A DNA stretch of 50,631 nucleotides from Atopobiaceae bacterium (GTDB lineage Bacteria > Actinomycetota > Coriobacteriia > Coriobacteriales > Atopobiaceae), in assembly GCA_017459605.1 (NCBI GenBank), contig JAFUCQ010000083.1, positions 1-50,631 of the forward strand, in the 5' to 3' direction. The notes below the pieces were generated by a model, which was not told where the DNA came from, did not search any database, and saw only the letters and a program-made list of their open reading frames with translations. Within the stretch, counting starts at the first letter, position 1; each line of letters opens with the position of its first letter. Position numbers and translations under genes: made by a program. Shown here piece after piece: positions 1 through 50,631 of the stretch.

Positions 1-424
1 GGGAATCGGGGGTGACACAGCCCTCGACGTCAAAAGAAGGTCTGTGCAGCAGGTCGATAGCGAATCGAAGGAGTGGTTAGCGAATTAATCAGCGTTTCCT
101 TAAGAATTGGCCAAAAGCTGCAGGGGCCAAGTAGGGCAAGGCGGTTAGACCGCAGCAGCAGAGAGGGCAGGGTGAGGATATGAGTATTCATGGCATGCGC
201 GTTATACGCGGCGCAATTCCTATGCTTGGCATACGGACAGCACCCACGAAACGCTTGTTATGTAGTGATGTGCGCATAGTTCTGCCGCATGAGTCCCCTC
301 CAAGCTGCAAGGCTCCTCCAGAACGAGAAGGTCCTTTGGATTTTCCACCCCGACTCGAATAGCACTACAAACGGCGATATATGCAAAAGCATTGAAATAG
401 ACCAGTGAAATGAAAGGAAAGCAT
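1..424. other. Non-coding region upstream of the giant adhesin gene
   Basis: I find no convincing gene in these 424 bases. A 60-codon frame at 180-362 starts after a purine-rich stretch, but its product (many Pro and Arg, no recognisable motif) does not look like a known protein. The region presumably holds the promoter and 5' leader of the adhesin gene. The only clear signal is the GAAAGGAAAG Shine-Dalgarno at about 412-421, which sets the adhesin start at 425. I see no clear -35/-10 pair. Confidence 0.5.
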
Positions 425-3400
425 ATGAAAGACAGGCGAACTCAGAAGTGGCGCGTGCCACTCCTTCTGTTCACGGTGCTTGTGACTGCGTTGGGAGTGT
501 TTGCATTAAGTGGTATCTCCCGATCAGCAGTTGCAGATGAAGTTAATGGAATCAAAACTTGGGACCAGCTGCGAGAAGCAGTTGAAGGTGCGAGCGGTGA
601 TTGCAGGATTACGCTCGACCCCGACGCGACGATTGTCTACGACGGAACCACAATCGAGATTCCGGCTGGGAAGAACATCACGATAGTGGGCAGCAACACC
701 ATCTATCGCGACAAGTCGGCCACGACCCTCGACTCGATGTTCACCGTAAAGGGCGAGCTGACCATCGGCGACAAGGTCAAGCTTTCTGGCAAGACGGCAA
801 CGTGTCCAAGCGGTCCCCTGGCCGTTACCAAGCAGTACCGGGACTATCTGACCGAGGTGAAGGACCAGTTCAAGAACCATGAGTTTGACCGCGTTGTACT
901 TGGCTTTAGCGGCGTGGACGACAACGGCCGATGGGTTAGCAAGATTAGCGGCGATTCCGTGGTAGTTACCTCCGAAGGTAACGTGCTCGTCAAGCAGGGA
1001 GACGGCACCTTCAAGTTCAAGGATGGCGTGAACCCAGATGACTATGGTTTCGTCGTAACTAATCCCGATAACGATCAGTATGGAGCTGCCTATCTTGTGG
1101 CTTCCAATGGCAAGTCGATTGGTCGCCCGACTGGTGCTCACTTCGACCCGGTTAAGCTCATCTCTCCGACAGACACAGGTTACCTCAAGGTTCAGTTCGA
1201 CGATACGTGGATTAATATGAAGTTCCTGATGGGCGGTGGTGATGACGTCATCGAGAAGTTCATCTTCCCGTACAACTCTGCGAATGCCAAGCATTTCGTT
1301 GAGGGCAACCCCATCGTCATCGGCTCTAATCTCCGCAAGGATAACCAGCTGGGCAATGGCATGTCCCACTACTTCGTGCAGGAAGCGTACTGGACGGTAG
1401 AAGGCATCGATCGGGAGTTCGATTCCGAGCAGGCTGCCAACGAAGCTGCGGCAGCTGCCGAGGGATCGGGAATCGGCTGCACCCCCGACACCCAGTGCGG
1501 CGACCCGATTTCCGCCGAGCAGTTCAGCGGCAAGGCGCAGGCCGAGAAGGGCTACTTCGCCCAAGTTGACGGCGGCACGCTCAACATCACGGGCAACGCT
1601 GAGCTCTCCGGTTTCGTGACCGCTAACAACGTGTCCTACGCGGCTCCGGTAGTGGTCAAGGGCGGCACGTTCAACATGGATGGCGGCTCCATCAAGGGCA
1701 ACTCGGTGGGCTACCATGCCGACAACAGCATGTATAACAAACCGGCCCACTCCATCGGCAAGGAAGACGAATCGGGCAACTTCTCCTACATGGGCGCCAT
1801 GCACGACTGGACTAAGACCGAAACCGCCGGTGGCGTGATTCTTACCGAAGGCAGCACGGGCTCCATTACCGGCGGCTCTATCGCTGGCAATCGCGGCGAT
1901 ACGGGTGGCGTGCTGGTGCAGGGCTCGAGCAATGCCGACGACAATACTAAGAAAGACGACGTGTCCGTATCCAAGCTGCATTTCACTGGTGGCGCTATCG
2001 ACAGCAACTTTGGCGTGCACCACGGCGGCGGCATGACCGTCTACAACGGTGCTGCTGTGGAAATGGGCGAGGAAAACGGCGAAAACGATGCCGTGAGGAT
2101 CAAGGACAACTTCTCGTGGCATAAGGGCGGCGGCGTGTTTGTGAGCGAAGAGGTCTTTGCCTCCATGAACGGCAACGACCCGAGCAACGCGCGCGTGGTC
2201 GCCAGCGGCGCAACCTTCATTCTGCGCAGCGGCACAATCGATAGCAACGTGGCGGTACACCGTGGCGGCGGCATCGAGGTTGCTTCCAACCACGTGTCGC
2301 TCTACGGCGGTGCAATCACCAACAACAACAGTCGCACCTTAGGCGGCGGCATTTACGTTGAAGGCGACGCCGGCCGCATGTACCAGCTCTACGTTGATAC
2401 GGGCTGTATTACCAAGAATCATGCGCACAATGCAACGAACCTGGCTGCCGCTTCGCGTGGTCCGCAGGAAAGCGATGACTGCAATTTCTCCAACGAACTG
2501 CGCTCGACCGAAGGCTCGGGCGACCTTGGCTACGTTGGCGGCTTCTGGGGCGATCAGGGCAATGGCGGCGGCGTGTGGCTGTGCCCGCTTGGCGGCAACG
2601 CCACCTTTGCGCTCGGTGAAGGCAACACCTCGGTTATCGTTGCTGGCAACACGAAGGACCAGGAAGGTAAGGATGTCTTCATCACCAAGCCCCGCGGCGG
2701 TGTTGGCAACGGTCTTAACGTTATCGACCTTGGTACGGGTAACGACTTCGTGACCGAGGATACGGGCTCTGCTATCGATCCCAAGACTTCTTATAGCGGC
2801 AAACTTGGCCTGGTGAACACTACGCAGGGCTGCTCGGCAGACGGCGGCGTCTTCATCAGCGGCAACAGTGCTGTCGATGGCGGCGGTATCGCAGCCAATG
2901 GTACGGTCATCTTCGGCCGTGCAGCCGATACCTACCGTGCATCTGCCGACTTCGAACTGGAAAAAACGTGGGCCGAAAACCGTAACGAAGAGCCTGTCAC
3001 ATTGAAGTTCTTTGCCGACTTCGGTAACGGTGAACGTGCCGAGCTTGGTGAAGTTGAGCTCGATGGAACGGCCGATACGCCCAACGAGGGCACGGAGTGG
3101 TATGAGTCCGAGGCCTGGAAGGCAAAGATTGGTCTTCCTCTTGCGGTAGTCACTGATCAGGGCAACACCAAGGGTCTCTTTACCGTTACGGTGGGGAATG
3201 AGTCCTATGACCCCTCCAAGGACGAAGACCTGAGAGCCATCTATGCAGCAACAGTAAACGACTCGAGTGCTGCAAGCCTCAATGACTGGAATCTGGTCGT
3301 TGAGGAGTATGTGAACAACGAAAAGCAGACCTTCGTGATTCCGGCTGATGGCGCGGTGACGCTGACCGCCACGGAATCTGCTCCTGAGAAGGGCCAGCCC

Positions 3401-6400
3401 GTTACCTACACCGACATCGATGGCAACGAAATTGCCACAGTGGGCACCTACAGCGTGAACTTCAACTTCTCCCAGAAGATTGTCAACGAAGGCACCGAAA
3501 AGCCCGAGGTTGAGAAGTACGTTAACAAGGACGTACATTCTGACATCGTGAACTTCGACCAGGAGTTTACCTACGACATCATGGCATACGTTCCTGCAGG
3601 CGCTACCGAATTCACCATCAGCGACACGCTGGTCGAGGCTCTCGAGTTCGCTGATGCAGAGGGCAATGCCACCACCGATCCGCTGAAGGCTATCCAGTCC
3701 ATAGTCGTCAAGGCCGACAACGATCACAAGGCCTCTGTCAAGGATGGCGCCGTTGTCGAGACCATCGACGTTGCCTACCAGGAGCCTACGATTAACGGCC
3801 AGACCCTGACCGTCACCATCGTGAAAGAGGCGCCGCTGGCCAAGGTGCAGGGCAAGTGGGTGCAGGTTACCTTCAACGCCCGCATCAAGGACCAGTTCCG
3901 TGACCTCGATACGCTGAAAGCCAAGGGCTGGGCCACCAAGACCGACAACAAGCAGGGCGAACCTATGCCCGAGGCCGACTCAAGCGGGTCCGAGGATGCG
4001 GCGATCACCGAGCTCGACTACGTGAAGTCCACCATCGAGGCAACGAGGCTCTTTGTCTACAACGGCGCAAATGGGCCGTATGTCGTAAAGATCGGCGACA
4101 CCTATTATTCCTCGAGCGACCTGAGCACGTGGAAGGTTGCAGACCACGATCCGCAAAACATCATTGCTCGCGACTTTAATGAAACCTTTGCGTATATCGT
4201 TGTAGACACGAATGATATTACTGGTTATGAGGGCCTGCCTTTCGACCAGGCAGCCTATGATGCTTACGTCGCAGAACGCACTGCAGACCCCGCCGAGGAC
4301 AGCGATGCGCCCATGGCCAACTGGCCCGTGAAGTCAGACGAATCGCACGAGGGCATCAAGAACCAGGCCGAGTACACGGTTAAGTTTGGCAACGACAGCA
4401 CGTCGACCCATAAGACCAACACCGTCACCGTGAAGCCAGAGACCACCCAGCTCCAGGTGGAGAAGAAGTGGAATGATGCTGGCAGCTCCATGTGGCCCGA
4501 GGGCACCACGGTCACCTTTGGCGTGTTTGCCCAGAAAGACGGCGCCGAAGAGGCTGTCATGGTTGATGCCAATGGCAAGGTCGTGAGCAAGGATGCAAAG
4601 GGCGGCTACCCTGAAGGCGCCAAGGCTCTCACTGTCAAGTTGAACTCCGACAAGGCTATCGATATGGTCAAGGACCTTCCTCTCCTGAAGGGCGTCACCT
4701 ATGTTGCTCGCGAGATCAAGATCAACGATGTCGATGTCAAATACAACGATGCCAAGACTTCTGGTGTGGCGACAGTTGACGGCACTGACTATGTTGTCAG
4801 CATCCTCAAGACGACTGCAAAGGTCGACGAGGAGGATGTCGACAAATTCGTGGCTACCAACGAGACCCCGCAGGTAGAGAAGTATGTGGAGAACGTTGTT
4901 CATGCCGAGCTCGAGACGTTCGATGAACCCTTTGAGTTCTCAGTGATGGGCTTCGTGCCCGAGGGTGCCACCAAGGTAGTGCTTACTGATACACTCACCG
5001 CGCAGCTCGACTTCGTTGACGCCAATCCGGCTAAGGTACTTTCGCAGGTTATCGTTTACAAGGACAACGACCACAAGGTCAACGGTACCGTCTCTAGCGC
5101 GGGCATTCGCAACGCAGAGGCTGTCAGGACGAACACCCGCACTGGCTGCCCGGTCACGGTGTCAGAGGACGGCAAGACCGTCACACTCGAGCTGGACGAG
5201 GCGTTCCTAAACGATGTTCGCGGCAACGAGCTCGAAGACGAAACCAACAAATCTTTCTGGGTCAAGATGAGCTTTAAGGCTGTCATCAACCAGGACGCGT
5301 ATGACGCTGTTGCGGAGAAGATTGCTTCTGGCGACGATGCAACTGACACGGGTCTTAACTGGGAGAAAGTCGTGGATAACGGCTCTGTCGTTGACGGTGA
5401 TGCCGAGCATGCTGGTCTTTTGAATAAGGCCTCTTACAAGGTATACGTAGGCAACGAGGGAACCTCCGATCACGATACCAACACCGTTACTGTCGAGCCT
5501 AAGACCACCAAGGTCGAGGCCACCAAGACCTGGCTCGACGAGAACAGCGCAGTTGCCGATTGGCCAACAGATGTTCAGTCTGTGACGGTTAACGTGTTCG
5601 CCTCGAACTCTGAAGAGCCTGTCGATACCCTTACCATTACCAAGGGCGAGAACAACAAGGCTACGACCGAGACCTCCAAGGAACTGCCTAAGCTCGAGAA
5701 CGTCACCTACTCTGCTGTAGAAGTAGCCATCCCTGGCTACACCGAGGTTGGCGAGCCGGTTGTCGAGACCGATGACGCTACAGGCATCACCACCTATACC
5801 TTCACTAACAAGAAGGACGTTGAGCCTGGCGAGCCCGAGATTGAGAAGTACGTCAACAAGAACGTCCACTCCAACATCGCGCTTGACGAGGTGTTTACCT
5901 ACGACGTCCTGGCCTACGTGACCAAAGACGCTGATAAGGTGACCATTACTGACACGCTCAATACCGACCTGCAGTTCGTGGGCACCTCCGCCGACGTCGA
6001 CGTGGTCGACCTAGGTACAACCGTTGACCATATGCCTAACGGCTCCGTGGCTGGCGAGGGTACTGGAGTTGAAGGTGGTGAGGTGAGCATTGACGGTCAG
6101 GTCCTGACCGTCACTATCGCCAACAAACTCGAGGCCGCCCAGGCTCCTGCCGAGGGTGTTGTGAACGCTGCCGACGAGCAGTATGTCACTCCGCTGCGCG
6201 GCCACTGGGTCAAAGTCACCTTCCAAGCCAAGATTGCCGATGGCAAGACCATCGACGACCTGCAGTTTGCCAAGGTGGAGAAGAACGCTCCTGTCATCTC
6301 CGACGAAACCCACGAGGGTGTGCCCAACACCGCGTCCTACGAGATCGAGGTTGGCAACGAAGGTAAATACGAGGACGAGTCCAACACCGTCACCGTCAAG

Positions 6401-9400
6401 CCTGAAGAGCCCCAGATTGAGAAGTACATCAACAAGGACGTCGACGCGCACTTGGTTGAGTTCGACAAGACCTTTACCTACGACATCATGGCGTATGTAA
6501 CCAACGACGCTGACAAGGTCGAGATCATGGACACGCTGGTGAACTCCCTCGAGTTCGTCTCGGCTGAGACCGACGTGAAGGTCGCTGCTCAGGCAACCAA
6601 CGACCACGAAGCCAACGGCACCGTGGCTACCGAAGGCACCGCCGTCGAGGGCGCCGACGTCACGATTAACGGCCAGACCCTCACCGTCACCATCGCCGAC
6701 GCTACCGCTTATCGTGGTCAGTGGATTCAGGTGACCTTCGATGCCAAGTACACCCAGGCTGCCATCAACGCGGCCCAGGTGGCCGACTCCCAGGACGTCT
6801 CCGACAACGGTTCGGTCATTTCCGACATCGCCACCCACGACGGCACAGCCAACACCGCCTCCTACACGATTGAGGTGGGCAACGACTGGAAGTACACGTC
6901 TGAGTCCAACACTGTCACCCATGATGCTGAGACCGTGAAGGTTTCTGCCACCAAGCAGTGGAAAAACGCCGACGGCACCGATGCCCAGTGGCCCGCGGGT
7001 GTGAGCGAGGTCAAGGTCAACGTGCTCAATGGCACCAGGACCGTCGACACCATCACGCTGACGGCTGCCGCCCCGAGCGGCACCTCCAAGGAGCTGCCCA
7101 AGCTCTCCGGTGTCACCTATAGGCTCGCCGAGGTTCAGGTGCCTGGCTACATCAGCCGTATTGACGGCAACGTGGTCGTCAACACCGAGGGCGAAGGTCC
7201 CGAGGTTGAGAAGTACGTCAACAACGACGTGACCTACGATTTCGACAACTTCGACCAGGTCTTCGAGTACGAGATCATGGGCTATGTGACCAACGACGCC
7301 ACGGCAGCTGAGTTCACCGACACACTCAACAGCGTGCTCGAGTTCGCTGGCGACGGCAACGTGAAGGTCTTCGCCATGGGCACAACCAACGATCACGAGA
7401 CCACCGTCGCAGGAGCCGGCACCGAGGTCACGACTGGCTTCACCGCCAGCGCTGCCAACGGCCAGCTTTCCGTGGCATTCGACGAGGCAGGCATCACGCC
7501 GCTTCGTGGCCAGTGGGTCAAGGTCACCTTCAACGCACAGATTTCCGAGGCTGGTCGCCAGGCTGTCGTTGCCAAGCTTGCCGAGAAGGCCAGCTCCGGC
7601 ACTGCAGTTGACGACAGCAACTGGGCAAACATCTCCGACAACGGTCTCGTCCTCATCGATACGACCCACGACGGTATTCCCAACGAGGCACAGCTCACCA
7701 TGTCCACCCAAAACAACGGCGACTTTGAGCTTGAGACCAACACCGTTACCGTTGAGCCCACAACCATCCAGCTTGAGGCAACCAAGCAGTGGATGAATGC
7801 CGCAGACCAAAGCATTGAGTGGCCCGCAGGCGCTAAGGTAACCTTCGCACTCATGAACGGTAACACCTTGATTGAGACCAAGACCCTCTCTGCAGCTGGC
7901 ACCGTGACCTTCACCGCTCAGCCCAGGCTCAGTAACGTCATCTACACCGTTGTTGAGATGTCCGTGGAGGGTATCGACGCTCTACAAGACGGCGATGCGA
8001 CCGTTAACGGCAACACCTGGAGCTTCACCAACAGGCTTCAGCCTGACACCCCAGAGATTGAGAAGTTCGTCAACAAGGCTGTCCACAAAGACATCCAGCT
8101 CGATGAGGTCTTCACCTATGATGTCCTTGCCTACATCACCAATGATGCAGATGCAGCAGTTATCACTGACGTTCTTGATAGTCAGCTTCAGTTCGTGAGT
8201 GACTCCTCCACGGTCAGCGTGGTAGACCTTGGCGAGAACGTTGATCACAAGCCGTTCAACGACATCAACAACACACCCATTCCTGGCAATGCCAATGTCT
8301 CAGTGACGCAGTCTGGCTTAGACGTTGTCTGTGATGTCGAGATTGGCGGTCCTAACAACGATACGCTCACCGTCGAGATTAACGACGCCACCGACTATCG
8401 CGGCCACTGGGTCAAGGTCACCTTCGAGGCCAAGATTAAGGACGGTCTGACCCTCGACGACCTGAGCTACACAGCCATCAATGTCAACGATCCAGTTCTC
8501 TCTAACGAGACTCACGATGGCGTTCCCAACACCGCTTCTTATCAGATTAAGGTTGGCAACGACTTTAGGTATGAGGACCTTTCCAACACCGTTACCGTGA
8601 AGCCCGAAGAGCCCAAAGAAGTTGTTGTGTCCAAGGTTGAGTTTGGCACCAACACACCTGAGGTTGCAGGCGCACAGATTACCGTGACGAGCGACAATGG
8701 CTTTGTCGAGACCTGGACTTCTTCTACCGAGCCTCACACACTCAGGCTCCAGCCGGGTACCTACACCCTCCAAGAGGTCAACGCTCCCGAGGGCTTCCTC
8801 GCAGTCGAGACCACCATTAACTTTACCGTTGCAGAAGACGGTACCGTTACCGTCACCAACGCTGAGGAAGTGACCGGCGGCCGCGTTACCGTTCATGATG
8901 TCAACCACCTCATCCTTGAGGATAGACCTATCCCAACCGTTGAGGTTTCTAAGGTCGATGCCGTCGATACCTCAAGCGAGCTTGCAGGCGCAACTCTCGT
9001 CATCAGGGATGCCAACGGCACTGAGGTTGAGCGCTGGGTCTCCACCGATGAGGTTCGCAGAGTTCAGCTCCAGCCGGGCACCTATACCCTCGAGGAGATT
9101 ACTGCTCCGTTTGGCTATGCCGTCGCAGAGAGCATTGAGTTCACCGTTACTGAGGATGGTGTTGAGGGTGGTCGCGTGACCATGGAAGACAGACACTTTA
9201 CGACCAACGTTAACCTTGAGGCCCAGAAGGTCTTTAATGGCGGTGAGATAAGCGAGGGTCAGTTCAGCGTTACTTTGAGCGGACACGGTGTTGAGCAGAC
9301 CGTTGCAAACGATGCAGCTGGCAAGTTCACCTTTGCTCCTATCACCCTTACCCTGCCGGGTGAGTACACCTTTATGGTGAGCGAGGTCATGGGCTCTGAT

Positions 9401-11545
9401 GCTTCTGTCTCCTATGACACAACACCCAAGGCAATCCGCGTCACAACGGTTGTTCGCAACAACAGACTCGAAGTTGCAAACATCGACTACAACGGCGCTG
9501 ATTCTCTTGTCATTACTAACACCAAGCTTCAGCCTGGCGAGACACAAGCCATTATTGAGGCAACCAAGTATCTCACTGGCGACAAGCAGCTCGAGGCTGG
9601 CGAGTTCAGCTTCCAGCTCGCTGAGGGCGACACCATCATTGCTACTGCTCCGAATGGTGCAGATGGTAAGGTAATCTTCCCGGCAATTACCTACACCGAG
9701 GCAGGCACCCACACCTACACCGTGACCGAGATTCCGGGCAACCAAATTGGCTACACCTATGATGCTCGCAGCTACGACGTCACCGTGACGGTGGCTCTCG
9801 ACGAGGCAACCAACCAGCTCGCCGCATATGTCAGCAGTCCTGAGGGTGGAGTGGGCTTCACAAACACCTATGTTGGCCCCAAGGAAATCACCATCTCCAA
9901 GACCGACCTCGGCGGAACCGAGCTTGATGGCGCCACCATTACCGTGAGAAGCGAGGACGGAAGCTTTGGCGAGACGTGGGTCTCCACTACCAAGGCTCAC
10001 ACCCTCAAGCTTCGTCCGGGTCGCTATGTCATGCAAGAGGTTGTGGCACCTGAGGGCTTCCAGCAGGTAACCACCGACATGATCTTTGTTGTTGACGAGC
10101 AGGGCAAAGTTACGCTCGAAACTGTTGAGGTTAACGGCGGCGGCCGTGTTGTGGTTGACGAGAATAACCCCGCACACCTCCTGCTTGAGGATGCTCCTAA
10201 CCCAACCATCTACATCTCTAAGACCGACCTCGGCGCCAACGAGATTGCAGGCGCAGTCATTAGGGTGACCGACTCCACTGGCAAGACCGTTGATTCTTGG
10301 ACATCCACCACTGAGGCACACGAGCTCACTTTGAAGCCTGGCCGCTACACCATGGTTGAGGTTGTCTCACCTGCAGGCTTCCAGCAGGTAACCACCGAGA
10401 TGATCTTTGTGGTTGACGAGCAGGGCAAGGTTACCCTCGAGACCACCGAGGTCAACGGCGGCGGCGCTCTTGTCGTCACCGACGAGAACCGCCACATCCT
10501 GCTTGAAGACGCTCCTGGCTTTACCGATGTTATTCTTCACGCCACCAAGCAGCTCGACGGACAAGCACCTGAAGAGGGCCGCTTTACCTTCAACCTGCTC
10601 GATGTTGATGGCAACATCATCCAGACAGTAACCAACGCCGCCGACGGTAGCGTGACCTTCGAGGCGCTTCGCTTCACGCAGGCTGGCACCTACACCTACT
10701 TTGTCGAGGAAGAGTGGGCAGACAACACCGCTGTTGGCGATGGCATTGCCTATGATGGCCACACCGCTGAGGTTCAGGTTATTGTTGAGGCTGTGAGCGG
10801 TACTACGGGCTTCAAGGCCACCCTTGTGGCAGACGACGATGTCTTGGCCTTCGAGAACCTCACCGACAATCACCCCGAGGGCAAGACCGTGGCAACTCCT
10901 GTTAGCCTCACTGTCAAGAAGACGCTCGACGGTGTTCCCGCCACCAGGGCTGACCAGTTCAAGTTCCAGCTTGTTGGTGTGTCTGATAACGCCAAGGACA
11001 TGAGATTTGAGGCTACTAACGACTCTGCGGGTAACGTCAGCTTTGCAAACATTACCTTCACACAGCCCGGTCTCTATCAGTTTGAGCTTTCTGAGATTGC
11101 TGGCGATGACGCAGGTATCACATACGATACTTCGGTCTACAAGGTATTCATCCGCGTGTTTAAGCAGGGTACCGTTGGTCCTAACTCTCGCCTCATGGCA
11201 GAGATTTGGGTTGCCGACAACAAGAATGTTGAGGTTGACCTTGACAAGCTGACCTTCGCGAACACTACACCCGAAGAACCTGAAGAGCCCACCAATCCCG
11301 AGAAGCCCACCACTCCTGAGAACCCAACAACTCCAACACCTTCCAACACCCCCACTGCTAACAACACCACCACGGGTAGCACGGCGTACAACACCGCTGT
11401 TCGCACTGCTTCCACTGCAACTGCTCGTACCGCTACCGCTAAGACGGGCGACGCTACCAACTTCGCACTCATGGGTGGCCTTGCCGTCGGCGGCGTCCTC
11501 ATCATTGCTGCTGTATTGAAGCTTCGTAAGAGCAACGAGGAGTAG
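425..11545 (+). CDS. Giant cell-wall-anchored adhesin with beta-helix head and isopeptide-domain stalk
   Basis: A secreted surface protein of about 3706 residues, probably for adhesion or biofilm. ATG 425 is chosen over an in-frame ATG at 410 because AAGGAA lies just before it. Residues 1-37 are a signal peptide (MKDRRTQKWR, hydrophobic core, cut after SAVA). Residues about 370-835 repeat GG-rich rungs such as GGGIYVEG, typical of a right-handed beta-helix. Then come six related domains opening with (V/I)EK(Y/F)(V/I)N-type motifs (about residues 1028, 1482, 1803, 1996, 2258, 2542), interleaved with four CnaB-type domains (VEATKTW, VSATKQW, LEATKQW motifs). Next are SpaA/CnaB-like and Spy0128/FctA-like pilin domains in the order 2+2+2+2 (residues about 2730-3610). 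A Pro/Thr/Glu linker, TAKTG at 3671-3675, a membrane segment and KLRKSNEE finish it. Self-forming Lys-Asn/Asp isopeptide bonds are known for these families and inferred here. The ligand is unknown. No sortase gene is in the window. Confidence 0.9.
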   Translation: MKDRRTQKWRVPLLLFTVLVTALGVFALSGISRSAVADEVNGIKTWDQLREAVEGASGDCRITLDPDATIVYDGTTIEIPAGKNITIVGSNTIYRDKSATTLDSMFTVKGELTIGDKVKLSGKTATCPSGPLAVTKQYRDYLTEVKDQFKNHEFDRVVLGFSGVDDNGRWVSKISGDSVVVTSEGNVLVKQGDGTFKFKDGVNPDDYGFVVTNPDNDQYGAAYLVASNGKSIGRPTGAHFDPVKLISPTDTGYLKVQFDDTWINMKFLMGGGDDVIEKFIFPYNSANAKHFVEGNPIVIGSNLRKDNQLGNGMSHYFVQEAYWTVEGIDREFDSEQAANEAAAAAEGSGIGCTPDTQCGDPISAEQFSGKAQAEKGYFAQVDGGTLNITGNAELSGFVTANNVSYAAPVVVKGGTFNMDGGSIKGNSVGYHADNSMYNKPAHSIGKEDESGNFSYMGAMHDWTKTETAGGVILTEGSTGSITGGSIAGNRGDTGGVLVQGSSNADDNTKKDDVSVSKLHFTGGAIDSNFGVHHGGGMTVYNGAAVEMGEENGENDAVRIKDNFSWHKGGGVFVSEEVFASMNGNDPSNARVVASGATFILRSGTIDSNVAVHRGGGIEVASNHVSLYGGAITNNNSRTLGGGIYVEGDAGRMYQLYVDTGCITKNHAHNATNLAAASRGPQESDDCNFSNELRSTEGSGDLGYVGGFWGDQGNGGGVWLCPLGGNATFALGEGNTSVIVAGNTKDQEGKDVFITKPRGGVGNGLNVIDLGTGNDFVTEDTGSAIDPKTSYSGKLGLVNTTQGCSADGGVFISGNSAVDGGGIAANGTVIFGRAADTYRASADFELEKTWAENRNEEPVTLKFFADFGNGERAELGEVELDGTADTPNEGTEWYESEAWKAKIGLPLAVVTDQGNTKGLFTVTVGNESYDPSKDEDLRAIYAATVNDSSAASLNDWNLVVEEYVNNEKQTFVIPADGAVTLTATESAPEKGQPVTYTDIDGNEIATVGTYSVNFNFSQKIVNEGTEKPEVEKYVNKDVHSDIVNFDQEFTYDIMAYVPAGATEFTISDTLVEALEFADAEGNATTDPLKAIQSIVVKADNDHKASVKDGAVVETIDVAYQEPTINGQTLTVTIVKEAPLAKVQGKWVQVTFNARIKDQFRDLDTLKAKGWATKTDNKQGEPMPEADSSGSEDAAITELDYVKSTIEATRLFVYNGANGPYVVKIGDTYYSSSDLSTWKVADHDPQNIIARDFNETFAYIVVDTNDITGYEGLPFDQAAYDAYVAERTADPAEDSDAPMANWPVKSDESHEGIKNQAEYTVKFGNDSTSTHKTNTVTVKPETTQLQVEKKWNDAGSSMWPEGTTVTFGVFAQKDGAEEAVMVDANGKVVSKDAKGGYPEGAKALTVKLNSDKAIDMVKDLPLLKGVTYVAREIKINDVDVKYNDAKTSGVATVDGTDYVVSILKTTAKVDEEDVDKFVATNETPQVEKYVENVVHAELETFDEPFEFSVMGFVPEGATKVVLTDTLTAQLDFVDANPAKVLSQVIVYKDNDHKVNGTVSSAGIRNAEAVRTNTRTGCPVTVSEDGKTVTLELDEAFLNDVRGNELEDETNKSFWVKMSFKAVINQDAYDAVAEKIASGDDATDTGLNWEKVVDNGSVVDGDAEHAGLLNKASYKVYVGNEGTSDHDTNTVTVEPKTTKVEATKTWLDENSAVADWPTDVQSVTVNVFASNSEEPVDTLTITKGENNKATTETSKELPKLENVTYSAVEVAIPGYTEVGEPVVETDDATGITTYTFTNKKDVEPGEPEIEKYVNKNVHSNIALDEVFTYDVLAYVTKDADKVTITDTLNTDLQFVGTSADVDVVDLGTTVDHMPNGSVAGEGTGVEGGEVSIDGQVLTVTIANKLEAAQAPAEGVVNAADEQYVTPLRGHWVKVTFQAKIADGKTIDDLQFAKVEKNAPVISDETHEGVPNTASYEIEVGNEGKYEDESNTVTVKPEEPQIEKYINKDVDAHLVEFDKTFTYDIMAYVTNDADKVEIMDTLVNSLEFVSAETDVKVAAQATNDHEANGTVATEGTAVEGADVTINGQTLTVTIADATAYRGQWIQVTFDAKYTQAAINAAQVADSQDVSDNGSVISDIATHDGTANTASYTIEVGNDWKYTSESNTVTHDAETVKVSATKQWKNADGTDAQWPAGVSEVKVNVLNGTRTVDTITLTAAAPSGTSKELPKLSGVTYRLAEVQVPGYISRIDGNVVVNTEGEGPEVEKYVNNDVTYDFDNFDQVFEYEIMGYVTNDATAAEFTDTLNSVLEFAGDGNVKVFAMGTTNDHETTVAGAGTEVTTGFTASAANGQLSVAFDEAGITPLRGQWVKVTFNAQISEAGRQAVVAKLAEKASSGTAVDDSNWANISDNGLVLIDTTHDGIPNEAQLTMSTQNNGDFELETNTVTVEPTTIQLEATKQWMNAADQSIEWPAGAKVTFALMNGNTLIETKTLSAAGTVTFTAQPRLSNVIYTVVEMSVEGIDALQDGDATVNGNTWSFTNRLQPDTPEIEKFVNKAVHKDIQLDEVFTYDVLAYITNDADAAVITDVLDSQLQFVSDSSTVSVVDLGENVDHKPFNDINNTPIPGNANVSVTQSGLDVVCDVEIGGPNNDTLTVEINDATDYRGHWVKVTFEAKIKDGLTLDDLSYTAINVNDPVLSNETHDGVPNTASYQIKVGNDFRYEDLSNTVTVKPEEPKEVVVSKVEFGTNTPEVAGAQITVTSDNGFVETWTSSTEPHTLRLQPGTYTLQEVNAPEGFLAVETTINFTVAEDGTVTVTNAEEVTGGRVTVHDVNHLILEDRPIPTVEVSKVDAVDTSSELAGATLVIRDANGTEVERWVSTDEVRRVQLQPGTYTLEEITAPFGYAVAESIEFTVTEDGVEGGRVTMEDRHFTTNVNLEAQKVFNGGEISEGQFSVTLSGHGVEQTVANDAAGKFTFAPITLTLPGEYTFMVSEVMGSDASVSYDTTPKAIRVTTVVRNNRLEVANIDYNGADSLVITNTKLQPGETQAIIEATKYLTGDKQLEAGEFSFQLAEGDTIIATAPNGADGKVIFPAITYTEAGTHTYTVTEIPGNQIGYTYDARSYDVTVTVALDEATNQLAAYVSSPEGGVGFTNTYVGPKEITISKTDLGGTELDGATITVRSEDGSFGETWVSTTKAHTLKLRPGRYVMQEVVAPEGFQQVTTDMIFVVDEQGKVTLETVEVNGGGRVVVDENNPAHLLLEDAPNPTIYISKTDLGANEIAGAVIRVTDSTGKTVDSWTSTTEAHELTLKPGRYTMVEVVSPAGFQQVTTEMIFVVDEQGKVTLETTEVNGGGALVVTDENRHILLEDAPGFTDVILHATKQLDGQAPEEGRFTFNLLDVDGNIIQTVTNAADGSVTFEALRFTQAGTYTYFVEEEWADNTAVGDGIAYDGHTAEVQVIVEAVSGTTGFKATLVADDDVLAFENLTDNHPEGKTVATPVSLTVKKTLDGVPATRADQFKFQLVGVSDNAKDMRFEATNDSAGNVSFANITFTQPGLYQFELSEIAGDDAGITYDTSVYKVFIRVFKQGTVGPNSRLMAEIWVADNKNVEVDLDKLTFANTTPEEPEEPTNPEKPTTPENPTTPTPSNTPTANNTTTGSTAYNTAVRTASTATARTATAKTGDATNFALMGGLAVGGVLIIAAVLKLRKSNEE
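10055..10465 (+). repeat. Near-identical 90-bp segments in two SpaA-like domains
   Basis: The segments 10055-10144 and 10376-10465 (offset 321 bases) are almost the same at DNA level and encode FQQVTT(D/E)MIFVVDEQG followed by KVTLET-VEVNGGG-type sequence. Most of the other stalk domains are diverged, so this looks like a recent domain duplication or gene conversion. Confidence 0.75.
11435..11449 (+). other. Atypical sortase recognition motif TAKTG
   Basis: These 15 bases encode TAKTG, followed by DATN, a hydrophobic helix and a basic tail (KLRK). Position and context are those of an LPxTG cell-wall sorting signal, but Leu is replaced by Thr and Pro by Ala. It is closest to the LAxTG signals of class E sortases known from other actinobacteria. 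Anchoring by sortase is inferred from the context. Confidence 0.6.
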
Positions 11546-11610
11546 GGTAGTATAAGCACAGAGAGACGGAGCTTACAGCTAGTTTTGTCTCGTACCTAGG
11601 CACGTAACCA

Positions 11611-11645
11611 AAGGGCACTTCGCAGCAATGCGAGGTGCCCTTTTT
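11611..11645 (+). terminator. Rho-independent terminator after the adhesin gene
   Basis: A 13-bp stem (AAGGGCACTTCGC with GCGAGGTGCCCTT, one G-U pair), a 6-base loop and a following run of T. It lies 66 bases past the adhesin stop codon. Confidence 0.85.
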
Positions 11646-11670
11646 CAAACGCACAGCTTTTTCCCATACG

Positions 11671-11698
11671 AGCCACCTCCTGATGGGGTGGCTGTTTT
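11671..11698 (+). terminator. Second hairpin terminator in tandem
   Basis: AGCCACC pairs with GGTGGCT, followed by GTTTT. It is a shorter stem placed about 25 bases after the first terminator, perhaps a backup stop isolating the 11 kb adhesin transcript from the next gene. Confidence 0.6.
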
Positions 11699-11797
11699 CC
11701 AATATGTTATGCTCGACATACTGGTTGTCAGTTGTTAATCCCACTAATAATGAATGGATTGCAAGCAGGTCTGGCTACATATCTGGGGGTACATCTC

Positions 11798-13495
11798 ATG
11801 GCACGCACAGTGAGCATCGGAGCACAAGGGTTTGAAGAGCTTCGCAAGATTGATTGCTTCTACGTAGACAAAACCGCCTTCATTGCTGAATGGTGGAACT
11901 CAGCAGATGTGTCCACCCTCATTTGTCGTCCCCGCCGCTTCGGCAAAACCTTGCTCCTAGATACTGTCCGTTGCTTTTTCTCAACTGAGTTTGCTGAGCG
12001 TGGAGAAGAGCTCTTTGCAGACCTTGCTGTCTGGCAAGATCTGAAGCTGCGCGAGGTCCAAGGAAGCGTCCCTGTCATCTTTATCTCTTTTGCTGCAGTA
12101 AAAGAACAAAACTATAAGGACGCATTAACGCGTATCAAAAGACTCCTTGTTGATGAGGTAGTGAGACACAGCTACCTTCAGAGATCTGTAAATGTATCTG
12201 ATTCTCGCAAAGACTTTTTTGCTCATGTCAGTGACAGTATGGACAACTCTCATGCTGCAGATGTTCTCAACCAGCTGACTCAGGCCTTACTTGAGCACCA
12301 CGGGATTTCTCCCATCGTTCTTCTCGACGAATATGACACCCCCATGCAAGAAGCATGGCTCGGAGGCTTTTGGGATGAGATGGCAGCGTTTATGAGAAGC
12401 TTCATGAACTCCACCTTCAAAACTAATCCCTCACTCGGACGGGGTCTCATGACCGGTATTACCCGTGTTTCTCGAGAGTCAATCTTTTCTGACCTCAACA
12501 ATCTTAACGTGTGTGGAGTAACAGCTGAGAAGTACACCACCTCCTTTGGCTTTACCCAACAAGAAGTAGATGCAGCCTTAGTTGAGTTTGGTATGCAAGA
12601 AAAACGAGACAAAGTACAAGAGTGGTATGACGGCTTTTGCTTTGGAGACATAGAAGGTATTTACAATCCGTGGTCTATCACGAAGTATTTGGACACCAAG
12701 AAATTTGAACCTCACTGGATGAATACCAGTGGAAATGCTTTAGCTGCGGATGTTGTACGCACAGGAGAAGATGACATAAAGAAGGACTTCGAAATACTTT
12801 TGAGCGGGGGATGTGTTTCTCAAGTCATAGATGAACAAATCATTTTCTCAGAGCTTGGCTCAAGCTCAAGTGCTGCTTGGAGTTTGCTTCTATCCTCAGG
12901 GTACCTTACAACCACAGCAGAGGCGCCTGAGCAGTTCGACGACCCTCGCTTGTTGCGCCTTACTAACCTTGAGGTTCGCTTGAGTTTTGAAAAGCTCATC
13001 AAGCGCTGGTTTTATCGCGCTGGCTCTGCACGCTATGACAGCTTTGTTCACTCTATTCTTACAGGAAACGAAGAGGATGCCACAGACTATCTCAACGACA
13101 TCACCATTAGCTGTATGTCTGCCTTTGATGGAGCTACACACACAGCAGAGTCTGAACCTGAGCGCTTCTACCACGGACTGGTGTTAGGACTTCTTGCAAG
13201 TCTTCGAGGCCGCTATACGGTTGAATCCAACCGAGAAAGCGGTAGAGGTCGCTATGACATTATGCTTGTTCCCACCAAAGATGCCCAAGTGAAAGACACC
13301 CCCATCATCATTGAGTTCAAAGTCTTTGACCCTCGTCGAGAGTCAACCCTTGAAGACACCGCTTCCCGAGCGCTTGCCCAGATAGAAGAGCGCGCCTACG
13401 CAACCACCTTAATCGAGCGGGGCTTCTCGGCAGAGCATATCCTCTCATACGGCATTGCCTTCCGTGGCAAAGAGTCACTTGTGGTTTGCCGCTGA
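11798..13495 (+). CDS. AAA-ATPase-like protein with C-terminal PD-(D/E)XK nuclease domain (DUF1703 type)
   Basis: A 565-residue protein of the AAA-ATPase_like/PDDEXK_9 type. ATG 11798 is chosen because a G-rich GGGGGT site lies 7 bases upstream and the family begins near the motif IDCFYVDKTAFI; an in-frame upstream ATG at 11732 would add 22 unlikely residues. The N-terminal half has the family's Walker A variant RPRRFGKTLLL and Walker B-like VLLDEYDTPM. The C-terminus has GRGRYDIML and IIIEFKVF, fitting the D...ExK nuclease core. Such genes are common accessory genes in gut and oral bacteria; their function is not established, though mobility or defence is often suggested. It stands alone between the adhesin and the ORF6N insertion and ends 200 bases before the 63-bp repeat. 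Confidence 0.85.
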   Translation: MARTVSIGAQGFEELRKIDCFYVDKTAFIAEWWNSADVSTLICRPRRFGKTLLLDTVRCFFSTEFAERGEELFADLAVWQDLKLREVQGSVPVIFISFAAVKEQNYKDALTRIKRLLVDEVVRHSYLQRSVNVSDSRKDFFAHVSDSMDNSHAADVLNQLTQALLEHHGISPIVLLDEYDTPMQEAWLGGFWDEMAAFMRSFMNSTFKTNPSLGRGLMTGITRVSRESIFSDLNNLNVCGVTAEKYTTSFGFTQQEVDAALVEFGMQEKRDKVQEWYDGFCFGDIEGIYNPWSITKYLDTKKFEPHWMNTSGNALAADVVRTGEDDIKKDFEILLSGGCVSQVIDEQIIFSELGSSSSAAWSLLLSSGYLTTTAEAPEQFDDPRLLRLTNLEVRLSFEKLIKRWFYRAGSARYDSFVHSILTGNEEDATDYLNDITISCMSAFDGATHTAESEPERFYHGLVLGLLASLRGRYTVESNRESGRGRYDIMLVPTKDAQVKDTPIIIEFKVFDPRRESTLEDTASRALAQIEERAYATTLIERGFSAEHILSYGIAFRGKESLVVCR

Positions 13496-13695
13496 ACATG
13501 GGATAAGGCGGGTGTCTCGACAGAGTAAGCCAAGACTCCGCGAAGCACTGATGCCATACGGTCAACTCATGAAGATAATAGTGCGTAACGACTAGCGTAA
13601 TGCCTTGCGAAATGGTATAGTACAGATGTTCGTATTTTTGATATGAACAGTCCCACAAACGTAGCTATATCTTTTCGGCCCACATCACTTTTATC

Positions 13696-13758
13696 AGTAC
13701 AATCTGTTGAGCTGTTCGGTATGTATAGGAGAGTTCATGGCTTCAGATTCAATTGTCA
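13696..13758 (+). repeat. Copy 1 of 63-bp direct repeat: uvrA promoter/RBS/first codons
   Basis: Identical over 63 bases to 14772-14834 (offset 1076). It contains a possible -10 element (TACAAT), the RBS AGGAGAG, ATG and codons for MASDSIV. Here the codons run into the ORF6N gene, so that gene uses a uvrA-type start. The bases on both sides differ from copy 2, which gives sharp edges. Confidence 0.95.
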
Positions 13759-14708
13759 CAGCTGAGACCATTCGGGACATAATTTATGTTGTTCGCGGTC
13801 AACAAGTGATGCTTGATTTCGAGCTTGCTGCAATTTATGGCTATACAACCAAAAGGTTTAACGAGCAAGTGAAGAACAACGTGAACAAATTTGCCGAGGA
13901 TTTTCGCTTTCAGCTTACCAACGAAGAATGGGAAATCTTGAGGTCGGAAAAATCGACCTCAAGTTGGGGCGGCAGACGATATCTGCCTTATGCATTTACT
14001 GAGCAGGGTATCTACATGCTTATGACGGTTTTGCGCGGTGAGCTTGCAACCCAACAAAGCATCGCGCTTATACGCTTGTTCAAACAAATGAAAGACGTAT
14101 TGCTCGAATCACGAGCTCTATCAGATCAACAGAATATGTCCAGGCTTGCAATACAAACTGGAGACAATACAAAAATGATTAGTGAGCTAAAGGAAGGGCT
14201 CACCAACACGCAAGCAACGCTTTCAGAGTTTATGGCAGGTTTTGGCAAGAGTTCTCCGTTTGGGGAAGAATACTTGATAATGGATGGGATGACACTTGAA
14301 GCTGATGTGGCTTATAGCAGAATATATAGCCTTGCTCGGAAAAGCGTTTTCGTAATAGACAACTATATTGGAGTTAAAACGCTATTACATTTGCGGCATG
14401 TGAGAGAGGATGTTGAGGTAACGGTCTTTAGTGACAACCTTGGCAAGGGTTTGGCTCGAGTGGAGTTCGATGACTTTTGTAATGAGTATCCCGATGTGAG
14501 TATAGTTTTTAGAAGAACTGACGGTGCATTTCACGACCGTTTCGTGATTATTGATTATGGTACTCAAAACGAGCATGTTTTTGTCTGTGGAGCTTCGTCG
14601 AAAGATGCAGGTCAACGCACCACCGTAATAATTAAATCAACACTACCTGAGCTTTACCACCCTATGTTGTCTAAGCTACTAAACAAATCGGAGCTCACGT
14701 TGAAGTAA
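13737..14708 (+). CDS. ORF6N (KilA-N-like) DNA-binding domain protein with PLD-like C-terminal domain
   Basis: A 323-residue protein. Residues about 8-110 are an ORF6N domain (VVRGQQVMLDFELAAIYGYT, FNEQVKNN, GGRRYLPYAFTEQGIYML), a family known from phages and accessory genes and thought to bind DNA. A middle stretch is helical. Residues about 190-320 resemble a phospholipase-D-like module common in bacterial ORF6N proteins (FHDRFVIIDYG, FVCGASSKDAGQR). The first seven residues (MASDSIV) are the same as those of UvrA, because the gene is fused to a copied uvrA start within a 63-bp repeat. RBS and ATG 13737 therefore come from uvrA. It was probably acquired by insertion. No integrase or transposase lies beside it. 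Its function is unknown; DNA binding is a family-based inference. Confidence 0.85.
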   Translation: MASDSIVTAETIRDIIYVVRGQQVMLDFELAAIYGYTTKRFNEQVKNNVNKFAEDFRFQLTNEEWEILRSEKSTSSWGGRRYLPYAFTEQGIYMLMTVLRGELATQQSIALIRLFKQMKDVLLESRALSDQQNMSRLAIQTGDNTKMISELKEGLTNTQATLSEFMAGFGKSSPFGEEYLIMDGMTLEADVAYSRIYSLARKSVFVIDNYIGVKTLLHLRHVREDVEVTVFSDNLGKGLARVEFDDFCNEYPDVSIVFRRTDGAFHDRFVIIDYGTQNEHVFVCGASSKDAGQRTTVIIKSTLPELYHPMLSKLLNKSELTLK

Positions 14709-14771
14709 AGGTGAACCGTCCCTAAGTGTGAGTAAATCTTCTCGTTCAACTGCTTGTGTGCCTCATATAAA

Positions 14772-14834
14772 AGTACAATCTGTTGAGCTGTTCGGTATGT
14801 ATAGGAGAGTTCATGGCTTCAGATTCAATTGTCA
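14772..14834 (+). repeat. Copy 2 of 63-bp direct repeat at the true uvrA start
   Basis: Second perfect copy of the 63 bases seen at 13696-13758. It supplies the RBS, ATG 14813 and first seven codons of uvrA and marks the right edge of the inserted 1076-bp unit. The base just left of the repeat (14771) and the base just right (14835) both differ from copy 1. Confidence 0.95.
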
Positions 14835-17683
14835 TCAAAGGTGCCCGCGAGCACAATTTGGCCAATATAGATGTCACTATCCCGCGAGACAAACTCGTGG
14901 TCATCACCGGACTTTCGGGTTCAGGCAAGTCAAGCCTTGCCTTTGACACCATCTATGCAGAAGGTCAGCGTCGCTACGTAGAGAGCCTGTCAAGCTATGC
15001 GCGCCAGTTCTTAGGTCAGATGGACAAGCCAGATCTCGATTCAATCGACGGCCTGTCTCCTGCGGTTTCGATTGACCAAAAGACAACGTCAAAAAATCCG
15101 CGCTCAACCGTGGGTACCGTGACCGAGATTCACGACTACCTGCGCCTGCTCTATGCACGCATCGGCATCCCTCACTGCCCTGAGTGTGGACGCGTTATTG
15201 AGCGCCAAACAACAGACCAGGTGGCAGACAAGGTTATCGCTCATGCGTCCGGGCGGCGCGCCTACGTACTTGCCCCTGTCATCATTGGGCGCAAGGGTGA
15301 GTACACCAAACTCCTTGATGACCTCAAGGCAGAGGGTTTTTCGCGCGTTCGTATAGACGGGGAGCTCCGTGAGCTCGAAGAAGACATTAAACTCGACAAA
15401 AAGTTCAAGCACACCATCGAAGTCGTCGTTGACCGTGTCGTGGTCAAAGAAAGCTCCACTGCCCGTATTGCTGAGGCAGTTGAGCAAGCAACGAAACTTG
15501 CTTCAGACAAGGTTGGCTTTTATCTACTCGCAGACCGTGACAATCCAGAAGAAATGCCTGAAGAGCTCCTGCAATACTCGCTTGCACTTGCATGCCCTGA
15601 GCATGGCCACTCCATCGATGACTTGCAGCCCCGTGACTTTTCCTTCAATGCACCCTACGGAGCCTGTCCTGATTGCGATGGTCTTGGCGTACGCAAGGTG
15701 GTTGATGCTGAAGGTCTCATCGAAGATCCCTCGCTCTCTATCGCAGAAGGCGTTTTTGGCAGTCTCTTTGGACGCTCTAATTACTATCCGCAGATTTTTG
15801 CTGCTGTGTGCAATCATTTGAAAGTCGACATCAACACACCGTGGCATGACCTACCCGCAAAGGCACGCGAAACCTTCCTCGATGGCCTTGGTGACAAAAA
15901 AATCCGTGTCGACTACCACACGCTTGATGGCAGAGACACCCACTGGACGGCTACCTTTCCAGGACTGCGCAAAATCCTCTTTGAGAAATACTCCGAGACC
16001 ACCAATGAAATCATGCGCACACGCCTTGAAAAGTACATCCGAGAAGAGCCCTGTTCGAGCTGTGGGGGAGCACGTCTCAAACCTGAGATGCTGGCGGTCA
16101 CGGTGGGTGACAAAAACATCGACGAGCTGAGTCGCCTTTCGTGCCGCGAGAGCCTTGAGTTCTTTGACCGGATTGAACTCACCGAACGCCAACAGGTTAT
16201 TGGCTCGCGCATTGTGAAGGAGATTTGCGAGCGTCTGCGCTTTATGGTTGACGTAGGACTCGATTACCTCACGCTATCTCGCGCTTCAGCGACCCTGTCT
16301 GGCGGAGAAGCTCAGCGCATCAGACTGGCAACTCAGATAGGTGCAGGACTCATGGGTGTTCTCTACATTCTCGATGAGCCTTCCATCGGTTTGCACCAAC
16401 GAGACAACGATCGTCTCATCAGAACTCTTGAGCGCCTACGAGACCAAGGAAATACGGTTATTGTGGTAGAGCACGACGAGGACACCATCCGCTCAGCAGA
16501 CTATGTACTCGATATTGGCCCTGGCGCCGGTGAACTCGGCGGCCGCGTGATTGCCGAGGGTGCTCCTGCAGACATCATGGCACAGAGCGAGTCGGTAACT
16601 GGCGCATATCTCACGGGTGCTCGTATGGTTAAGCTGCCAGAGAAGCGCCGCAATCCACGCAAGGGCAAGCTCAAAATCACTGGAGCAAGCTGCAACAATC
16701 TCAAAGGCCTTGACGTTTCCATCGAGCTGGGAACCTTAACAGTGGTCACGGGTGTCTCTGGTTCTGGCAAAAGTTCGCTGGTAACAGACACGCTGGCGCC
16801 TGCACTTACCAACGCCGTGCACCGCTCTCATCGTCCGGTGGGAGATTACAATCGTCTGAGCGGTATTGAGCGTATCGATAAGGTCATCGACATTGACCAA
16901 AGTCCCATTGGCCGTACACCGCGCTCAAATCCCGCCACCTACATTGGCCTGTGGGATGACATGCGCCAGCTCTTTGCTTCAACACCCATGAGCCGCGCAC
17001 GGGGCTACTCCCCGGGGCGCTTCTCGTTTAATGTGAGCGGAGGGCGCTGTGAAGCGTGCAAAGGCGACGGACAAATCAAAATTGAAATGAACTTCCTGCC
17101 CGATGTGTACGTTCCCTGCGAGGTGTGCCATGGTGCTCGCTATAATCGAGAAACCCTCGAGGTAGTTTATCGCGGCAAAACCATCTCAGATGTGCTTGAC
17201 ATGAGCGTTTCAGAAGCGCTTGGCTTTTTCGCTAACATCCCGCGCATCAAGCATAAGCTGCAAACCTTGTATGACGTGGGCTTGGGATACATCAAGCTGG
17301 GACAACCCGCTACCACCCTTTCTGGCGGAGAAGCGCAGCGCGTGAAACTTGCCAAAGAACTTCACCGTCAACAAACGGGCAAGACCTTCTACATTCTTGA
17401 TGAGCCTACAACGGGTCTTCACTTTGAGGACGTTCGACAGCTGCTTGACGTGCTACAACGTCTTGTTGAAACGGGCAATACGGTGCTGGTTATCGAGCAT
17501 AACCTCGATGTCATCAAGGTGGCAGACCGCATCATTGACTTGGGTCCTGAAGGGGGAGATGGAGGTGGGACGCTGGTTGCATACGGCACTCCTGAAGAGG
17601 TTGCGCAAGTTCCCGAGAGCTACACAGGACACTACTTGGCTCCAATCCTTGAGCGCGACCGCAAACGGCAGCAAAATGCTTAA
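14813..17683 (+). CDS. uvrA: UvrA, excinuclease ABC damage-recognition ATPase
   Basis: UvrA (956 residues, normal length) finds bulky DNA lesions and loads UvrB in nucleotide excision repair in the cytoplasm. Two ABC cassettes are visible: Walker [11 protein letters not shown] (about residue 30) and [10 protein letters not shown] (about 645), signature LSGGEAQR in each half, and Walker [11 protein letters not shown] and [10 protein letters not shown]. Zinc-binding CxxC pairs occur at CPDCDGLG and, in the C-terminal half, CEACKGDG and [11 protein letters not shown] 14813 follows AGGAGAG. Its first 22 bases and upstream promoter region are also present 1076 bases upstream, so the gene has survived an insertion at its 5' end, and its promoter now has new upstream sequence. 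uvrC is at 42439 in this window. Confidence 0.97.
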
Positions 17684-17724
17684 GCCCAGCGGTAACAGAT
17701 AGGTGTACGCCGACGCCGGTCGAG

Positions 17725-17783
17725 TGCACCGACACGTGCACCGGCACATGCACGGACACGTGCACCGGCACATGCACGGACAG
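17725..17783. repeat. 24-bp tandem repeat downstream of uvrA
   Basis: About 2.5 copies of a 24-bp unit starting TGCACCGGCACATG. The unit is rich in GCAC/GTGC and could fold. It lies 42 bases past the uvrA stop. One frame would read as a His/Arg repeat, but no RBS or plausible gene supports coding. Confidence 0.85.
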
Positions 17784-17894
17784 TCTCGTGCCACCGCTGT
17801 TTCAGCGGCTGCTCAGCATCGTGTACAGCCCTCCATCAAAGGACCAAAAAGCACCCCGTCTGAACTGGGAAGATGTAAGCTCTGTGTACGCTAT

Positions 17895-17930
17895 TTGAGC
17901 CATTTTGCATAAGGGTCTATCATAGACCCT
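17895..17930 (+). promoter_or_regulatory. Promoter with palindromic operator-like site for the NlpC/P60 gene
   Basis: TTGAGC (17895-17900) and TATCAT (17918-17923) are separated by 17 bases, a good sigma-70 type layout. A perfect palindrome with 9-bp arms (AGGGTCTAT, centre C, ATAGACCCT) covers 17912-17930 and overlaps the -10 box. A repressor or regulator binding there would control the hydrolase gene; this is inferred. Confidence 0.55.
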
Positions 17931-17966
17931 CAGTGAAAATGTAAGCCAATGCAAAGAGGTTTCACA

Positions 17967-19439
17967 ATGAACTTCAAAAACATTGGGTCGTTTATTATCG
18001 CGTTTATGTGTGCATGCGCCATGGTTGTTGGTGCGGCGACCCCCGTAGTTGCTCATGCTGCTACGTCTGATGAAATTAAGGCCGAGATGGGCGAGGTACA
18101 AGCACGACTCGGTGAGCTTTATACAGAAGCAGAACTCACATCCTATGAACTCCAAAGCACAACCGCTGCCCTTGAGCAGACCAATGGTCGTATCGGAGAA
18201 ATTGAGCAAGAGATTCCCGTTACCGAGGCTGAACTGAACCGCGCCAAAGACATCCTTGCAAGTATTGTTTCGGGTGACTACAAAGCTGGTGGCACCATGA
18301 ATCTGCTCGCCATCGTTTTGGGTGCGGTTGACTTCGACGATTTTGTTTCGCGTGTGACCTATGCCAACAGGATTTCTGTTTACCAAGAAGATGTGGTAAA
18401 CGAGGTCAAAACATTGGAGTCTTCGCTCAAGCAGCAGCGCTCAGAGCTCGAAGACCAGCGCATCGCCCAAGAACAGCTCGTTGAAGAGTCGCGTCAGAGA
18501 AATGATGCAGTTGAGGCAGCGGTGGGTTCTCTTACCAGCTATCTTGATCAGCTCTCTGACGAGATGAAAGCTCAGCTTGCTGCAGAAGAAGAAGCAGCTG
18601 CCAAAGCCGCTCAGGAAGCAGCGCAAAAGCAAGCAGAGGCAGCAGCCGCTCGCGCTGCACAGGAGCAGCAAGCTGCAGCGGCCGCCTCATCAAGTGATCG
18701 CTCGTCAGATGATGAGCCAAGTGAATCTGAGCCTTCCTCGAGCCCTGCTTCAACGGTGGAGCCCTCAGCTCCGCAGACAGCTTCGCAAGAGCCGAGTACC
18801 CCGAGTCAGTCGAGCTCAACTCCTGCGGCTGAGCCAACGCCTGCACCAACCCCGGCTCCAACACCCACGCCTACACCAGCTCCTGCTCCCTCAACACCAA
18901 CCCCTGAGGAAGAGGAAGACGAGATCCCTTCAAGCACGCCATCACGTTCGAGCTCTTCGAGTTCGTCAACCTCTAGTTCAAGCTCGAGTTCCAGCTCGTC
19001 AAGCTCAAGCTCCTCGAGCTCGAGTTCCTCGAGTTCGAGCTCAGCTGGCTATCACAGCTCAAGTGGCAGTGCCGCAGCTATGGTTGCACGCGCCTACACC
19101 GCAATTGGTGCAGGTTATCGTTGGAGTGGCTACGTGTGGACAGGAAGCCCCTACGGATCTGCCTTTACCTGCTCTGGTCTGGTTGACTTTGCCCTTGGAC
19201 GCAGAACCAACTCGAGCTGGCCAGAAAGCCTCTATGCCGAGGTTGGTTCTGGTATGGTTTACAGAACCAGCCAGCTTGCCTATGGCGACCTTGTCTTTTA
19301 CACATACGGTGGACGAGCCCCAGGACACGTGGGTATCTACGTGGGCGATGGCATGATTATCGACTCGATTCCCAACGGTGGTGTCGCTGTGCGCTCAGTC
19401 AATTACATGAACTTTATCGGTGGCGGCCCGATTGTGTAG
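17967..19439 (+). CDS. Secreted NlpC/P60 peptidoglycan hydrolase with coiled coil and poly-Ser linker
   Basis: A 490-residue secreted cell-wall endopeptidase. ATG 17967 follows AGAGGT with 6-base spacing; an in-frame ATG at 17949 lacks such a site. Residues 1 to about 33 are a signal peptide ending VAHAA. Residues about 35-210 are a coiled-coil region like those of PcsB/RipA-type hydrolases, which often bind the FtsEX divisome complex. A Pro/Thr/Ser linker follows, with about 30 nearly uninterrupted Ser (about 329-359). Residues about 370-490 are NlpC/P60 with catalytic Cys in FTCSGLVDF, His in PGHVGIYVG and a polar third position near IPNG. It would cut peptide stems between D-Glu and the diamino acid (family knowledge). 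A palindrome overlaps its promoter. Confidence 0.93.
   Translation: MNFKNIGSFIIAFMCACAMVVGAATPVVAHAATSDEIKAEMGEVQARLGELYTEAELTSYELQSTTAALEQTNGRIGEIEQEIPVTEAELNRAKDILASIVSGDYKAGGTMNLLAIVLGAVDFDDFVSRVTYANRISVYQEDVVNEVKTLESSLKQQRSELEDQRIAQEQLVEESRQRNDAVEAAVGSLTSYLDQLSDEMKAQLAAEEEAAAKAAQEAAQKQAEAAAARAAQEQQAAAAASSSDRSSDDEPSESEPSSSPASTVEPSAPQTASQEPSTPSQSSSTPAAEPTPAPTPAPTPTPTPAPAPSTPTPEEEEDEIPSSTPSRSSSSSSSTSSSSSSSSSSSSSSSSSSSSSSSSAGYHSSSGSAAAMVARAYTAIGAGYRWSGYVWTGSPYGSAFTCSGLVDFALGRRTNSSWPESLYAEVGSGMVYRTSQLAYGDLVFYTYGGRAPGHVGIYVGDGMIIDSIPNGGVAVRSVNYMNFIGGGPIV
18954..19044 (+). repeat. Serine-codon low-complexity tract
   Basis: A run of AGC/TCG/TCA/TCC/AGT codons encodes about 30 residues that are nearly all Ser. 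Codon choice is mixed, so the amino-acid repeat is kept without a strict DNA repeat. It forms the linker before the NlpC/P60 domain. Confidence 0.9.
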
Positions 19440-19483
19440 CTCACCTGAGCACGACCAACGAGCAGTCTAAAGGCACCCAATCC

Positions 19484-19987
19484 GTGGCACGTAAGGACAA
19501 CAGCAAAAAGACCAATGCCATGCGTGAGCTCGAGCGGGCAGGCGTTGACTATTCTGTACTCAGCTATGACGACGACGGCGAGCGTGGACACGAACTGGGT
19601 GTCCACATCGCCGAGCTGCTCAACAAAGATCCCGACACCTGCTTCAAGACGCTTGTCTGTACTGCTGCATCAGGCGGACATGTTGCCTGCTGTATTCCCG
19701 TAGCCTATGAGCTTGACCTCAAAAAAGCTGCAGCCGCCCTCGGCGAAAAGTCACTCTCGATGCTTCCGCTCAAAGAGCTCGAAACGGTGACAGGCTATGT
19801 TCGCGGGGCGTGCACGCCGCTTGCACTTAAAAAGCCCCTACCCACACTCATCGACGAAAGCGCCCTGCTTTTTGACGAGATTTCTATCTCGGCAGGCAAG
19901 CATGGCTACTCACTTGTCCTCAATGCCGAGAAGCTCGGAGAGCATCTCGGGACCATCTTTGCTGACATTACCAGAGAGGTGCAGTAA
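19484..19987 (+). CDS. ybaK: YbaK/EbsC-type Cys-tRNA(Pro) deacylase
   Basis: A 167-residue trans-editing enzyme that hydrolyses Cys (or Ala) wrongly attached to tRNA(Pro) in the cytoplasm. Length and sequence fit the family: TNAMRELERAGVDYSVLSY at the N-terminus, FKTLVC in the core, the AAAALGEKSLSML segment, and GYVRGACTPLALKK with the conserved GG/CTP-type loop. The start is GTG 19484, with AAAGG about 10 bases upstream. Its stop codon overlaps the murJ start by one base (TAATG), so the two genes are translationally coupled. Confidence 0.92.
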   Translation: MARKDNSKKTNAMRELERAGVDYSVLSYDDDGERGHELGVHIAELLNKDPDTCFKTLVCTAASGGHVACCIPVAYELDLKKAAAALGEKSLSMLPLKELETVTGYVRGACTPLALKKPLPTLIDESALLFDEISISAGKHGYSLVLNAEKLGEHLGTIFADITREVQ

Positions 19988-21684
19988 TGGCAGAATCGAC
20001 GCAACAACCCACGCAACACACAGCGGAGCGAACGACGCAACCGTCCGCGCAACAACCCACACAACAACCCGTACAACCGACCACGCAGATTCATGAGGTC
20101 GAGCAGGTTGACTCCGAGCAAGTAGGTCGCTCTGCTGCTCTCATGAGCGTGCTTGTCATCGTGAGTCGAATCACGGGATTTCTTCGGACATGGGGGCAGG
20201 CTTTTGCCCTGGGAACAACCTTGCTTTCGAGTTGCTACACGGTAGCGTCAAACCTTCCCAACCAGCTCTACGAGCTCGTGATGGGAGGCATGCTTGCAAC
20301 TTCGTTTTTGCCCGTATATCTGAGCGCAAAGCAGCGCGACGGTTCTGAAGAGGCCAATCGATACGCAAGCAATCTCTTGTCAGTTTTGTTGCTCTTTATG
20401 GGAGTGCTATCTGTTGCAGGTATCTTCTTTGCTCAGCAATTCATCTGGACCCAATCGTTTACCGCATCAGAGACCTTCGACTCAGATCTTGCGGTCTGGT
20501 TTTTCCGCTTCTTTGCAATTGAAATTGCTCTGTATGGTTTGTCTGCCGTGTACTCGGGCATTCTCAACGCTGAGCGAGACTATTTTTGGAGCAATGTTGC
20601 TCCCTTGCTCAACAATGTTGTGTGTACCGCGTCCTTTTTCCTCTACGCACTACTTTTGCCAACGAACCCGCAGCTTGCCATGCTTATCTTGGCGATAGGT
20701 AATCCCGCAGGTGTTGCGATTCAGGCTATCGGACAAATTCCTGCGCTCAGGCGCCATGGGATCCGGTTGCGGCTCAACATCGACTGGCATGACCCCAAGC
20801 TTATCGAGACGCTCAAAATTGGGGCGCCAACTCTGCTTCTAACGGTCATTTCGTTTGCAACAACCTCAGTCATGACTACTGCGCTTTTGTCGGTCACCGA
20901 TCAAGGTGCATCCATTGCCTATTATGCTCGCTTGTGGTTTACCTTGCCCTACGCAATCATCGCTATCCCCATTACTACAGCGATGTTTACCGAGCTTTCC
21001 ACCATGGCAGGAAACGACGACATGGCAGGATTTGTCCATGCGATTGGCTCGGGTGCTCGACAAATCCTGTTTTTCCTCGTGCCGTTTGCGGTCTATCTCA
21101 TCTTGTTCTCTCGCTTTTTGGTAGGACTTATGGCGGTGGGTCGCTTTGAGGCAGACCAGATTAATCCCACAGCATCGTATCTTGCAGCACTTGCCACCTC
21201 GCTTCCTGCCTACGGCATTACCACCTACCTGCAAAAGGTCTGCTCGGCTCTGAGGCGCATGAGCTATATCTCAATCTCCAGTCTCATTGCAGGTGTTGTG
21301 CAGGTAGTTGTGTGTCTCACGCTCGTTGAGCGCTTTGGAATTGAGATGGTCGCCTTTTCGTCAACTGCGTTCATGTGCGTTGTTGTGGGAGTTACTCTGT
21401 TGAGCTTGAGAAAACAGCTCGGTCCTCTCGACATATCTGGTATGGCAATCACCACGGTCAAAGCGCTCGCCTTGGGTCTTGCTGGTGGTGTGCCTAGCTT
21501 TTTTGTTGCACGTTTTATACACCAGTGGCTCTTTGCTGAATCTGCCAGCTTCTTTGAGTCGCTCATTCCGCTGGCTATCGGGGGAGTCGTAGCACTTCTC
21601 ATTACCTTTGGTGTCGCAACTAAGCTCAAAGTCCCTGAGGCAAGCTTCATCGAGCGCTTGCTGTCACGCTTCATCAAGCACTAA
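19987..21684 (+). CDS. murJ: MurJ-like lipid II flippase (MVN family)
   Basis: A 565-residue integral membrane protein that moves lipid II across the membrane for peptidoglycan synthesis. After a Gln/Thr-rich cytoplasmic tail of about 45 residues (repeats such as QQPTQ), the MVN core starts with SVLVIVSRITGFLRTWGQAF and NLPNQLYELVMGGMLATSF, family hallmarks. About 13-14 hydrophobic segments follow. The start ATG 19987 overlaps the ybaK stop. The N-terminal tail is not part of the usual core and is low in complexity. A tandem duplication begins within its stop codon. Confidence 0.92.
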   Translation: MAESTQQPTQHTAERTTQPSAQQPTQQPVQPTTQIHEVEQVDSEQVGRSAALMSVLVIVSRITGFLRTWGQAFALGTTLLSSCYTVASNLPNQLYELVMGGMLATSFLPVYLSAKQRDGSEEANRYASNLLSVLLLFMGVLSVAGIFFAQQFIWTQSFTASETFDSDLAVWFFRFFAIEIALYGLSAVYSGILNAERDYFWSNVAPLLNNVVCTASFFLYALLLPTNPQLAMLILAIGNPAGVAIQAIGQIPALRRHGIRLRLNIDWHDPKLIETLKIGAPTLLLTVISFATTSVMTTALLSVTDQGASIAYYARLWFTLPYAIIAIPITTAMFTELSTMAGNDDMAGFVHAIGSGARQILFFLVPFAVYLILFSRFLVGLMAVGRFEADQINPTASYLAALATSLPAYGITTYLQKVCSALRRMSYISISSLIAGVVQVVVCLTLVERFGIEMVAFSSTAFMCVVVGVTLLSLRKQLGPLDISGMAITTVKALALGLAGGVPSFFVARFIHQWLFAESASFFESLIPLAIGGVVALLITFGVATKLKVPEASFIERLLSRFIKH

Positions 21685-21754
21685 AGTGACTGCGCCGTTC
21701 GCACTCCCTCCAAGCGCTAAAGTGACTACGCGCCGTTCGCACTCCCTCAAGTTG
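21681..21754. repeat. Tandem duplication across the murJ stop codon
   Basis: Two copies (about 36 and 38 bases) of a unit beginning CTAAAGTGACT and containing CCGTTCGCACTCCCTC. The first copy includes the murJ stop codon. CCGTTCG in copy 2 can pair with CGAACGG just downstream, but no T-run follows, so I do not call a terminator. Confidence 0.8.
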
Positions 21755-21878
21755 CCGAACGGTTAAAAAAATCGGTGAATTGACCATGCGCGCCATATAT
21801 AAAGACTGCAAACAATTAGGATTGGTTTACGAGCTTTACCCTGCGCATAAAAGCGCGCGTCAAAAGGAGAGAAAGATC

Positions 21879-23171
21879 ATGTCTAGCTTTGAGAACGTCT
21901 CACGCAGAAAATTCGTCGAGCTTTTCGGCGCTGGTACTGTTGCAGTAAGCGGTCTTGCCCTTGGTGCTTGTGGTGGCGCCAACAACGGTGGTTCCTCTGA
22001 GGCAAGCACATCTGCCGGCTCAGCTGAGGCTTCTGCTTCTGCTTCTGGCAGTGGCGCATCGTCCGCTGCTGGTGTATTCAAGATTGGTGGCATCGGCCCC
22101 GTTACTGGCGCTGCTGCTATCTACGGCAACGCAACCAAGTACGGCGCACAAGTTGCTGTCGACGAGGTCAATGCAGAGGGCACCATCGCTATGGAGCTCA
22201 ACTGGCAAGACGACGAGCACGATCCCGAGAAGTCCGTCAACGCCTACAACACCCTCAAGGACTGGGGTATGCAGATTCTCGTTGGCACTACAACCACGGG
22301 TCCCTGCGTTGCTGTCTCCACCGAGACCAACTCTGACCGCATCTTCCAGCTCACGCCGTCTGCCTCTTCGACCGACGTCATCGGTGGTCAGGAAGACGAG
22401 AACGGCAATGTGACTATCGCTCGCAAGGACAATGTCTTCCAGATGTGCTTCACCGATCCTAACCAAGGTACGGCATCAGCTAAGTACATCCACGACCAGA
22501 ACCTCGGCACCAAGATTGCTGTTATCTACAACAACTCTGATGCCTATTCCACTGGTATCTACAACAAGTTCCAGGCAGAGGCAAAGACGCTCGGTCTTGA
22601 GATTGTGTCAACCACAACCTTCACCGACGACTCTGCAACCGACTTCAACGTCCAGCTCAACGACGCAAAAGACGCTGGCGCTGACCTCGTATTTCTCCCA
22701 ATTTACTACACGCCTGCATCGCTCATCCTGACTCAGGCCAACGCCATGGGCTTTGCACCGAAGTTCTTTGGCGTCGACGGCATGGACGGCATCCTTTCGG
22801 TTGAGGGCTTTGACACAAGCCTCGCTGAGGACGTCATGCTGCTCACCCCGTTTGTCGCAACTGCAGAGGATGACCTGACCAAGAGCTTTGTCGAGAGCTA
22901 CAAGGGAGTTGCAAGCGAGGAGCCCAACCAGTTTGCCGCCGACGCTTACGACTGCGTCAAGGCTATTGCTGCTGCTGTGGCAGAGGCTGGCGTCACTGCT
23001 GATATGGATGCAGCCAGCATCTGCGAGAGCCTCGTCCAGACCTTTACCTCTTCAAGCTTTAGCTACAGCGGTCTGACTGGCGAGAACATGAGCTGGAAAG
23101 ATACCGGCGAGGTTACCAAAGATCCTAAGGGTATGGTTATCAAGAACGGCGTGTACGAGTCCATGGACTAA
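21879..23171 (+). CDS. livJ: Branched-chain amino-acid ABC transporter substrate-binding lipoprotein
   Basis: A 430-residue extracytoplasmic receptor of the LivJ/periplasmic-binding type I family that captures Leu/Ile/Val or related compounds for LivHMGF. ATG 21879 follows AAGGAG with 9-base spacing. The signal peptide carries SRRKF, a possible Tat motif, and the lipobox LGAC with lipidated Cys31. A Ser/Ala/Gly-rich tether follows. The mature protein has the family opening FKIGGIGPVTGAAAIYG, then VAVDEVNAEG and the lobe-2 segments IAVIYNNSDAYSTGIY and FGVDGMDG. The exact ligand cannot be read from the sequence. livHMGF follows after a 243-base gap, so separate or attenuated expression is possible. 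Confidence 0.9.
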   Translation: MSSFENVSRRKFVELFGAGTVAVSGLALGACGGANNGGSSEASTSAGSAEASASASGSGASSAAGVFKIGGIGPVTGAAAIYGNATKYGAQVAVDEVNAEGTIAMELNWQDDEHDPEKSVNAYNTLKDWGMQILVGTTTTGPCVAVSTETNSDRIFQLTPSASSTDVIGGQEDENGNVTIARKDNVFQMCFTDPNQGTASAKYIHDQNLGTKIAVIYNNSDAYSTGIYNKFQAEAKTLGLEIVSTTTFTDDSATDFNVQLNDAKDAGADLVFLPIYYTPASLILTQANAMGFAPKFFGVDGMDGILSVEGFDTSLAEDVMLLTPFVATAEDDLTKSFVESYKGVASEEPNQFAADAYDCVKAIAAAVAEAGVTADMDAASICESLVQTFTSSSFSYSGLTGENMSWKDTGEVTKDPKGMVIKNGVYESMD

Positions 23172-23367
23172 GCTTCACGTTTTTAGTGCTATACCTTATG
23201 GCGGGGGTCATCGAGAGGTGGCCTCCGCCTGTCGTAGCGCGACCAGTTATGCGCCAGCCACGCGGCGAGTTACGCCATGAGCTACGTCACGACTACGGTC
23301 GCTCAGTATTCAGCCAAAGTCGAGTCGTGCATCTTGAGCGCGCAGACTACATTGAAGCTTCGTTGTG

Positions 23368-23405
23368 CAGGACCGAGAAAACAGGACCGAGAAAACAGGA
23401 CCGAG
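23368..23405. repeat. 14-bp tandem repeat just before livH
   Basis: Two full copies of CAGGACCGAGAAAA and a third partial one, which merges into the GAGGAG Shine-Dalgarno of livH. Copy-number change here could alter the leader just upstream of the livH RBS. Confidence 0.85.
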
Positions 23406-23414
23406 GAGAAGAGC

Positions 23415-24296
23415 ATGAGCTTTCTCACGAACCTCATTAATGGAATCAGCTTGGGCAGCATCTATGCCATCATCGCCCTTGGCTATACGATGGTCTACGG
23501 CATCGCCAAGATGCTCAACTTTGCCCATGGCGATGTCATCATGGTTGGCGGCTACCTCTGCTTTATTGTGGTGAGCCATCTTAACTTGCCACCCATTGCT
23601 GCCATCCTTCTAGCAGTTGTTGGCTGCACCGCCTTAGGTATCGTGGTCGAACGACTTGCCTACAAGCCGCTGAGACAAGCGGCGTCACTAGCTGTTCTCA
23701 TTACCGCTATTGGTGTGAGCTACTTTTTGCAGAACTCAGCTCTGCTCATCTGGGGTGCTGATCCCAAGGCGTTCCCTTCGGTTGTTCCATTTCCTTCTTT
23801 GAACCTCTTTGGAGGACAACTCACCATTAGCTCAATTACGCTGGTCACGGTACTTGTCTGTGTGCTTATCATGGTGGCACTCACCACCTTTACGAGCAAG
23901 ACCAAGATGGGCAAAGCCATGCGTGCCTGCTCTGAGGACAAGGGTGCTGCCCAGCTTATGGGAATCAATGTTGATACCACCATTTCAATGGTTTTCGCCA
24001 TTGGTTCAGGGCTTGCAGCTATCGCAGGTGTTTTGCTGTGTTCGGCGTATCCAACGCTCATGCCAACCACTGGCTCAATGCCGGGTATCAAAGCCTTTAC
24101 GGCAGCAGTGCTAGGCGGAATCGGCTCTATTCCCGGTGCTGCTCTTGGTGGCGTACTGCTTGGCGTGATTGAGATTTTTGCGAAAGCATACATCTCAACT
24201 CAGCTTGCCGATGCCATCGTGTTCGCGGTGCTCATCGTTGTTTTGCTCATCAGACCCGCCGGCCTGCTCGGCAAAGAGATTCACGAGAAGGTGTAG
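23415..24296 (+). CDS. livH: Branched-chain amino-acid ABC transporter permease LivH
   Basis: A 293-residue inner-membrane permease that pairs with LivM to form the channel. ATG 23415 is chosen because GAGGAG lies just upstream and the family's N-terminus (LINGISLGSIYAIIALGYTM) begins there; a longer frame to 23277 would add unlikely sequence. Other hallmarks are MLNFAHGDVIMVGGY, RACSEDKGAAQLMGIN (the EAA-like contact with the ATPase) and GIKAFTAAVLGGIGSIPGA. About eight hydrophobic segments. livM follows after 3 bases. Confidence 0.94.
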   Translation: MSFLTNLINGISLGSIYAIIALGYTMVYGIAKMLNFAHGDVIMVGGYLCFIVVSHLNLPPIAAILLAVVGCTALGIVVERLAYKPLRQAASLAVLITAIGVSYFLQNSALLIWGADPKAFPSVVPFPSLNLFGGQLTISSITLVTVLVCVLIMVALTTFTSKTKMGKAMRACSEDKGAAQLMGINVDTTISMVFAIGSGLAAIAGVLLCSAYPTLMPTTGSMPGIKAFTAAVLGGIGSIPGAALGGVLLGVIEIFAKAYISTQLADAIVFAVLIVVLLIRPAGLLGKEIHEKV

Positions 24297-24299
24297 GCC

Positions 24300-25403
24300 A
24301 TGGAAATGATCAAAAACATGAACAAGAATACGCGCGCAAATATCATTACCTACGGAATTGTCATCGTCGCCTTTGTCATTATGCAGGCGCTGACATCCAT
24401 GGGAGCTATTTCCAATTCTATGATTGGCCTGCTCGTTCCTATTACGGCATACATTTGTATGGCCATCTCGCTTAACCTTGTGGTGGGTATTTCTGGCGAG
24501 CTGTCGCTGGGACATGCTGGTTTCATGAGTGTTGGCGCTTTTACGGGACTGGTTGTCTCTGCCATGCTTGCTCCTGCAGGGCTTGCCGATCCCATCCGCC
24601 TTGCCGTAGCAATCCTGATTGGCGGCATTTTGGCAGCGCTTGCAGGACTGCTCGTAGGCATCCCGGTTATGAGGCTTCAGGGCGACTACCTCGCCATCGT
24701 GACCCTTGCCTTTGGCGAGATTATCAAGAATCTCCTCAACAACCTCTACGTTGGCCTCGATGCCAACGGACTGCACTTCTCTATGAGAGATGCCGCTTCT
24801 CTTGGCATGCAGGGCGGAAACATCCTCATCAATGGTCCCCAAGGAGCTGCTGGTATCGACAAAATCTCGACCTTTGCTTCGGGTTTTGTTTTGGTGCTCA
24901 TCACACTTACGGTGGTGCTGAATCTGATTAACAGCCGCTCGGGCCGTGCAATTATGGCAGTTCGCGACAATCGCATCGCTGCTGAGTCGGTAGGTATAAA
25001 CACCATGAAATACCGCCTGATGGCGTTTGTGGTGTCTGCTGCTTTAGCTGGTATGGCAGGTGCTCTCTACGCGATGAACTACTCGTCGATTGTTCCTAAG
25101 AAATTTGACTTCAATACCTCGATTTTGGTGCTGGTATTCGTTGTTTTGGGTGGCATGGGCAATATCCGTGGCGGTATTATCTCGGCGGCTTTGCTCACTA
25201 TCCTGCCCGAGCGCCTGCGCTTTGTGGGCGATTTCCGTATGCTCATTTATGCCATCGTACTGATTGGCGTGATGATAGTCTCGAACAATCCAATCATGAA
25301 ATCCGCCATTGGTGGCTTCTTCGAACGTTTCAAGCGAAGACGAGATGACGATGATGATGCAACACAACTTGCTTTGAGCACAGAGGGTGGTGATGCTCAA
25401 TGA
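24300..25403 (+). CDS. livM: Branched-chain amino-acid ABC transporter permease LivM
   Basis: A 367-residue permease subunit. Family motifs include NLVVGISGELSLGHAGFMSVGAF, PVMRLQGDYLAIVTLAFGEI, MAVRDNRIAAESVGINTMKYR (contact with the ATPase) and VLGGMGNIRGGI. The C-terminal cytoplasmic tail is charged (RRRDDDDD). It begins 3 bases after livH and its stop overlaps the livG start by four bases (ATGA), so the genes form a coupled operon. Confidence 0.94.
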   Translation: MEMIKNMNKNTRANIITYGIVIVAFVIMQALTSMGAISNSMIGLLVPITAYICMAISLNLVVGISGELSLGHAGFMSVGAFTGLVVSAMLAPAGLADPIRLAVAILIGGILAALAGLLVGIPVMRLQGDYLAIVTLAFGEIIKNLLNNLYVGLDANGLHFSMRDAASLGMQGGNILINGPQGAAGIDKISTFASGFVLVLITLTVVLNLINSRSGRAIMAVRDNRIAAESVGINTMKYRLMAFVVSAALAGMAGALYAMNYSSIVPKKFDFNTSILVLVFVVLGGMGNIRGGIISAALLTILPERLRFVGDFRMLIYAIVLIGVMIVSNNPIMKSAIGGFFERFKRRRDDDDDATQLALSTEGGDAQ

Positions 25404-26473
25404 CCAGAAACGAAGGAACCTATAAGGCACAAAGTGCTGCTGCGATGAAGCGCCAGCAAGAGGCCGAGAAAGCTCAAGAAACGCAAAGAGCTGCAGAGGC
25501 AGCTGATAGCGCAGTCGACGCCGCCGACACGGCAGTTGCTGCGAGTGCTGATGCCTCTAGCTCTGCACAGAGCTCACCTCATGGTACAGCTCAAACAGAC
25601 CAGACCGCAGAGACAGATTCCAAGCGCAAGCGCACGAAAATGGTTCCCGTGCCCAGCCATTCCATTGTTCCTGAGCGAGATGCGCACAAGAATCCCATCC
25701 TCGAATGCCGCCATCTTGGAATCGACTTTGGTGGTCTCCATGCGGTTGAAGACTTCAATATTATGATTGGTCAGTCAGAAATTGCTGGTCTTATCGGTCC
25801 TAACGGCGCAGGAAAGACCACCGTCTTTAACCTGCTCACCAAGGTCTATCAGCCTACGCGCGGAACCATTCTGCTCGACGGTGTCGACACCGCTGGTATG
25901 GATACCGCTAAGGTAAGCCAAGCAGGAATCGCTCGAACCTTCCAAAACATCCGTTTGTTCGATTCGCTCACTGTTGAGGATAACGTGCGCATTGGACTTC
26001 ACAATCAGGTGAAAAGCGGTATGTGGAGCGATATCTTCCGCTTGCCTCAGCACTGGCTCTCTGAGAAAGAGTTCCACGACAAGTCCCTTGAGCTGCTCGA
26101 TGTGTTTCACATGGCAGACAATGCCAACGACATTGCAGGTTCTCTGCCCTATGGTGCTCAGCGCAGACTCGAGATTGTCCGCGCTCTTGCAACCAACCCC
26201 AAGCTGCTGTTGCTCGACGAGCCTGCTGCCGGCATGAATCCATCTGAGACAGCCGAGCTCATGGAGAATATCACCAAGATTCGTGACGACTTCAATATCG
26301 CCATTCTGCTCATCGAGCACGATATGGACCTCGTTATGGGTATCTGTGAAGGCATCGCTGTGCTCAACTTTGGTCGCATCATTGCCAAGGGAACTCCTGA
26401 AGAGATTCAGGCAAACCCCCAGGTCATCGAGGCGTATCTTGGCACACAAGGCGACGATGGCGAGGTGGCTTAA
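25400..26473 (+). CDS. livG: Branched-chain amino-acid ABC transporter ATPase LivG with Ala-rich N-terminal extension
   Basis: A 357-residue ATPase of the LivG type. The ABC domain starts near residue 96 (ILECRHLGIDFGGLHAVED) with Walker A GPNGAGKTT, Q-loop region ARTFQNIRLF, signature LPYGAQRRLEIVRA, Walker B LLLLDEPAAGMNP and switch His in LIEHDMDLV. Residues 1-95 are a low-complexity Ala/Ser/Gln/Asp tail, absent from ordinary LivG (about 255 residues). The start at 25400 is supported by the ATGA overlap with livM and GAGGGTGG upstream. No closer start with a good RBS stands out near the ABC domain, so the tail is probably translated. Confidence 0.92.
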   Translation: MTRNEGTYKAQSAAAMKRQQEAEKAQETQRAAEAADSAVDAADTAVAASADASSSAQSSPHGTAQTDQTAETDSKRKRTKMVPVPSHSIVPERDAHKNPILECRHLGIDFGGLHAVEDFNIMIGQSEIAGLIGPNGAGKTTVFNLLTKVYQPTRGTILLDGVDTAGMDTAKVSQAGIARTFQNIRLFDSLTVEDNVRIGLHNQVKSGMWSDIFRLPQHWLSEKEFHDKSLELLDVFHMADNANDIAGSLPYGAQRRLEIVRALATNPKLLLLDEPAAGMNPSETAELMENITKIRDDFNIAILLIEHDMDLVMGICEGIAVLNFGRIIAKGTPEEIQANPQVIEAYLGTQGDDGEVA

Positions 26474-27181
26474 ATGAGCATGCTCAGTATCAACGACATC
26501 AATGTCTACTACGGCTCTATCCATGCAGTCAAAGGCGTATCCTTTGATGTCAATGAGGGTGAGATTGTAACTCTGATTGGTGCTAACGGTGCAGGTAAAT
26601 CGACGACACTGAACACGGTGGCGGGTCTGCTCAAGGCAAGCTCGGGTTCCATTGAGTTTGAGGGCGAAAGCTTGCAAGGAGTTGCTGCACACCGTATGGT
26701 TTCTCGCGGAATTGCTCTGTGCCCCGAGGGGCGTCGCGTGTTTCAGAACATGACTGTGCGCGAGAATCTTGATATGGGGGCATTTACCCGCTCAGAAGAA
26801 GAGGCCAAGGAAATGCGAGCTCGTGTGTACGAGAGTTTCCCTCGCCTCAAGGAACGTCGTACCCAGCCAGCGGGAACCTTGTCTGGTGGCGAACAGCAGA
26901 TGCTCGCTATGGGTCGCGCACTCATGAGCAAACCCAAGCTCATGATGCTCGATGAGCCGTCGATGGGTCTTGCGCCTGTTCTGGTACAGGAGATTTTCTC
27001 GATTATCAAGCAGCTCAATGAGCAGGGGACAACCATTTTGCTGGTCGAGCAAAACGCGCGTATGGCCCTGTCAATTGCGAGCCGAGCCTACGTTCTTGAG
27101 ACGGGTCGCGTGTCGATGAGTGGAGATGCGAGCGAGTTGCTGCATGACGAGCGCGTTCGCAAGGCCTATCTCGGCGCCTAG
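26474..27181 (+). CDS. livF: Branched-chain amino-acid ABC transporter ATPase LivF
   Basis: A 235-residue ATPase that pairs with LivG to power the transporter. Walker A GANGAGKST, signature LSGGEQQMLAMGRAL, Walker B LMMLDEPSMGLAP and the family segment VLVEQNARMALSIASRAYVLETG are all present. It starts directly after the livG stop codon with GAGGTGG upstream. A second in-frame ATG two codons in (26480) is also possible. It is the last gene of the liv operon; the palindrome array starts 54 bases after its stop. Confidence 0.94.
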   Translation: MSMLSINDINVYYGSIHAVKGVSFDVNEGEIVTLIGANGAGKSTTLNTVAGLLKASSGSIEFEGESLQGVAAHRMVSRGIALCPEGRRVFQNMTVRENLDMGAFTRSEEEAKEMRARVYESFPRLKERRTQPAGTLSGGEQQMLAMGRALMSKPKLMMLDEPSMGLAPVLVQEIFSIIKQLNEQGTTILLVEQNARMALSIASRAYVLETGRVSMSGDASELLHDERVRKAYLGA

Positions 27182-27235
27182 CCACAAGCTGACCTCGCAT
27201 CAGGAAAGTGACACAGGGATTCTCGCTGGAGACAG

Positions 27236-27535
27236 GAGACACCACATCTCTCGAGATACGGTGCATGCAAGTCCCGAGCTGAGACACCACATCTCTCGAG
27301 AAACAGTGCACACAAGTCTTTCGTGTGAAATCGTGCCCCCCTCGAGGTAGACACAATTCTCGTCCAGATAGAATCGTGCCCCCCCTCAGGGTGGGCACGA
27401 TTTTCAGTTGTCACAGGGTGAACTGGTCTTTTATTGACGAAATCTAGCCAATTACGAAATTGTGTCCCCCTCAAGGTAGGCACAATTATTCGCAAAGTTA
27501 CTGATTAAGATAAGGCTCTCAATGTGGACACAATT
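27236..27535. repeat. Regularly spaced array of degenerate palindromic units
   Basis: Five palindromic units and one half unit, with centres near 27252, 27297, 27343, 27387, 27472 and 27520, a pitch of about 43-48 bases with one position empty near 27430. The first two (27236-27280, 27281-27325) share GAGACACCACATCTCTCGAG. The next (27329-27358, 27372-27402, 27458-27487) follow AATYGTGYCCCCC, then a CTCRRGG-type centre, then GGCACRATT. Each arm set can pair, and 27372-27402 has perfect 10-bp ends followed by TTTTC, so it may also end the liv transcript. Confidence 0.7.
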
Positions 27536-27579
27536 TCAGTCCTGTATCACAATCACATAAGACCTCGTCAATGGAAGCG

Positions 27580-27605
27580 GAATACTTTACTATAGTAAAG
27601 TATTC
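27580..27605. promoter_or_regulatory. Perfect 26-bp palindrome
   Basis: GAATACTTTACTA is followed at once by its exact reverse complement, with no spacer. Such length is typical of operators for dimeric regulators. It lies about 360 bases upstream of the his operon start. No gene for a matching regulator is in the window. Confidence 0.7.
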
Positions 27606-27960
27606 GAAAGGCGTAGGTATTCGAGGGATACGAGAGCTTGAAGTTTGGAAGCACCCGAAGGTGTTCGAGAGTTTGGAAGAACGTACGGGAGCCGAATTTT
27701 TCGAGAGTTCGGAAATGCCTGCGGGCATCCAATCTCGCCCGGGAGTTCGACCACCCGAGCGCGCCTGAGCCCCGAGACCTGAGCTTGCCCGGGAGTTCGA
27801 CCACCCGAGCTCGCCTGAGCCCCAAGCGCGCACGAGCCCCGAGCCCCGAGCCCCGAGCTCGCCCGAGAGTACCCAAGCCTACCCGAGAGCTGCAGATGCC
27901 CGCAACGTATCTGAGCTATCCGAGATGCATCTCCAAGCAGCTGCTGAGCTGTATGAAAGG
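27606..27960. repeat. GC-rich low-complexity leader region before hisZG
   Basis: No gene is convincing here. It holds two 50-base-spaced copies of GCCCGGGAGTTCGACCACCC (27738 and 27788), four copies of GAGCCCC (27834-27861), repeated CGAGAG motifs and a small ATGCC/GGCAT hairpin near 27715-27728. Frames that stay open here are driven by base composition. It could be part of the his leader, but no T-box or known his-attenuator (run of His codons) is visible. Confidence 0.55.
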
Positions 27961-27968
27961 ACAAGAGC

Positions 27969-29663
27969 GTGAGACCAACGACCCCAAAGGGTTTTCGAGA
28001 TATTCTTCCCAACGAGGCGCTCGCCCGTGAGCGTATCATCGACAGTGCAAAAGCCTGCTTTGCAGCTCATGGCTATCTGCCTGTCGAGACACCCCTCCTA
28101 GAAGACAAATCTTCAATTGAGCAGGCAGGACGCATACAAGACTCGCCATTTCAGCTCTTTGACACCGATGACCGTCTCCTCATTTTGCGCCCTGACCTCA
28201 CCTTGCCCATAGCGCGCATGGCATCCGCCCGTATCCGTGACGAAGAGCTACCTATGCGTTTTCGCTATGTGGCTCCCGTAGTGAGAGAGTCGGGGGACCT
28301 CAAGGGACAGCCTCGCCAGTTCACACAGCTCGGAGTTGAGCTTATCGGAGAGGAAGGGGTGACCTCTGAACTCGAGGTTATTCATTTGCTTGCCGAGCTT
28401 CTTTCCACTCTCAAGGTTTCGGGCTGGAAAATCGTGTGCGGATCGGTCAAGCCTTTGTTGTCACTTCTTGAAACCTGTGCTCCAAACGAGAACTTTCTCA
28501 AGGAGGTTCTGGACTTAGTCCACGAGTCTGACCTCGTGGGACTCGATAAGCTCGTGCAAACTGCAGATGTGAGTGAGGCGGCAAAAGCAGCGCTCAAGCT
28601 CCTTCCGCAGCTCCACGGGGGAGTGAACGTTATTGACGAGCTCGACCGGCTCTTAGCCCAAGCAGGAGTAGAGCGAAAAGACAGCGGCATCGATACTATC
28701 CGTCAGCTGCTCGCAGGGCTCTCTGATGAGCTGGAATCAGGGCGTCTGAGCTTTGATTTCTCGATAATCAATTCCTTCGACTATTACACGGGGATTATCT
28801 TCAAGGCATATTCTGATCAGGTGGCTGCTTCTTTGGCATCGGGAGGACACTACGATGCGGTCTTTGCAAATCTCGGACGAAATGGGGTGGGTGCCTGCGG
28901 TTTTGCCTGTTCGCTCGAGCGTCTGCAAGAAGCCATTGCAGAGCATGATGAGACAAGCACCCAGGGCGGTGCCAACGCGAGTGTAAGTGGTATGGCACAC
29001 CGCGGTGTACGCATGAAAGACCGTCCGCTGCGCATTGCTATTCCCAAAGGTTCGCTTTTCAAGCCCACGCTTGAAGCACTTGCAGGCGCGGGTCTTGATG
29101 TGAGTGCCCTCGATGACATAGGTCGTCGCCTCATCATTCAGACCCCCGAGGTTGACTACGTGATTGTTCGCGCACAAGACACGCCAGCTTTTGTCGCCTA
29201 TGGCGGAGCTGACTGCGGTATTTGCGGCTACGACTCGCTGGTTGAGGCAAACATTGAGCTCATACACCTTGTTGACCTCGGCTTTGGCTGGTGCAAGTTT
29301 ATTGTGGCTGAGCCGGAGGCCGCAGCAGGACAAGCCGAGCAAGCCTACGAATGGCGTGGATCGATGCGTGTAGTTACCAAGTATCCTCGCATTACGCAGG
29401 CATACTATGACCGCATTGGTCAGCAGGTAGATATCATCAAATTGCACGGAAATATCGAGCTTGGACCTATCATAGGTATGGCAGACCGTATCGTTGACAT
29501 TACAGCTACGGGCACAACGCTTGCCGAGAATAACCTCGTGGTTGTTGACGACGTCATGGAATGTACAGCTCGCTTCTTTACGAGTCCCGCAGCGTATCGT
29601 TCTGATCCGCGGATTCGTGCTCTTGCCGATAAACTCCAAGACTATGTAGGAGACGTCCAATGA
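27969..29663 (+). CDS. hisZG: HisZ-HisG fusion: ATP phosphoribosyltransferase with fused regulatory subunit
   Basis: The first step of histidine synthesis (ATP + PRPP to phosphoribosyl-ATP). The protein is 564 residues. Residues 1 to about 330 are HisZ, a histidyl-tRNA-synthetase-like regulator (PKGFRDILPNEA, ILRPDLTLPIARMAS, RQFTQLGVELIG, FDYYTGIIFKAY). A short linker leads to a short-form HisG at about 351-564 (RIAIPKGSLF, DCGICGYDSLVE, PRPP loop DITATGTTLAEN). HisZ and short HisG are normally separate subunits of one complex. The start is GTG 27969 with AAAGGA 7 bases upstream. No stop codon lies between the halves. The stop overlaps hisD (ATGA). Confidence 0.92.
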   Translation: MRPTTPKGFRDILPNEALARERIIDSAKACFAAHGYLPVETPLLEDKSSIEQAGRIQDSPFQLFDTDDRLLILRPDLTLPIARMASARIRDEELPMRFRYVAPVVRESGDLKGQPRQFTQLGVELIGEEGVTSELEVIHLLAELLSTLKVSGWKIVCGSVKPLLSLLETCAPNENFLKEVLDLVHESDLVGLDKLVQTADVSEAAKAALKLLPQLHGGVNVIDELDRLLAQAGVERKDSGIDTIRQLLAGLSDELESGRLSFDFSIINSFDYYTGIIFKAYSDQVAASLASGGHYDAVFANLGRNGVGACGFACSLERLQEAIAEHDETSTQGGANASVSGMAHRGVRMKDRPLRIAIPKGSLFKPTLEALAGAGLDVSALDDIGRRLIIQTPEVDYVIVRAQDTPAFVAYGGADCGICGYDSLVEANIELIHLVDLGFGWCKFIVAEPEAAAGQAEQAYEWRGSMRVVTKYPRITQAYYDRIGQQVDIIKLHGNIELGPIIGMADRIVDITATGTTLAENNLVVVDDVMECTARFFTSPAAYRSDPRIRALADKLQDYVGDVQ

Positions 29664-31093
29664 GAACTATCCTGTGTCATTCGCTCAACGACATCAAAAT
29701 CGATGAACTCAATCGACAAACTGTCTTGCCTCCTGAGGTGATGTCAACAGCAGAAGATATTGTTGCTAACGTGCGCGAGCGCGGAGATGCAGCGCTTCGC
29801 GAGTATGGGGAGCGCTTTGATGGCATGGTGCCTGAACAGTTCCGCGTGCCAGATGAACTGGTTCGTTCTGCTGCAGCCCTCGTTGACCCTGAGTTTTACG
29901 AGGCGCTTCAGATGGCTGCCGAGCAAATCAAGGATTTCCACGAGCGCGAACAGCTTCAAAGCTGGTTTGTGACACGCCCCGACGGCACAATTCTAGGGGT
30001 ACGCGTCACCCCGCTTGACTCAGCGGGTATCTATGTTCCGGGAGGTCGTGCCCAGTATCCCTCCACCGTCCTCATGAATGCCATACCAGCTAAGGTTGCT
30101 GGCGTGCGTCGCGTGGTCATGGTCACGCCTCCGCAGGCAGACGGTTCAATATCTCCCTACACGTTGGCAGCAGCAGACCTTGCTGGAGTCGATGAGGTCT
30201 ATGCCACCGGCGGAGCGCAGGCAATCGCTGCTCTTGCGTATGGCTGCGAATCGATTGCCCGTGTGGATAAGGTCACGGGACCTGGAAACGCCTATGTTGC
30301 CGCAGCTAAACGCTTGGTGTCTGGCGATGTTGGCATCGATATGGTGGCTGGTCCGTCTGAGGTGTGCGTGCTTGCAGATGCAACAGCAGATCCGCTCATT
30401 GTGGCAGCAGACCTCATGGCACAGGCCGAGCACGACCCCATGGCTGCGTGTTACCTCGTAACCTGCGACCCAAGTCTGCCAGAGCGCGTGGAGCACGCAC
30501 TCGAAATCTTGATCGAACAGAGCCCCCGTGCTGAGATTACCCAGAGTTCGCTGACCGATCAAGGCATTATCGTTATAGCCGACAACCTGTCGCTTGCAAC
30601 AGAAGTAGTTAATGCCATTGCCCCTGAGCACCTTGAGCTCCACTGCGATCGTGCGATGGAGCTGCTCGGGGCTATTAAAAATGCAGGTGCCATCTTTGTT
30701 GGACCATGGAGCTCTGAGCCATTGGGAGATTACGTGGCGGGTCCCAATCACACGCTTCCCACGGGAGGCACGGCGAGCTTCTCCAATCCGCTTGGTGTCT
30801 ACGACTTTGTTAAGCGCTCAAGTGTTATCAGCTACACCCGAGAAGGGCTTGCCAAAGATGCCCCTGCGGTTCAAGCACTCGCTCAAGCCGAGGGTCTGTG
30901 GGCGCACGCTTTGTCGGTTGGTCTTCGTCGTCGGCTTATCGACTTGGGTGCCGAGACCTTCGCACGTCCCGATGAGGCAGCCTCGCAAGCATGGGAGATT
31001 GCATGGCCGCGAGAACTCAACAAACCCGAGGCTGTGTTGATGGGAGACAGCACACAAACGCCCCAGCTTGGAACCTTAGAGGGTGAGGATTGA
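29660..31093 (+). CDS. hisD: Histidinol dehydrogenase
   Basis: A 477-residue, Zn-dependent enzyme for the last two oxidations, L-histidinol to histidine, with NAD. Family motifs are YVPGGRAQYPSTVLMNAIPA, GPGNAYVAAAKR, DLMAQAEHDP (Zn ligands), APEHLELH and GPNHTLPTGGTA. It starts within the hisZG stop (ATGA overlap) and its own stop overlaps the hisC start by one base. The last 40 residues are an acidic extension with no motif. Confidence 0.95.
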   Translation: MRTILCHSLNDIKIDELNRQTVLPPEVMSTAEDIVANVRERGDAALREYGERFDGMVPEQFRVPDELVRSAAALVDPEFYEALQMAAEQIKDFHEREQLQSWFVTRPDGTILGVRVTPLDSAGIYVPGGRAQYPSTVLMNAIPAKVAGVRRVVMVTPPQADGSISPYTLAAADLAGVDEVYATGGAQAIAALAYGCESIARVDKVTGPGNAYVAAAKRLVSGDVGIDMVAGPSEVCVLADATADPLIVAADLMAQAEHDPMAACYLVTCDPSLPERVEHALEILIEQSPRAEITQSSLTDQGIIVIADNLSLATEVVNAIAPEHLELHCDRAMELLGAIKNAGAIFVGPWSSEPLGDYVAGPNHTLPTGGTASFSNPLGVYDFVKRSSVISYTREGLAKDAPAVQALAQAEGLWAHALSVGLRRRLIDLGAETFARPDEAASQAWEIAWPRELNKPEAVLMGDSTQTPQLGTLEGED

Positions 31094-32199
31094 TGGCGCT
31101 TGAAATCAGTCCTCAGGCAAGAGCAATGATGCCTGCGCATTTGCATGAGCTTGAGCCCTATGATCCTAAATTCAGCCCGTGTGAGATAAACCTTTCTGCC
31201 AATGAGAACACACACGGATTGCCAACCGAGATAACAGACGAGCTACGTCAGCGTCTCTCGAGTCTCGAGCTCAACCGCTATCCCGACCCTCTGGCAACTC
31301 AGGTGCGCGAGCGAATTGCTCGCCTTTACAATCTCACGTGCGATAACGTATTGGCGGGCAACGGCGGAGATGAGCTCCTCTTTGACCTCTTTTTAGCCTT
31401 TGCAGGAGCTGGTAGACGCGTGGTGTTGAGCACACCCACGTTTTCCATTTACAAGATGTATGCCACCATGCTCAACTGCGAACTGATAGAAGTTGCTCGC
31501 GACCCAGAAACTCAGAAGAGCAATGTCGCTGGCTTGCTTGAGGCCGCACAAGAAGCATCGCTCGTGGTTGTGTGCTCGCCAAACAATCCAACTGGCGAGC
31601 TCATAGCTCACGAAACGGTTGAAGAGCTTCTCGACGTGTGTTCAGGTATTGTCGTTGTCGACGAGGCATACGTAGAGTTTTCTCACCCCAACGCATCGAT
31701 GCTGCCACTGCTCAGTAAGCATGAGAATCTTGTTGTACTGCGCACCTTCTCAAAAGCTTATGCGCTTGCCGGGGCACGCTGTGGCTATGTGCTCAGTAAT
31801 ACCGGTGTTATCGCAGCTCTTGCATCGGTACGCCAGACCTATTCGCTCGATTCTGTGACGCAGGCGTTAGCCCAGCTGGTGCTCGACCGCCACGAGCTTT
31901 TTGCGTCAAGCATAAGCGACACAGTGTCTGAACGTGAACGTCTCTATGAGGGATTGTCCAAGCTGACGCAATACAGCCCAGAGGTCAAGCTTTGGCCGAG
32001 CGAGGCGAACTTTATCCTCGTTCGACTGCCGCAGGCATCAAAGATTCGCGAGCGCCTGCGCGATGAATGGTCGATACTCGTAAGAGATTTTTCTGCCGAG
32101 GCAGGACTTACTAACTGTCTGCGCATTACCGTAGGAACCCATGATGAGAATAGCCGTGTGCTTGAGGCACTGACGTCCTTAGTTAAGGAGGAGGCATGA
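31093..32199 (+). CDS. hisC: Histidinol-phosphate aminotransferase
   Basis: A 368-residue PLP enzyme (fold type I) converting imidazole-acetol phosphate and glutamate to histidinol phosphate. Seen: LSANENTHGLP, RYPDPLATQVRERIA, NNPTGELI, VVDEAYVEF, and the PLP-Lys motif FSKAYALAGARCGY. ATG 31093 overlaps the hisD stop (TGATG) and follows GGTGAGG; a TTG one codon earlier is less likely. The stop overlaps hisB. Confidence 0.95.
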   Translation: MALEISPQARAMMPAHLHELEPYDPKFSPCEINLSANENTHGLPTEITDELRQRLSSLELNRYPDPLATQVRERIARLYNLTCDNVLAGNGGDELLFDLFLAFAGAGRRVVLSTPTFSIYKMYATMLNCELIEVARDPETQKSNVAGLLEAAQEASLVVVCSPNNPTGELIAHETVEELLDVCSGIVVVDEAYVEFSHPNASMLPLLSKHENLVVLRTFSKAYALAGARCGYVLSNTGVIAALASVRQTYSLDSVTQALAQLVLDRHELFASSISDTVSERERLYEGLSKLTQYSPEVKLWPSEANFILVRLPQASKIRERLRDEWSILVRDFSAEAGLTNCLRITVGTHDENSRVLEALTSLVKEEA

Positions 32200-32783
32200 G
32201 CCGCATCGCAAAGATTACGAGAACAACAAGTGAGACAGACATTGTTATCAAGCTCGATTTGGATGGAACAGGACAGGTGAATGTCGAGACGGGCGTACCG
32301 TTCTTTAATCACATGATGAATGCGCTTGGTCGCCATGGCCTGCTCAACCTCGAGGTACAGGCTCAGGGTGACATCGAAATAGATGCCCACCACACCGTTG
32401 AAGATACAGGTATCGTGCTTGGTCAGGCCATCAAGCAAGCGCTTGGAGATAAGGCGGGCATTAGTCGTTTTGCAGACGTTGTCATCCCCATGGACGAGAC
32501 ACTCGTGATGGCTGCCATCGACATTTCAGGTCGAGGAGAGCTCTTTTGGGATGTCGAGATTGGACCTGAGCGCGTTGGTACCTTTGACACCGAGTTGGGA
32601 CAAGAGTTCTTCTGTGGTCTCGCTCGTGAAGCGGGCATTACGCTTCACATCAGAAAAATTGCAGGTAGCAATGCACACCACATACTCGAAGCTTGTTTCA
32701 AAGCCTTTGGACGAGCGTTGAGATTTGCCTGTGAGCCAGATGCTCGTGTTCAGGGTGTCCCTTCAACGAAGGGTTGCCTGTAA
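32196..32783 (+). CDS. hisB: Imidazoleglycerol-phosphate dehydratase
   Basis: A 195-residue, single-function HisB without the N-terminal phosphatase domain found in enterobacteria. Mn-binding His motifs are visible: NHMMNALGRHG, DAHHTVEDTGI and AHHILEACFKAFGRAL. The RBS GAGGAGG lies inside the end of hisC, with which it overlaps by four bases. The missing phosphatase activity is supplied by the PHP-type gene at 37362-38174. Confidence 0.95.
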   Translation: MSRIAKITRTTSETDIVIKLDLDGTGQVNVETGVPFFNHMMNALGRHGLLNLEVQAQGDIEIDAHHTVEDTGIVLGQAIKQALGDKAGISRFADVVIPMDETLVMAAIDISGRGELFWDVEIGPERVGTFDTELGQEFFCGLAREAGITLHIRKIAGSNAHHILEACFKAFGRALRFACEPDARVQGVPSTKGCL

Positions 32784-33562
32784 TGAGCGCTCAGATTGCT
32801 GATGTTCGAGACAAAATTGTGGTAGTTGACTACCACAAGGGAAATATTTCGAGTGTGGTTCGCGGCCTTGCAGACCACGGTATCGGGGTTATCTCAAGCG
32901 ACGACCCCGAGCTCATAGCTGCAGCTCGCGCCGTTGTCCTTCCCGGTGTTGGCGCTTTTGGCGACGCTATGTCGTTTATGCGCGAAAGCGGGCAAGACGA
33001 GGCTGTGATTGATGCCATTGACCAAGGCGTTCCTTTCTTAGGCATCTGTCTGGGTTTGCATCTGCTTCTTGAGCGAGGAAACGAGCTCGGGGCACATGCG
33101 AGCGCTGGCGATAGCGACACGGCTGCAACTGACGCCACACCTGCGACCTCTGGCGACACGGCTGCAACTGACGCCACTCCTGCGTGCGACAAGCCAGTCT
33201 CGCCAGATGCAGATTGGGAAGAAGGTCTCGGCATTCTCATGGGCTCGGCAACACGCCTTGAATCAACACGCCTCAAAATCCCCCATGTTGGCTGGGACAG
33301 CATTGACCTTACCGAGCACGGCAGGCGCGATCCGCTTCTTGCAGGCGTTCCCGAGGGCTCAACCTTCTATTTCACCCATTCGTATGCAGCTGCCGATGAT
33401 CTTGAGTGGAAAGTTGTTGCCGCTCGCACCCATTATGCGAGAAGTTTTCCATCTGTTGTGTGGCAAGGCAACGTCCATGCGTTACAGTTTCATCCAGAGA
33501 AGTCTTCGCGTGCAGGCAGCGTGATACTTCGCAACTTTGTGCGCATCTGTGATGCTGGTTAG
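32783..33562 (+). CDS. hisH: Imidazole glycerol phosphate synthase glutaminase subunit HisH, with low-complexity insertion
   Basis: A 259-residue class I glutamine amidotransferase that feeds ammonia to HisF. The nucleophile Cys is in GICLGLHLL (about residue 88) and the His/Glu pair in LQFHPEKS (about 235). ATG 32783 overlaps the hisB stop by one base. Odd feature: after LLLERGNELG it carries an insertion of about 45 residues with two copies of a 13-residue Thr/Ala/Asp-rich unit (DTAATDATPA), before the normal GLGILMGSATRL. Ordinary HisH is about 200-210 residues. The insertion sits on a loop near the active site, and no catalytic motif is lost. Confidence 0.93.
   Translation: MSAQIADVRDKIVVVDYHKGNISSVVRGLADHGIGVISSDDPELIAAARAVVLPGVGAFGDAMSFMRESGQDEAVIDAIDQGVPFLGICLGLHLLLERGNELGAHASAGDSDTAATDATPATSGDTAATDATPACDKPVSPDADWEEGLGILMGSATRLESTRLKIPHVGWDSIDLTEHGRRDPLLAGVPEGSTFYFTHSYAAADDLEWKVVAARTHYARSFPSVVWQGNVHALQFHPEKSSRAGSVILRNFVRICDAG
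33114..33184 (+). repeat. 39-bp in-frame tandem repeat in hisH
   Basis: Nearly two copies of a 39-base unit starting GCGACACGGCTGCAACTGAC. It is a multiple of three and adds a Thr/Ala/Asp-rich loop to HisH. Confidence 0.85.
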
Positions 33563-33580
33563 CAGTTTAAGGAGGCAGCC

Positions 33581-34321
33581 ATGATTTTCTTTCCTGCGAT
33601 TGATTTGCTCGGTGGTAAAGTGGTGCGCTTGCGTCGGGGCCAGCGCTCTGCCGTTGATGTCTATTCTGATGACCCCCTGAAGGTTGCACACGACTTTGTT
33701 GTAGCAGGGGCTACATGGGTACACGTGGTAGATTTGTCCGCAACCTTTGAAGAGGACGATGCTGCGTTGTCAGCAAATGACGAGGCAATTCGTGCGATTT
33801 GCACTGTTGAAGGTCTGTCCGTTGACATTGGCGGCGGTGTAAGAACACGCGAGCGTATCGAAGAGCTGGTAAACCTCGGTGCCAAAAGAATCGCTATGGG
33901 CACGGCATTAGTGACAGATCGTCGCTTTGCACGCGAGTCAGCTGCCGAGTTTGGCGATGTTCTCGTTGCAGATATTGCAGCAACCGGTGGCGTAGTCCGC
34001 GTGAACGGTTGGCGAGAAGAAGCTTGCTATGCAGCCGAAGACCTCGCGGGAGATCTCGCTGCAATGGGCTTTAAGCACCTTGTCTTTACCGATATTACCC
34101 GCGATGGCATGCAGACAGGCGTCGATACCAAGGTATACAAATCGATGGCAAAAGCCTGCGGTTTTCCGGTTGTAGCGTCGGGCGGTATTGCGTCGGTAGA
34201 CGATATTAAGGCGCTGGCAGCCTTGGGGCCAGATGTGATTGAAGGATGCATTGCAGGCCGTGCCCTCTACGAAGGAAGCTTTACTCTTGAAGAGGCTCTT
34301 GCTGCAGCTCAAAGCGCCTAG
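33581..34321 (+). CDS. hisA: ProFAR isomerase HisA
   Basis: A 246-residue (beta/alpha)8 barrel for the fourth step of histidine synthesis. The catalytic Asp is in [14 protein letters not shown], the second in [12 protein letters not shown]. Phosphate loops DIGGGVRT and [10 protein letters not shown] are present. AAGGAGG lies 8 bases before ATG 33581. Some actinobacteria use HisA also for tryptophan synthesis (PriA); nothing here decides this. Confidence 0.94.
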
Positions 34322-34374
34322 CTACAACTCAGGGTATAGCTATACAGCTCAATAGATACAGCTCAGGAGAACAC

Positions 34375-35142
34375 ATGCTCACCAAACGCATCATTCCTTG
34401 TCTTGATGTACATGATGGCCGCGTGGTCAAAGGCGTCAACTTTGTCAATCTCGTTGACGCCGGAGACCCCGTTGAGCTTGCTCGAGCCTACGATAACGAA
34501 GGTGCCGATGAGGTTGTGTTTCTCGATATTACTGCTACGTCTGACGAGCGACGCACAACGGTGCAGCTCGCAACACGTGCTTCTGAAGAGCTCAGGATTC
34601 CCTACACCGTGGGAGGAGGTTTTCGCGACCTCGCCTCGATGGTGGAGATGGTTGCTGTCGGAGCCGACAAAGTGTCGCTAAACTCAGCCGCGGTTGCCAA
34701 TCCTGAGCTCATAAGCCACGCGGCAAGCGCCTTTGGGAGTCAGGCAGTGATTTGTGCAATTGATGCCAAGCGAAAAGGCGCCTACGACGAATGGGAAGTC
34801 TACGTGGCAGGTGGTCGCAAGGCTACCGGTCTTGATGCTGTTGAATGGGCGCGAGAGGCCGCACGGCGAGGAGCTGGTGAGATTTTGCTGACAAGCATGG
34901 ATCGCGACGGTACCAAAGAGGGCTTTGACCTTGCGCTCACGCGAGCAGTAGCCCGAGCTGTGCCCATTCCGGTGATTGCTTCTGGTGGTGTGGGTACACT
35001 TGAGCATTTTGCAGAAGGCATTATCGAGGGCGAAGCAGATGCCGTGCTTGCAGCAAGCGTCTTTCATTTTGGGACTTTTTCGATCCGACAGGTAAAAGAG
35101 TACATGGCATCTCAAGGTATTCCCGTGCGCTTGGACTTTTAG
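34375..35142 (+). CDS. hisF: Imidazole glycerol phosphate synthase cyclase subunit HisF
   Basis: A 255-residue (beta/alpha)8 barrel that takes ammonia from HisH and makes IGP and AICAR. Catalytic Asp in [15 protein letters not shown] and [13 protein letters not shown]; phosphate sites VGGGFRD and [15 protein letters not shown] lies 8 bases before ATG 34375, 53 bases after hisA. It is the last + strand his gene and converges with hisE. Confidence 0.96.
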
Positions 35143-35188
35143 AAGCACTGATAGACTTCAGCGAGCTCCCGAGCGAGCACCCCAGCAC

Positions 35189-35283
35189 GCTCTCCGGCGA
35201 GCTCCCCAGCACGCTCAGTACATACGCGCGTCAAGCACTCCAGCATACTCAGTACATACGCGCGTCAAGCTCTCCGGCGAGCT
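35189..35283. repeat. Repeated copies of the hisE 3' end
   Basis: The segment CTCAGTACATACGCGCGTCA occurs at 35214 and 35248 (offset 34), and GCTCTCCGGCGAGCTC at 35189 and 35269. The downstream copy in each pair is the real hisE 3' end (coding DARMY-stop on the - strand). The others lie beyond its stop. They look like slippage duplications of the gene end. Confidence 0.75.
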
Positions 35284-35566
35284 CGTCAAGACGTATACCA
35301 TAGCGTTCACACACAACAAGCAGGTGATAGAGCAAATCACCCATCTCATAGCGAATATGGTCGTGATCATTGTCTTTACAGGCCATGATAATCTCGCTGG
35401 TTTCTTCAGCAAGTTTGGAGAGCAGTTTGTCGGAGTTTCCATCTAAGAGACGCTTGGTGTAGCTTTCCTCAGGACGAGCATCGCGCCTGTTGTGGATAGT
35501 CGTTGCAAGTGAACTCAGTGTCGTACCAATATCACCATCAGCTACGTGTTCAGTTCGTTCTCCCAT
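35249..35566 (-). CDS. hisE: Phosphoribosyl-ATP pyrophosphatase
   Basis: A 105-residue all-alpha NTP pyrophosphatase of the MazG-like fold, for step two of histidine synthesis. The signature SKLAEETSEIIMACK and the following YEMGDLLYHLLVV metal-binding helix are clear. GAGAAGGAG overlaps the end of hisI, and the ATG comes 2 bases after the hisI stop, so it is cotranscribed with it. Its last codons are duplicated beyond the stop. It converges with hisF. Confidence 0.94.
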   Translation of the reverse strand: MGERTEHVADGDIGTTLSSLATTIHNRRDARPEESYTKRLLDGNSDKLLSKLAEETSEIIMACKDNDHDHIRYEMGDLLYHLLVVCERYGIRLDELAGELDARMY

Positions 35567-35568
35567 GG

Positions 35569-35997
35569 CTACTCCTTCTCATGGCTCCGTGCACTCGGAT
35601 TCGTTTTAGTGACAGTGTGTCCAATACTGAGCTCTCGATAAAAACAACTGCGATGTCCTGTGTGACAGGCAGGACCAGCACTTTCAACCTCAAGTATCAA
35701 GCAATCTGCGTCGCAGTCTACCAGTATGCGATGGATTTTTTGCGTATTGCCACTGGTCGCACCTTTATTCCAAAGCTCTTGACGTGAGCGAGACCAAAAC
35801 CAGCTCGTACCCGTTTCAAAGCACAAGGCAAGTGACTCTGCGCTCATCCACGCAAGCATAAGGACTTCTCCCGTGTCGACTTGCTGAACTATGGCAGGCA
35901 GCAAACCTCGCTCATCAAAAGCAAGCTTGATGTCATCGATATGTACAATCTCAGGCAGCTCACCTGCGTACTCTTCTCTCTTTGACCTATGAGACAT
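35569..35997 (-). CDS. hisI: Phosphoribosyl-AMP cyclohydrolase
   Basis: A 142-residue, Zn/Mg-dependent cyclohydrolase, step three of histidine synthesis. Family motifs: [37 protein letters not shown], and the metal-binding DCDADCLIL and [16 protein letters not shown] site lies 6 bases before the ATG at 35997. hisI and hisE are separate genes here, not the fused HisIE of many bacteria, and are on the opposite strand to the main his operon. Confidence 0.95.
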
Positions 35998-36087
35998 GTA
36001 TACCTCGCATTTAGCTCATGTACCTTTGATTTGAAAACGCTCAAACCGCACTGAGGACTTGCTCAAACGTCACGACTCAACCATCAC

Positions 36088-36134
36088 ATTGTAGCGCCGT
36101 TTTGTTTCCAACTAGCTCCGTTTTGTTTCCAACG
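36088..36134 (-). promoter_or_regulatory. Possible hisIE promoter with two 21-bp direct repeats
   Basis: Read on the - strand, two 21-base repeats (36093-36134; both contain GTTGGAAACAAAACGG, 19 of 21 match) run directly into TACAAT (36088-36093), a likely -10. The 21-base pitch equals two helical turns, as for a pair of regulator sites on one face. The -35 is not clear. Start of hisI is about 90 bases further. Confidence 0.45.
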
Positions 36135-36203
36135 TGAAGAGGCTCATATAAGCTCTGTTGGCCTGTTGGTTTTGTTCGCCTAACCACGTGAAGGCTTGCG
36201 AGA

Positions 36204-36389
36204 CTCTTGGAGTTCAAGAGAATCCAAGTCAGTTGGGGTTAAAGGACAAACGTGTTGCTATCTTGTCCTTTGACGCCCAGTTGAACTGGTTGATTAAAAC
36301 CCAAGTTCTCCTTAGGCTGGGAAAGTTGTGCGTTTGATTTGGCCTCAGCTTCTATCATGCGCCATGTTCACCTGAGGCTGGGAAAGTTG
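36204..36389 (+). ncRNA. Possible structured leader upstream of the nitroreductase gene
   Basis: The 547-base gap 35998-36544 has several pairing elements. CTCTTG/CAAGAG (36204-36220) competes with CTTGGA/TCCAAG (36206-36228). A 9-bp stem AAAGGACAA/TTGTCCTTT spans 36241-36271. GCCTCAG near 36343 can pair with CTGAGGC at about 36373, or with one mismatch with CTTAGGC at 36311. AGGCTGGGAAAGTTG occurs at 36314 and 36375. I match it to no known riboswitch class; I see no T-box. Confidence 0.35.
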
Positions 36390-36412
36390 AGATAAGCAGC
36401 GATTCATTATCT

Positions 36413-36440
36413 TTGATTCCAAATCATTCTGTAATATCTA
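36413..36440 (+). promoter_or_regulatory. Candidate promoter of the nitroreductase gene
   Basis: TTGATT (36413-36418) and TATCTA (36435-36440) with a 16-base gap, about 105 bases before the start codon. If it is the real promoter, the folded stretch just upstream would not be in the transcript. A weak match, listed because it affects that interpretation. Confidence 0.3.
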
Positions 36441-36544
36441 ATGGATTTCTAGCGAATGGAGCCGAAAGAATTGTTCACGGATTTCCTAACAGACAGTCGG
36501 CAGAGAAGTCTTAGAGCTTAGTTTGTACAGAAAGGAATGCGTAT

Positions 36545-37351
36545 ATGCATAAAAGGCAGAGTCCAAATCACTCAGAGTACGATGAGCTCTCGACTCAGAA
36601 TAATCGTCCAGTTCAGAAGTCCATTATCGACTCATTGTATGCTCGTACATCGCTTCGCAGTTTTTCAGATCAGCCTGTCACCCCAGAAGATGAGCGCATC
36701 ATTTTAGAGTCAGCATGCCAAGCACCGACAGCTGGAAACCAGCAGCTCTATTCAATCGTTGTTGTACGTGACCAATCAAAAAAGGAAGCCCTTGCTGAGA
36801 GTTGTGATCACCAGCCCTTTATCGCCCAAGCGCCTCTCGTGCTTGTCTTTTGTGCAGATGTTCGACGTTGGTATCGGGCGTTTTGTCTGCAAGAGGGTTG
36901 CCACCCACGTAAGCCTGGAGTTGGAGATGCGCTTCTGGCGTGTGTCGACGCTGTCGCTGCTGCCCAAAATGCCGTAGTTGCAACAGAAGCCCTTGGTTTG
37001 GGAAGCTGCTACATCGGTGACATTCTTGAGAACTGTGAAACTCAGCGAGATATTCTCGACATTCCTGAATACGTGATGCCCTGTTGCATGCTGGTGATAG
37101 GACATCCTCGTCAGCTGCAGCCCAGAAAAGCAAAGCCACCGCGCTTTAACTTGGAGAGCATTGTGTTTGAGGACAGCTATCGTGATGCGGCTGATACAGA
37201 GCTCATGGAAGCGATAGCTTTCAAGCTGCACGGAAGAACTGAGACCTTATCAGCTTTTTGTGAGCGCAAATGGAACAGTGATTTCTCACGAGAGATGACC
37301 CGCTCCGTTGCTCAGTGGCTCAAAGGCTTTCCTTATAGCGAGCAGAGCTAA
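36545..37351 (+). CDS. Nitroreductase-family FMN-dependent oxidoreductase
   Basis: A 268-residue protein of the nitroreductase superfamily, an NAD(P)H:FMN oxidoreductase. The N-terminal IIDSLYARTSLRSFSDQPVT, ACQAPTAGNQQLYSIVVV and ATEALGLGSCYIGDI match the FMN-binding core. The C-terminal 60 residues are an extra helical part. AAAGGA precedes ATG 36545 by 9 bases. It lies in the middle of the his region but has no clear role in histidine synthesis. The physiological substrate is unknown. It converges with the next gene, with 10 bases between stops. Confidence 0.85.
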   Translation: MHKRQSPNHSEYDELSTQNNRPVQKSIIDSLYARTSLRSFSDQPVTPEDERIILESACQAPTAGNQQLYSIVVVRDQSKKEALAESCDHQPFIAQAPLVLVFCADVRRWYRAFCLQEGCHPRKPGVGDALLACVDAVAAAQNAVVATEALGLGSCYIGDILENCETQRDILDIPEYVMPCCMLVIGHPRQLQPRKAKPPRFNLESIVFEDSYRDAADTELMEAIAFKLHGRTETLSAFCERKWNSDFSREMTRSVAQWLKGFPYSEQS

Positions 37352-37361
37352 CGCCGTAGTA

Positions 37362-38174
37362 TCATCCCAACTCAATACGGCGCCAGTCTCCATCTGCGCA
37401 GGGGCACTCGATATGTGTGTATCCTGCAGATGAGATGTAGTTGTAAGCCTCCGAAATACCCCAACACACATCTTGTGGCACATGTGCGTCTGATCCAACC
37501 GTGACGGGAACTTGAGCGCGCGCAAAGCAGCCCAAAAGCGCCGGGGCAGGGTAGTATGCTTGCACGCTCTTGCGCAGACCTGCAGTTGACACCTCGATAT
37601 GCCGGCTTGTGTCATGAGCACATTCAGCCATACGTTCAAACAAGGGCTGCAGATTCATTGTGGCCGCATAACCTTCTCTACTGAAACGTTGGGGTAGGTC
37701 TGGGTGTGCCATGGTGTCAAAGCCAATCGAGCTGGCACAAGCATCACACCACGCATCAACATAGCGACGCCATACCTCATCTGGCCCCAAATCTTCCCAG
37801 ATAGAGAGGTCATTTGGATCGTCAATCCAGCGACCTGAGACCAAGTGGACTGAGCCTAGCAAAAACGTGGCGCCCTCACTCCAGCGGCGGATGTTGTCTT
37901 CACAGTTGTCGTACCAGTCACATTCAAAGCCAAAGATAAGCTCAAGCTCGGGATGTGCGGCTCGTGCATGTTTGATGTCTGCTCGAAGCGCTGCTAGGTC
38001 TGCCTCTGCCACGCTTACCTCACAGATGGGATCAATCTCGTGGGGTAAGGTTAGATGGTCAGTGATGGCAAGGGTTTCGGCACCTGCAGCAATGGCTGTG
38101 ACGACGTTTTGCTCAACGGTTGCCTTGCCATCTGAATAGCTGGTGTGGGTGTGTACATCGACAAGAGCTGGCAT
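37362..38174 (-). CDS. hisK: PHP-type histidinol-phosphatase
   Basis: A 270-residue metal-dependent phosphatase of the PHP family. Metal-binding motifs are DVHTHTSYSDGKAT at the start, ITDHLTLP, FGFECDW and GSDAHVP near the end. Start 38174 is chosen because AAGGGG lies just upstream and the PHP motif begins within 10 residues; an upstream frame to 38279 adds unlikely sequence. Since HisB here lacks a phosphatase domain, this gene most likely supplies the histidinol-phosphate to histidinol step. Other PHP activities cannot be excluded from sequence alone. Confidence 0.85.
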   Translation of the reverse strand: MPALVDVHTHTSYSDGKATVEQNVVTAIAAGAETLAITDHLTLPHEIDPICEVSVAEADLAALRADIKHARAAHPELELIFGFECDWYDNCEDNIRRWSEGATFLLGSVHLVSGRWIDDPNDLSIWEDLGPDEVWRRYVDAWCDACASSIGFDTMAHPDLPQRFSREGYAATMNLQPLFERMAECAHDTSRHIEVSTAGLRKSVQAYYPAPALLGCFARAQVPVTVGSDAHVPQDVCWGISEAYNYISSAGYTHIECPCADGDWRRIELG

Positions 38175-38327
38175 GTACCCCTTCTTTCTCGCTCGGAATG
38201 CACCAACAGTGTAAACATGAACTAGCAGCGCGCATGAAGCCTGCGTGGAAGCTGAGTCCCAAACAATATGCTCGCTCAATTATGACCGAATCTGTGAGAC
38301 ACGAACTTGTGACATAAAAATCAGCTC

Positions 38328-38488
38328 CAGATGACACATTTTTGCGATTTTCTGCGGATTGGGGGTGCGATTTTGCTACCCGGGAAATACAGCACTCGCA
38401 ACGCTGCAGGTAAATCGGAGTCCCTTAAAAGGGCATACTTGAGAGGACCTCACCAATCCGCAGAAAATCGTCAAAAAGTGTCAATCTG
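38328..38488. mobile_element. 160-bp element with 31-36 bp terminal inverted repeats (MITE-like or folded RNA)
   Basis: Left arm 38332-38362 and right arm 38453-38483 are inverted copies, identical over CGATTTTCTGCGGATTGG and, allowing a one-base shift, out to TGACAC and further to CAGA. The interior of about 90 bases has no gene. No target-site duplication is obvious. It lies in the 498-base gap between hisK and the fusion ligase. The remainder of that gap, 38489-38672, shows only a possible TATACT at 38576-38581 and no gene. Confidence 0.65.
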
Positions 38489-38672
38489 CAACGTTTTTCG
38501 TGTCAGGATTGTTCGTTGGTTGGTTCTCTGTGGCTGGTGGGATAGACTGATAGCGCAAAACTCCTTTTATCGACCTATACTTTGTTCAATGCGCACGGTT
38601 TAATATGCACGAACAGACTGAGCAAAGTAATTACGGTGTAAGAAAACGAGCGAGCAGCGCGTGAGAAACTGA

Positions 38673-41600
38673 GTGTCAGAATTGGTAGGTTCAACAGTGG
38701 AAGCAACAACTCACATAAAAGAAATGTCAAACACCCAAGAATGGTCAAGCCCGCAGGGAAGACTGCGTCAAGAGCTTGCCAAACGAAGTGGCACCAATGC
38801 AGCAGATTGGTTTTTGTGCTTTAAAGCACGCCACGCCATGCTTGTGGTGTTTCGCGAAATCTGCGAACTCTATGGCGGGGGAGAGGTAGCAACACAGCTC
38901 TTTACCTGCTGTACTGCCGTCAATCCTATCATCGCTGCAGGGCTTACTCCGCGCTACTATGACATATCGTCTGACACATTGTCGCTTAATCCCAATCAGA
39001 TGGAGCTCAGCGAGCGAACCCGAGCTGTTGTGTGCCAGCACAGCTTTGGCATAGTTAACAACAAAACTACGGCTGATCTTGCACAGGCCGCGCATGCATA
39101 CCACGCAGTGCTCATGGAAGACAGTGCCCACTGTGTGGGGCGTTTAGCACAAGATTCTGACGGTCATCCTATAGCAGACATCTCAATTCACTCATTTGGA
39201 ATCGAAAAGATGCTTCCCGGGGTCTACTTTGGCGGTGCCATCTGGCTGAATCCCAATATGGAGAACGCCCAGTTAAGGCAGGCAATTGCAGCGCGACTCT
39301 CAACGCTTGAACCCATGGACGAGAAACTCGGACGAGCTGTCCAGTCTTATCGCAATCAGCTCAGGATGCTCACGCGTCTTCCAAAAGCTGCATCTCAAAC
39401 CCTCAAGGAGCAACTCACTGCCCGAGGACAGCATGAGCCTGGCTTGAGCTATCTCGAGCTCAGGGGTGGTGTTGCACATGAACCTTGCTCACCAAACGAC
39501 TGGGTGTGCGAACAGGCACTGAGTGCAATGCAGAATCTCAATCAAAACGAGACGCAGCGCATGAGCACAACGGAGATTTACCGCCAGATGCTGCACAACA
39601 ATGCGCAGATTAACATCCCTGCAGCCGTCTTGGATGCAGATGCTCAGCCGCTTTTGCGTTTTCCCGTGCTTCTTCCCAGCAAACAGGCAGCTGAGCGCCT
39701 GAATGAGAAGATTTGTGAGCTGGGGTACTACACATCTGCGTGGTATCGTCCCTTGCTCTATCCCGGTGTGGCAGAACCTGCTGCTTATGGCTTGACTGAG
39801 CAGGGCTTCGAGCTGTGGCCACAAACCGTTGACATATCTGAGCGTGTTGTAAACCTTCCAACTGACGCTGGCGATCAAGCGGCGCGTCGTATTGTTGCTG
39901 CAGTTGAGGAAATCACGCACGAATACGTACCTGCGAAGAAAAGTTCGGGCGGACTTCTGGCAAGCACTGGCGAGGTGCGCGACCGTCTTCAACCCGTCAT
40001 TTTGGGTGGAGATGTCTTGGCGTACGCCTATTCGCGCGAATTTGACCGCGCGTACGGTGTGCATCCCATTGTGCTCTCTGCAATCGATGTCCAGCTCACC
40101 TCATCGAGCAAGCTCTGTGACTATCGTATTGTTGAGGGCTTCCAAGATGAAGAGCAGCTCGTACCTTACCTCATGAGTCTGGCAGAGGAACTCAAAGCTG
40201 CAGGCAAGCTTCCGCTGCTTTTGGGCTCTGCAGACTGGCATGTTCGTCTTATCAGCAAAAATGCCCCTGAGCTTGGCAAACATTACGTGATTCCCTATAT
40301 CGACTTCGATTTGTATGAGGAAATCACCCAAAAGGAGCGCTTCTACGAGCTGTGTGAAGAGCTTGGTATCGCCTATCCCAAGACGGTCTATCTCGATTTG
40401 GCTGACCCAGATGTGACCCTCGATGAATTTGCGTTTGACTATCCGCTTATCGCTAAGCCATCGAACTCACCTGCGTATGACCTGCTTGAGTTTGAGGGAA
40501 AGAAGAAGATTTATGAGATTCAAACTCCCGCAGAGCTGAGACAGGCGTTTGAGGCGGTAAAGGCTTCAGGCTATGCCCACAAGCTGGTGCTTCAGGAGTT
40601 TGTGCCGGGCGATGACGACGCAATTCGCTCGCTTACAACCTTCTCCGATGCTCAGGGCAAGCTCCAACTGGTTTCAGGTGGACGCGTCATCCTGCAAGAC
40701 CATGCCCCGCTCATGCTAGGCAACCCCGTGTGCATTATGCTTGAGCGCGTTGAGCCCATCATCGAAGGCGCCCGGCGATTCCTCGAGCACGTTGGTTATC
40801 ACGGTTATGCAAACTTTGATATCAAGTACGATTCTCGCGACGGAAGCTACAAGTTCTTTGAGGTCAACGCGCGCCCTGGTCGAAACACCTACTACGTGTC
40901 ACTCGGAGGCGTAAACTTTGTAAAGCCGCTGGTAGAAGATTTTGTTTTGGGCCATGAGCTCAACTATACCGAGGCTTATGATTCGGCGCTCTATACCATG
41001 GTGCCGTCCTATGTTGTGAGCAAGAGTGTCCATGATGAGCAGCTCAAAACCGAGGTGCTGTCCATGTACAAGCGCGGACTTGCACACTCGCCTGAGGACA
41101 ATCCCGCCGACACAATCAAGCATCGTTTGCTCGCTCAGGCTTCTTCTATGAGGCAGATTCAAAAGTTTAAGCGCTATCTCTGGGATGTCGAGAAGGAGCG
41201 TCATGCCAACAATACTGCAGGAGTTGCCGAGCCAGACTTGGCCGACAAGTCCGCTGTCACAGAGCCAGACTTGGTCGACAAGTCCGCAGTCACAGAGCCA
41301 GACTTGGCCGACAAGTCCGCAGTCACAGAGCCAGACGAGACCAGCGATCCTGCAAGCGGCTCACAAACAGATCATGCCAACACGTTTGCAGCGAGCACGC
41401 CGGCTGCTGCTCCAATCAGCTGCCGAACCATCTCACTCACCGAGCTTCAGATGCTTGCCCAGAATGCAGGGGTGACACGTCCTATCGAGCAGACTTCGGA
41501 GTGGGCAGCTTACGAGCAAACCGTCAACGGACGCAGCTATTGGGGATCGGTCGCTATTGAGCAAGGCGGCAACCCCTGTGGCGTCTGTGCGCTTATCGAT

Positions 41601-42431
41601 TACGAGACCCACGGCTATCACTACCTGCGCTCACATCACGGACCTGTCTGGTTTGACAAGCCGAACGAAACCCAAGAGCGCGAGCGTCTGCAAGCTCTCG
41701 CTGAGCATGTGCGCAACAAAGACAGCAAACCAGTCTTTGCTCGCCTCGCCATTGCTTATGAACACGATATCTGCTCAGAGGTGCTCTCAACAGTTCCTTA
41801 CAACGAGACAGTCATCATTGATCTCTCGGGAACGGATGAGGACATCCTTTCTCGCCTCAAGTCGCGCGGCAGGCGAGATGTTCGCAAGGCGCTGCGTGAG
41901 TCACCCATAAGCTGCGCAGATGAGACCGATGCAGCCATGGCTGACTTCTCTGAATACTATGCCGTAATGGTCGAAACTGCCGAGCGTGATGGCTTTGCAC
42001 CAGCACCAATGAGCGATTATCAAAACATGATGCGCTGTCTGGGCAAAGAACATGTGCGCCTCTATGCTGGCAGAGACGAACAGGGAAGGCTTACCAACTG
42101 GTCGCTCGAGACCATATCGGGCACGCAAGCAGTCCATTACTACGCTGCCATGAGAACAGAATATATGCGACAGTTTGTCGCTGACCGACTCATCTATTTT
42201 GCCTTCTGTGAACTGGCAAAACGCGGAGTCACAAGCATCGACCTCATGGGAATAGGTAATGATTTTGCACCAACTCTCAAGGGACTCAATACCTTCAAAT
42301 GCAAGTTCAGTCCAGACACCGTATCGGTGGCGCCAGACCGCGATCTCATCTTAAAGCCACTCATGTACAAATCGCTGACGGCAGTCAAAAACGTGAGAGC
42401 GCGAGTTGCACAGCGGGGCAACACGAAATGA
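38673..42431 (+). CDS. Three-domain fusion: DegT-like PLP enzyme / D-Asp-ligase-like ATP-grasp / FemABX-like aminoacyltransferase
   Basis: A 1252-residue protein. Residues about 25-420 resemble the DegT/DnrJ/EryC1 aminotransferase fold, with PLP-binding Asp in LMEDSAHCVG and Lys in GIEKMLPGVYFGGA. Residues about 430-840 are ATP-grasp. Segments VILGGDVLAYAYSREF, VIPYIDFDLYEE, LQEFVPGDDD and YANFDIKYDSRDG, and the metal site FFEVNARPGRN, resemble D-aspartate ligase (Aslfm) of enterococci as I remember it. A repeat linker (about 850-890) leads to residues about 915-1250, a GNAT/FemABX-like domain (DILSRLKSRGRRDVRKAL, DLMGIGNDFAPTLKGLNTFK), as in peptidoglycan bridge-forming transferases. A role in building the peptidoglycan side chain is inferred. 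GTG 38673 is the first start; GTG 38697 after GGTAGG, or ATG 38724, is possible. No neighbouring gene is needed to explain it. Confidence 0.85.
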   Translation: MSELVGSTVEATTHIKEMSNTQEWSSPQGRLRQELAKRSGTNAADWFLCFKARHAMLVVFREICELYGGGEVATQLFTCCTAVNPIIAAGLTPRYYDISSDTLSLNPNQMELSERTRAVVCQHSFGIVNNKTTADLAQAAHAYHAVLMEDSAHCVGRLAQDSDGHPIADISIHSFGIEKMLPGVYFGGAIWLNPNMENAQLRQAIAARLSTLEPMDEKLGRAVQSYRNQLRMLTRLPKAASQTLKEQLTARGQHEPGLSYLELRGGVAHEPCSPNDWVCEQALSAMQNLNQNETQRMSTTEIYRQMLHNNAQINIPAAVLDADAQPLLRFPVLLPSKQAAERLNEKICELGYYTSAWYRPLLYPGVAEPAAYGLTEQGFELWPQTVDISERVVNLPTDAGDQAARRIVAAVEEITHEYVPAKKSSGGLLASTGEVRDRLQPVILGGDVLAYAYSREFDRAYGVHPIVLSAIDVQLTSSSKLCDYRIVEGFQDEEQLVPYLMSLAEELKAAGKLPLLLGSADWHVRLISKNAPELGKHYVIPYIDFDLYEEITQKERFYELCEELGIAYPKTVYLDLADPDVTLDEFAFDYPLIAKPSNSPAYDLLEFEGKKKIYEIQTPAELRQAFEAVKASGYAHKLVLQEFVPGDDDAIRSLTTFSDAQGKLQLVSGGRVILQDHAPLMLGNPVCIMLERVEPIIEGARRFLEHVGYHGYANFDIKYDSRDGSYKFFEVNARPGRNTYYVSLGGVNFVKPLVEDFVLGHELNYTEAYDSALYTMVPSYVVSKSVHDEQLKTEVLSMYKRGLAHSPEDNPADTIKHRLLAQASSMRQIQKFKRYLWDVEKERHANNTAGVAEPDLADKSAVTEPDLVDKSAVTEPDLADKSAVTEPDETSDPASGSQTDHANTFAASTPAAAPISCRTISLTELQMLAQNAGVTRPIEQTSEWAAYEQTVNGRSYWGSVAIEQGGNPCGVCALIDYETHGYHYLRSHHGPVWFDKPNETQERERLQALAEHVRNKDSKPVFARLAIAYEHDICSEVLSTVPYNETVIIDLSGTDEDILSRLKSRGRRDVRKALRESPISCADETDAAMADFSEYYAVMVETAERDGFAPAPMSDYQNMMRCLGKEHVRLYAGRDEQGRLTNWSLETISGTQAVHYYAAMRTEYMRQFVADRLIYFAFCELAKRGVTSIDLMGIGNDFAPTLKGLNTFKCKFSPDTVSVAPDRDLILKPLMYKSLTAVKNVRARVAQRGNTK
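41229..41339 (+). repeat. 33-bp in-frame tandem repeat in the fusion-protein linker
   Basis: Three copies and a partial fourth of a 33-base unit coding EPDL(A/V)DKSAVT. Copies differ by one or two bases, so they arose recently. They join the ATP-grasp and transferase domains with an acidic, flexible linker whose length may vary between strains. Confidence 0.92.
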
Positions 42432-42438
42432 GCAGTTC

Positions 42439-44469
42439 ATGAGCGATAGCGCAGGCGACATCCCGCACACAAACGAGCAAGACTCGTATCGTGCGAAAAG
42501 TGGGCAGGGCACTGAAACCAGTCAAAACCATGAGCTGAGTCTTGCCGAGCAGGTCGAGCAGGTTCCTACAGAGCCCGGCTGTTACCTGTGGAAAGATATT
42601 ACGGGCCGTGTCCTTTACGTGGGTAAAGCAAAGAACCTGCGCGCCCGAATGCTGCAGTACATCAGGCGTGAGGACGACCGCGCCATGATTGGTCGTCTCA
42701 TGCTTGAGGTGGCGGGCTTTGATTACGTGGTGGCATCAACTGAGCATGAAGCGCTTGTTCTCGAGATCAACCTTATTCAGCGTCACCATCCTCCATACAA
42801 CGTTGCCCTTATGGACGACAAAAGCTATCCCTACATCGCACTTACCAAGTCTGACGCATATCCTGCCATCAAGTACACCCGAGAAAAGCACAAGCCGGGA
42901 ACTCGCTACTTTGGTCCTTTCACCGATGCCCGGGCAGCGCGCGAGGCGGTTGAGCTGGTGCGAAAAATCACTCCTTTGTGTGCTGCGAGTTGTGCTGAAT
43001 GGCGCAAGTGTACGCGTGTGCTAGCAGCGCACGAACAAAACGCCACTAAGGAAGATAAGGCAATCGACCCCCAACATATCCTTCAAAAAGAGGGAGGTCG
43101 TCCTTGTTTTGACTCTCACGTAGGAAAAGGCCCAGGCGTTTGCGTAGGCGCTCTTTCTCCTGAAGACTATGCAGTTCATGTTCGTCAAGTCGAGCAGTTC
43201 ATGGCAGGAAAGCGTTCCCAGTTTGTAGCTGAGCTCACCGACGAAATGACAGCAGCGGCAGCAGAACTCGACTTTGAAAAAGCAGCTCGTGTCAAGCGTC
43301 GCTTGGATGTTATCGAGAGCCTCTTCTCGAGTCAGCGCGTGGTACTTTCTGCGGCACTTGATGTCGATGTTATTGGTCTGTGGAGAGAAGAGACCATTGC
43401 TGCTGCTTGCGTTTTTTTGGTTCGAGAAGGCCGCGTGGTACGCAGCGGCGAGTTCATCTTGGACAAGGGTCTTGATGTGGGGGAGTCAGAGCTCACAAGC
43501 TCTTTTCTCAAGCGCTACTACAGTGAGAGCACCGACATTCCTATTGAGATTGACGTAGCCTCAACACCCGATGACACCGAGCACATCGAGGCGTGGCTCT
43601 CTGAGCGTCGGGCCCGAGCGGTAAGCTTGCATATTCCACAGCGAGGTCAGCGCGTTCAGTTGCTTGAGATGGCTCAATCAAACGCCCGCCACGCGCTCAT
43701 GCGACACTCTCTGAGAACAGGCTACGAAGACAAGCGCTCGAACCAAGCCCTGCTCGAGCTCGAAAATGCACTTGGTCTCGACGACGCGCCCATGCGTATC
43801 GAATGCTTTGTCATCTCAACCATTCACGGTAAGCATACCGTGGCATCAATGGTGGTGTTCAATGGGGGACACCCCGACAAGTCGCAGTATCGGCGCTTTA
43901 AGATTAAAACGCCACTTGATGAGGCAAATGACTTCTTGAGCATGAGTGAGGTTTTAGGCAGGCGCTATGCTCCCGAGCGGATGGCAGACGGCCGCTTTGG
44001 TGCCCGACCTGACCTGCTCATTCTCGACGGAGGCAAGCCACAGCTCTCTGCCGCGCTTGAACAGCTCGAAGCTCTGGGGCTTAATATCCCGGTAGCCGGA
44101 CTTGCCAAGTCAGACGAGGAACTTTTTGTTCCGTGGGACGACACCCCCGTGGTTCTTCCCAGTGGCTCTGCCTCGTTGTATCTGGTAAAACGTTTGCGTG
44201 ATGAGGCGCACCGCTTTGCTATTACCTTTCCCCGTGAACTGCGCGACAAGGCGATGACGGTGTCCATCTTGGATGAGATTGACGGCGTTGGTCCCAAGCG
44301 TAAACGTGCGCTACGTCGTGCGTTTGGCTCAATGAAGCGCCTGCGTGAGGCATCACTTGAAGATATTGAGGCGGTCGAGGGGATTTCTGCCGATGTTGCA
44401 CGCGAGGTGTATGAAACGATGCGTGCGTGGGAGGCAGAACTTAGTGCTGGTGATAATACATCGGAATAA
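42439..44469 (+). CDS. uvrC: UvrC, excinuclease ABC endonuclease subunit
   Basis: A 676-residue nuclease making both incisions in nucleotide excision repair. Seen: the GIY-YIG domain (EPGCYLWKDITGRVLYVGKAKNLR, with Tyr and Gly positions), a UVR motif (MTAAAAELDFEKAARVKRRL), the RNase H-like endonuclease domain (ECFVISTIHGKHTVASMVVF; LLILDGGKPQL) and C-terminal tandem HhH (LDEIDGVGPKRKRAL and VEGISADVAREV). ATG 42439 is chosen over an in-frame TTG at 42406; the RBS is weak. It starts 7 bases after the fusion gene. After the TAA the frame stays open for 24 codons of Ala/Thr/Pro/Val repeat. Confidence 0.95.
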   Translation: MSDSAGDIPHTNEQDSYRAKSGQGTETSQNHELSLAEQVEQVPTEPGCYLWKDITGRVLYVGKAKNLRARMLQYIRREDDRAMIGRLMLEVAGFDYVVASTEHEALVLEINLIQRHHPPYNVALMDDKSYPYIALTKSDAYPAIKYTREKHKPGTRYFGPFTDARAAREAVELVRKITPLCAASCAEWRKCTRVLAAHEQNATKEDKAIDPQHILQKEGGRPCFDSHVGKGPGVCVGALSPEDYAVHVRQVEQFMAGKRSQFVAELTDEMTAAAAELDFEKAARVKRRLDVIESLFSSQRVVLSAALDVDVIGLWREETIAAACVFLVREGRVVRSGEFILDKGLDVGESELTSSFLKRYYSESTDIPIEIDVASTPDDTEHIEAWLSERRARAVSLHIPQRGQRVQLLEMAQSNARHALMRHSLRTGYEDKRSNQALLELENALGLDDAPMRIECFVISTIHGKHTVASMVVFNGGHPDKSQYRRFKIKTPLDEANDFLSMSEVLGRRYAPERMADGRFGARPDLLILDGGKPQLSAALEQLEALGLNIPVAGLAKSDEELFVPWDDTPVVLPSGSASLYLVKRLRDEAHRFAITFPRELRDKAMTVSILDEIDGVGPKRKRALRRAFGSMKRLREASLEDIEAVEGISADVAREVYETMRAWEAELSAGDNTSE

Positions 44470-44477
44470 GCCGTCAT

Positions 44478-44538
44478 AGCCGCCACGCCCGTCGCAGCTG
44501 CCACGCCCGTCGCAGCCGTTGCACCCGTTACACCCGTC
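44478..44538. repeat. 18-bp tandem repeat after uvrC
   Basis: Three copies of an 18-base unit (AGCYGCCACGCCCGTCGC and diverged forms) and a partial fourth. The unit is in frame with uvrC and would read (AATPVA)n if the stop were read through; the next in-frame stop is TAA at 44542. Confidence 0.8.
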
Positions 44539-44618
44539 ATATAAAAGCTCAAAGCATTACGTAAAGACTGCGGCTATACTCAATTGAGGGTCATCAGACG
44601 TACACCGAGGGGGTTGGT

Positions 44619-45584
44619 ATGTCGCAGACAGACACACATGACGCACATAACGATGAAGCAAGCGAACGCCCAAGCTACGTTCCTCAAGACACGTTGCATA
44701 GAGGCACAACTACGCCCGACATCGTTGTTATTACCGGTATGAGCGGCGCAGGGAGAACCGAGGCTCTCCATACCTTTGAAGACCTTGGCTATTACGCCAT
44801 CGATAATCTGCCGCCTTCGCTTATCTTGCAGCTGGCTGAGCTCGTTGGTATCAACTCAGGCATAGGCAAGCACTTGGCTGTTGTGTGTGACGTGCGAAGT
44901 GAGGGGCTTTTCGACGAGCTCTTCGACACGCTTGAGCAGCTCTCTGAGCACGAACTCTCGCACTCGGTGGTGTTTCTCGACTCAACGGACGAAGCCCTGC
45001 AAAGCCGTTATGCACTCGTACGCCGTCGCCATCCCATAGCGCTTGACGGCGAATCTACCATTGCGGCTATCAAACGTGAACGCAGCATCTTGCAGGGCGT
45101 ACGCGATCAGGCAGACATCGTATTCGACACATCGTCGCTTACATCAAAGGAACTCCGCCGGCGTCTTCAGCAGGCATACTCAGAGCTTTCTTCTCAGCAG
45201 TTGCTCGAAGTGCGTGTGTTTTCCTTTGGCTACAAATACGGCATGCCCGACGAAGCCGACATCATGATTGACGTGCGTTTCTTGCCAAACCCCTACTATG
45301 ATGCTGAGATGCGCCATCTTACGGGTCTCGACGAGCAGGTATCGACCTATGTTTTGAGCAACGAGGAAACCACGGCTTTTATTCAGTCGTGGGAGTCATT
45401 GCTCGATACCGTCATGCCTGGGTATGTCAAAGAGGGCAAAAGCCAGCTCTCAATTGCGGTGGGATGTACCGGTGGGCAACATCGCTCGGTGACGCTTGCA
45501 GTGCAAACGGCGCACTATCTCAGAGATAAGGGTTATCAGGTAAGCTTGTCTCACCGAGACCTTGCCCGAGCCCAACAGCGCTAA
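44619..45584 (+). CDS. rapZ: RapZ/YvcJ family nucleotide-binding protein
   Basis: A 321-residue P-loop protein. In enteric bacteria RapZ senses glucosamine-6-phosphate and guides RNase E; in Gram-positives its role is less defined. Residues about 34-60 have the P-loop GMSGAGRT with Arg in place of Lys, as is usual in actinobacterial RapZ, then GYYAIDNLPPSLI. The C-terminal domain has VRVFSFGYKYGMP, DVRFLPNPYY and the conserved GCTGGQHRSVTLA. GAGGGGG lies 6 bases before ATG 44619. An N-terminal tail of about 30 residues is extra. whiA follows 21 bases on. Confidence 0.93.
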   Translation: MSQTDTHDAHNDEASERPSYVPQDTLHRGTTTPDIVVITGMSGAGRTEALHTFEDLGYYAIDNLPPSLILQLAELVGINSGIGKHLAVVCDVRSEGLFDELFDTLEQLSEHELSHSVVFLDSTDEALQSRYALVRRRHPIALDGESTIAAIKRERSILQGVRDQADIVFDTSSLTSKELRRRLQQAYSELSSQQLLEVRVFSFGYKYGMPDEADIMIDVRFLPNPYYDAEMRHLTGLDEQVSTYVLSNEETTAFIQSWESLLDTVMPGYVKEGKSQLSIAVGCTGGQHRSVTLAVQTAHYLRDKGYQVSLSHRDLARAQQR

Positions 45585-45605
45585 CCAAGGAGGCCCTTTA
45601 GGCTC

Positions 45606-46562
45606 ATGTCGTTTACCGCCGAAGTAAAAGATGACCTTGCGCGAATCGGTGCGCAGTGCCCTCAATGCGAGCGCGCACTGCTTTCTGCACTTATCAAGGT
45701 ATGCGGCACGCTGCATCTGCACAGTTCGGGAGGCCGCTCAATTAGTATGGCTACCGAGACAGGCGTGGTTGCTCGAACCGTTATCAATTTGAGTCGGCGC
45801 TTGTATAACCTTGATACACAGCTTACCTTTCGCCGTTCGGTGCTACACAAAACGAGAAACTATCTCATTGAGATGCCCCAGCAAGCAGGGCTCGAAGAAG
45901 CCCTCGTTGACTTGGGTATTCTTGACGAGAGGAGAATGTATGTCTCGGGTATCGTGCCAACGGTTGTAGCCAGGCCCTGTTGCAAGGCTGCCTATATACG
46001 CGGTGTCTTTATGGCTGCGGGTTTTATTGCTGATCCTCGTGGAGATTTTCACCTTGAGTTTGCTGTGTCGGGTGAACCCTTTGCTCAAGACTTGCTCGAC
46101 ATCATTGGTAGCTTTTCTGTTCTCGCTCGTCTCAGTCGGCGCCGGGGACTTCAGGTGGTCTATCTCAAAAGCGCTACGTCAATCATTGGACTCCTCGGAG
46201 CAATTGGAGCGCATCGTGAGGTGCTTGCGATTGAAAATGTACGGGTTGTCAAGTCGGTAAAAAACGAGACAAACCGTCGCGTAAATGCTGAGATGGCAAA
46301 TTCTTCTCGATCGAGTGACTCGGCAGGAGATCAGATGTACGTCATCAGCTTGGCAGAGCGTTATCTTGACATGTCGTCGCTTACATCTGCGCTTCAAGAC
46401 TTTTGCGAAATGCGCAAGCGCTATCCCACTCATTCGCTGCGTGAGCTTGGACAACTCTATGACCCGCCGGTGTCAAAGTCGGCGCTGTATCATCGCTACC
46501 TGCGTCTCAAGAGTCTGGTTGAGGCAGCTCGCCAAGGGCAAGAGCAGGCCCCGCATGACTGA
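45606..46562 (+). CDS. whiA: WhiA, sporulation/cell-division regulator family protein
   Basis: A 318-residue DNA-binding protein of the WhiA (DUF199) family. The N-terminal part has LAGLIDADG-like folds (ALLSALIKVCGTLHL; YIRGVFMAAGFIADP) and the C-terminal part is helix-turn-helix (LRELGQLYDPPVSKSALYHRYLRL). In non-sporulating Gram-positives WhiA affects division and metabolism. AAGGAGG lies 11 bases before ATG 45606. The usual glmR/yvcK gene between rapZ and whiA is absent. The last 14 codons are part of a 40-bp tandem repeat that continues beyond the stop. Confidence 0.94.
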   Translation: MSFTAEVKDDLARIGAQCPQCERALLSALIKVCGTLHLHSSGGRSISMATETGVVARTVINLSRRLYNLDTQLTFRRSVLHKTRNYLIEMPQQAGLEEALVDLGILDERRMYVSGIVPTVVARPCCKAAYIRGVFMAAGFIADPRGDFHLEFAVSGEPFAQDLLDIIGSFSVLARLSRRRGLQVVYLKSATSIIGLLGAIGAHREVLAIENVRVVKSVKNETNRRVNAEMANSSRSSDSAGDQMYVISLAERYLDMSSLTSALQDFCEMRKRYPTHSLRELGQLYDPPVSKSALYHRYLRLKSLVEAARQGQEQAPHD

Positions 46563-46621
46563 GGCCGCTCGCCAAGGGCAAGAGCAGGCCCCGCACGGTT
46601 GAGGCAGCTCGTCAAGGGCAG
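46521..46621. repeat. 40-bp tandem repeat over the whiA 3' end
   Basis: Two full copies (46521-46560, 46561-46600) and half a third (to 46621) of a unit beginning GAGGCAGCTCGCCAAGGGCA. The first copy encodes the WhiA tail (EAARQGQEQAPH). As 40 is not a multiple of three, the extra copies are out of frame. The rest of the gap to gap (46622-46827) holds no gene and presumably the gap promoter, which I cannot place. Confidence 0.92.
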
Positions 46622-46827
46622 ATTCGTCCGGTTACGGCGGCTCAGCCAACACACAGTGAGCCGATAGTGTGCATAATGTGCGTATCGTTGAGCACACGCC
46701 GACGAAATAAGGGAATTCGTACATCTGAGCGCATATTAGCGTTATCATCTTATGAGTGTGCAAGCCGTGTCGGTTAGGCAGCTTGATCGGAGGGGCCGGT
46801 CGAGTGCCGCCACGAAAGGAGTGTTAC

Positions 46828-47850
46828 ATGGCAGTCAAGGTTGCAATCAACGGATTTGGTCGCATCGGTCGCCTGGCTTTTAGGCAGATGTTTGGCCACG
46901 AGGGGTCCGAGATCGTCGCAATCAACGACCTCACGAGTCCCAAGATGCTCGCTCACCTTCTCAAGTACGACTCTTCGCAGGGCAACTATGCTCGCGATCA
47001 TGAGGTTGAGGCTGGCGAGTCTTCAATCACGGTAGACGGCAAAGAAATCACCATTTATGCTGAGGCTGATGCCAAGAATCTTCCTTGGGGAGACCTTGGC
47101 GTAGACGTCGTGCTTGAGTGCACGGGCTTCTACACCTCCAAGGATAAGGCTCAGGCTCACATCGATGCCGGCGCCAAGAAGGTAGTCATTTCTGCTCCCG
47201 CAGGCAATGACCTTCCCACCATCGTTTACAACGTTAACCACGAGCAGCTCACTGCAGATGATGACATCATCTCCGCAGCTTCCTGCACCACCAACTGCTT
47301 GGCTCCCATGGCCAAGGCACTCAATGATTACGCTCCTATCCAGAGCGGCATCATGGCAACCATTCACGCCTATACGGGCGACCAGATGATTCTCGACGGT
47401 CCTCATCGCAAGGGCGATTTGCGCCGTGCTCGCGCTGGTGCTGTGAACATCGTTCCCAACTCCACCGGTGCTGCTAAGGCTATCGGTCTGGTCATTCCTG
47501 AGCTCAACGGCAAGCTCATTGGCGCTGCTCAGCGCGTTCCTACGCCCACTGGCTCCACCACACTGCTCTTTGCTGTTGTCAAGTCTGACGAGGAGCTCAC
47601 CGTAGACAGCGTTAACGCTGCTATGAAGGCACAGGCCAACGAGTCCTTTGGCTACAACACCGACGAGATTGTCTCCTCTGACATTATTGGTATGAGCTAT
47701 GGCTCGCTCTTTGATGCTACCCAGACCATGGTTCAGAGCATTGGTGATGGTCTCTATCAGGTTCAGGTTGTTTCGTGGTATGACAACGAGAACTCCTACA
47801 CCTCTCAGATGGTCCGCACCATCAAGTACTTTGAGAAGTTCGTCTCCTAG
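46828..47850 (+). CDS. gap: Type I glyceraldehyde-3-phosphate dehydrogenase
   Basis: A 340-residue glycolytic enzyme oxidising GAP to 1,3-bisphosphoglycerate with NAD. Seen: [18 protein letters not shown] (NAD fold), the catalytic Cys in [17 protein letters not shown] (about residue 153), His in IHAYTGDQM, and [16 protein letters not shown] at the C-terminus. ATG 46828 follows AAAGGAG; the frame is open further upstream to 46756 but lacks conserved sequence. It starts the gap-pgk-tpiA block and has its own upstream region after whiA. Confidence 0.97.
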
Positions 47851-47868
47851 TTTAGGTTTATAAGGTTT

Positions 47869-47913
47869 CCCAGCGCTTGACCGTTGCTACAGAGCTGCGG
47901 TCTTGTCGCTGGG
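47869..47913 (+). other. Stem-loop between gap and pgk
   Basis: CCCAGCG pairs with CGCTGGG, and inside it GACCG with CGGTC. No T-run follows, so it is more likely an RNA stabiliser, processing site or partial attenuator than a terminator. It lies 18 bases after the gap stop in a 217-base gap. Confidence 0.5.
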
Positions 47914-48067
47914 TTATCCCGATGAAGTGGTGCTTCTGTCTTTCGTTCATCGCGAGTACCTGAGCGCGAAGCGCGAAGGCTGGTTGAGAAAGGAGCGAAA
48001 GACGGAGGCATATTATTTATCAAGGCAAGGAACGAAAAGAACAACCTACATTTGAGAGGAGCTATGC

Positions 48068-49258
48068 ATGGCATTTACCAAAAAGACCGTGCGCGATATT
48101 GATGTTGAGGGCAAGCGCGTCATCATGCGTGTTGACTTTAATGTGCCGCTCAAAGACGGTGTGGTAACCGACGATACGCGTGTTCGTGCAGCCATCCCCA
48201 CCATTGAGTATCTCAAGGAAAACGGTGCTGGTGTCATCCTTATGAGTCACTTGGGTCGCCCCAAAGGTGACGGCCCCGAGCCTGAGCTTTCACTCAAGCC
48301 TGCTGCAGATAAGCTTGCTGAGCTGACGGGCTATGACGTCAAGTTCGTGGCAGACACCTATGGTGATGAGGCTGCAGCAGCTTGTGCGGCTGTCCAGCCA
48401 GGCGATATTCTCGTTCTTGAGAACGTTCGCTTTTTGAAGGCCGAGAAGAAAAATGACCCCGAGGTTGCCAAAAAGCTCGCAAGCTACGGTGACATCTTTG
48501 TGCTCGATGCCTTTGGAACTGCTCACCGCGCACAGGGTTCAGTTGTTGGTCCCGCCGAGTTTATCCCGGCAGTTGCAGGTTTCCTGCTTGAAAAAGAGGT
48601 CGACACCCTGACCTCAATCTTTGCCGAGCCCGAGCGCCCGTTTGTGGCTATTGTTGGTGGATCAAAGGTATCTTCCAAGATTGGTGTTCTCGAGAACCTC
48701 ATTGAGAGTGCTGATACCCTCATCATTGGTGGCGGCATGGCCTACACCTTCTTCTTGTCCAAGGGTTATACCGTTGGTACGTCTCTGCAGGAAGAAGACT
48801 GGATTGAGCGTGCGGGCGAGATGCTTGCCAAGGCAGAGGCTAAGGGCTGCAAGATTTTGCTTCCCATTGACAACGTAGTCACCGACCACTTTGGTGAGGA
48901 TGCTGTTGGCGAGGTTGTTGACTCTGACAAGATTCCTGATAATCGCATGGGTATGGACATTGGTCCTAAGACCGAAGCCCTCTTCAGTGAGGCTATTGCG
49001 GGTGCAAAGACCGTGTTCTGGAATGGTCCTATGGGCGTCTTTGAGTTTGATCAGTTTGCTCATGGCACCGAGGTTGTTGCCCGTGCGGTGGCAGATTCTG
49101 ATTGTACGTCGATTATCGGTGGCGGAGATTCCGTTGCCGCTATCAATAAGTTTGGCCTCGCTGATAAGATGAGCTGGATTTCCACGGGCGGCGGTGCCTC
49201 CATGGAGCTCGTCGAGGGCAAGGCTCTTCCTGGAGTGGAGGTGCTTCTCGATGCGTAA
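48068..49258 (+). CDS. pgk: Phosphoglycerate kinase
   Basis: A 396-residue kinase that makes ATP from 1,3-bisphosphoglycerate. N-terminal MRVDFNVPLKDG, substrate site MSHLGRPKG, DAFGTAHRAQGS, nucleotide-binding NGPMGVFE and GGDSVAAIN, and STGGGASMELVEGK near the C-terminus are present. AGAGGAG lies 6 bases before ATG 48068. Its stop overlaps the tpiA start by eight bases. Confidence 0.97.
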   Translation: MAFTKKTVRDIDVEGKRVIMRVDFNVPLKDGVVTDDTRVRAAIPTIEYLKENGAGVILMSHLGRPKGDGPEPELSLKPAADKLAELTGYDVKFVADTYGDEAAAACAAVQPGDILVLENVRFLKAEKKNDPEVAKKLASYGDIFVLDAFGTAHRAQGSVVGPAEFIPAVAGFLLEKEVDTLTSIFAEPERPFVAIVGGSKVSSKIGVLENLIESADTLIIGGGMAYTFFLSKGYTVGTSLQEEDWIERAGEMLAKAEAKGCKILLPIDNVVTDHFGEDAVGEVVDSDKIPDNRMGMDIGPKTEALFSEAIAGAKTVFWNGPMGVFEFDQFAHGTEVVARAVADSDCTSIIGGGDSVAAINKFGLADKMSWISTGGGASMELVEGKALPGVEVLLDA

Positions 49259-50018
49259 AAGGATGATTGCAGGCAACTGGAAGATGAACAAGACCTACAC
49301 CGAGGGCGTTGTCCTTGCTCAGGAGCTCGCAGATGAGCTGGCTGGCAAGACGGGCGATGTCGACGTTGTCGTGTGCCCGCCGGCCGTTGACCTCAAGGGC
49401 GTTGGTACGGTTATAGAGCAAAAGAGCGCTCCTATGGCTCTTGGCGCACAGAATGTGTACTGGGAAGAGTCTGGTGCTTACACCGGCGAGACCGCTCCTG
49501 ACATGCTCACCAATGTTGGCTGCAGCTATTGCATCATTGGCCACTCTGAGCGTCGCGATTACTTTGGCGAGACCGACGAGGACGTGAACAAGAAGGCAAA
49601 GGCCCTGCTTGCCCATGATATCGTGCCCATCAGCTGCTGCGGCGAGTCTCTTGAGGTTCGCGAGGCAGGTAAGCATGTTGAGTTTGTTGTCGATCAGATT
49701 CGCAAGGACACTGAGGGTCTTGAGATCTCTGATCCTTCTAGGTACGTCATCGCCTATGAGCCCATTTGGGCTATTGGTACAGGCAAGACCGCTACTGCTG
49801 ACGACGCACAAGAGGTGTGCGGTGCCATCCGTGCAACTCTCGTAGATGTCTTTGGTGAAGAGACTGCAGCAGGAATCCGTATTCTTTACGGTGGATCTGC
49901 TAAGCCCGACAACATTGCCGGCTTCCTCGAGAAAGAAGATGTCGACGGAGCTTTGGTTGGCGGCGCATCGCTCAAGGCAGATAGCTTTGCAGCTATGGTT
50001 ATCAGTGCAGCTGAGTAG
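49251..50018 (+). CDS. tpiA: Triosephosphate isomerase
   Basis: A 255-residue barrel enzyme interconverting DHAP and GAP. Catalytic Lys in AGNWKMNK, His in IGHSERR and Glu in AYEPIWAIGTGKTA; phosphate loop LYGGSAKPDNI. ATG 49251 follows GTGGAGG inside pgk and overlaps its last codons, so translation is coupled. A strong terminator follows. Confidence 0.97.
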   Translation: MRKRMIAGNWKMNKTYTEGVVLAQELADELAGKTGDVDVVVCPPAVDLKGVGTVIEQKSAPMALGAQNVYWEESGAYTGETAPDMLTNVGCSYCIIGHSERRDYFGETDEDVNKKAKALLAHDIVPISCCGESLEVREAGKHVEFVVDQIRKDTEGLEISDPSRYVIAYEPIWAIGTGKTATADDAQEVCGAIRATLVDVFGEETAAGIRILYGGSAKPDNIAGFLEKEDVDGALVGGASLKADSFAAMVISAAE

Positions 50019-50058
50019 CATCTTACAGCAGCTATACGCGACATAGTGTCATTTATTG

Positions 50059-50092
50059 AGCCCGTGTCTGTTTTTTGCAGGCACGGGCTTTT
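50059..50092 (+). terminator. Rho-independent terminator after tpiA
   Basis: AGCCCGTG pairs with CACGGGCT around a loop with TTTTTT, followed by TTTT from the stem end. It closes the gap-pgk-tpiA transcript. Confidence 0.8.
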
Positions 50093-50110
50093 GCGTAGCC
50101 TTTCATAATA

Positions 50111-50146
50111 GATAGCGTATAGCAACAATAATGATATACTGCTATC
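50111..50146 (+). promoter_or_regulatory. Inverted repeat and possible -10 upstream of the relB-like gene
   Basis: GATAGCGTATA and TATACTGCTATC form inverted arms (one-base indel) with a 13-base spacer; TATACT in the right arm may be the -10. Antitoxins of this family usually repress their own promoter by binding such sites (family knowledge). Confidence 0.5.
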
Positions 50147-50165
50147 AAATACGAGGGGAGGACAG

Positions 50166-50495
50166 ATGGCAACGGTTCAAATGAATACCCGTATCGATGC
50201 AGCTCTGAAGGCCCATGGGGACACAACGCTGACACGCTTTGGAAAGACTCCCTCTGATGCTGTCCGAGCTTTATGGAGCTACCTTGCAGAAGAACAAACA
50301 ATCCCAGATTTCATGCTCGATAGTGAGGCGGCTTCAGATGAGGGGCCTTTGGCACAAGCAGTAGCTGAAGGCGCGGGCATGGCAATGCGCTTATCAAGAG
50401 AATGTGGTCTCAAAATGCCGTTAGAGTCTCTTTCCTCCGAAGATTTTCGAGACATGGCTTTTGCCAACAAGTACGCAGCCTATATTGAGGGCTAG
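50166..50495 (+). CDS. RelB/DinJ-family antitoxin-like protein, no toxin gene beside it
   Basis: A 109-residue protein whose start (ATVQMNTRIDAALKAHGDTTLTRFGKTPSDAVRALWSYL, a beta strand and two helices) fits the ribbon-helix-helix of RelB/DinJ antitoxins. These bind DNA and neutralise RelE/YafQ-type RNases. AGGGGAGG precedes ATG 50166. Downstream, 122 bases separate it from the next start codon and contain no RelE-like frame; upstream is a terminator. It is thus an orphan or a regulator in its own right. The C-terminal half is longer than in typical RelB (about 85-95 residues). Confidence 0.7.
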   Translation: MATVQMNTRIDAALKAHGDTTLTRFGKTPSDAVRALWSYLAEEQTIPDFMLDSEAASDEGPLAQAVAEGAGMAMRLSRECGLKMPLESLSSEDFRDMAFANKYAAYIEG

Positions 50496-50521
50496 AAGAT
50501 ATGACCGATGATTAATCGGTC

Positions 50522-50615
50522 GGAGCCTCCCTTCTGAATGTACGTGGGTTAGGCGACAATCGTTAACGTCAATGCAAACGGTGGTCGATTACCACAGGCA
50601 GATGAAGGAGGCTCC
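50522..50615 (+). promoter_or_regulatory. Leader that can sequester the RBS of the next gene
   Basis: GGAGCCTCCCTTC (50522-50534) can pair with GAAGGAGGCTCC (50604-50615), which contains the Shine-Dalgarno of the gene starting at 50618. Inside lies GTGGT/ACCAC (50581-50595) and more pairing bases. A closing helix holding the RBS is the layout of translational riboswitches or protein autoregulation sites. I recognise no known class. A GACCGAT/ATCGGTC hairpin just before (about 50507-50524) overlaps the left arm by three bases and may compete with it. Confidence 0.45.
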
Positions 50616-50617
50616 TC

Positions 50618-50631
50618 ATGAAGTATTGTAC
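50618..50631 (+). CDS. Start of next gene, cut by the window end
   Basis: ATG 50618 follows AAGGAGG by about 7 bases. Only four complete codons (MKYC) and part of a fifth are visible, so the product is unknown. The strong RBS and the structured leader support a real gene start. Confidence 0.55.

Follow-up and report, generated by a model that had tools for sequence, protein, structure and literature searches.

A DegT-type PLP enzyme, an ATP-grasp ligase and a FemABX transferase joined in one open reading frame: a candidate peptidoglycan cross-bridge module of Coriobacteriia

Three enzyme domains in a single open reading frame

The window, that is, the whole 50,631-nt stretch of DNA that was analysed, derives from an uncultured gut actinobacterium whose genome is 89% complete. 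At 38673..42431 on the forward strand, to which all coordinates below refer, it carries an open reading frame (ORF) of 1252 codons counted from a GTG, with no internal stop, in which a DegT-type PLP enzyme (D1), an ATP-grasp amino-acid ligase (D2) and a FemABX transferase (D3) follow one another. The original prediction of three domains in one uninterrupted frame was thus confirmed, and the motifs on which it had been built, namely the PLP Lys and Asp, FFEVNARPGRN and the DLMGIG region, were all present. Translation more probably starts at the ATG at 38724 than at the GTG at 38673, because relatives start nearby and residues 1–18 are modelled with a pLDDT below 50. D2 and D3 are connected by an acidic linker of 11-aa repeats, encoded by an in-frame 33-bp tandem repeat of 3.3 copies (41229..41336). 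Third-position G+C is roughly even across the whole frame, and each domain aligns along almost all of its length with closer relatives at about 40–64% identity; therefore, the frame is not a product of chance.

D1 (38760..39923, residues about 30–417) was delineated by Pfam, AF2 and Foldseek. Pfam matched DegT_DnrJ_EryC1 at residues 57–198 (3.2e-17, 63 bits against a cut-off of 19.8), the AF2 model had a pLDDT of 91, and Foldseek led to DegT aminotransferases, with all of the top matches falling in this superfamily and most being nucleotide-sugar aminotransferases. Such enzymes also prevailed among the nearest solved structures (14–20% identity), and AHBA synthase (1b9h) and Fic25 were found as non-sugar DegT members among the structure matches. 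The PLP-binding Asp150 (codon 39120-39122) and the PLP Lys179 (39207-39209) were invariant across 30 aligned D1 sequences, the Lys being lost in none of these relatives, and family match, fold and PLP residues agree on a DegT-like PLP enzyme. Searching viral contigs and plasmids for D1 found none.

D2 (39963..41192, residues about 431–840) was assigned by AF2, Foldseek and homology, as Pfam gave only matches below cut-off (ATPgrasp_Ter, 1.4e-4). Its predicted fold is that of ATP-grasp enzymes (mean pLDDT 94), and Foldseek matched it to amino-acid ligases and PurK with E values of about 1e-15 and also to PylC, whereas the best PDB relatives of its profile were VanA and Ddl. The Glu and Asn of the metal-site motif FFEVNARPGRN (codons 40854-40886) were invariant in 36 D2 sequences, and the invariant nucleotide and metal residues in the alignment comprise K165, K288, E300, N302 and R304. 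ATP-grasp proteins of Limosilactobacillus fermentum, Latilactobacillus curvatus and Lactobacillus crispatus are 33–35% identical to D2 (E 2e-50 to 2e-62), and the L. curvatus gene sits after an Asp/Glu racemase gene, matching the aslA-racD arrangement known from D-Asp bridges in Lactococcus lactis (PMC4155827). The middle domain had been proposed to resemble D-Asp ligases; structure prediction indeed placed it with amino-acid-ligase-type ATP-grasp enzymes rather than in a non-peptidoglycan ATP-grasp family, and its lactobacillar homologues are of the D-Asp-ligase type.

D3 (41415..42392, residues about 915–1240), a Fem/MurM-type aminoacyl-tRNA-dependent transferase domain by Pfam and profile comparison, matched FemAB at residues 1148–1239 (2.6e-12, 46.7 bits, cut-off 24) and Acetyltransf_6 at residues 1066–1197. 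Its motif DLMGIGNDFAPT begins at 42240, and the DLMGIG region is conserved among 22 sequences. With profile matches in the PDB to FemX and the S. aureus lipid II glycyltransferase, D3 is FemABX-like, as had been proposed, rather than an unrelated acetyltransferase. It is also the sole FemAB match in the host genome, which at 89% completeness yielded no separate femX-like gene.

Gene order and fusion variants across Coriobacteriia

The end of the fusion ORF is overlapped by an ORF directly downstream (42406..44469) which we take, from its sequence rather than from a family-library scan, to be uvrC. Upstream, the window holds a gene for an NlpC/P60 (PcsB-like coiled coil) peptidoglycan hydrolase (17949..19439) and murJ, encoding the lipid II flippase (19987..21684; Pfam MurJ, 5e-57), which is the only MurJ gene of the genome. 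The interval from murJ to the fusion holds other genes, his genes among them; in many relatives murJ lies directly upstream. In other Coriobacteriia, D1, D2 and D3 are mostly separate adjacent genes of varying order, often between murJ and uvrC, such as murJ > D1 > D3 > D2 > uvrC and murJ > D1 > D2 > D3 > uvrC. MurJ genes were inside the fetched flank at 58 of 109 different D2 loci, and in relatives a uvrA - nlpC/P60 - murJ block adjoins the module. Among the conserved neighbours examined, a subset of the flanking genes having been annotated, murJ, racD-like genes, uvrC and the gene for the NlpC/P60 hydrolase recurred, and neither a sugar-nucleotide dehydratase nor a glycosyltransferase appeared.

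Some part of the fusion protein occurs in 225/332 Coriobacteriia genomes, with D2 present as one copy per relative. Among 60 relatives, D1 was found in 13, all of which have D2 and 12 of which have FemABX (Fisher p = 6.6e-5, an optimistic value given that the genomes share ancestry), and it never occurred without D2. Most D2 carriers, including several with FemABX, lack D1. Of the culturable carriers, Collinsella tanakaei, C. bouchesdurhonensis and Thermophilibacter provencensis have D1, D2 and D3, Olegusella massiliensis has D2 only, and Olsenella profusa and Enorma phocaeensis have D2 and racD. Since mapping D1 onto the D2 tree requires at least four changes, D1 apparently became linked to D2 on more than one occasion. 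D2 is further found in Eggerthellaceae, with neither D1 nor FemABX nearby, a family reported to be DAP-type (PMC6113628), and it is absent altogether from a single genus of the host's family, represented by five genomes.

The complete D1-D2-D3 fusion was found in one assembly only. Two other assemblies have a different FemABX fused ahead of a D1-D2 fusion, and five loci have D1 fused to D2 and four D3 fused to D2. N-terminal extensions of D2 at four loci were rejected as fusions, as they resemble non-coding stop-free stretches upstream, and long frames in six genomes, read as candidate triple fusions, proved to be separate genes. The order D1, D2, D3 recurs in other Coriobacteriia as adjacent genes, but the complete fusion is an isolated instance; what is general is a module of three genes, fused in differing ways. 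This single occurrence, together with a D2-D3 junction that lies inside a tandem repeat, where assemblies err, could be taken to mean that three adjacent genes were joined by an assembly or sequencing artefact. However, copy-number errors in a repeat with a 33-bp unit would keep the frame, 3.7 kb are read through without a stop at roughly even composition, and partial fusions, as well as those with the other FemABX, are present in other assemblies, all of which make an artefact extremely unlikely.

A proposed role in cross-bridge synthesis

The module is well supported as a peptidoglycan cross-bridge module, because of the homology of D2 to lactobacillar ligases, the racD and murJ neighbours, the clustering of D1, D2 and FemABX, and the repeated fusions. 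We consider it probable, at roughly 60%, that the fusion ORF is a one-protein version of this module, building the peptidoglycan interpeptide bridge. The original interpretation was borne out in part, for the three families and for the peptidoglycan branch, to which the racD and murJ neighbours, the lactobacillar homologues and the profile matches to FemX and lipid II glycyltransferase all point; an amino donor made or altered by D1, a D2 specific for D-Asp and channelling are its putative elements.

We infer the order of steps, the substrates, the role of D1 and any channelling as follows. The amino acid that D3 would take from its tRNA, most often an L-residue or Gly, would go to the stem peptide of the precursor, the acceptor being the side-chain amino group of a Lys/Orn-type stem peptide. 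D2 would then activate the carboxyl of an acidic D-amino acid as acyl phosphate and couple this residue, so that coupling after D3 would give a two-residue bridge (A4 type). D1 would make, aminate or epimerise a bridge residue, either free or precursor-bound, for use by both ligases. The residue handled by D2 would be D-Asp in racD-linked lineages, whereas in the host it might be D-Glu or a different residue.

As to the stem peptide, the MurE motif in the host genome is DDPG and not DNPR, the latter being typical of DAP-adding MurE. A racD-like gene lies beside or close to D2 in eight genomes; none was found in the host genome (89% complete), which has one MurI-like PF01177 match, nor adjoining D2 in the host's large D2 clade. 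For this reason D-Asp itself is doubtful in the host, and its D2 may use D-Glu or some other amino acid. D1 was also considered as a substitute for the aspartate racemase, which is unsupported: its presence does not track with racD (p = 0.71), and the two are not mutually exclusive, as 4/13 D1 genomes have a racD-like gene. In the same class, an L-Lys-D-Asp bridge is described for A. parvulum (PMC3035223) and an L-Orn-D-Asp bridge for O. uli (PMC3035265). If A. parvulum belongs to the genus devoid of D2, it attaches its D-Asp by other means.

Three other functional readings were weighed. That most D2 carriers, several with FemABX among them, do without D1 shows that a bridge is evidently possible without it, and D1 might then be a linked supply enzyme for another cellular amino acid, such as a general transaminase, standing outside the bridge chemistry of D2 and D3. 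Yet D1 is never without D2 in the 60 relatives, and its fusion to D2 and to two different FemABX domains and its seemingly repeated joining of D2 are not expected of a general supply enzyme, so we regard this as unlikely. D1 could also be an ordinary DegT sugar aminotransferase whose amino sugar is acylated by D2 and D3 in a wall glycan or glycolipid, in line with the mostly nucleotide-sugar aminotransferases of the superfamily that holds all its top Foldseek matches; but the conserved neighbours examined are wall and racD-like genes and uvrC instead of sugar-pathway genes, the matches of D2 and D3 are to enzymes that form bridges, D2 commonly occurs where D1 is absent, and DegT members acting outside sugar pathways exist, which renders glycan decoration decidedly unlikely. 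Very unlikely, finally, is a product separate from the wall, either a peptide made with tRNA or a modified amino acid, as in natural-product pathways: some FemABX-like peptide synthases that depend on tRNA apparently work outside peptidoglycan (PDB matches 9wqw/9wqy), and predicted peptide pathways combine ATP-grasp with PLP enzymes (PMC2922099), but presence in so many Coriobacteriia genomes fits a core wall function better, as do the housekeeping site between murJ and uvrC, the racD neighbours and the single D2 per relative.

Returning to the cross-bridge reading, we tentatively propose, at a little under even odds, that the DegT-type PLP enzyme is a dedicated cross-bridge member that makes or epimerises a D- or non-standard residue with FemABX and ATP-grasp, having been repeatedly fused with them and forming a single bridge synthetase here.

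Significance and comparison with known systems

To our knowledge, most of the enzymes that make bridges containing an acidic D-amino acid have yet to be assigned in Actinobacteria. How susceptible a cell is to wall hydrolases and to some antibiotics is decided by bridge composition, which also shapes the muropeptides released by gut bacteria. The module provides candidate bridge genes for Coriobacteriia, such as relatives of Collinsella and Olsenella, through which bridge chemistry could become predictable from genomes, and suggests that a PLP enzyme is a bridge component so far overlooked. Our literature search found neither a published fusion of DegT, ATP-grasp and FemAB nor a PLP enzyme in bridge synthesis, and on the peptidoglycan types of Collinsella, Gordonibacter and Bifidobacterium it yielded nothing usable. 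Judged by their sequences, two of the three enzymes look like known bridge makers, and what looks new is the PLP enzyme as their recurrent partner.

With AslA/Aslfm, which works with RacD in lactic acid bacteria and Enterococcus faecium, D2 shares the ATP-grasp fold, its nucleotide and metal residues being conserved, and it is homologous along most of its length to a racemase-adjacent lactobacillar gene, this likeness being judged via the lactobacillar homologues; in contrast to that system, for which no PLP enzyme partner is described, D2 stands between two other domains of a fusion in a genome without a racD-like gene. L-amino acid ligases, D-Ala-D-Ala/VanA ligases and PylC share the fold of D2 and a weak profile similarity, and amide ligation via an acyl phosphate would be expected by analogy, whereas identity in the Foldseek alignments is 12–18% and the D2 family is AslA-like. 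With the FemABX transferases (FemX of Weissella, FemX/A/B of S. aureus and BppA1/A2 of E. faecalis), D3 is grouped by its score above the Pfam FemAB cut-off and by the match of its own profile to FemX and the lipid II glycyltransferase, but it represents a divergent subfamily of about 330 residues, which here shares one chain with a PLP enzyme and an ATP-grasp ligase. D1 has the fold of the DegT/DnrJ/EryC1/StrS aminotransferases (DesI, WbpE, ArnB, NtdA, AHBA synthase and Fic25), with the PLP Lys and Asp and the EDxAH and SFGxxK motifs; in contrast to these enzymes, to which it is only 14–20% identical, its recurrent partners are a D-amino-acid-ligase-type ATP-grasp enzyme and FemABX, with no sugar-pathway genes seen among the neighbours annotated.

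The three-domain reading frame

An open frame of 1252 codons (38673-42431, + strand) joins a DegT-type PLP enzyme (D1, residues about 30-417), an ATP-grasp amino-acid ligase (D2, residues 431-840) and a FemABX transferase (D3, residues 915-1240). The Pfam families DegT_DnrJ_EryC1 and FemAB exceeded their cut-offs, the middle part matched ATP-grasp below threshold only, and no equivalog over cut-off was obtained in an NCBIfam scan of the frame. GTG 38673 is probably not the start: several relatives begin at the position of ATG 38724, and the structure model shows residues 1-18 as disordered. Composition is approximately even along the frame, and the acidic D2-D3 linker is coded by a 33-bp repeat present in 3.3 in-frame copies.

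In Foldseek the D1 model (mean pLDDT 91) resembled aminotransferases of the DegT family at 14-20% identity (E about 1e-16), and K179 and D150 are invariant in 30 aligned sequences. The D2 model (pLDDT 94) matched ATP-grasp enzymes in Foldseek, including the L-amino acid ligases RizA, BL00235 and YwfE as well as PurK and PylC. In profile comparisons with PDB sequences, VanA and Ddl were the top matches of D2, and D3 matched FemX and the S. aureus lipid II glycyltransferase.

Spread, gene order and recurrent fusion

Some part of the fusion protein was present in 225/332 Coriobacteriia genomes. A sample of 396 genomes across the phylum contained eight with D1 itself, all from the window's own taxonomic order. 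D2 was not found by protein or profile search in five nearly complete genomes of 1.5-1.7 Mb (G014 and G118-G121, genus g15 of the window's family). D1 also occurs in Bifidobacterium pullorum subsp. saeculare, at a single locus (L140) which holds the whole module outside Coriobacteriia and probably acquired it by transfer; D1, D3 and two D2 copies on opposite strands lie there at 7001-11984.

Gene order was compared among relatives and 80 named loci, some of which are one genome counted twice. Where D1, D2 and D3 co-occur, they are mostly separate, closely spaced genes, ordered between murJ (lipid II flippase) and uvrC as D1-D3-D2 (8 loci), D1-D2-D3 (5 loci) or D3-D1-D2 (2 loci), with further orders too. 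In relatives murJ was assigned by Pfam (2.4e-55), and it lay within the retrieved flank at 58/109 different D2 loci. In the window, a uvrA-NlpC/P60-murJ block occupies 14783-21684 and the fusion begins at 38673, followed by uvrC; since his genes lie in between, the block seems separated from the module. The his group includes a HisZ-HisG fusion (27969-29663, +; 564 aa) with a HisZ-like, histidyl-tRNA synthetase-type part (Pfam HisG 6e-45; tRNA-synt_His 6.5e-19 at residues 201-564). Also encoded in the window are a surface protein of 3711 aa in which SpaA and FctA domains of the isopeptide pilin type recur (410-11545, +) and a predicted AAA-ATPase with a PD-(D/E)XK nuclease domain (11732-13495, +; PF09820, PF08011).

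Two-domain fusions were found as D1-D2 (L024/L082, L080, L086, L088 and L092) and as D3-D2 (L046, L047, L048 and L054). At L088, a second D1 paralogue with the PLP Lys kept follows right behind the fusion (8220-9419, +). At L083 (1215 aa, stop to stop) and L113 (1198 aa), a second FemABX family (PF02388 2.9e-25; 31% identity with D3 across some 200 residues) precedes D1-D2 in the same frame. No other single observation argues as strongly for joint action of D1, D2 and a FemABX as the fusion of two different FemABX domains to opposite ends of D1-D2.

Role of D1 and substrate of D2

Among 60 relatives, D1 always occurred with D2 and never alone, and a FemABX accompanied it in 12/13 genomes. In the exception, G013, the contig end cuts the locus and D1 lies over two frames (L065:6786-7950), either a real break or an assembly error. 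The D1 label requires at least four changes on the D2 tree, which suggests that D1 joined D2 repeatedly, on branches with and without the aspartate racemase gene racD. A mere stand-in role for racD thus does not account for D1. As proposed, D1 would make, aminate or epimerise a residue of the peptidoglycan bridge; action on a sugar substrate is a possible alternative.

A racD-like gene lay beside or near D2 in 8/60 relatives and at no locus in the window's large D2 clade. The window genome has one PF01177 gene, a MurI-strength match, and D-Glu made by MurI is an obvious alternative candidate for the substrate of D2. On the D2 tree (L023-L157), D2 types that have a racD neighbour and those that lack one mostly fall into distinct clades; these clades may correspond to ligases differing in D-amino-acid substrate, D-Asp versus D-Glu.

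Relation to known bridge systems

Peptidoglycan wall types reported within the class include L-Lys-D-Asp for A. parvulum (PMC3035223) and L-Orn-D-Asp for O. uli (PMC3035265). The records 'Olsenella uli An733' and 'An820' cluster among genomes resembling Thermophilibacter, and the O. uli evidence leaves them out. In the open-access full-text literature we found no description of the D1-D2-D3 fusion or of a DegT/PLP enzyme that takes part in bridge synthesis. Ligases and transferases of these kinds are known; new, as far as checked, are the recurring PLP partner and the fusions. Along most of its length, D2 shares homology with genes labelled 'carboxylate--amine ligase' in lactobacilli, and in Latilactobacillus curvatus a PF01177 racemase precedes the D2-homologous gene, an arrangement resembling the L. 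lactis operon that unites the D-Asp ligase gene aslA with racD (PMC4155827).
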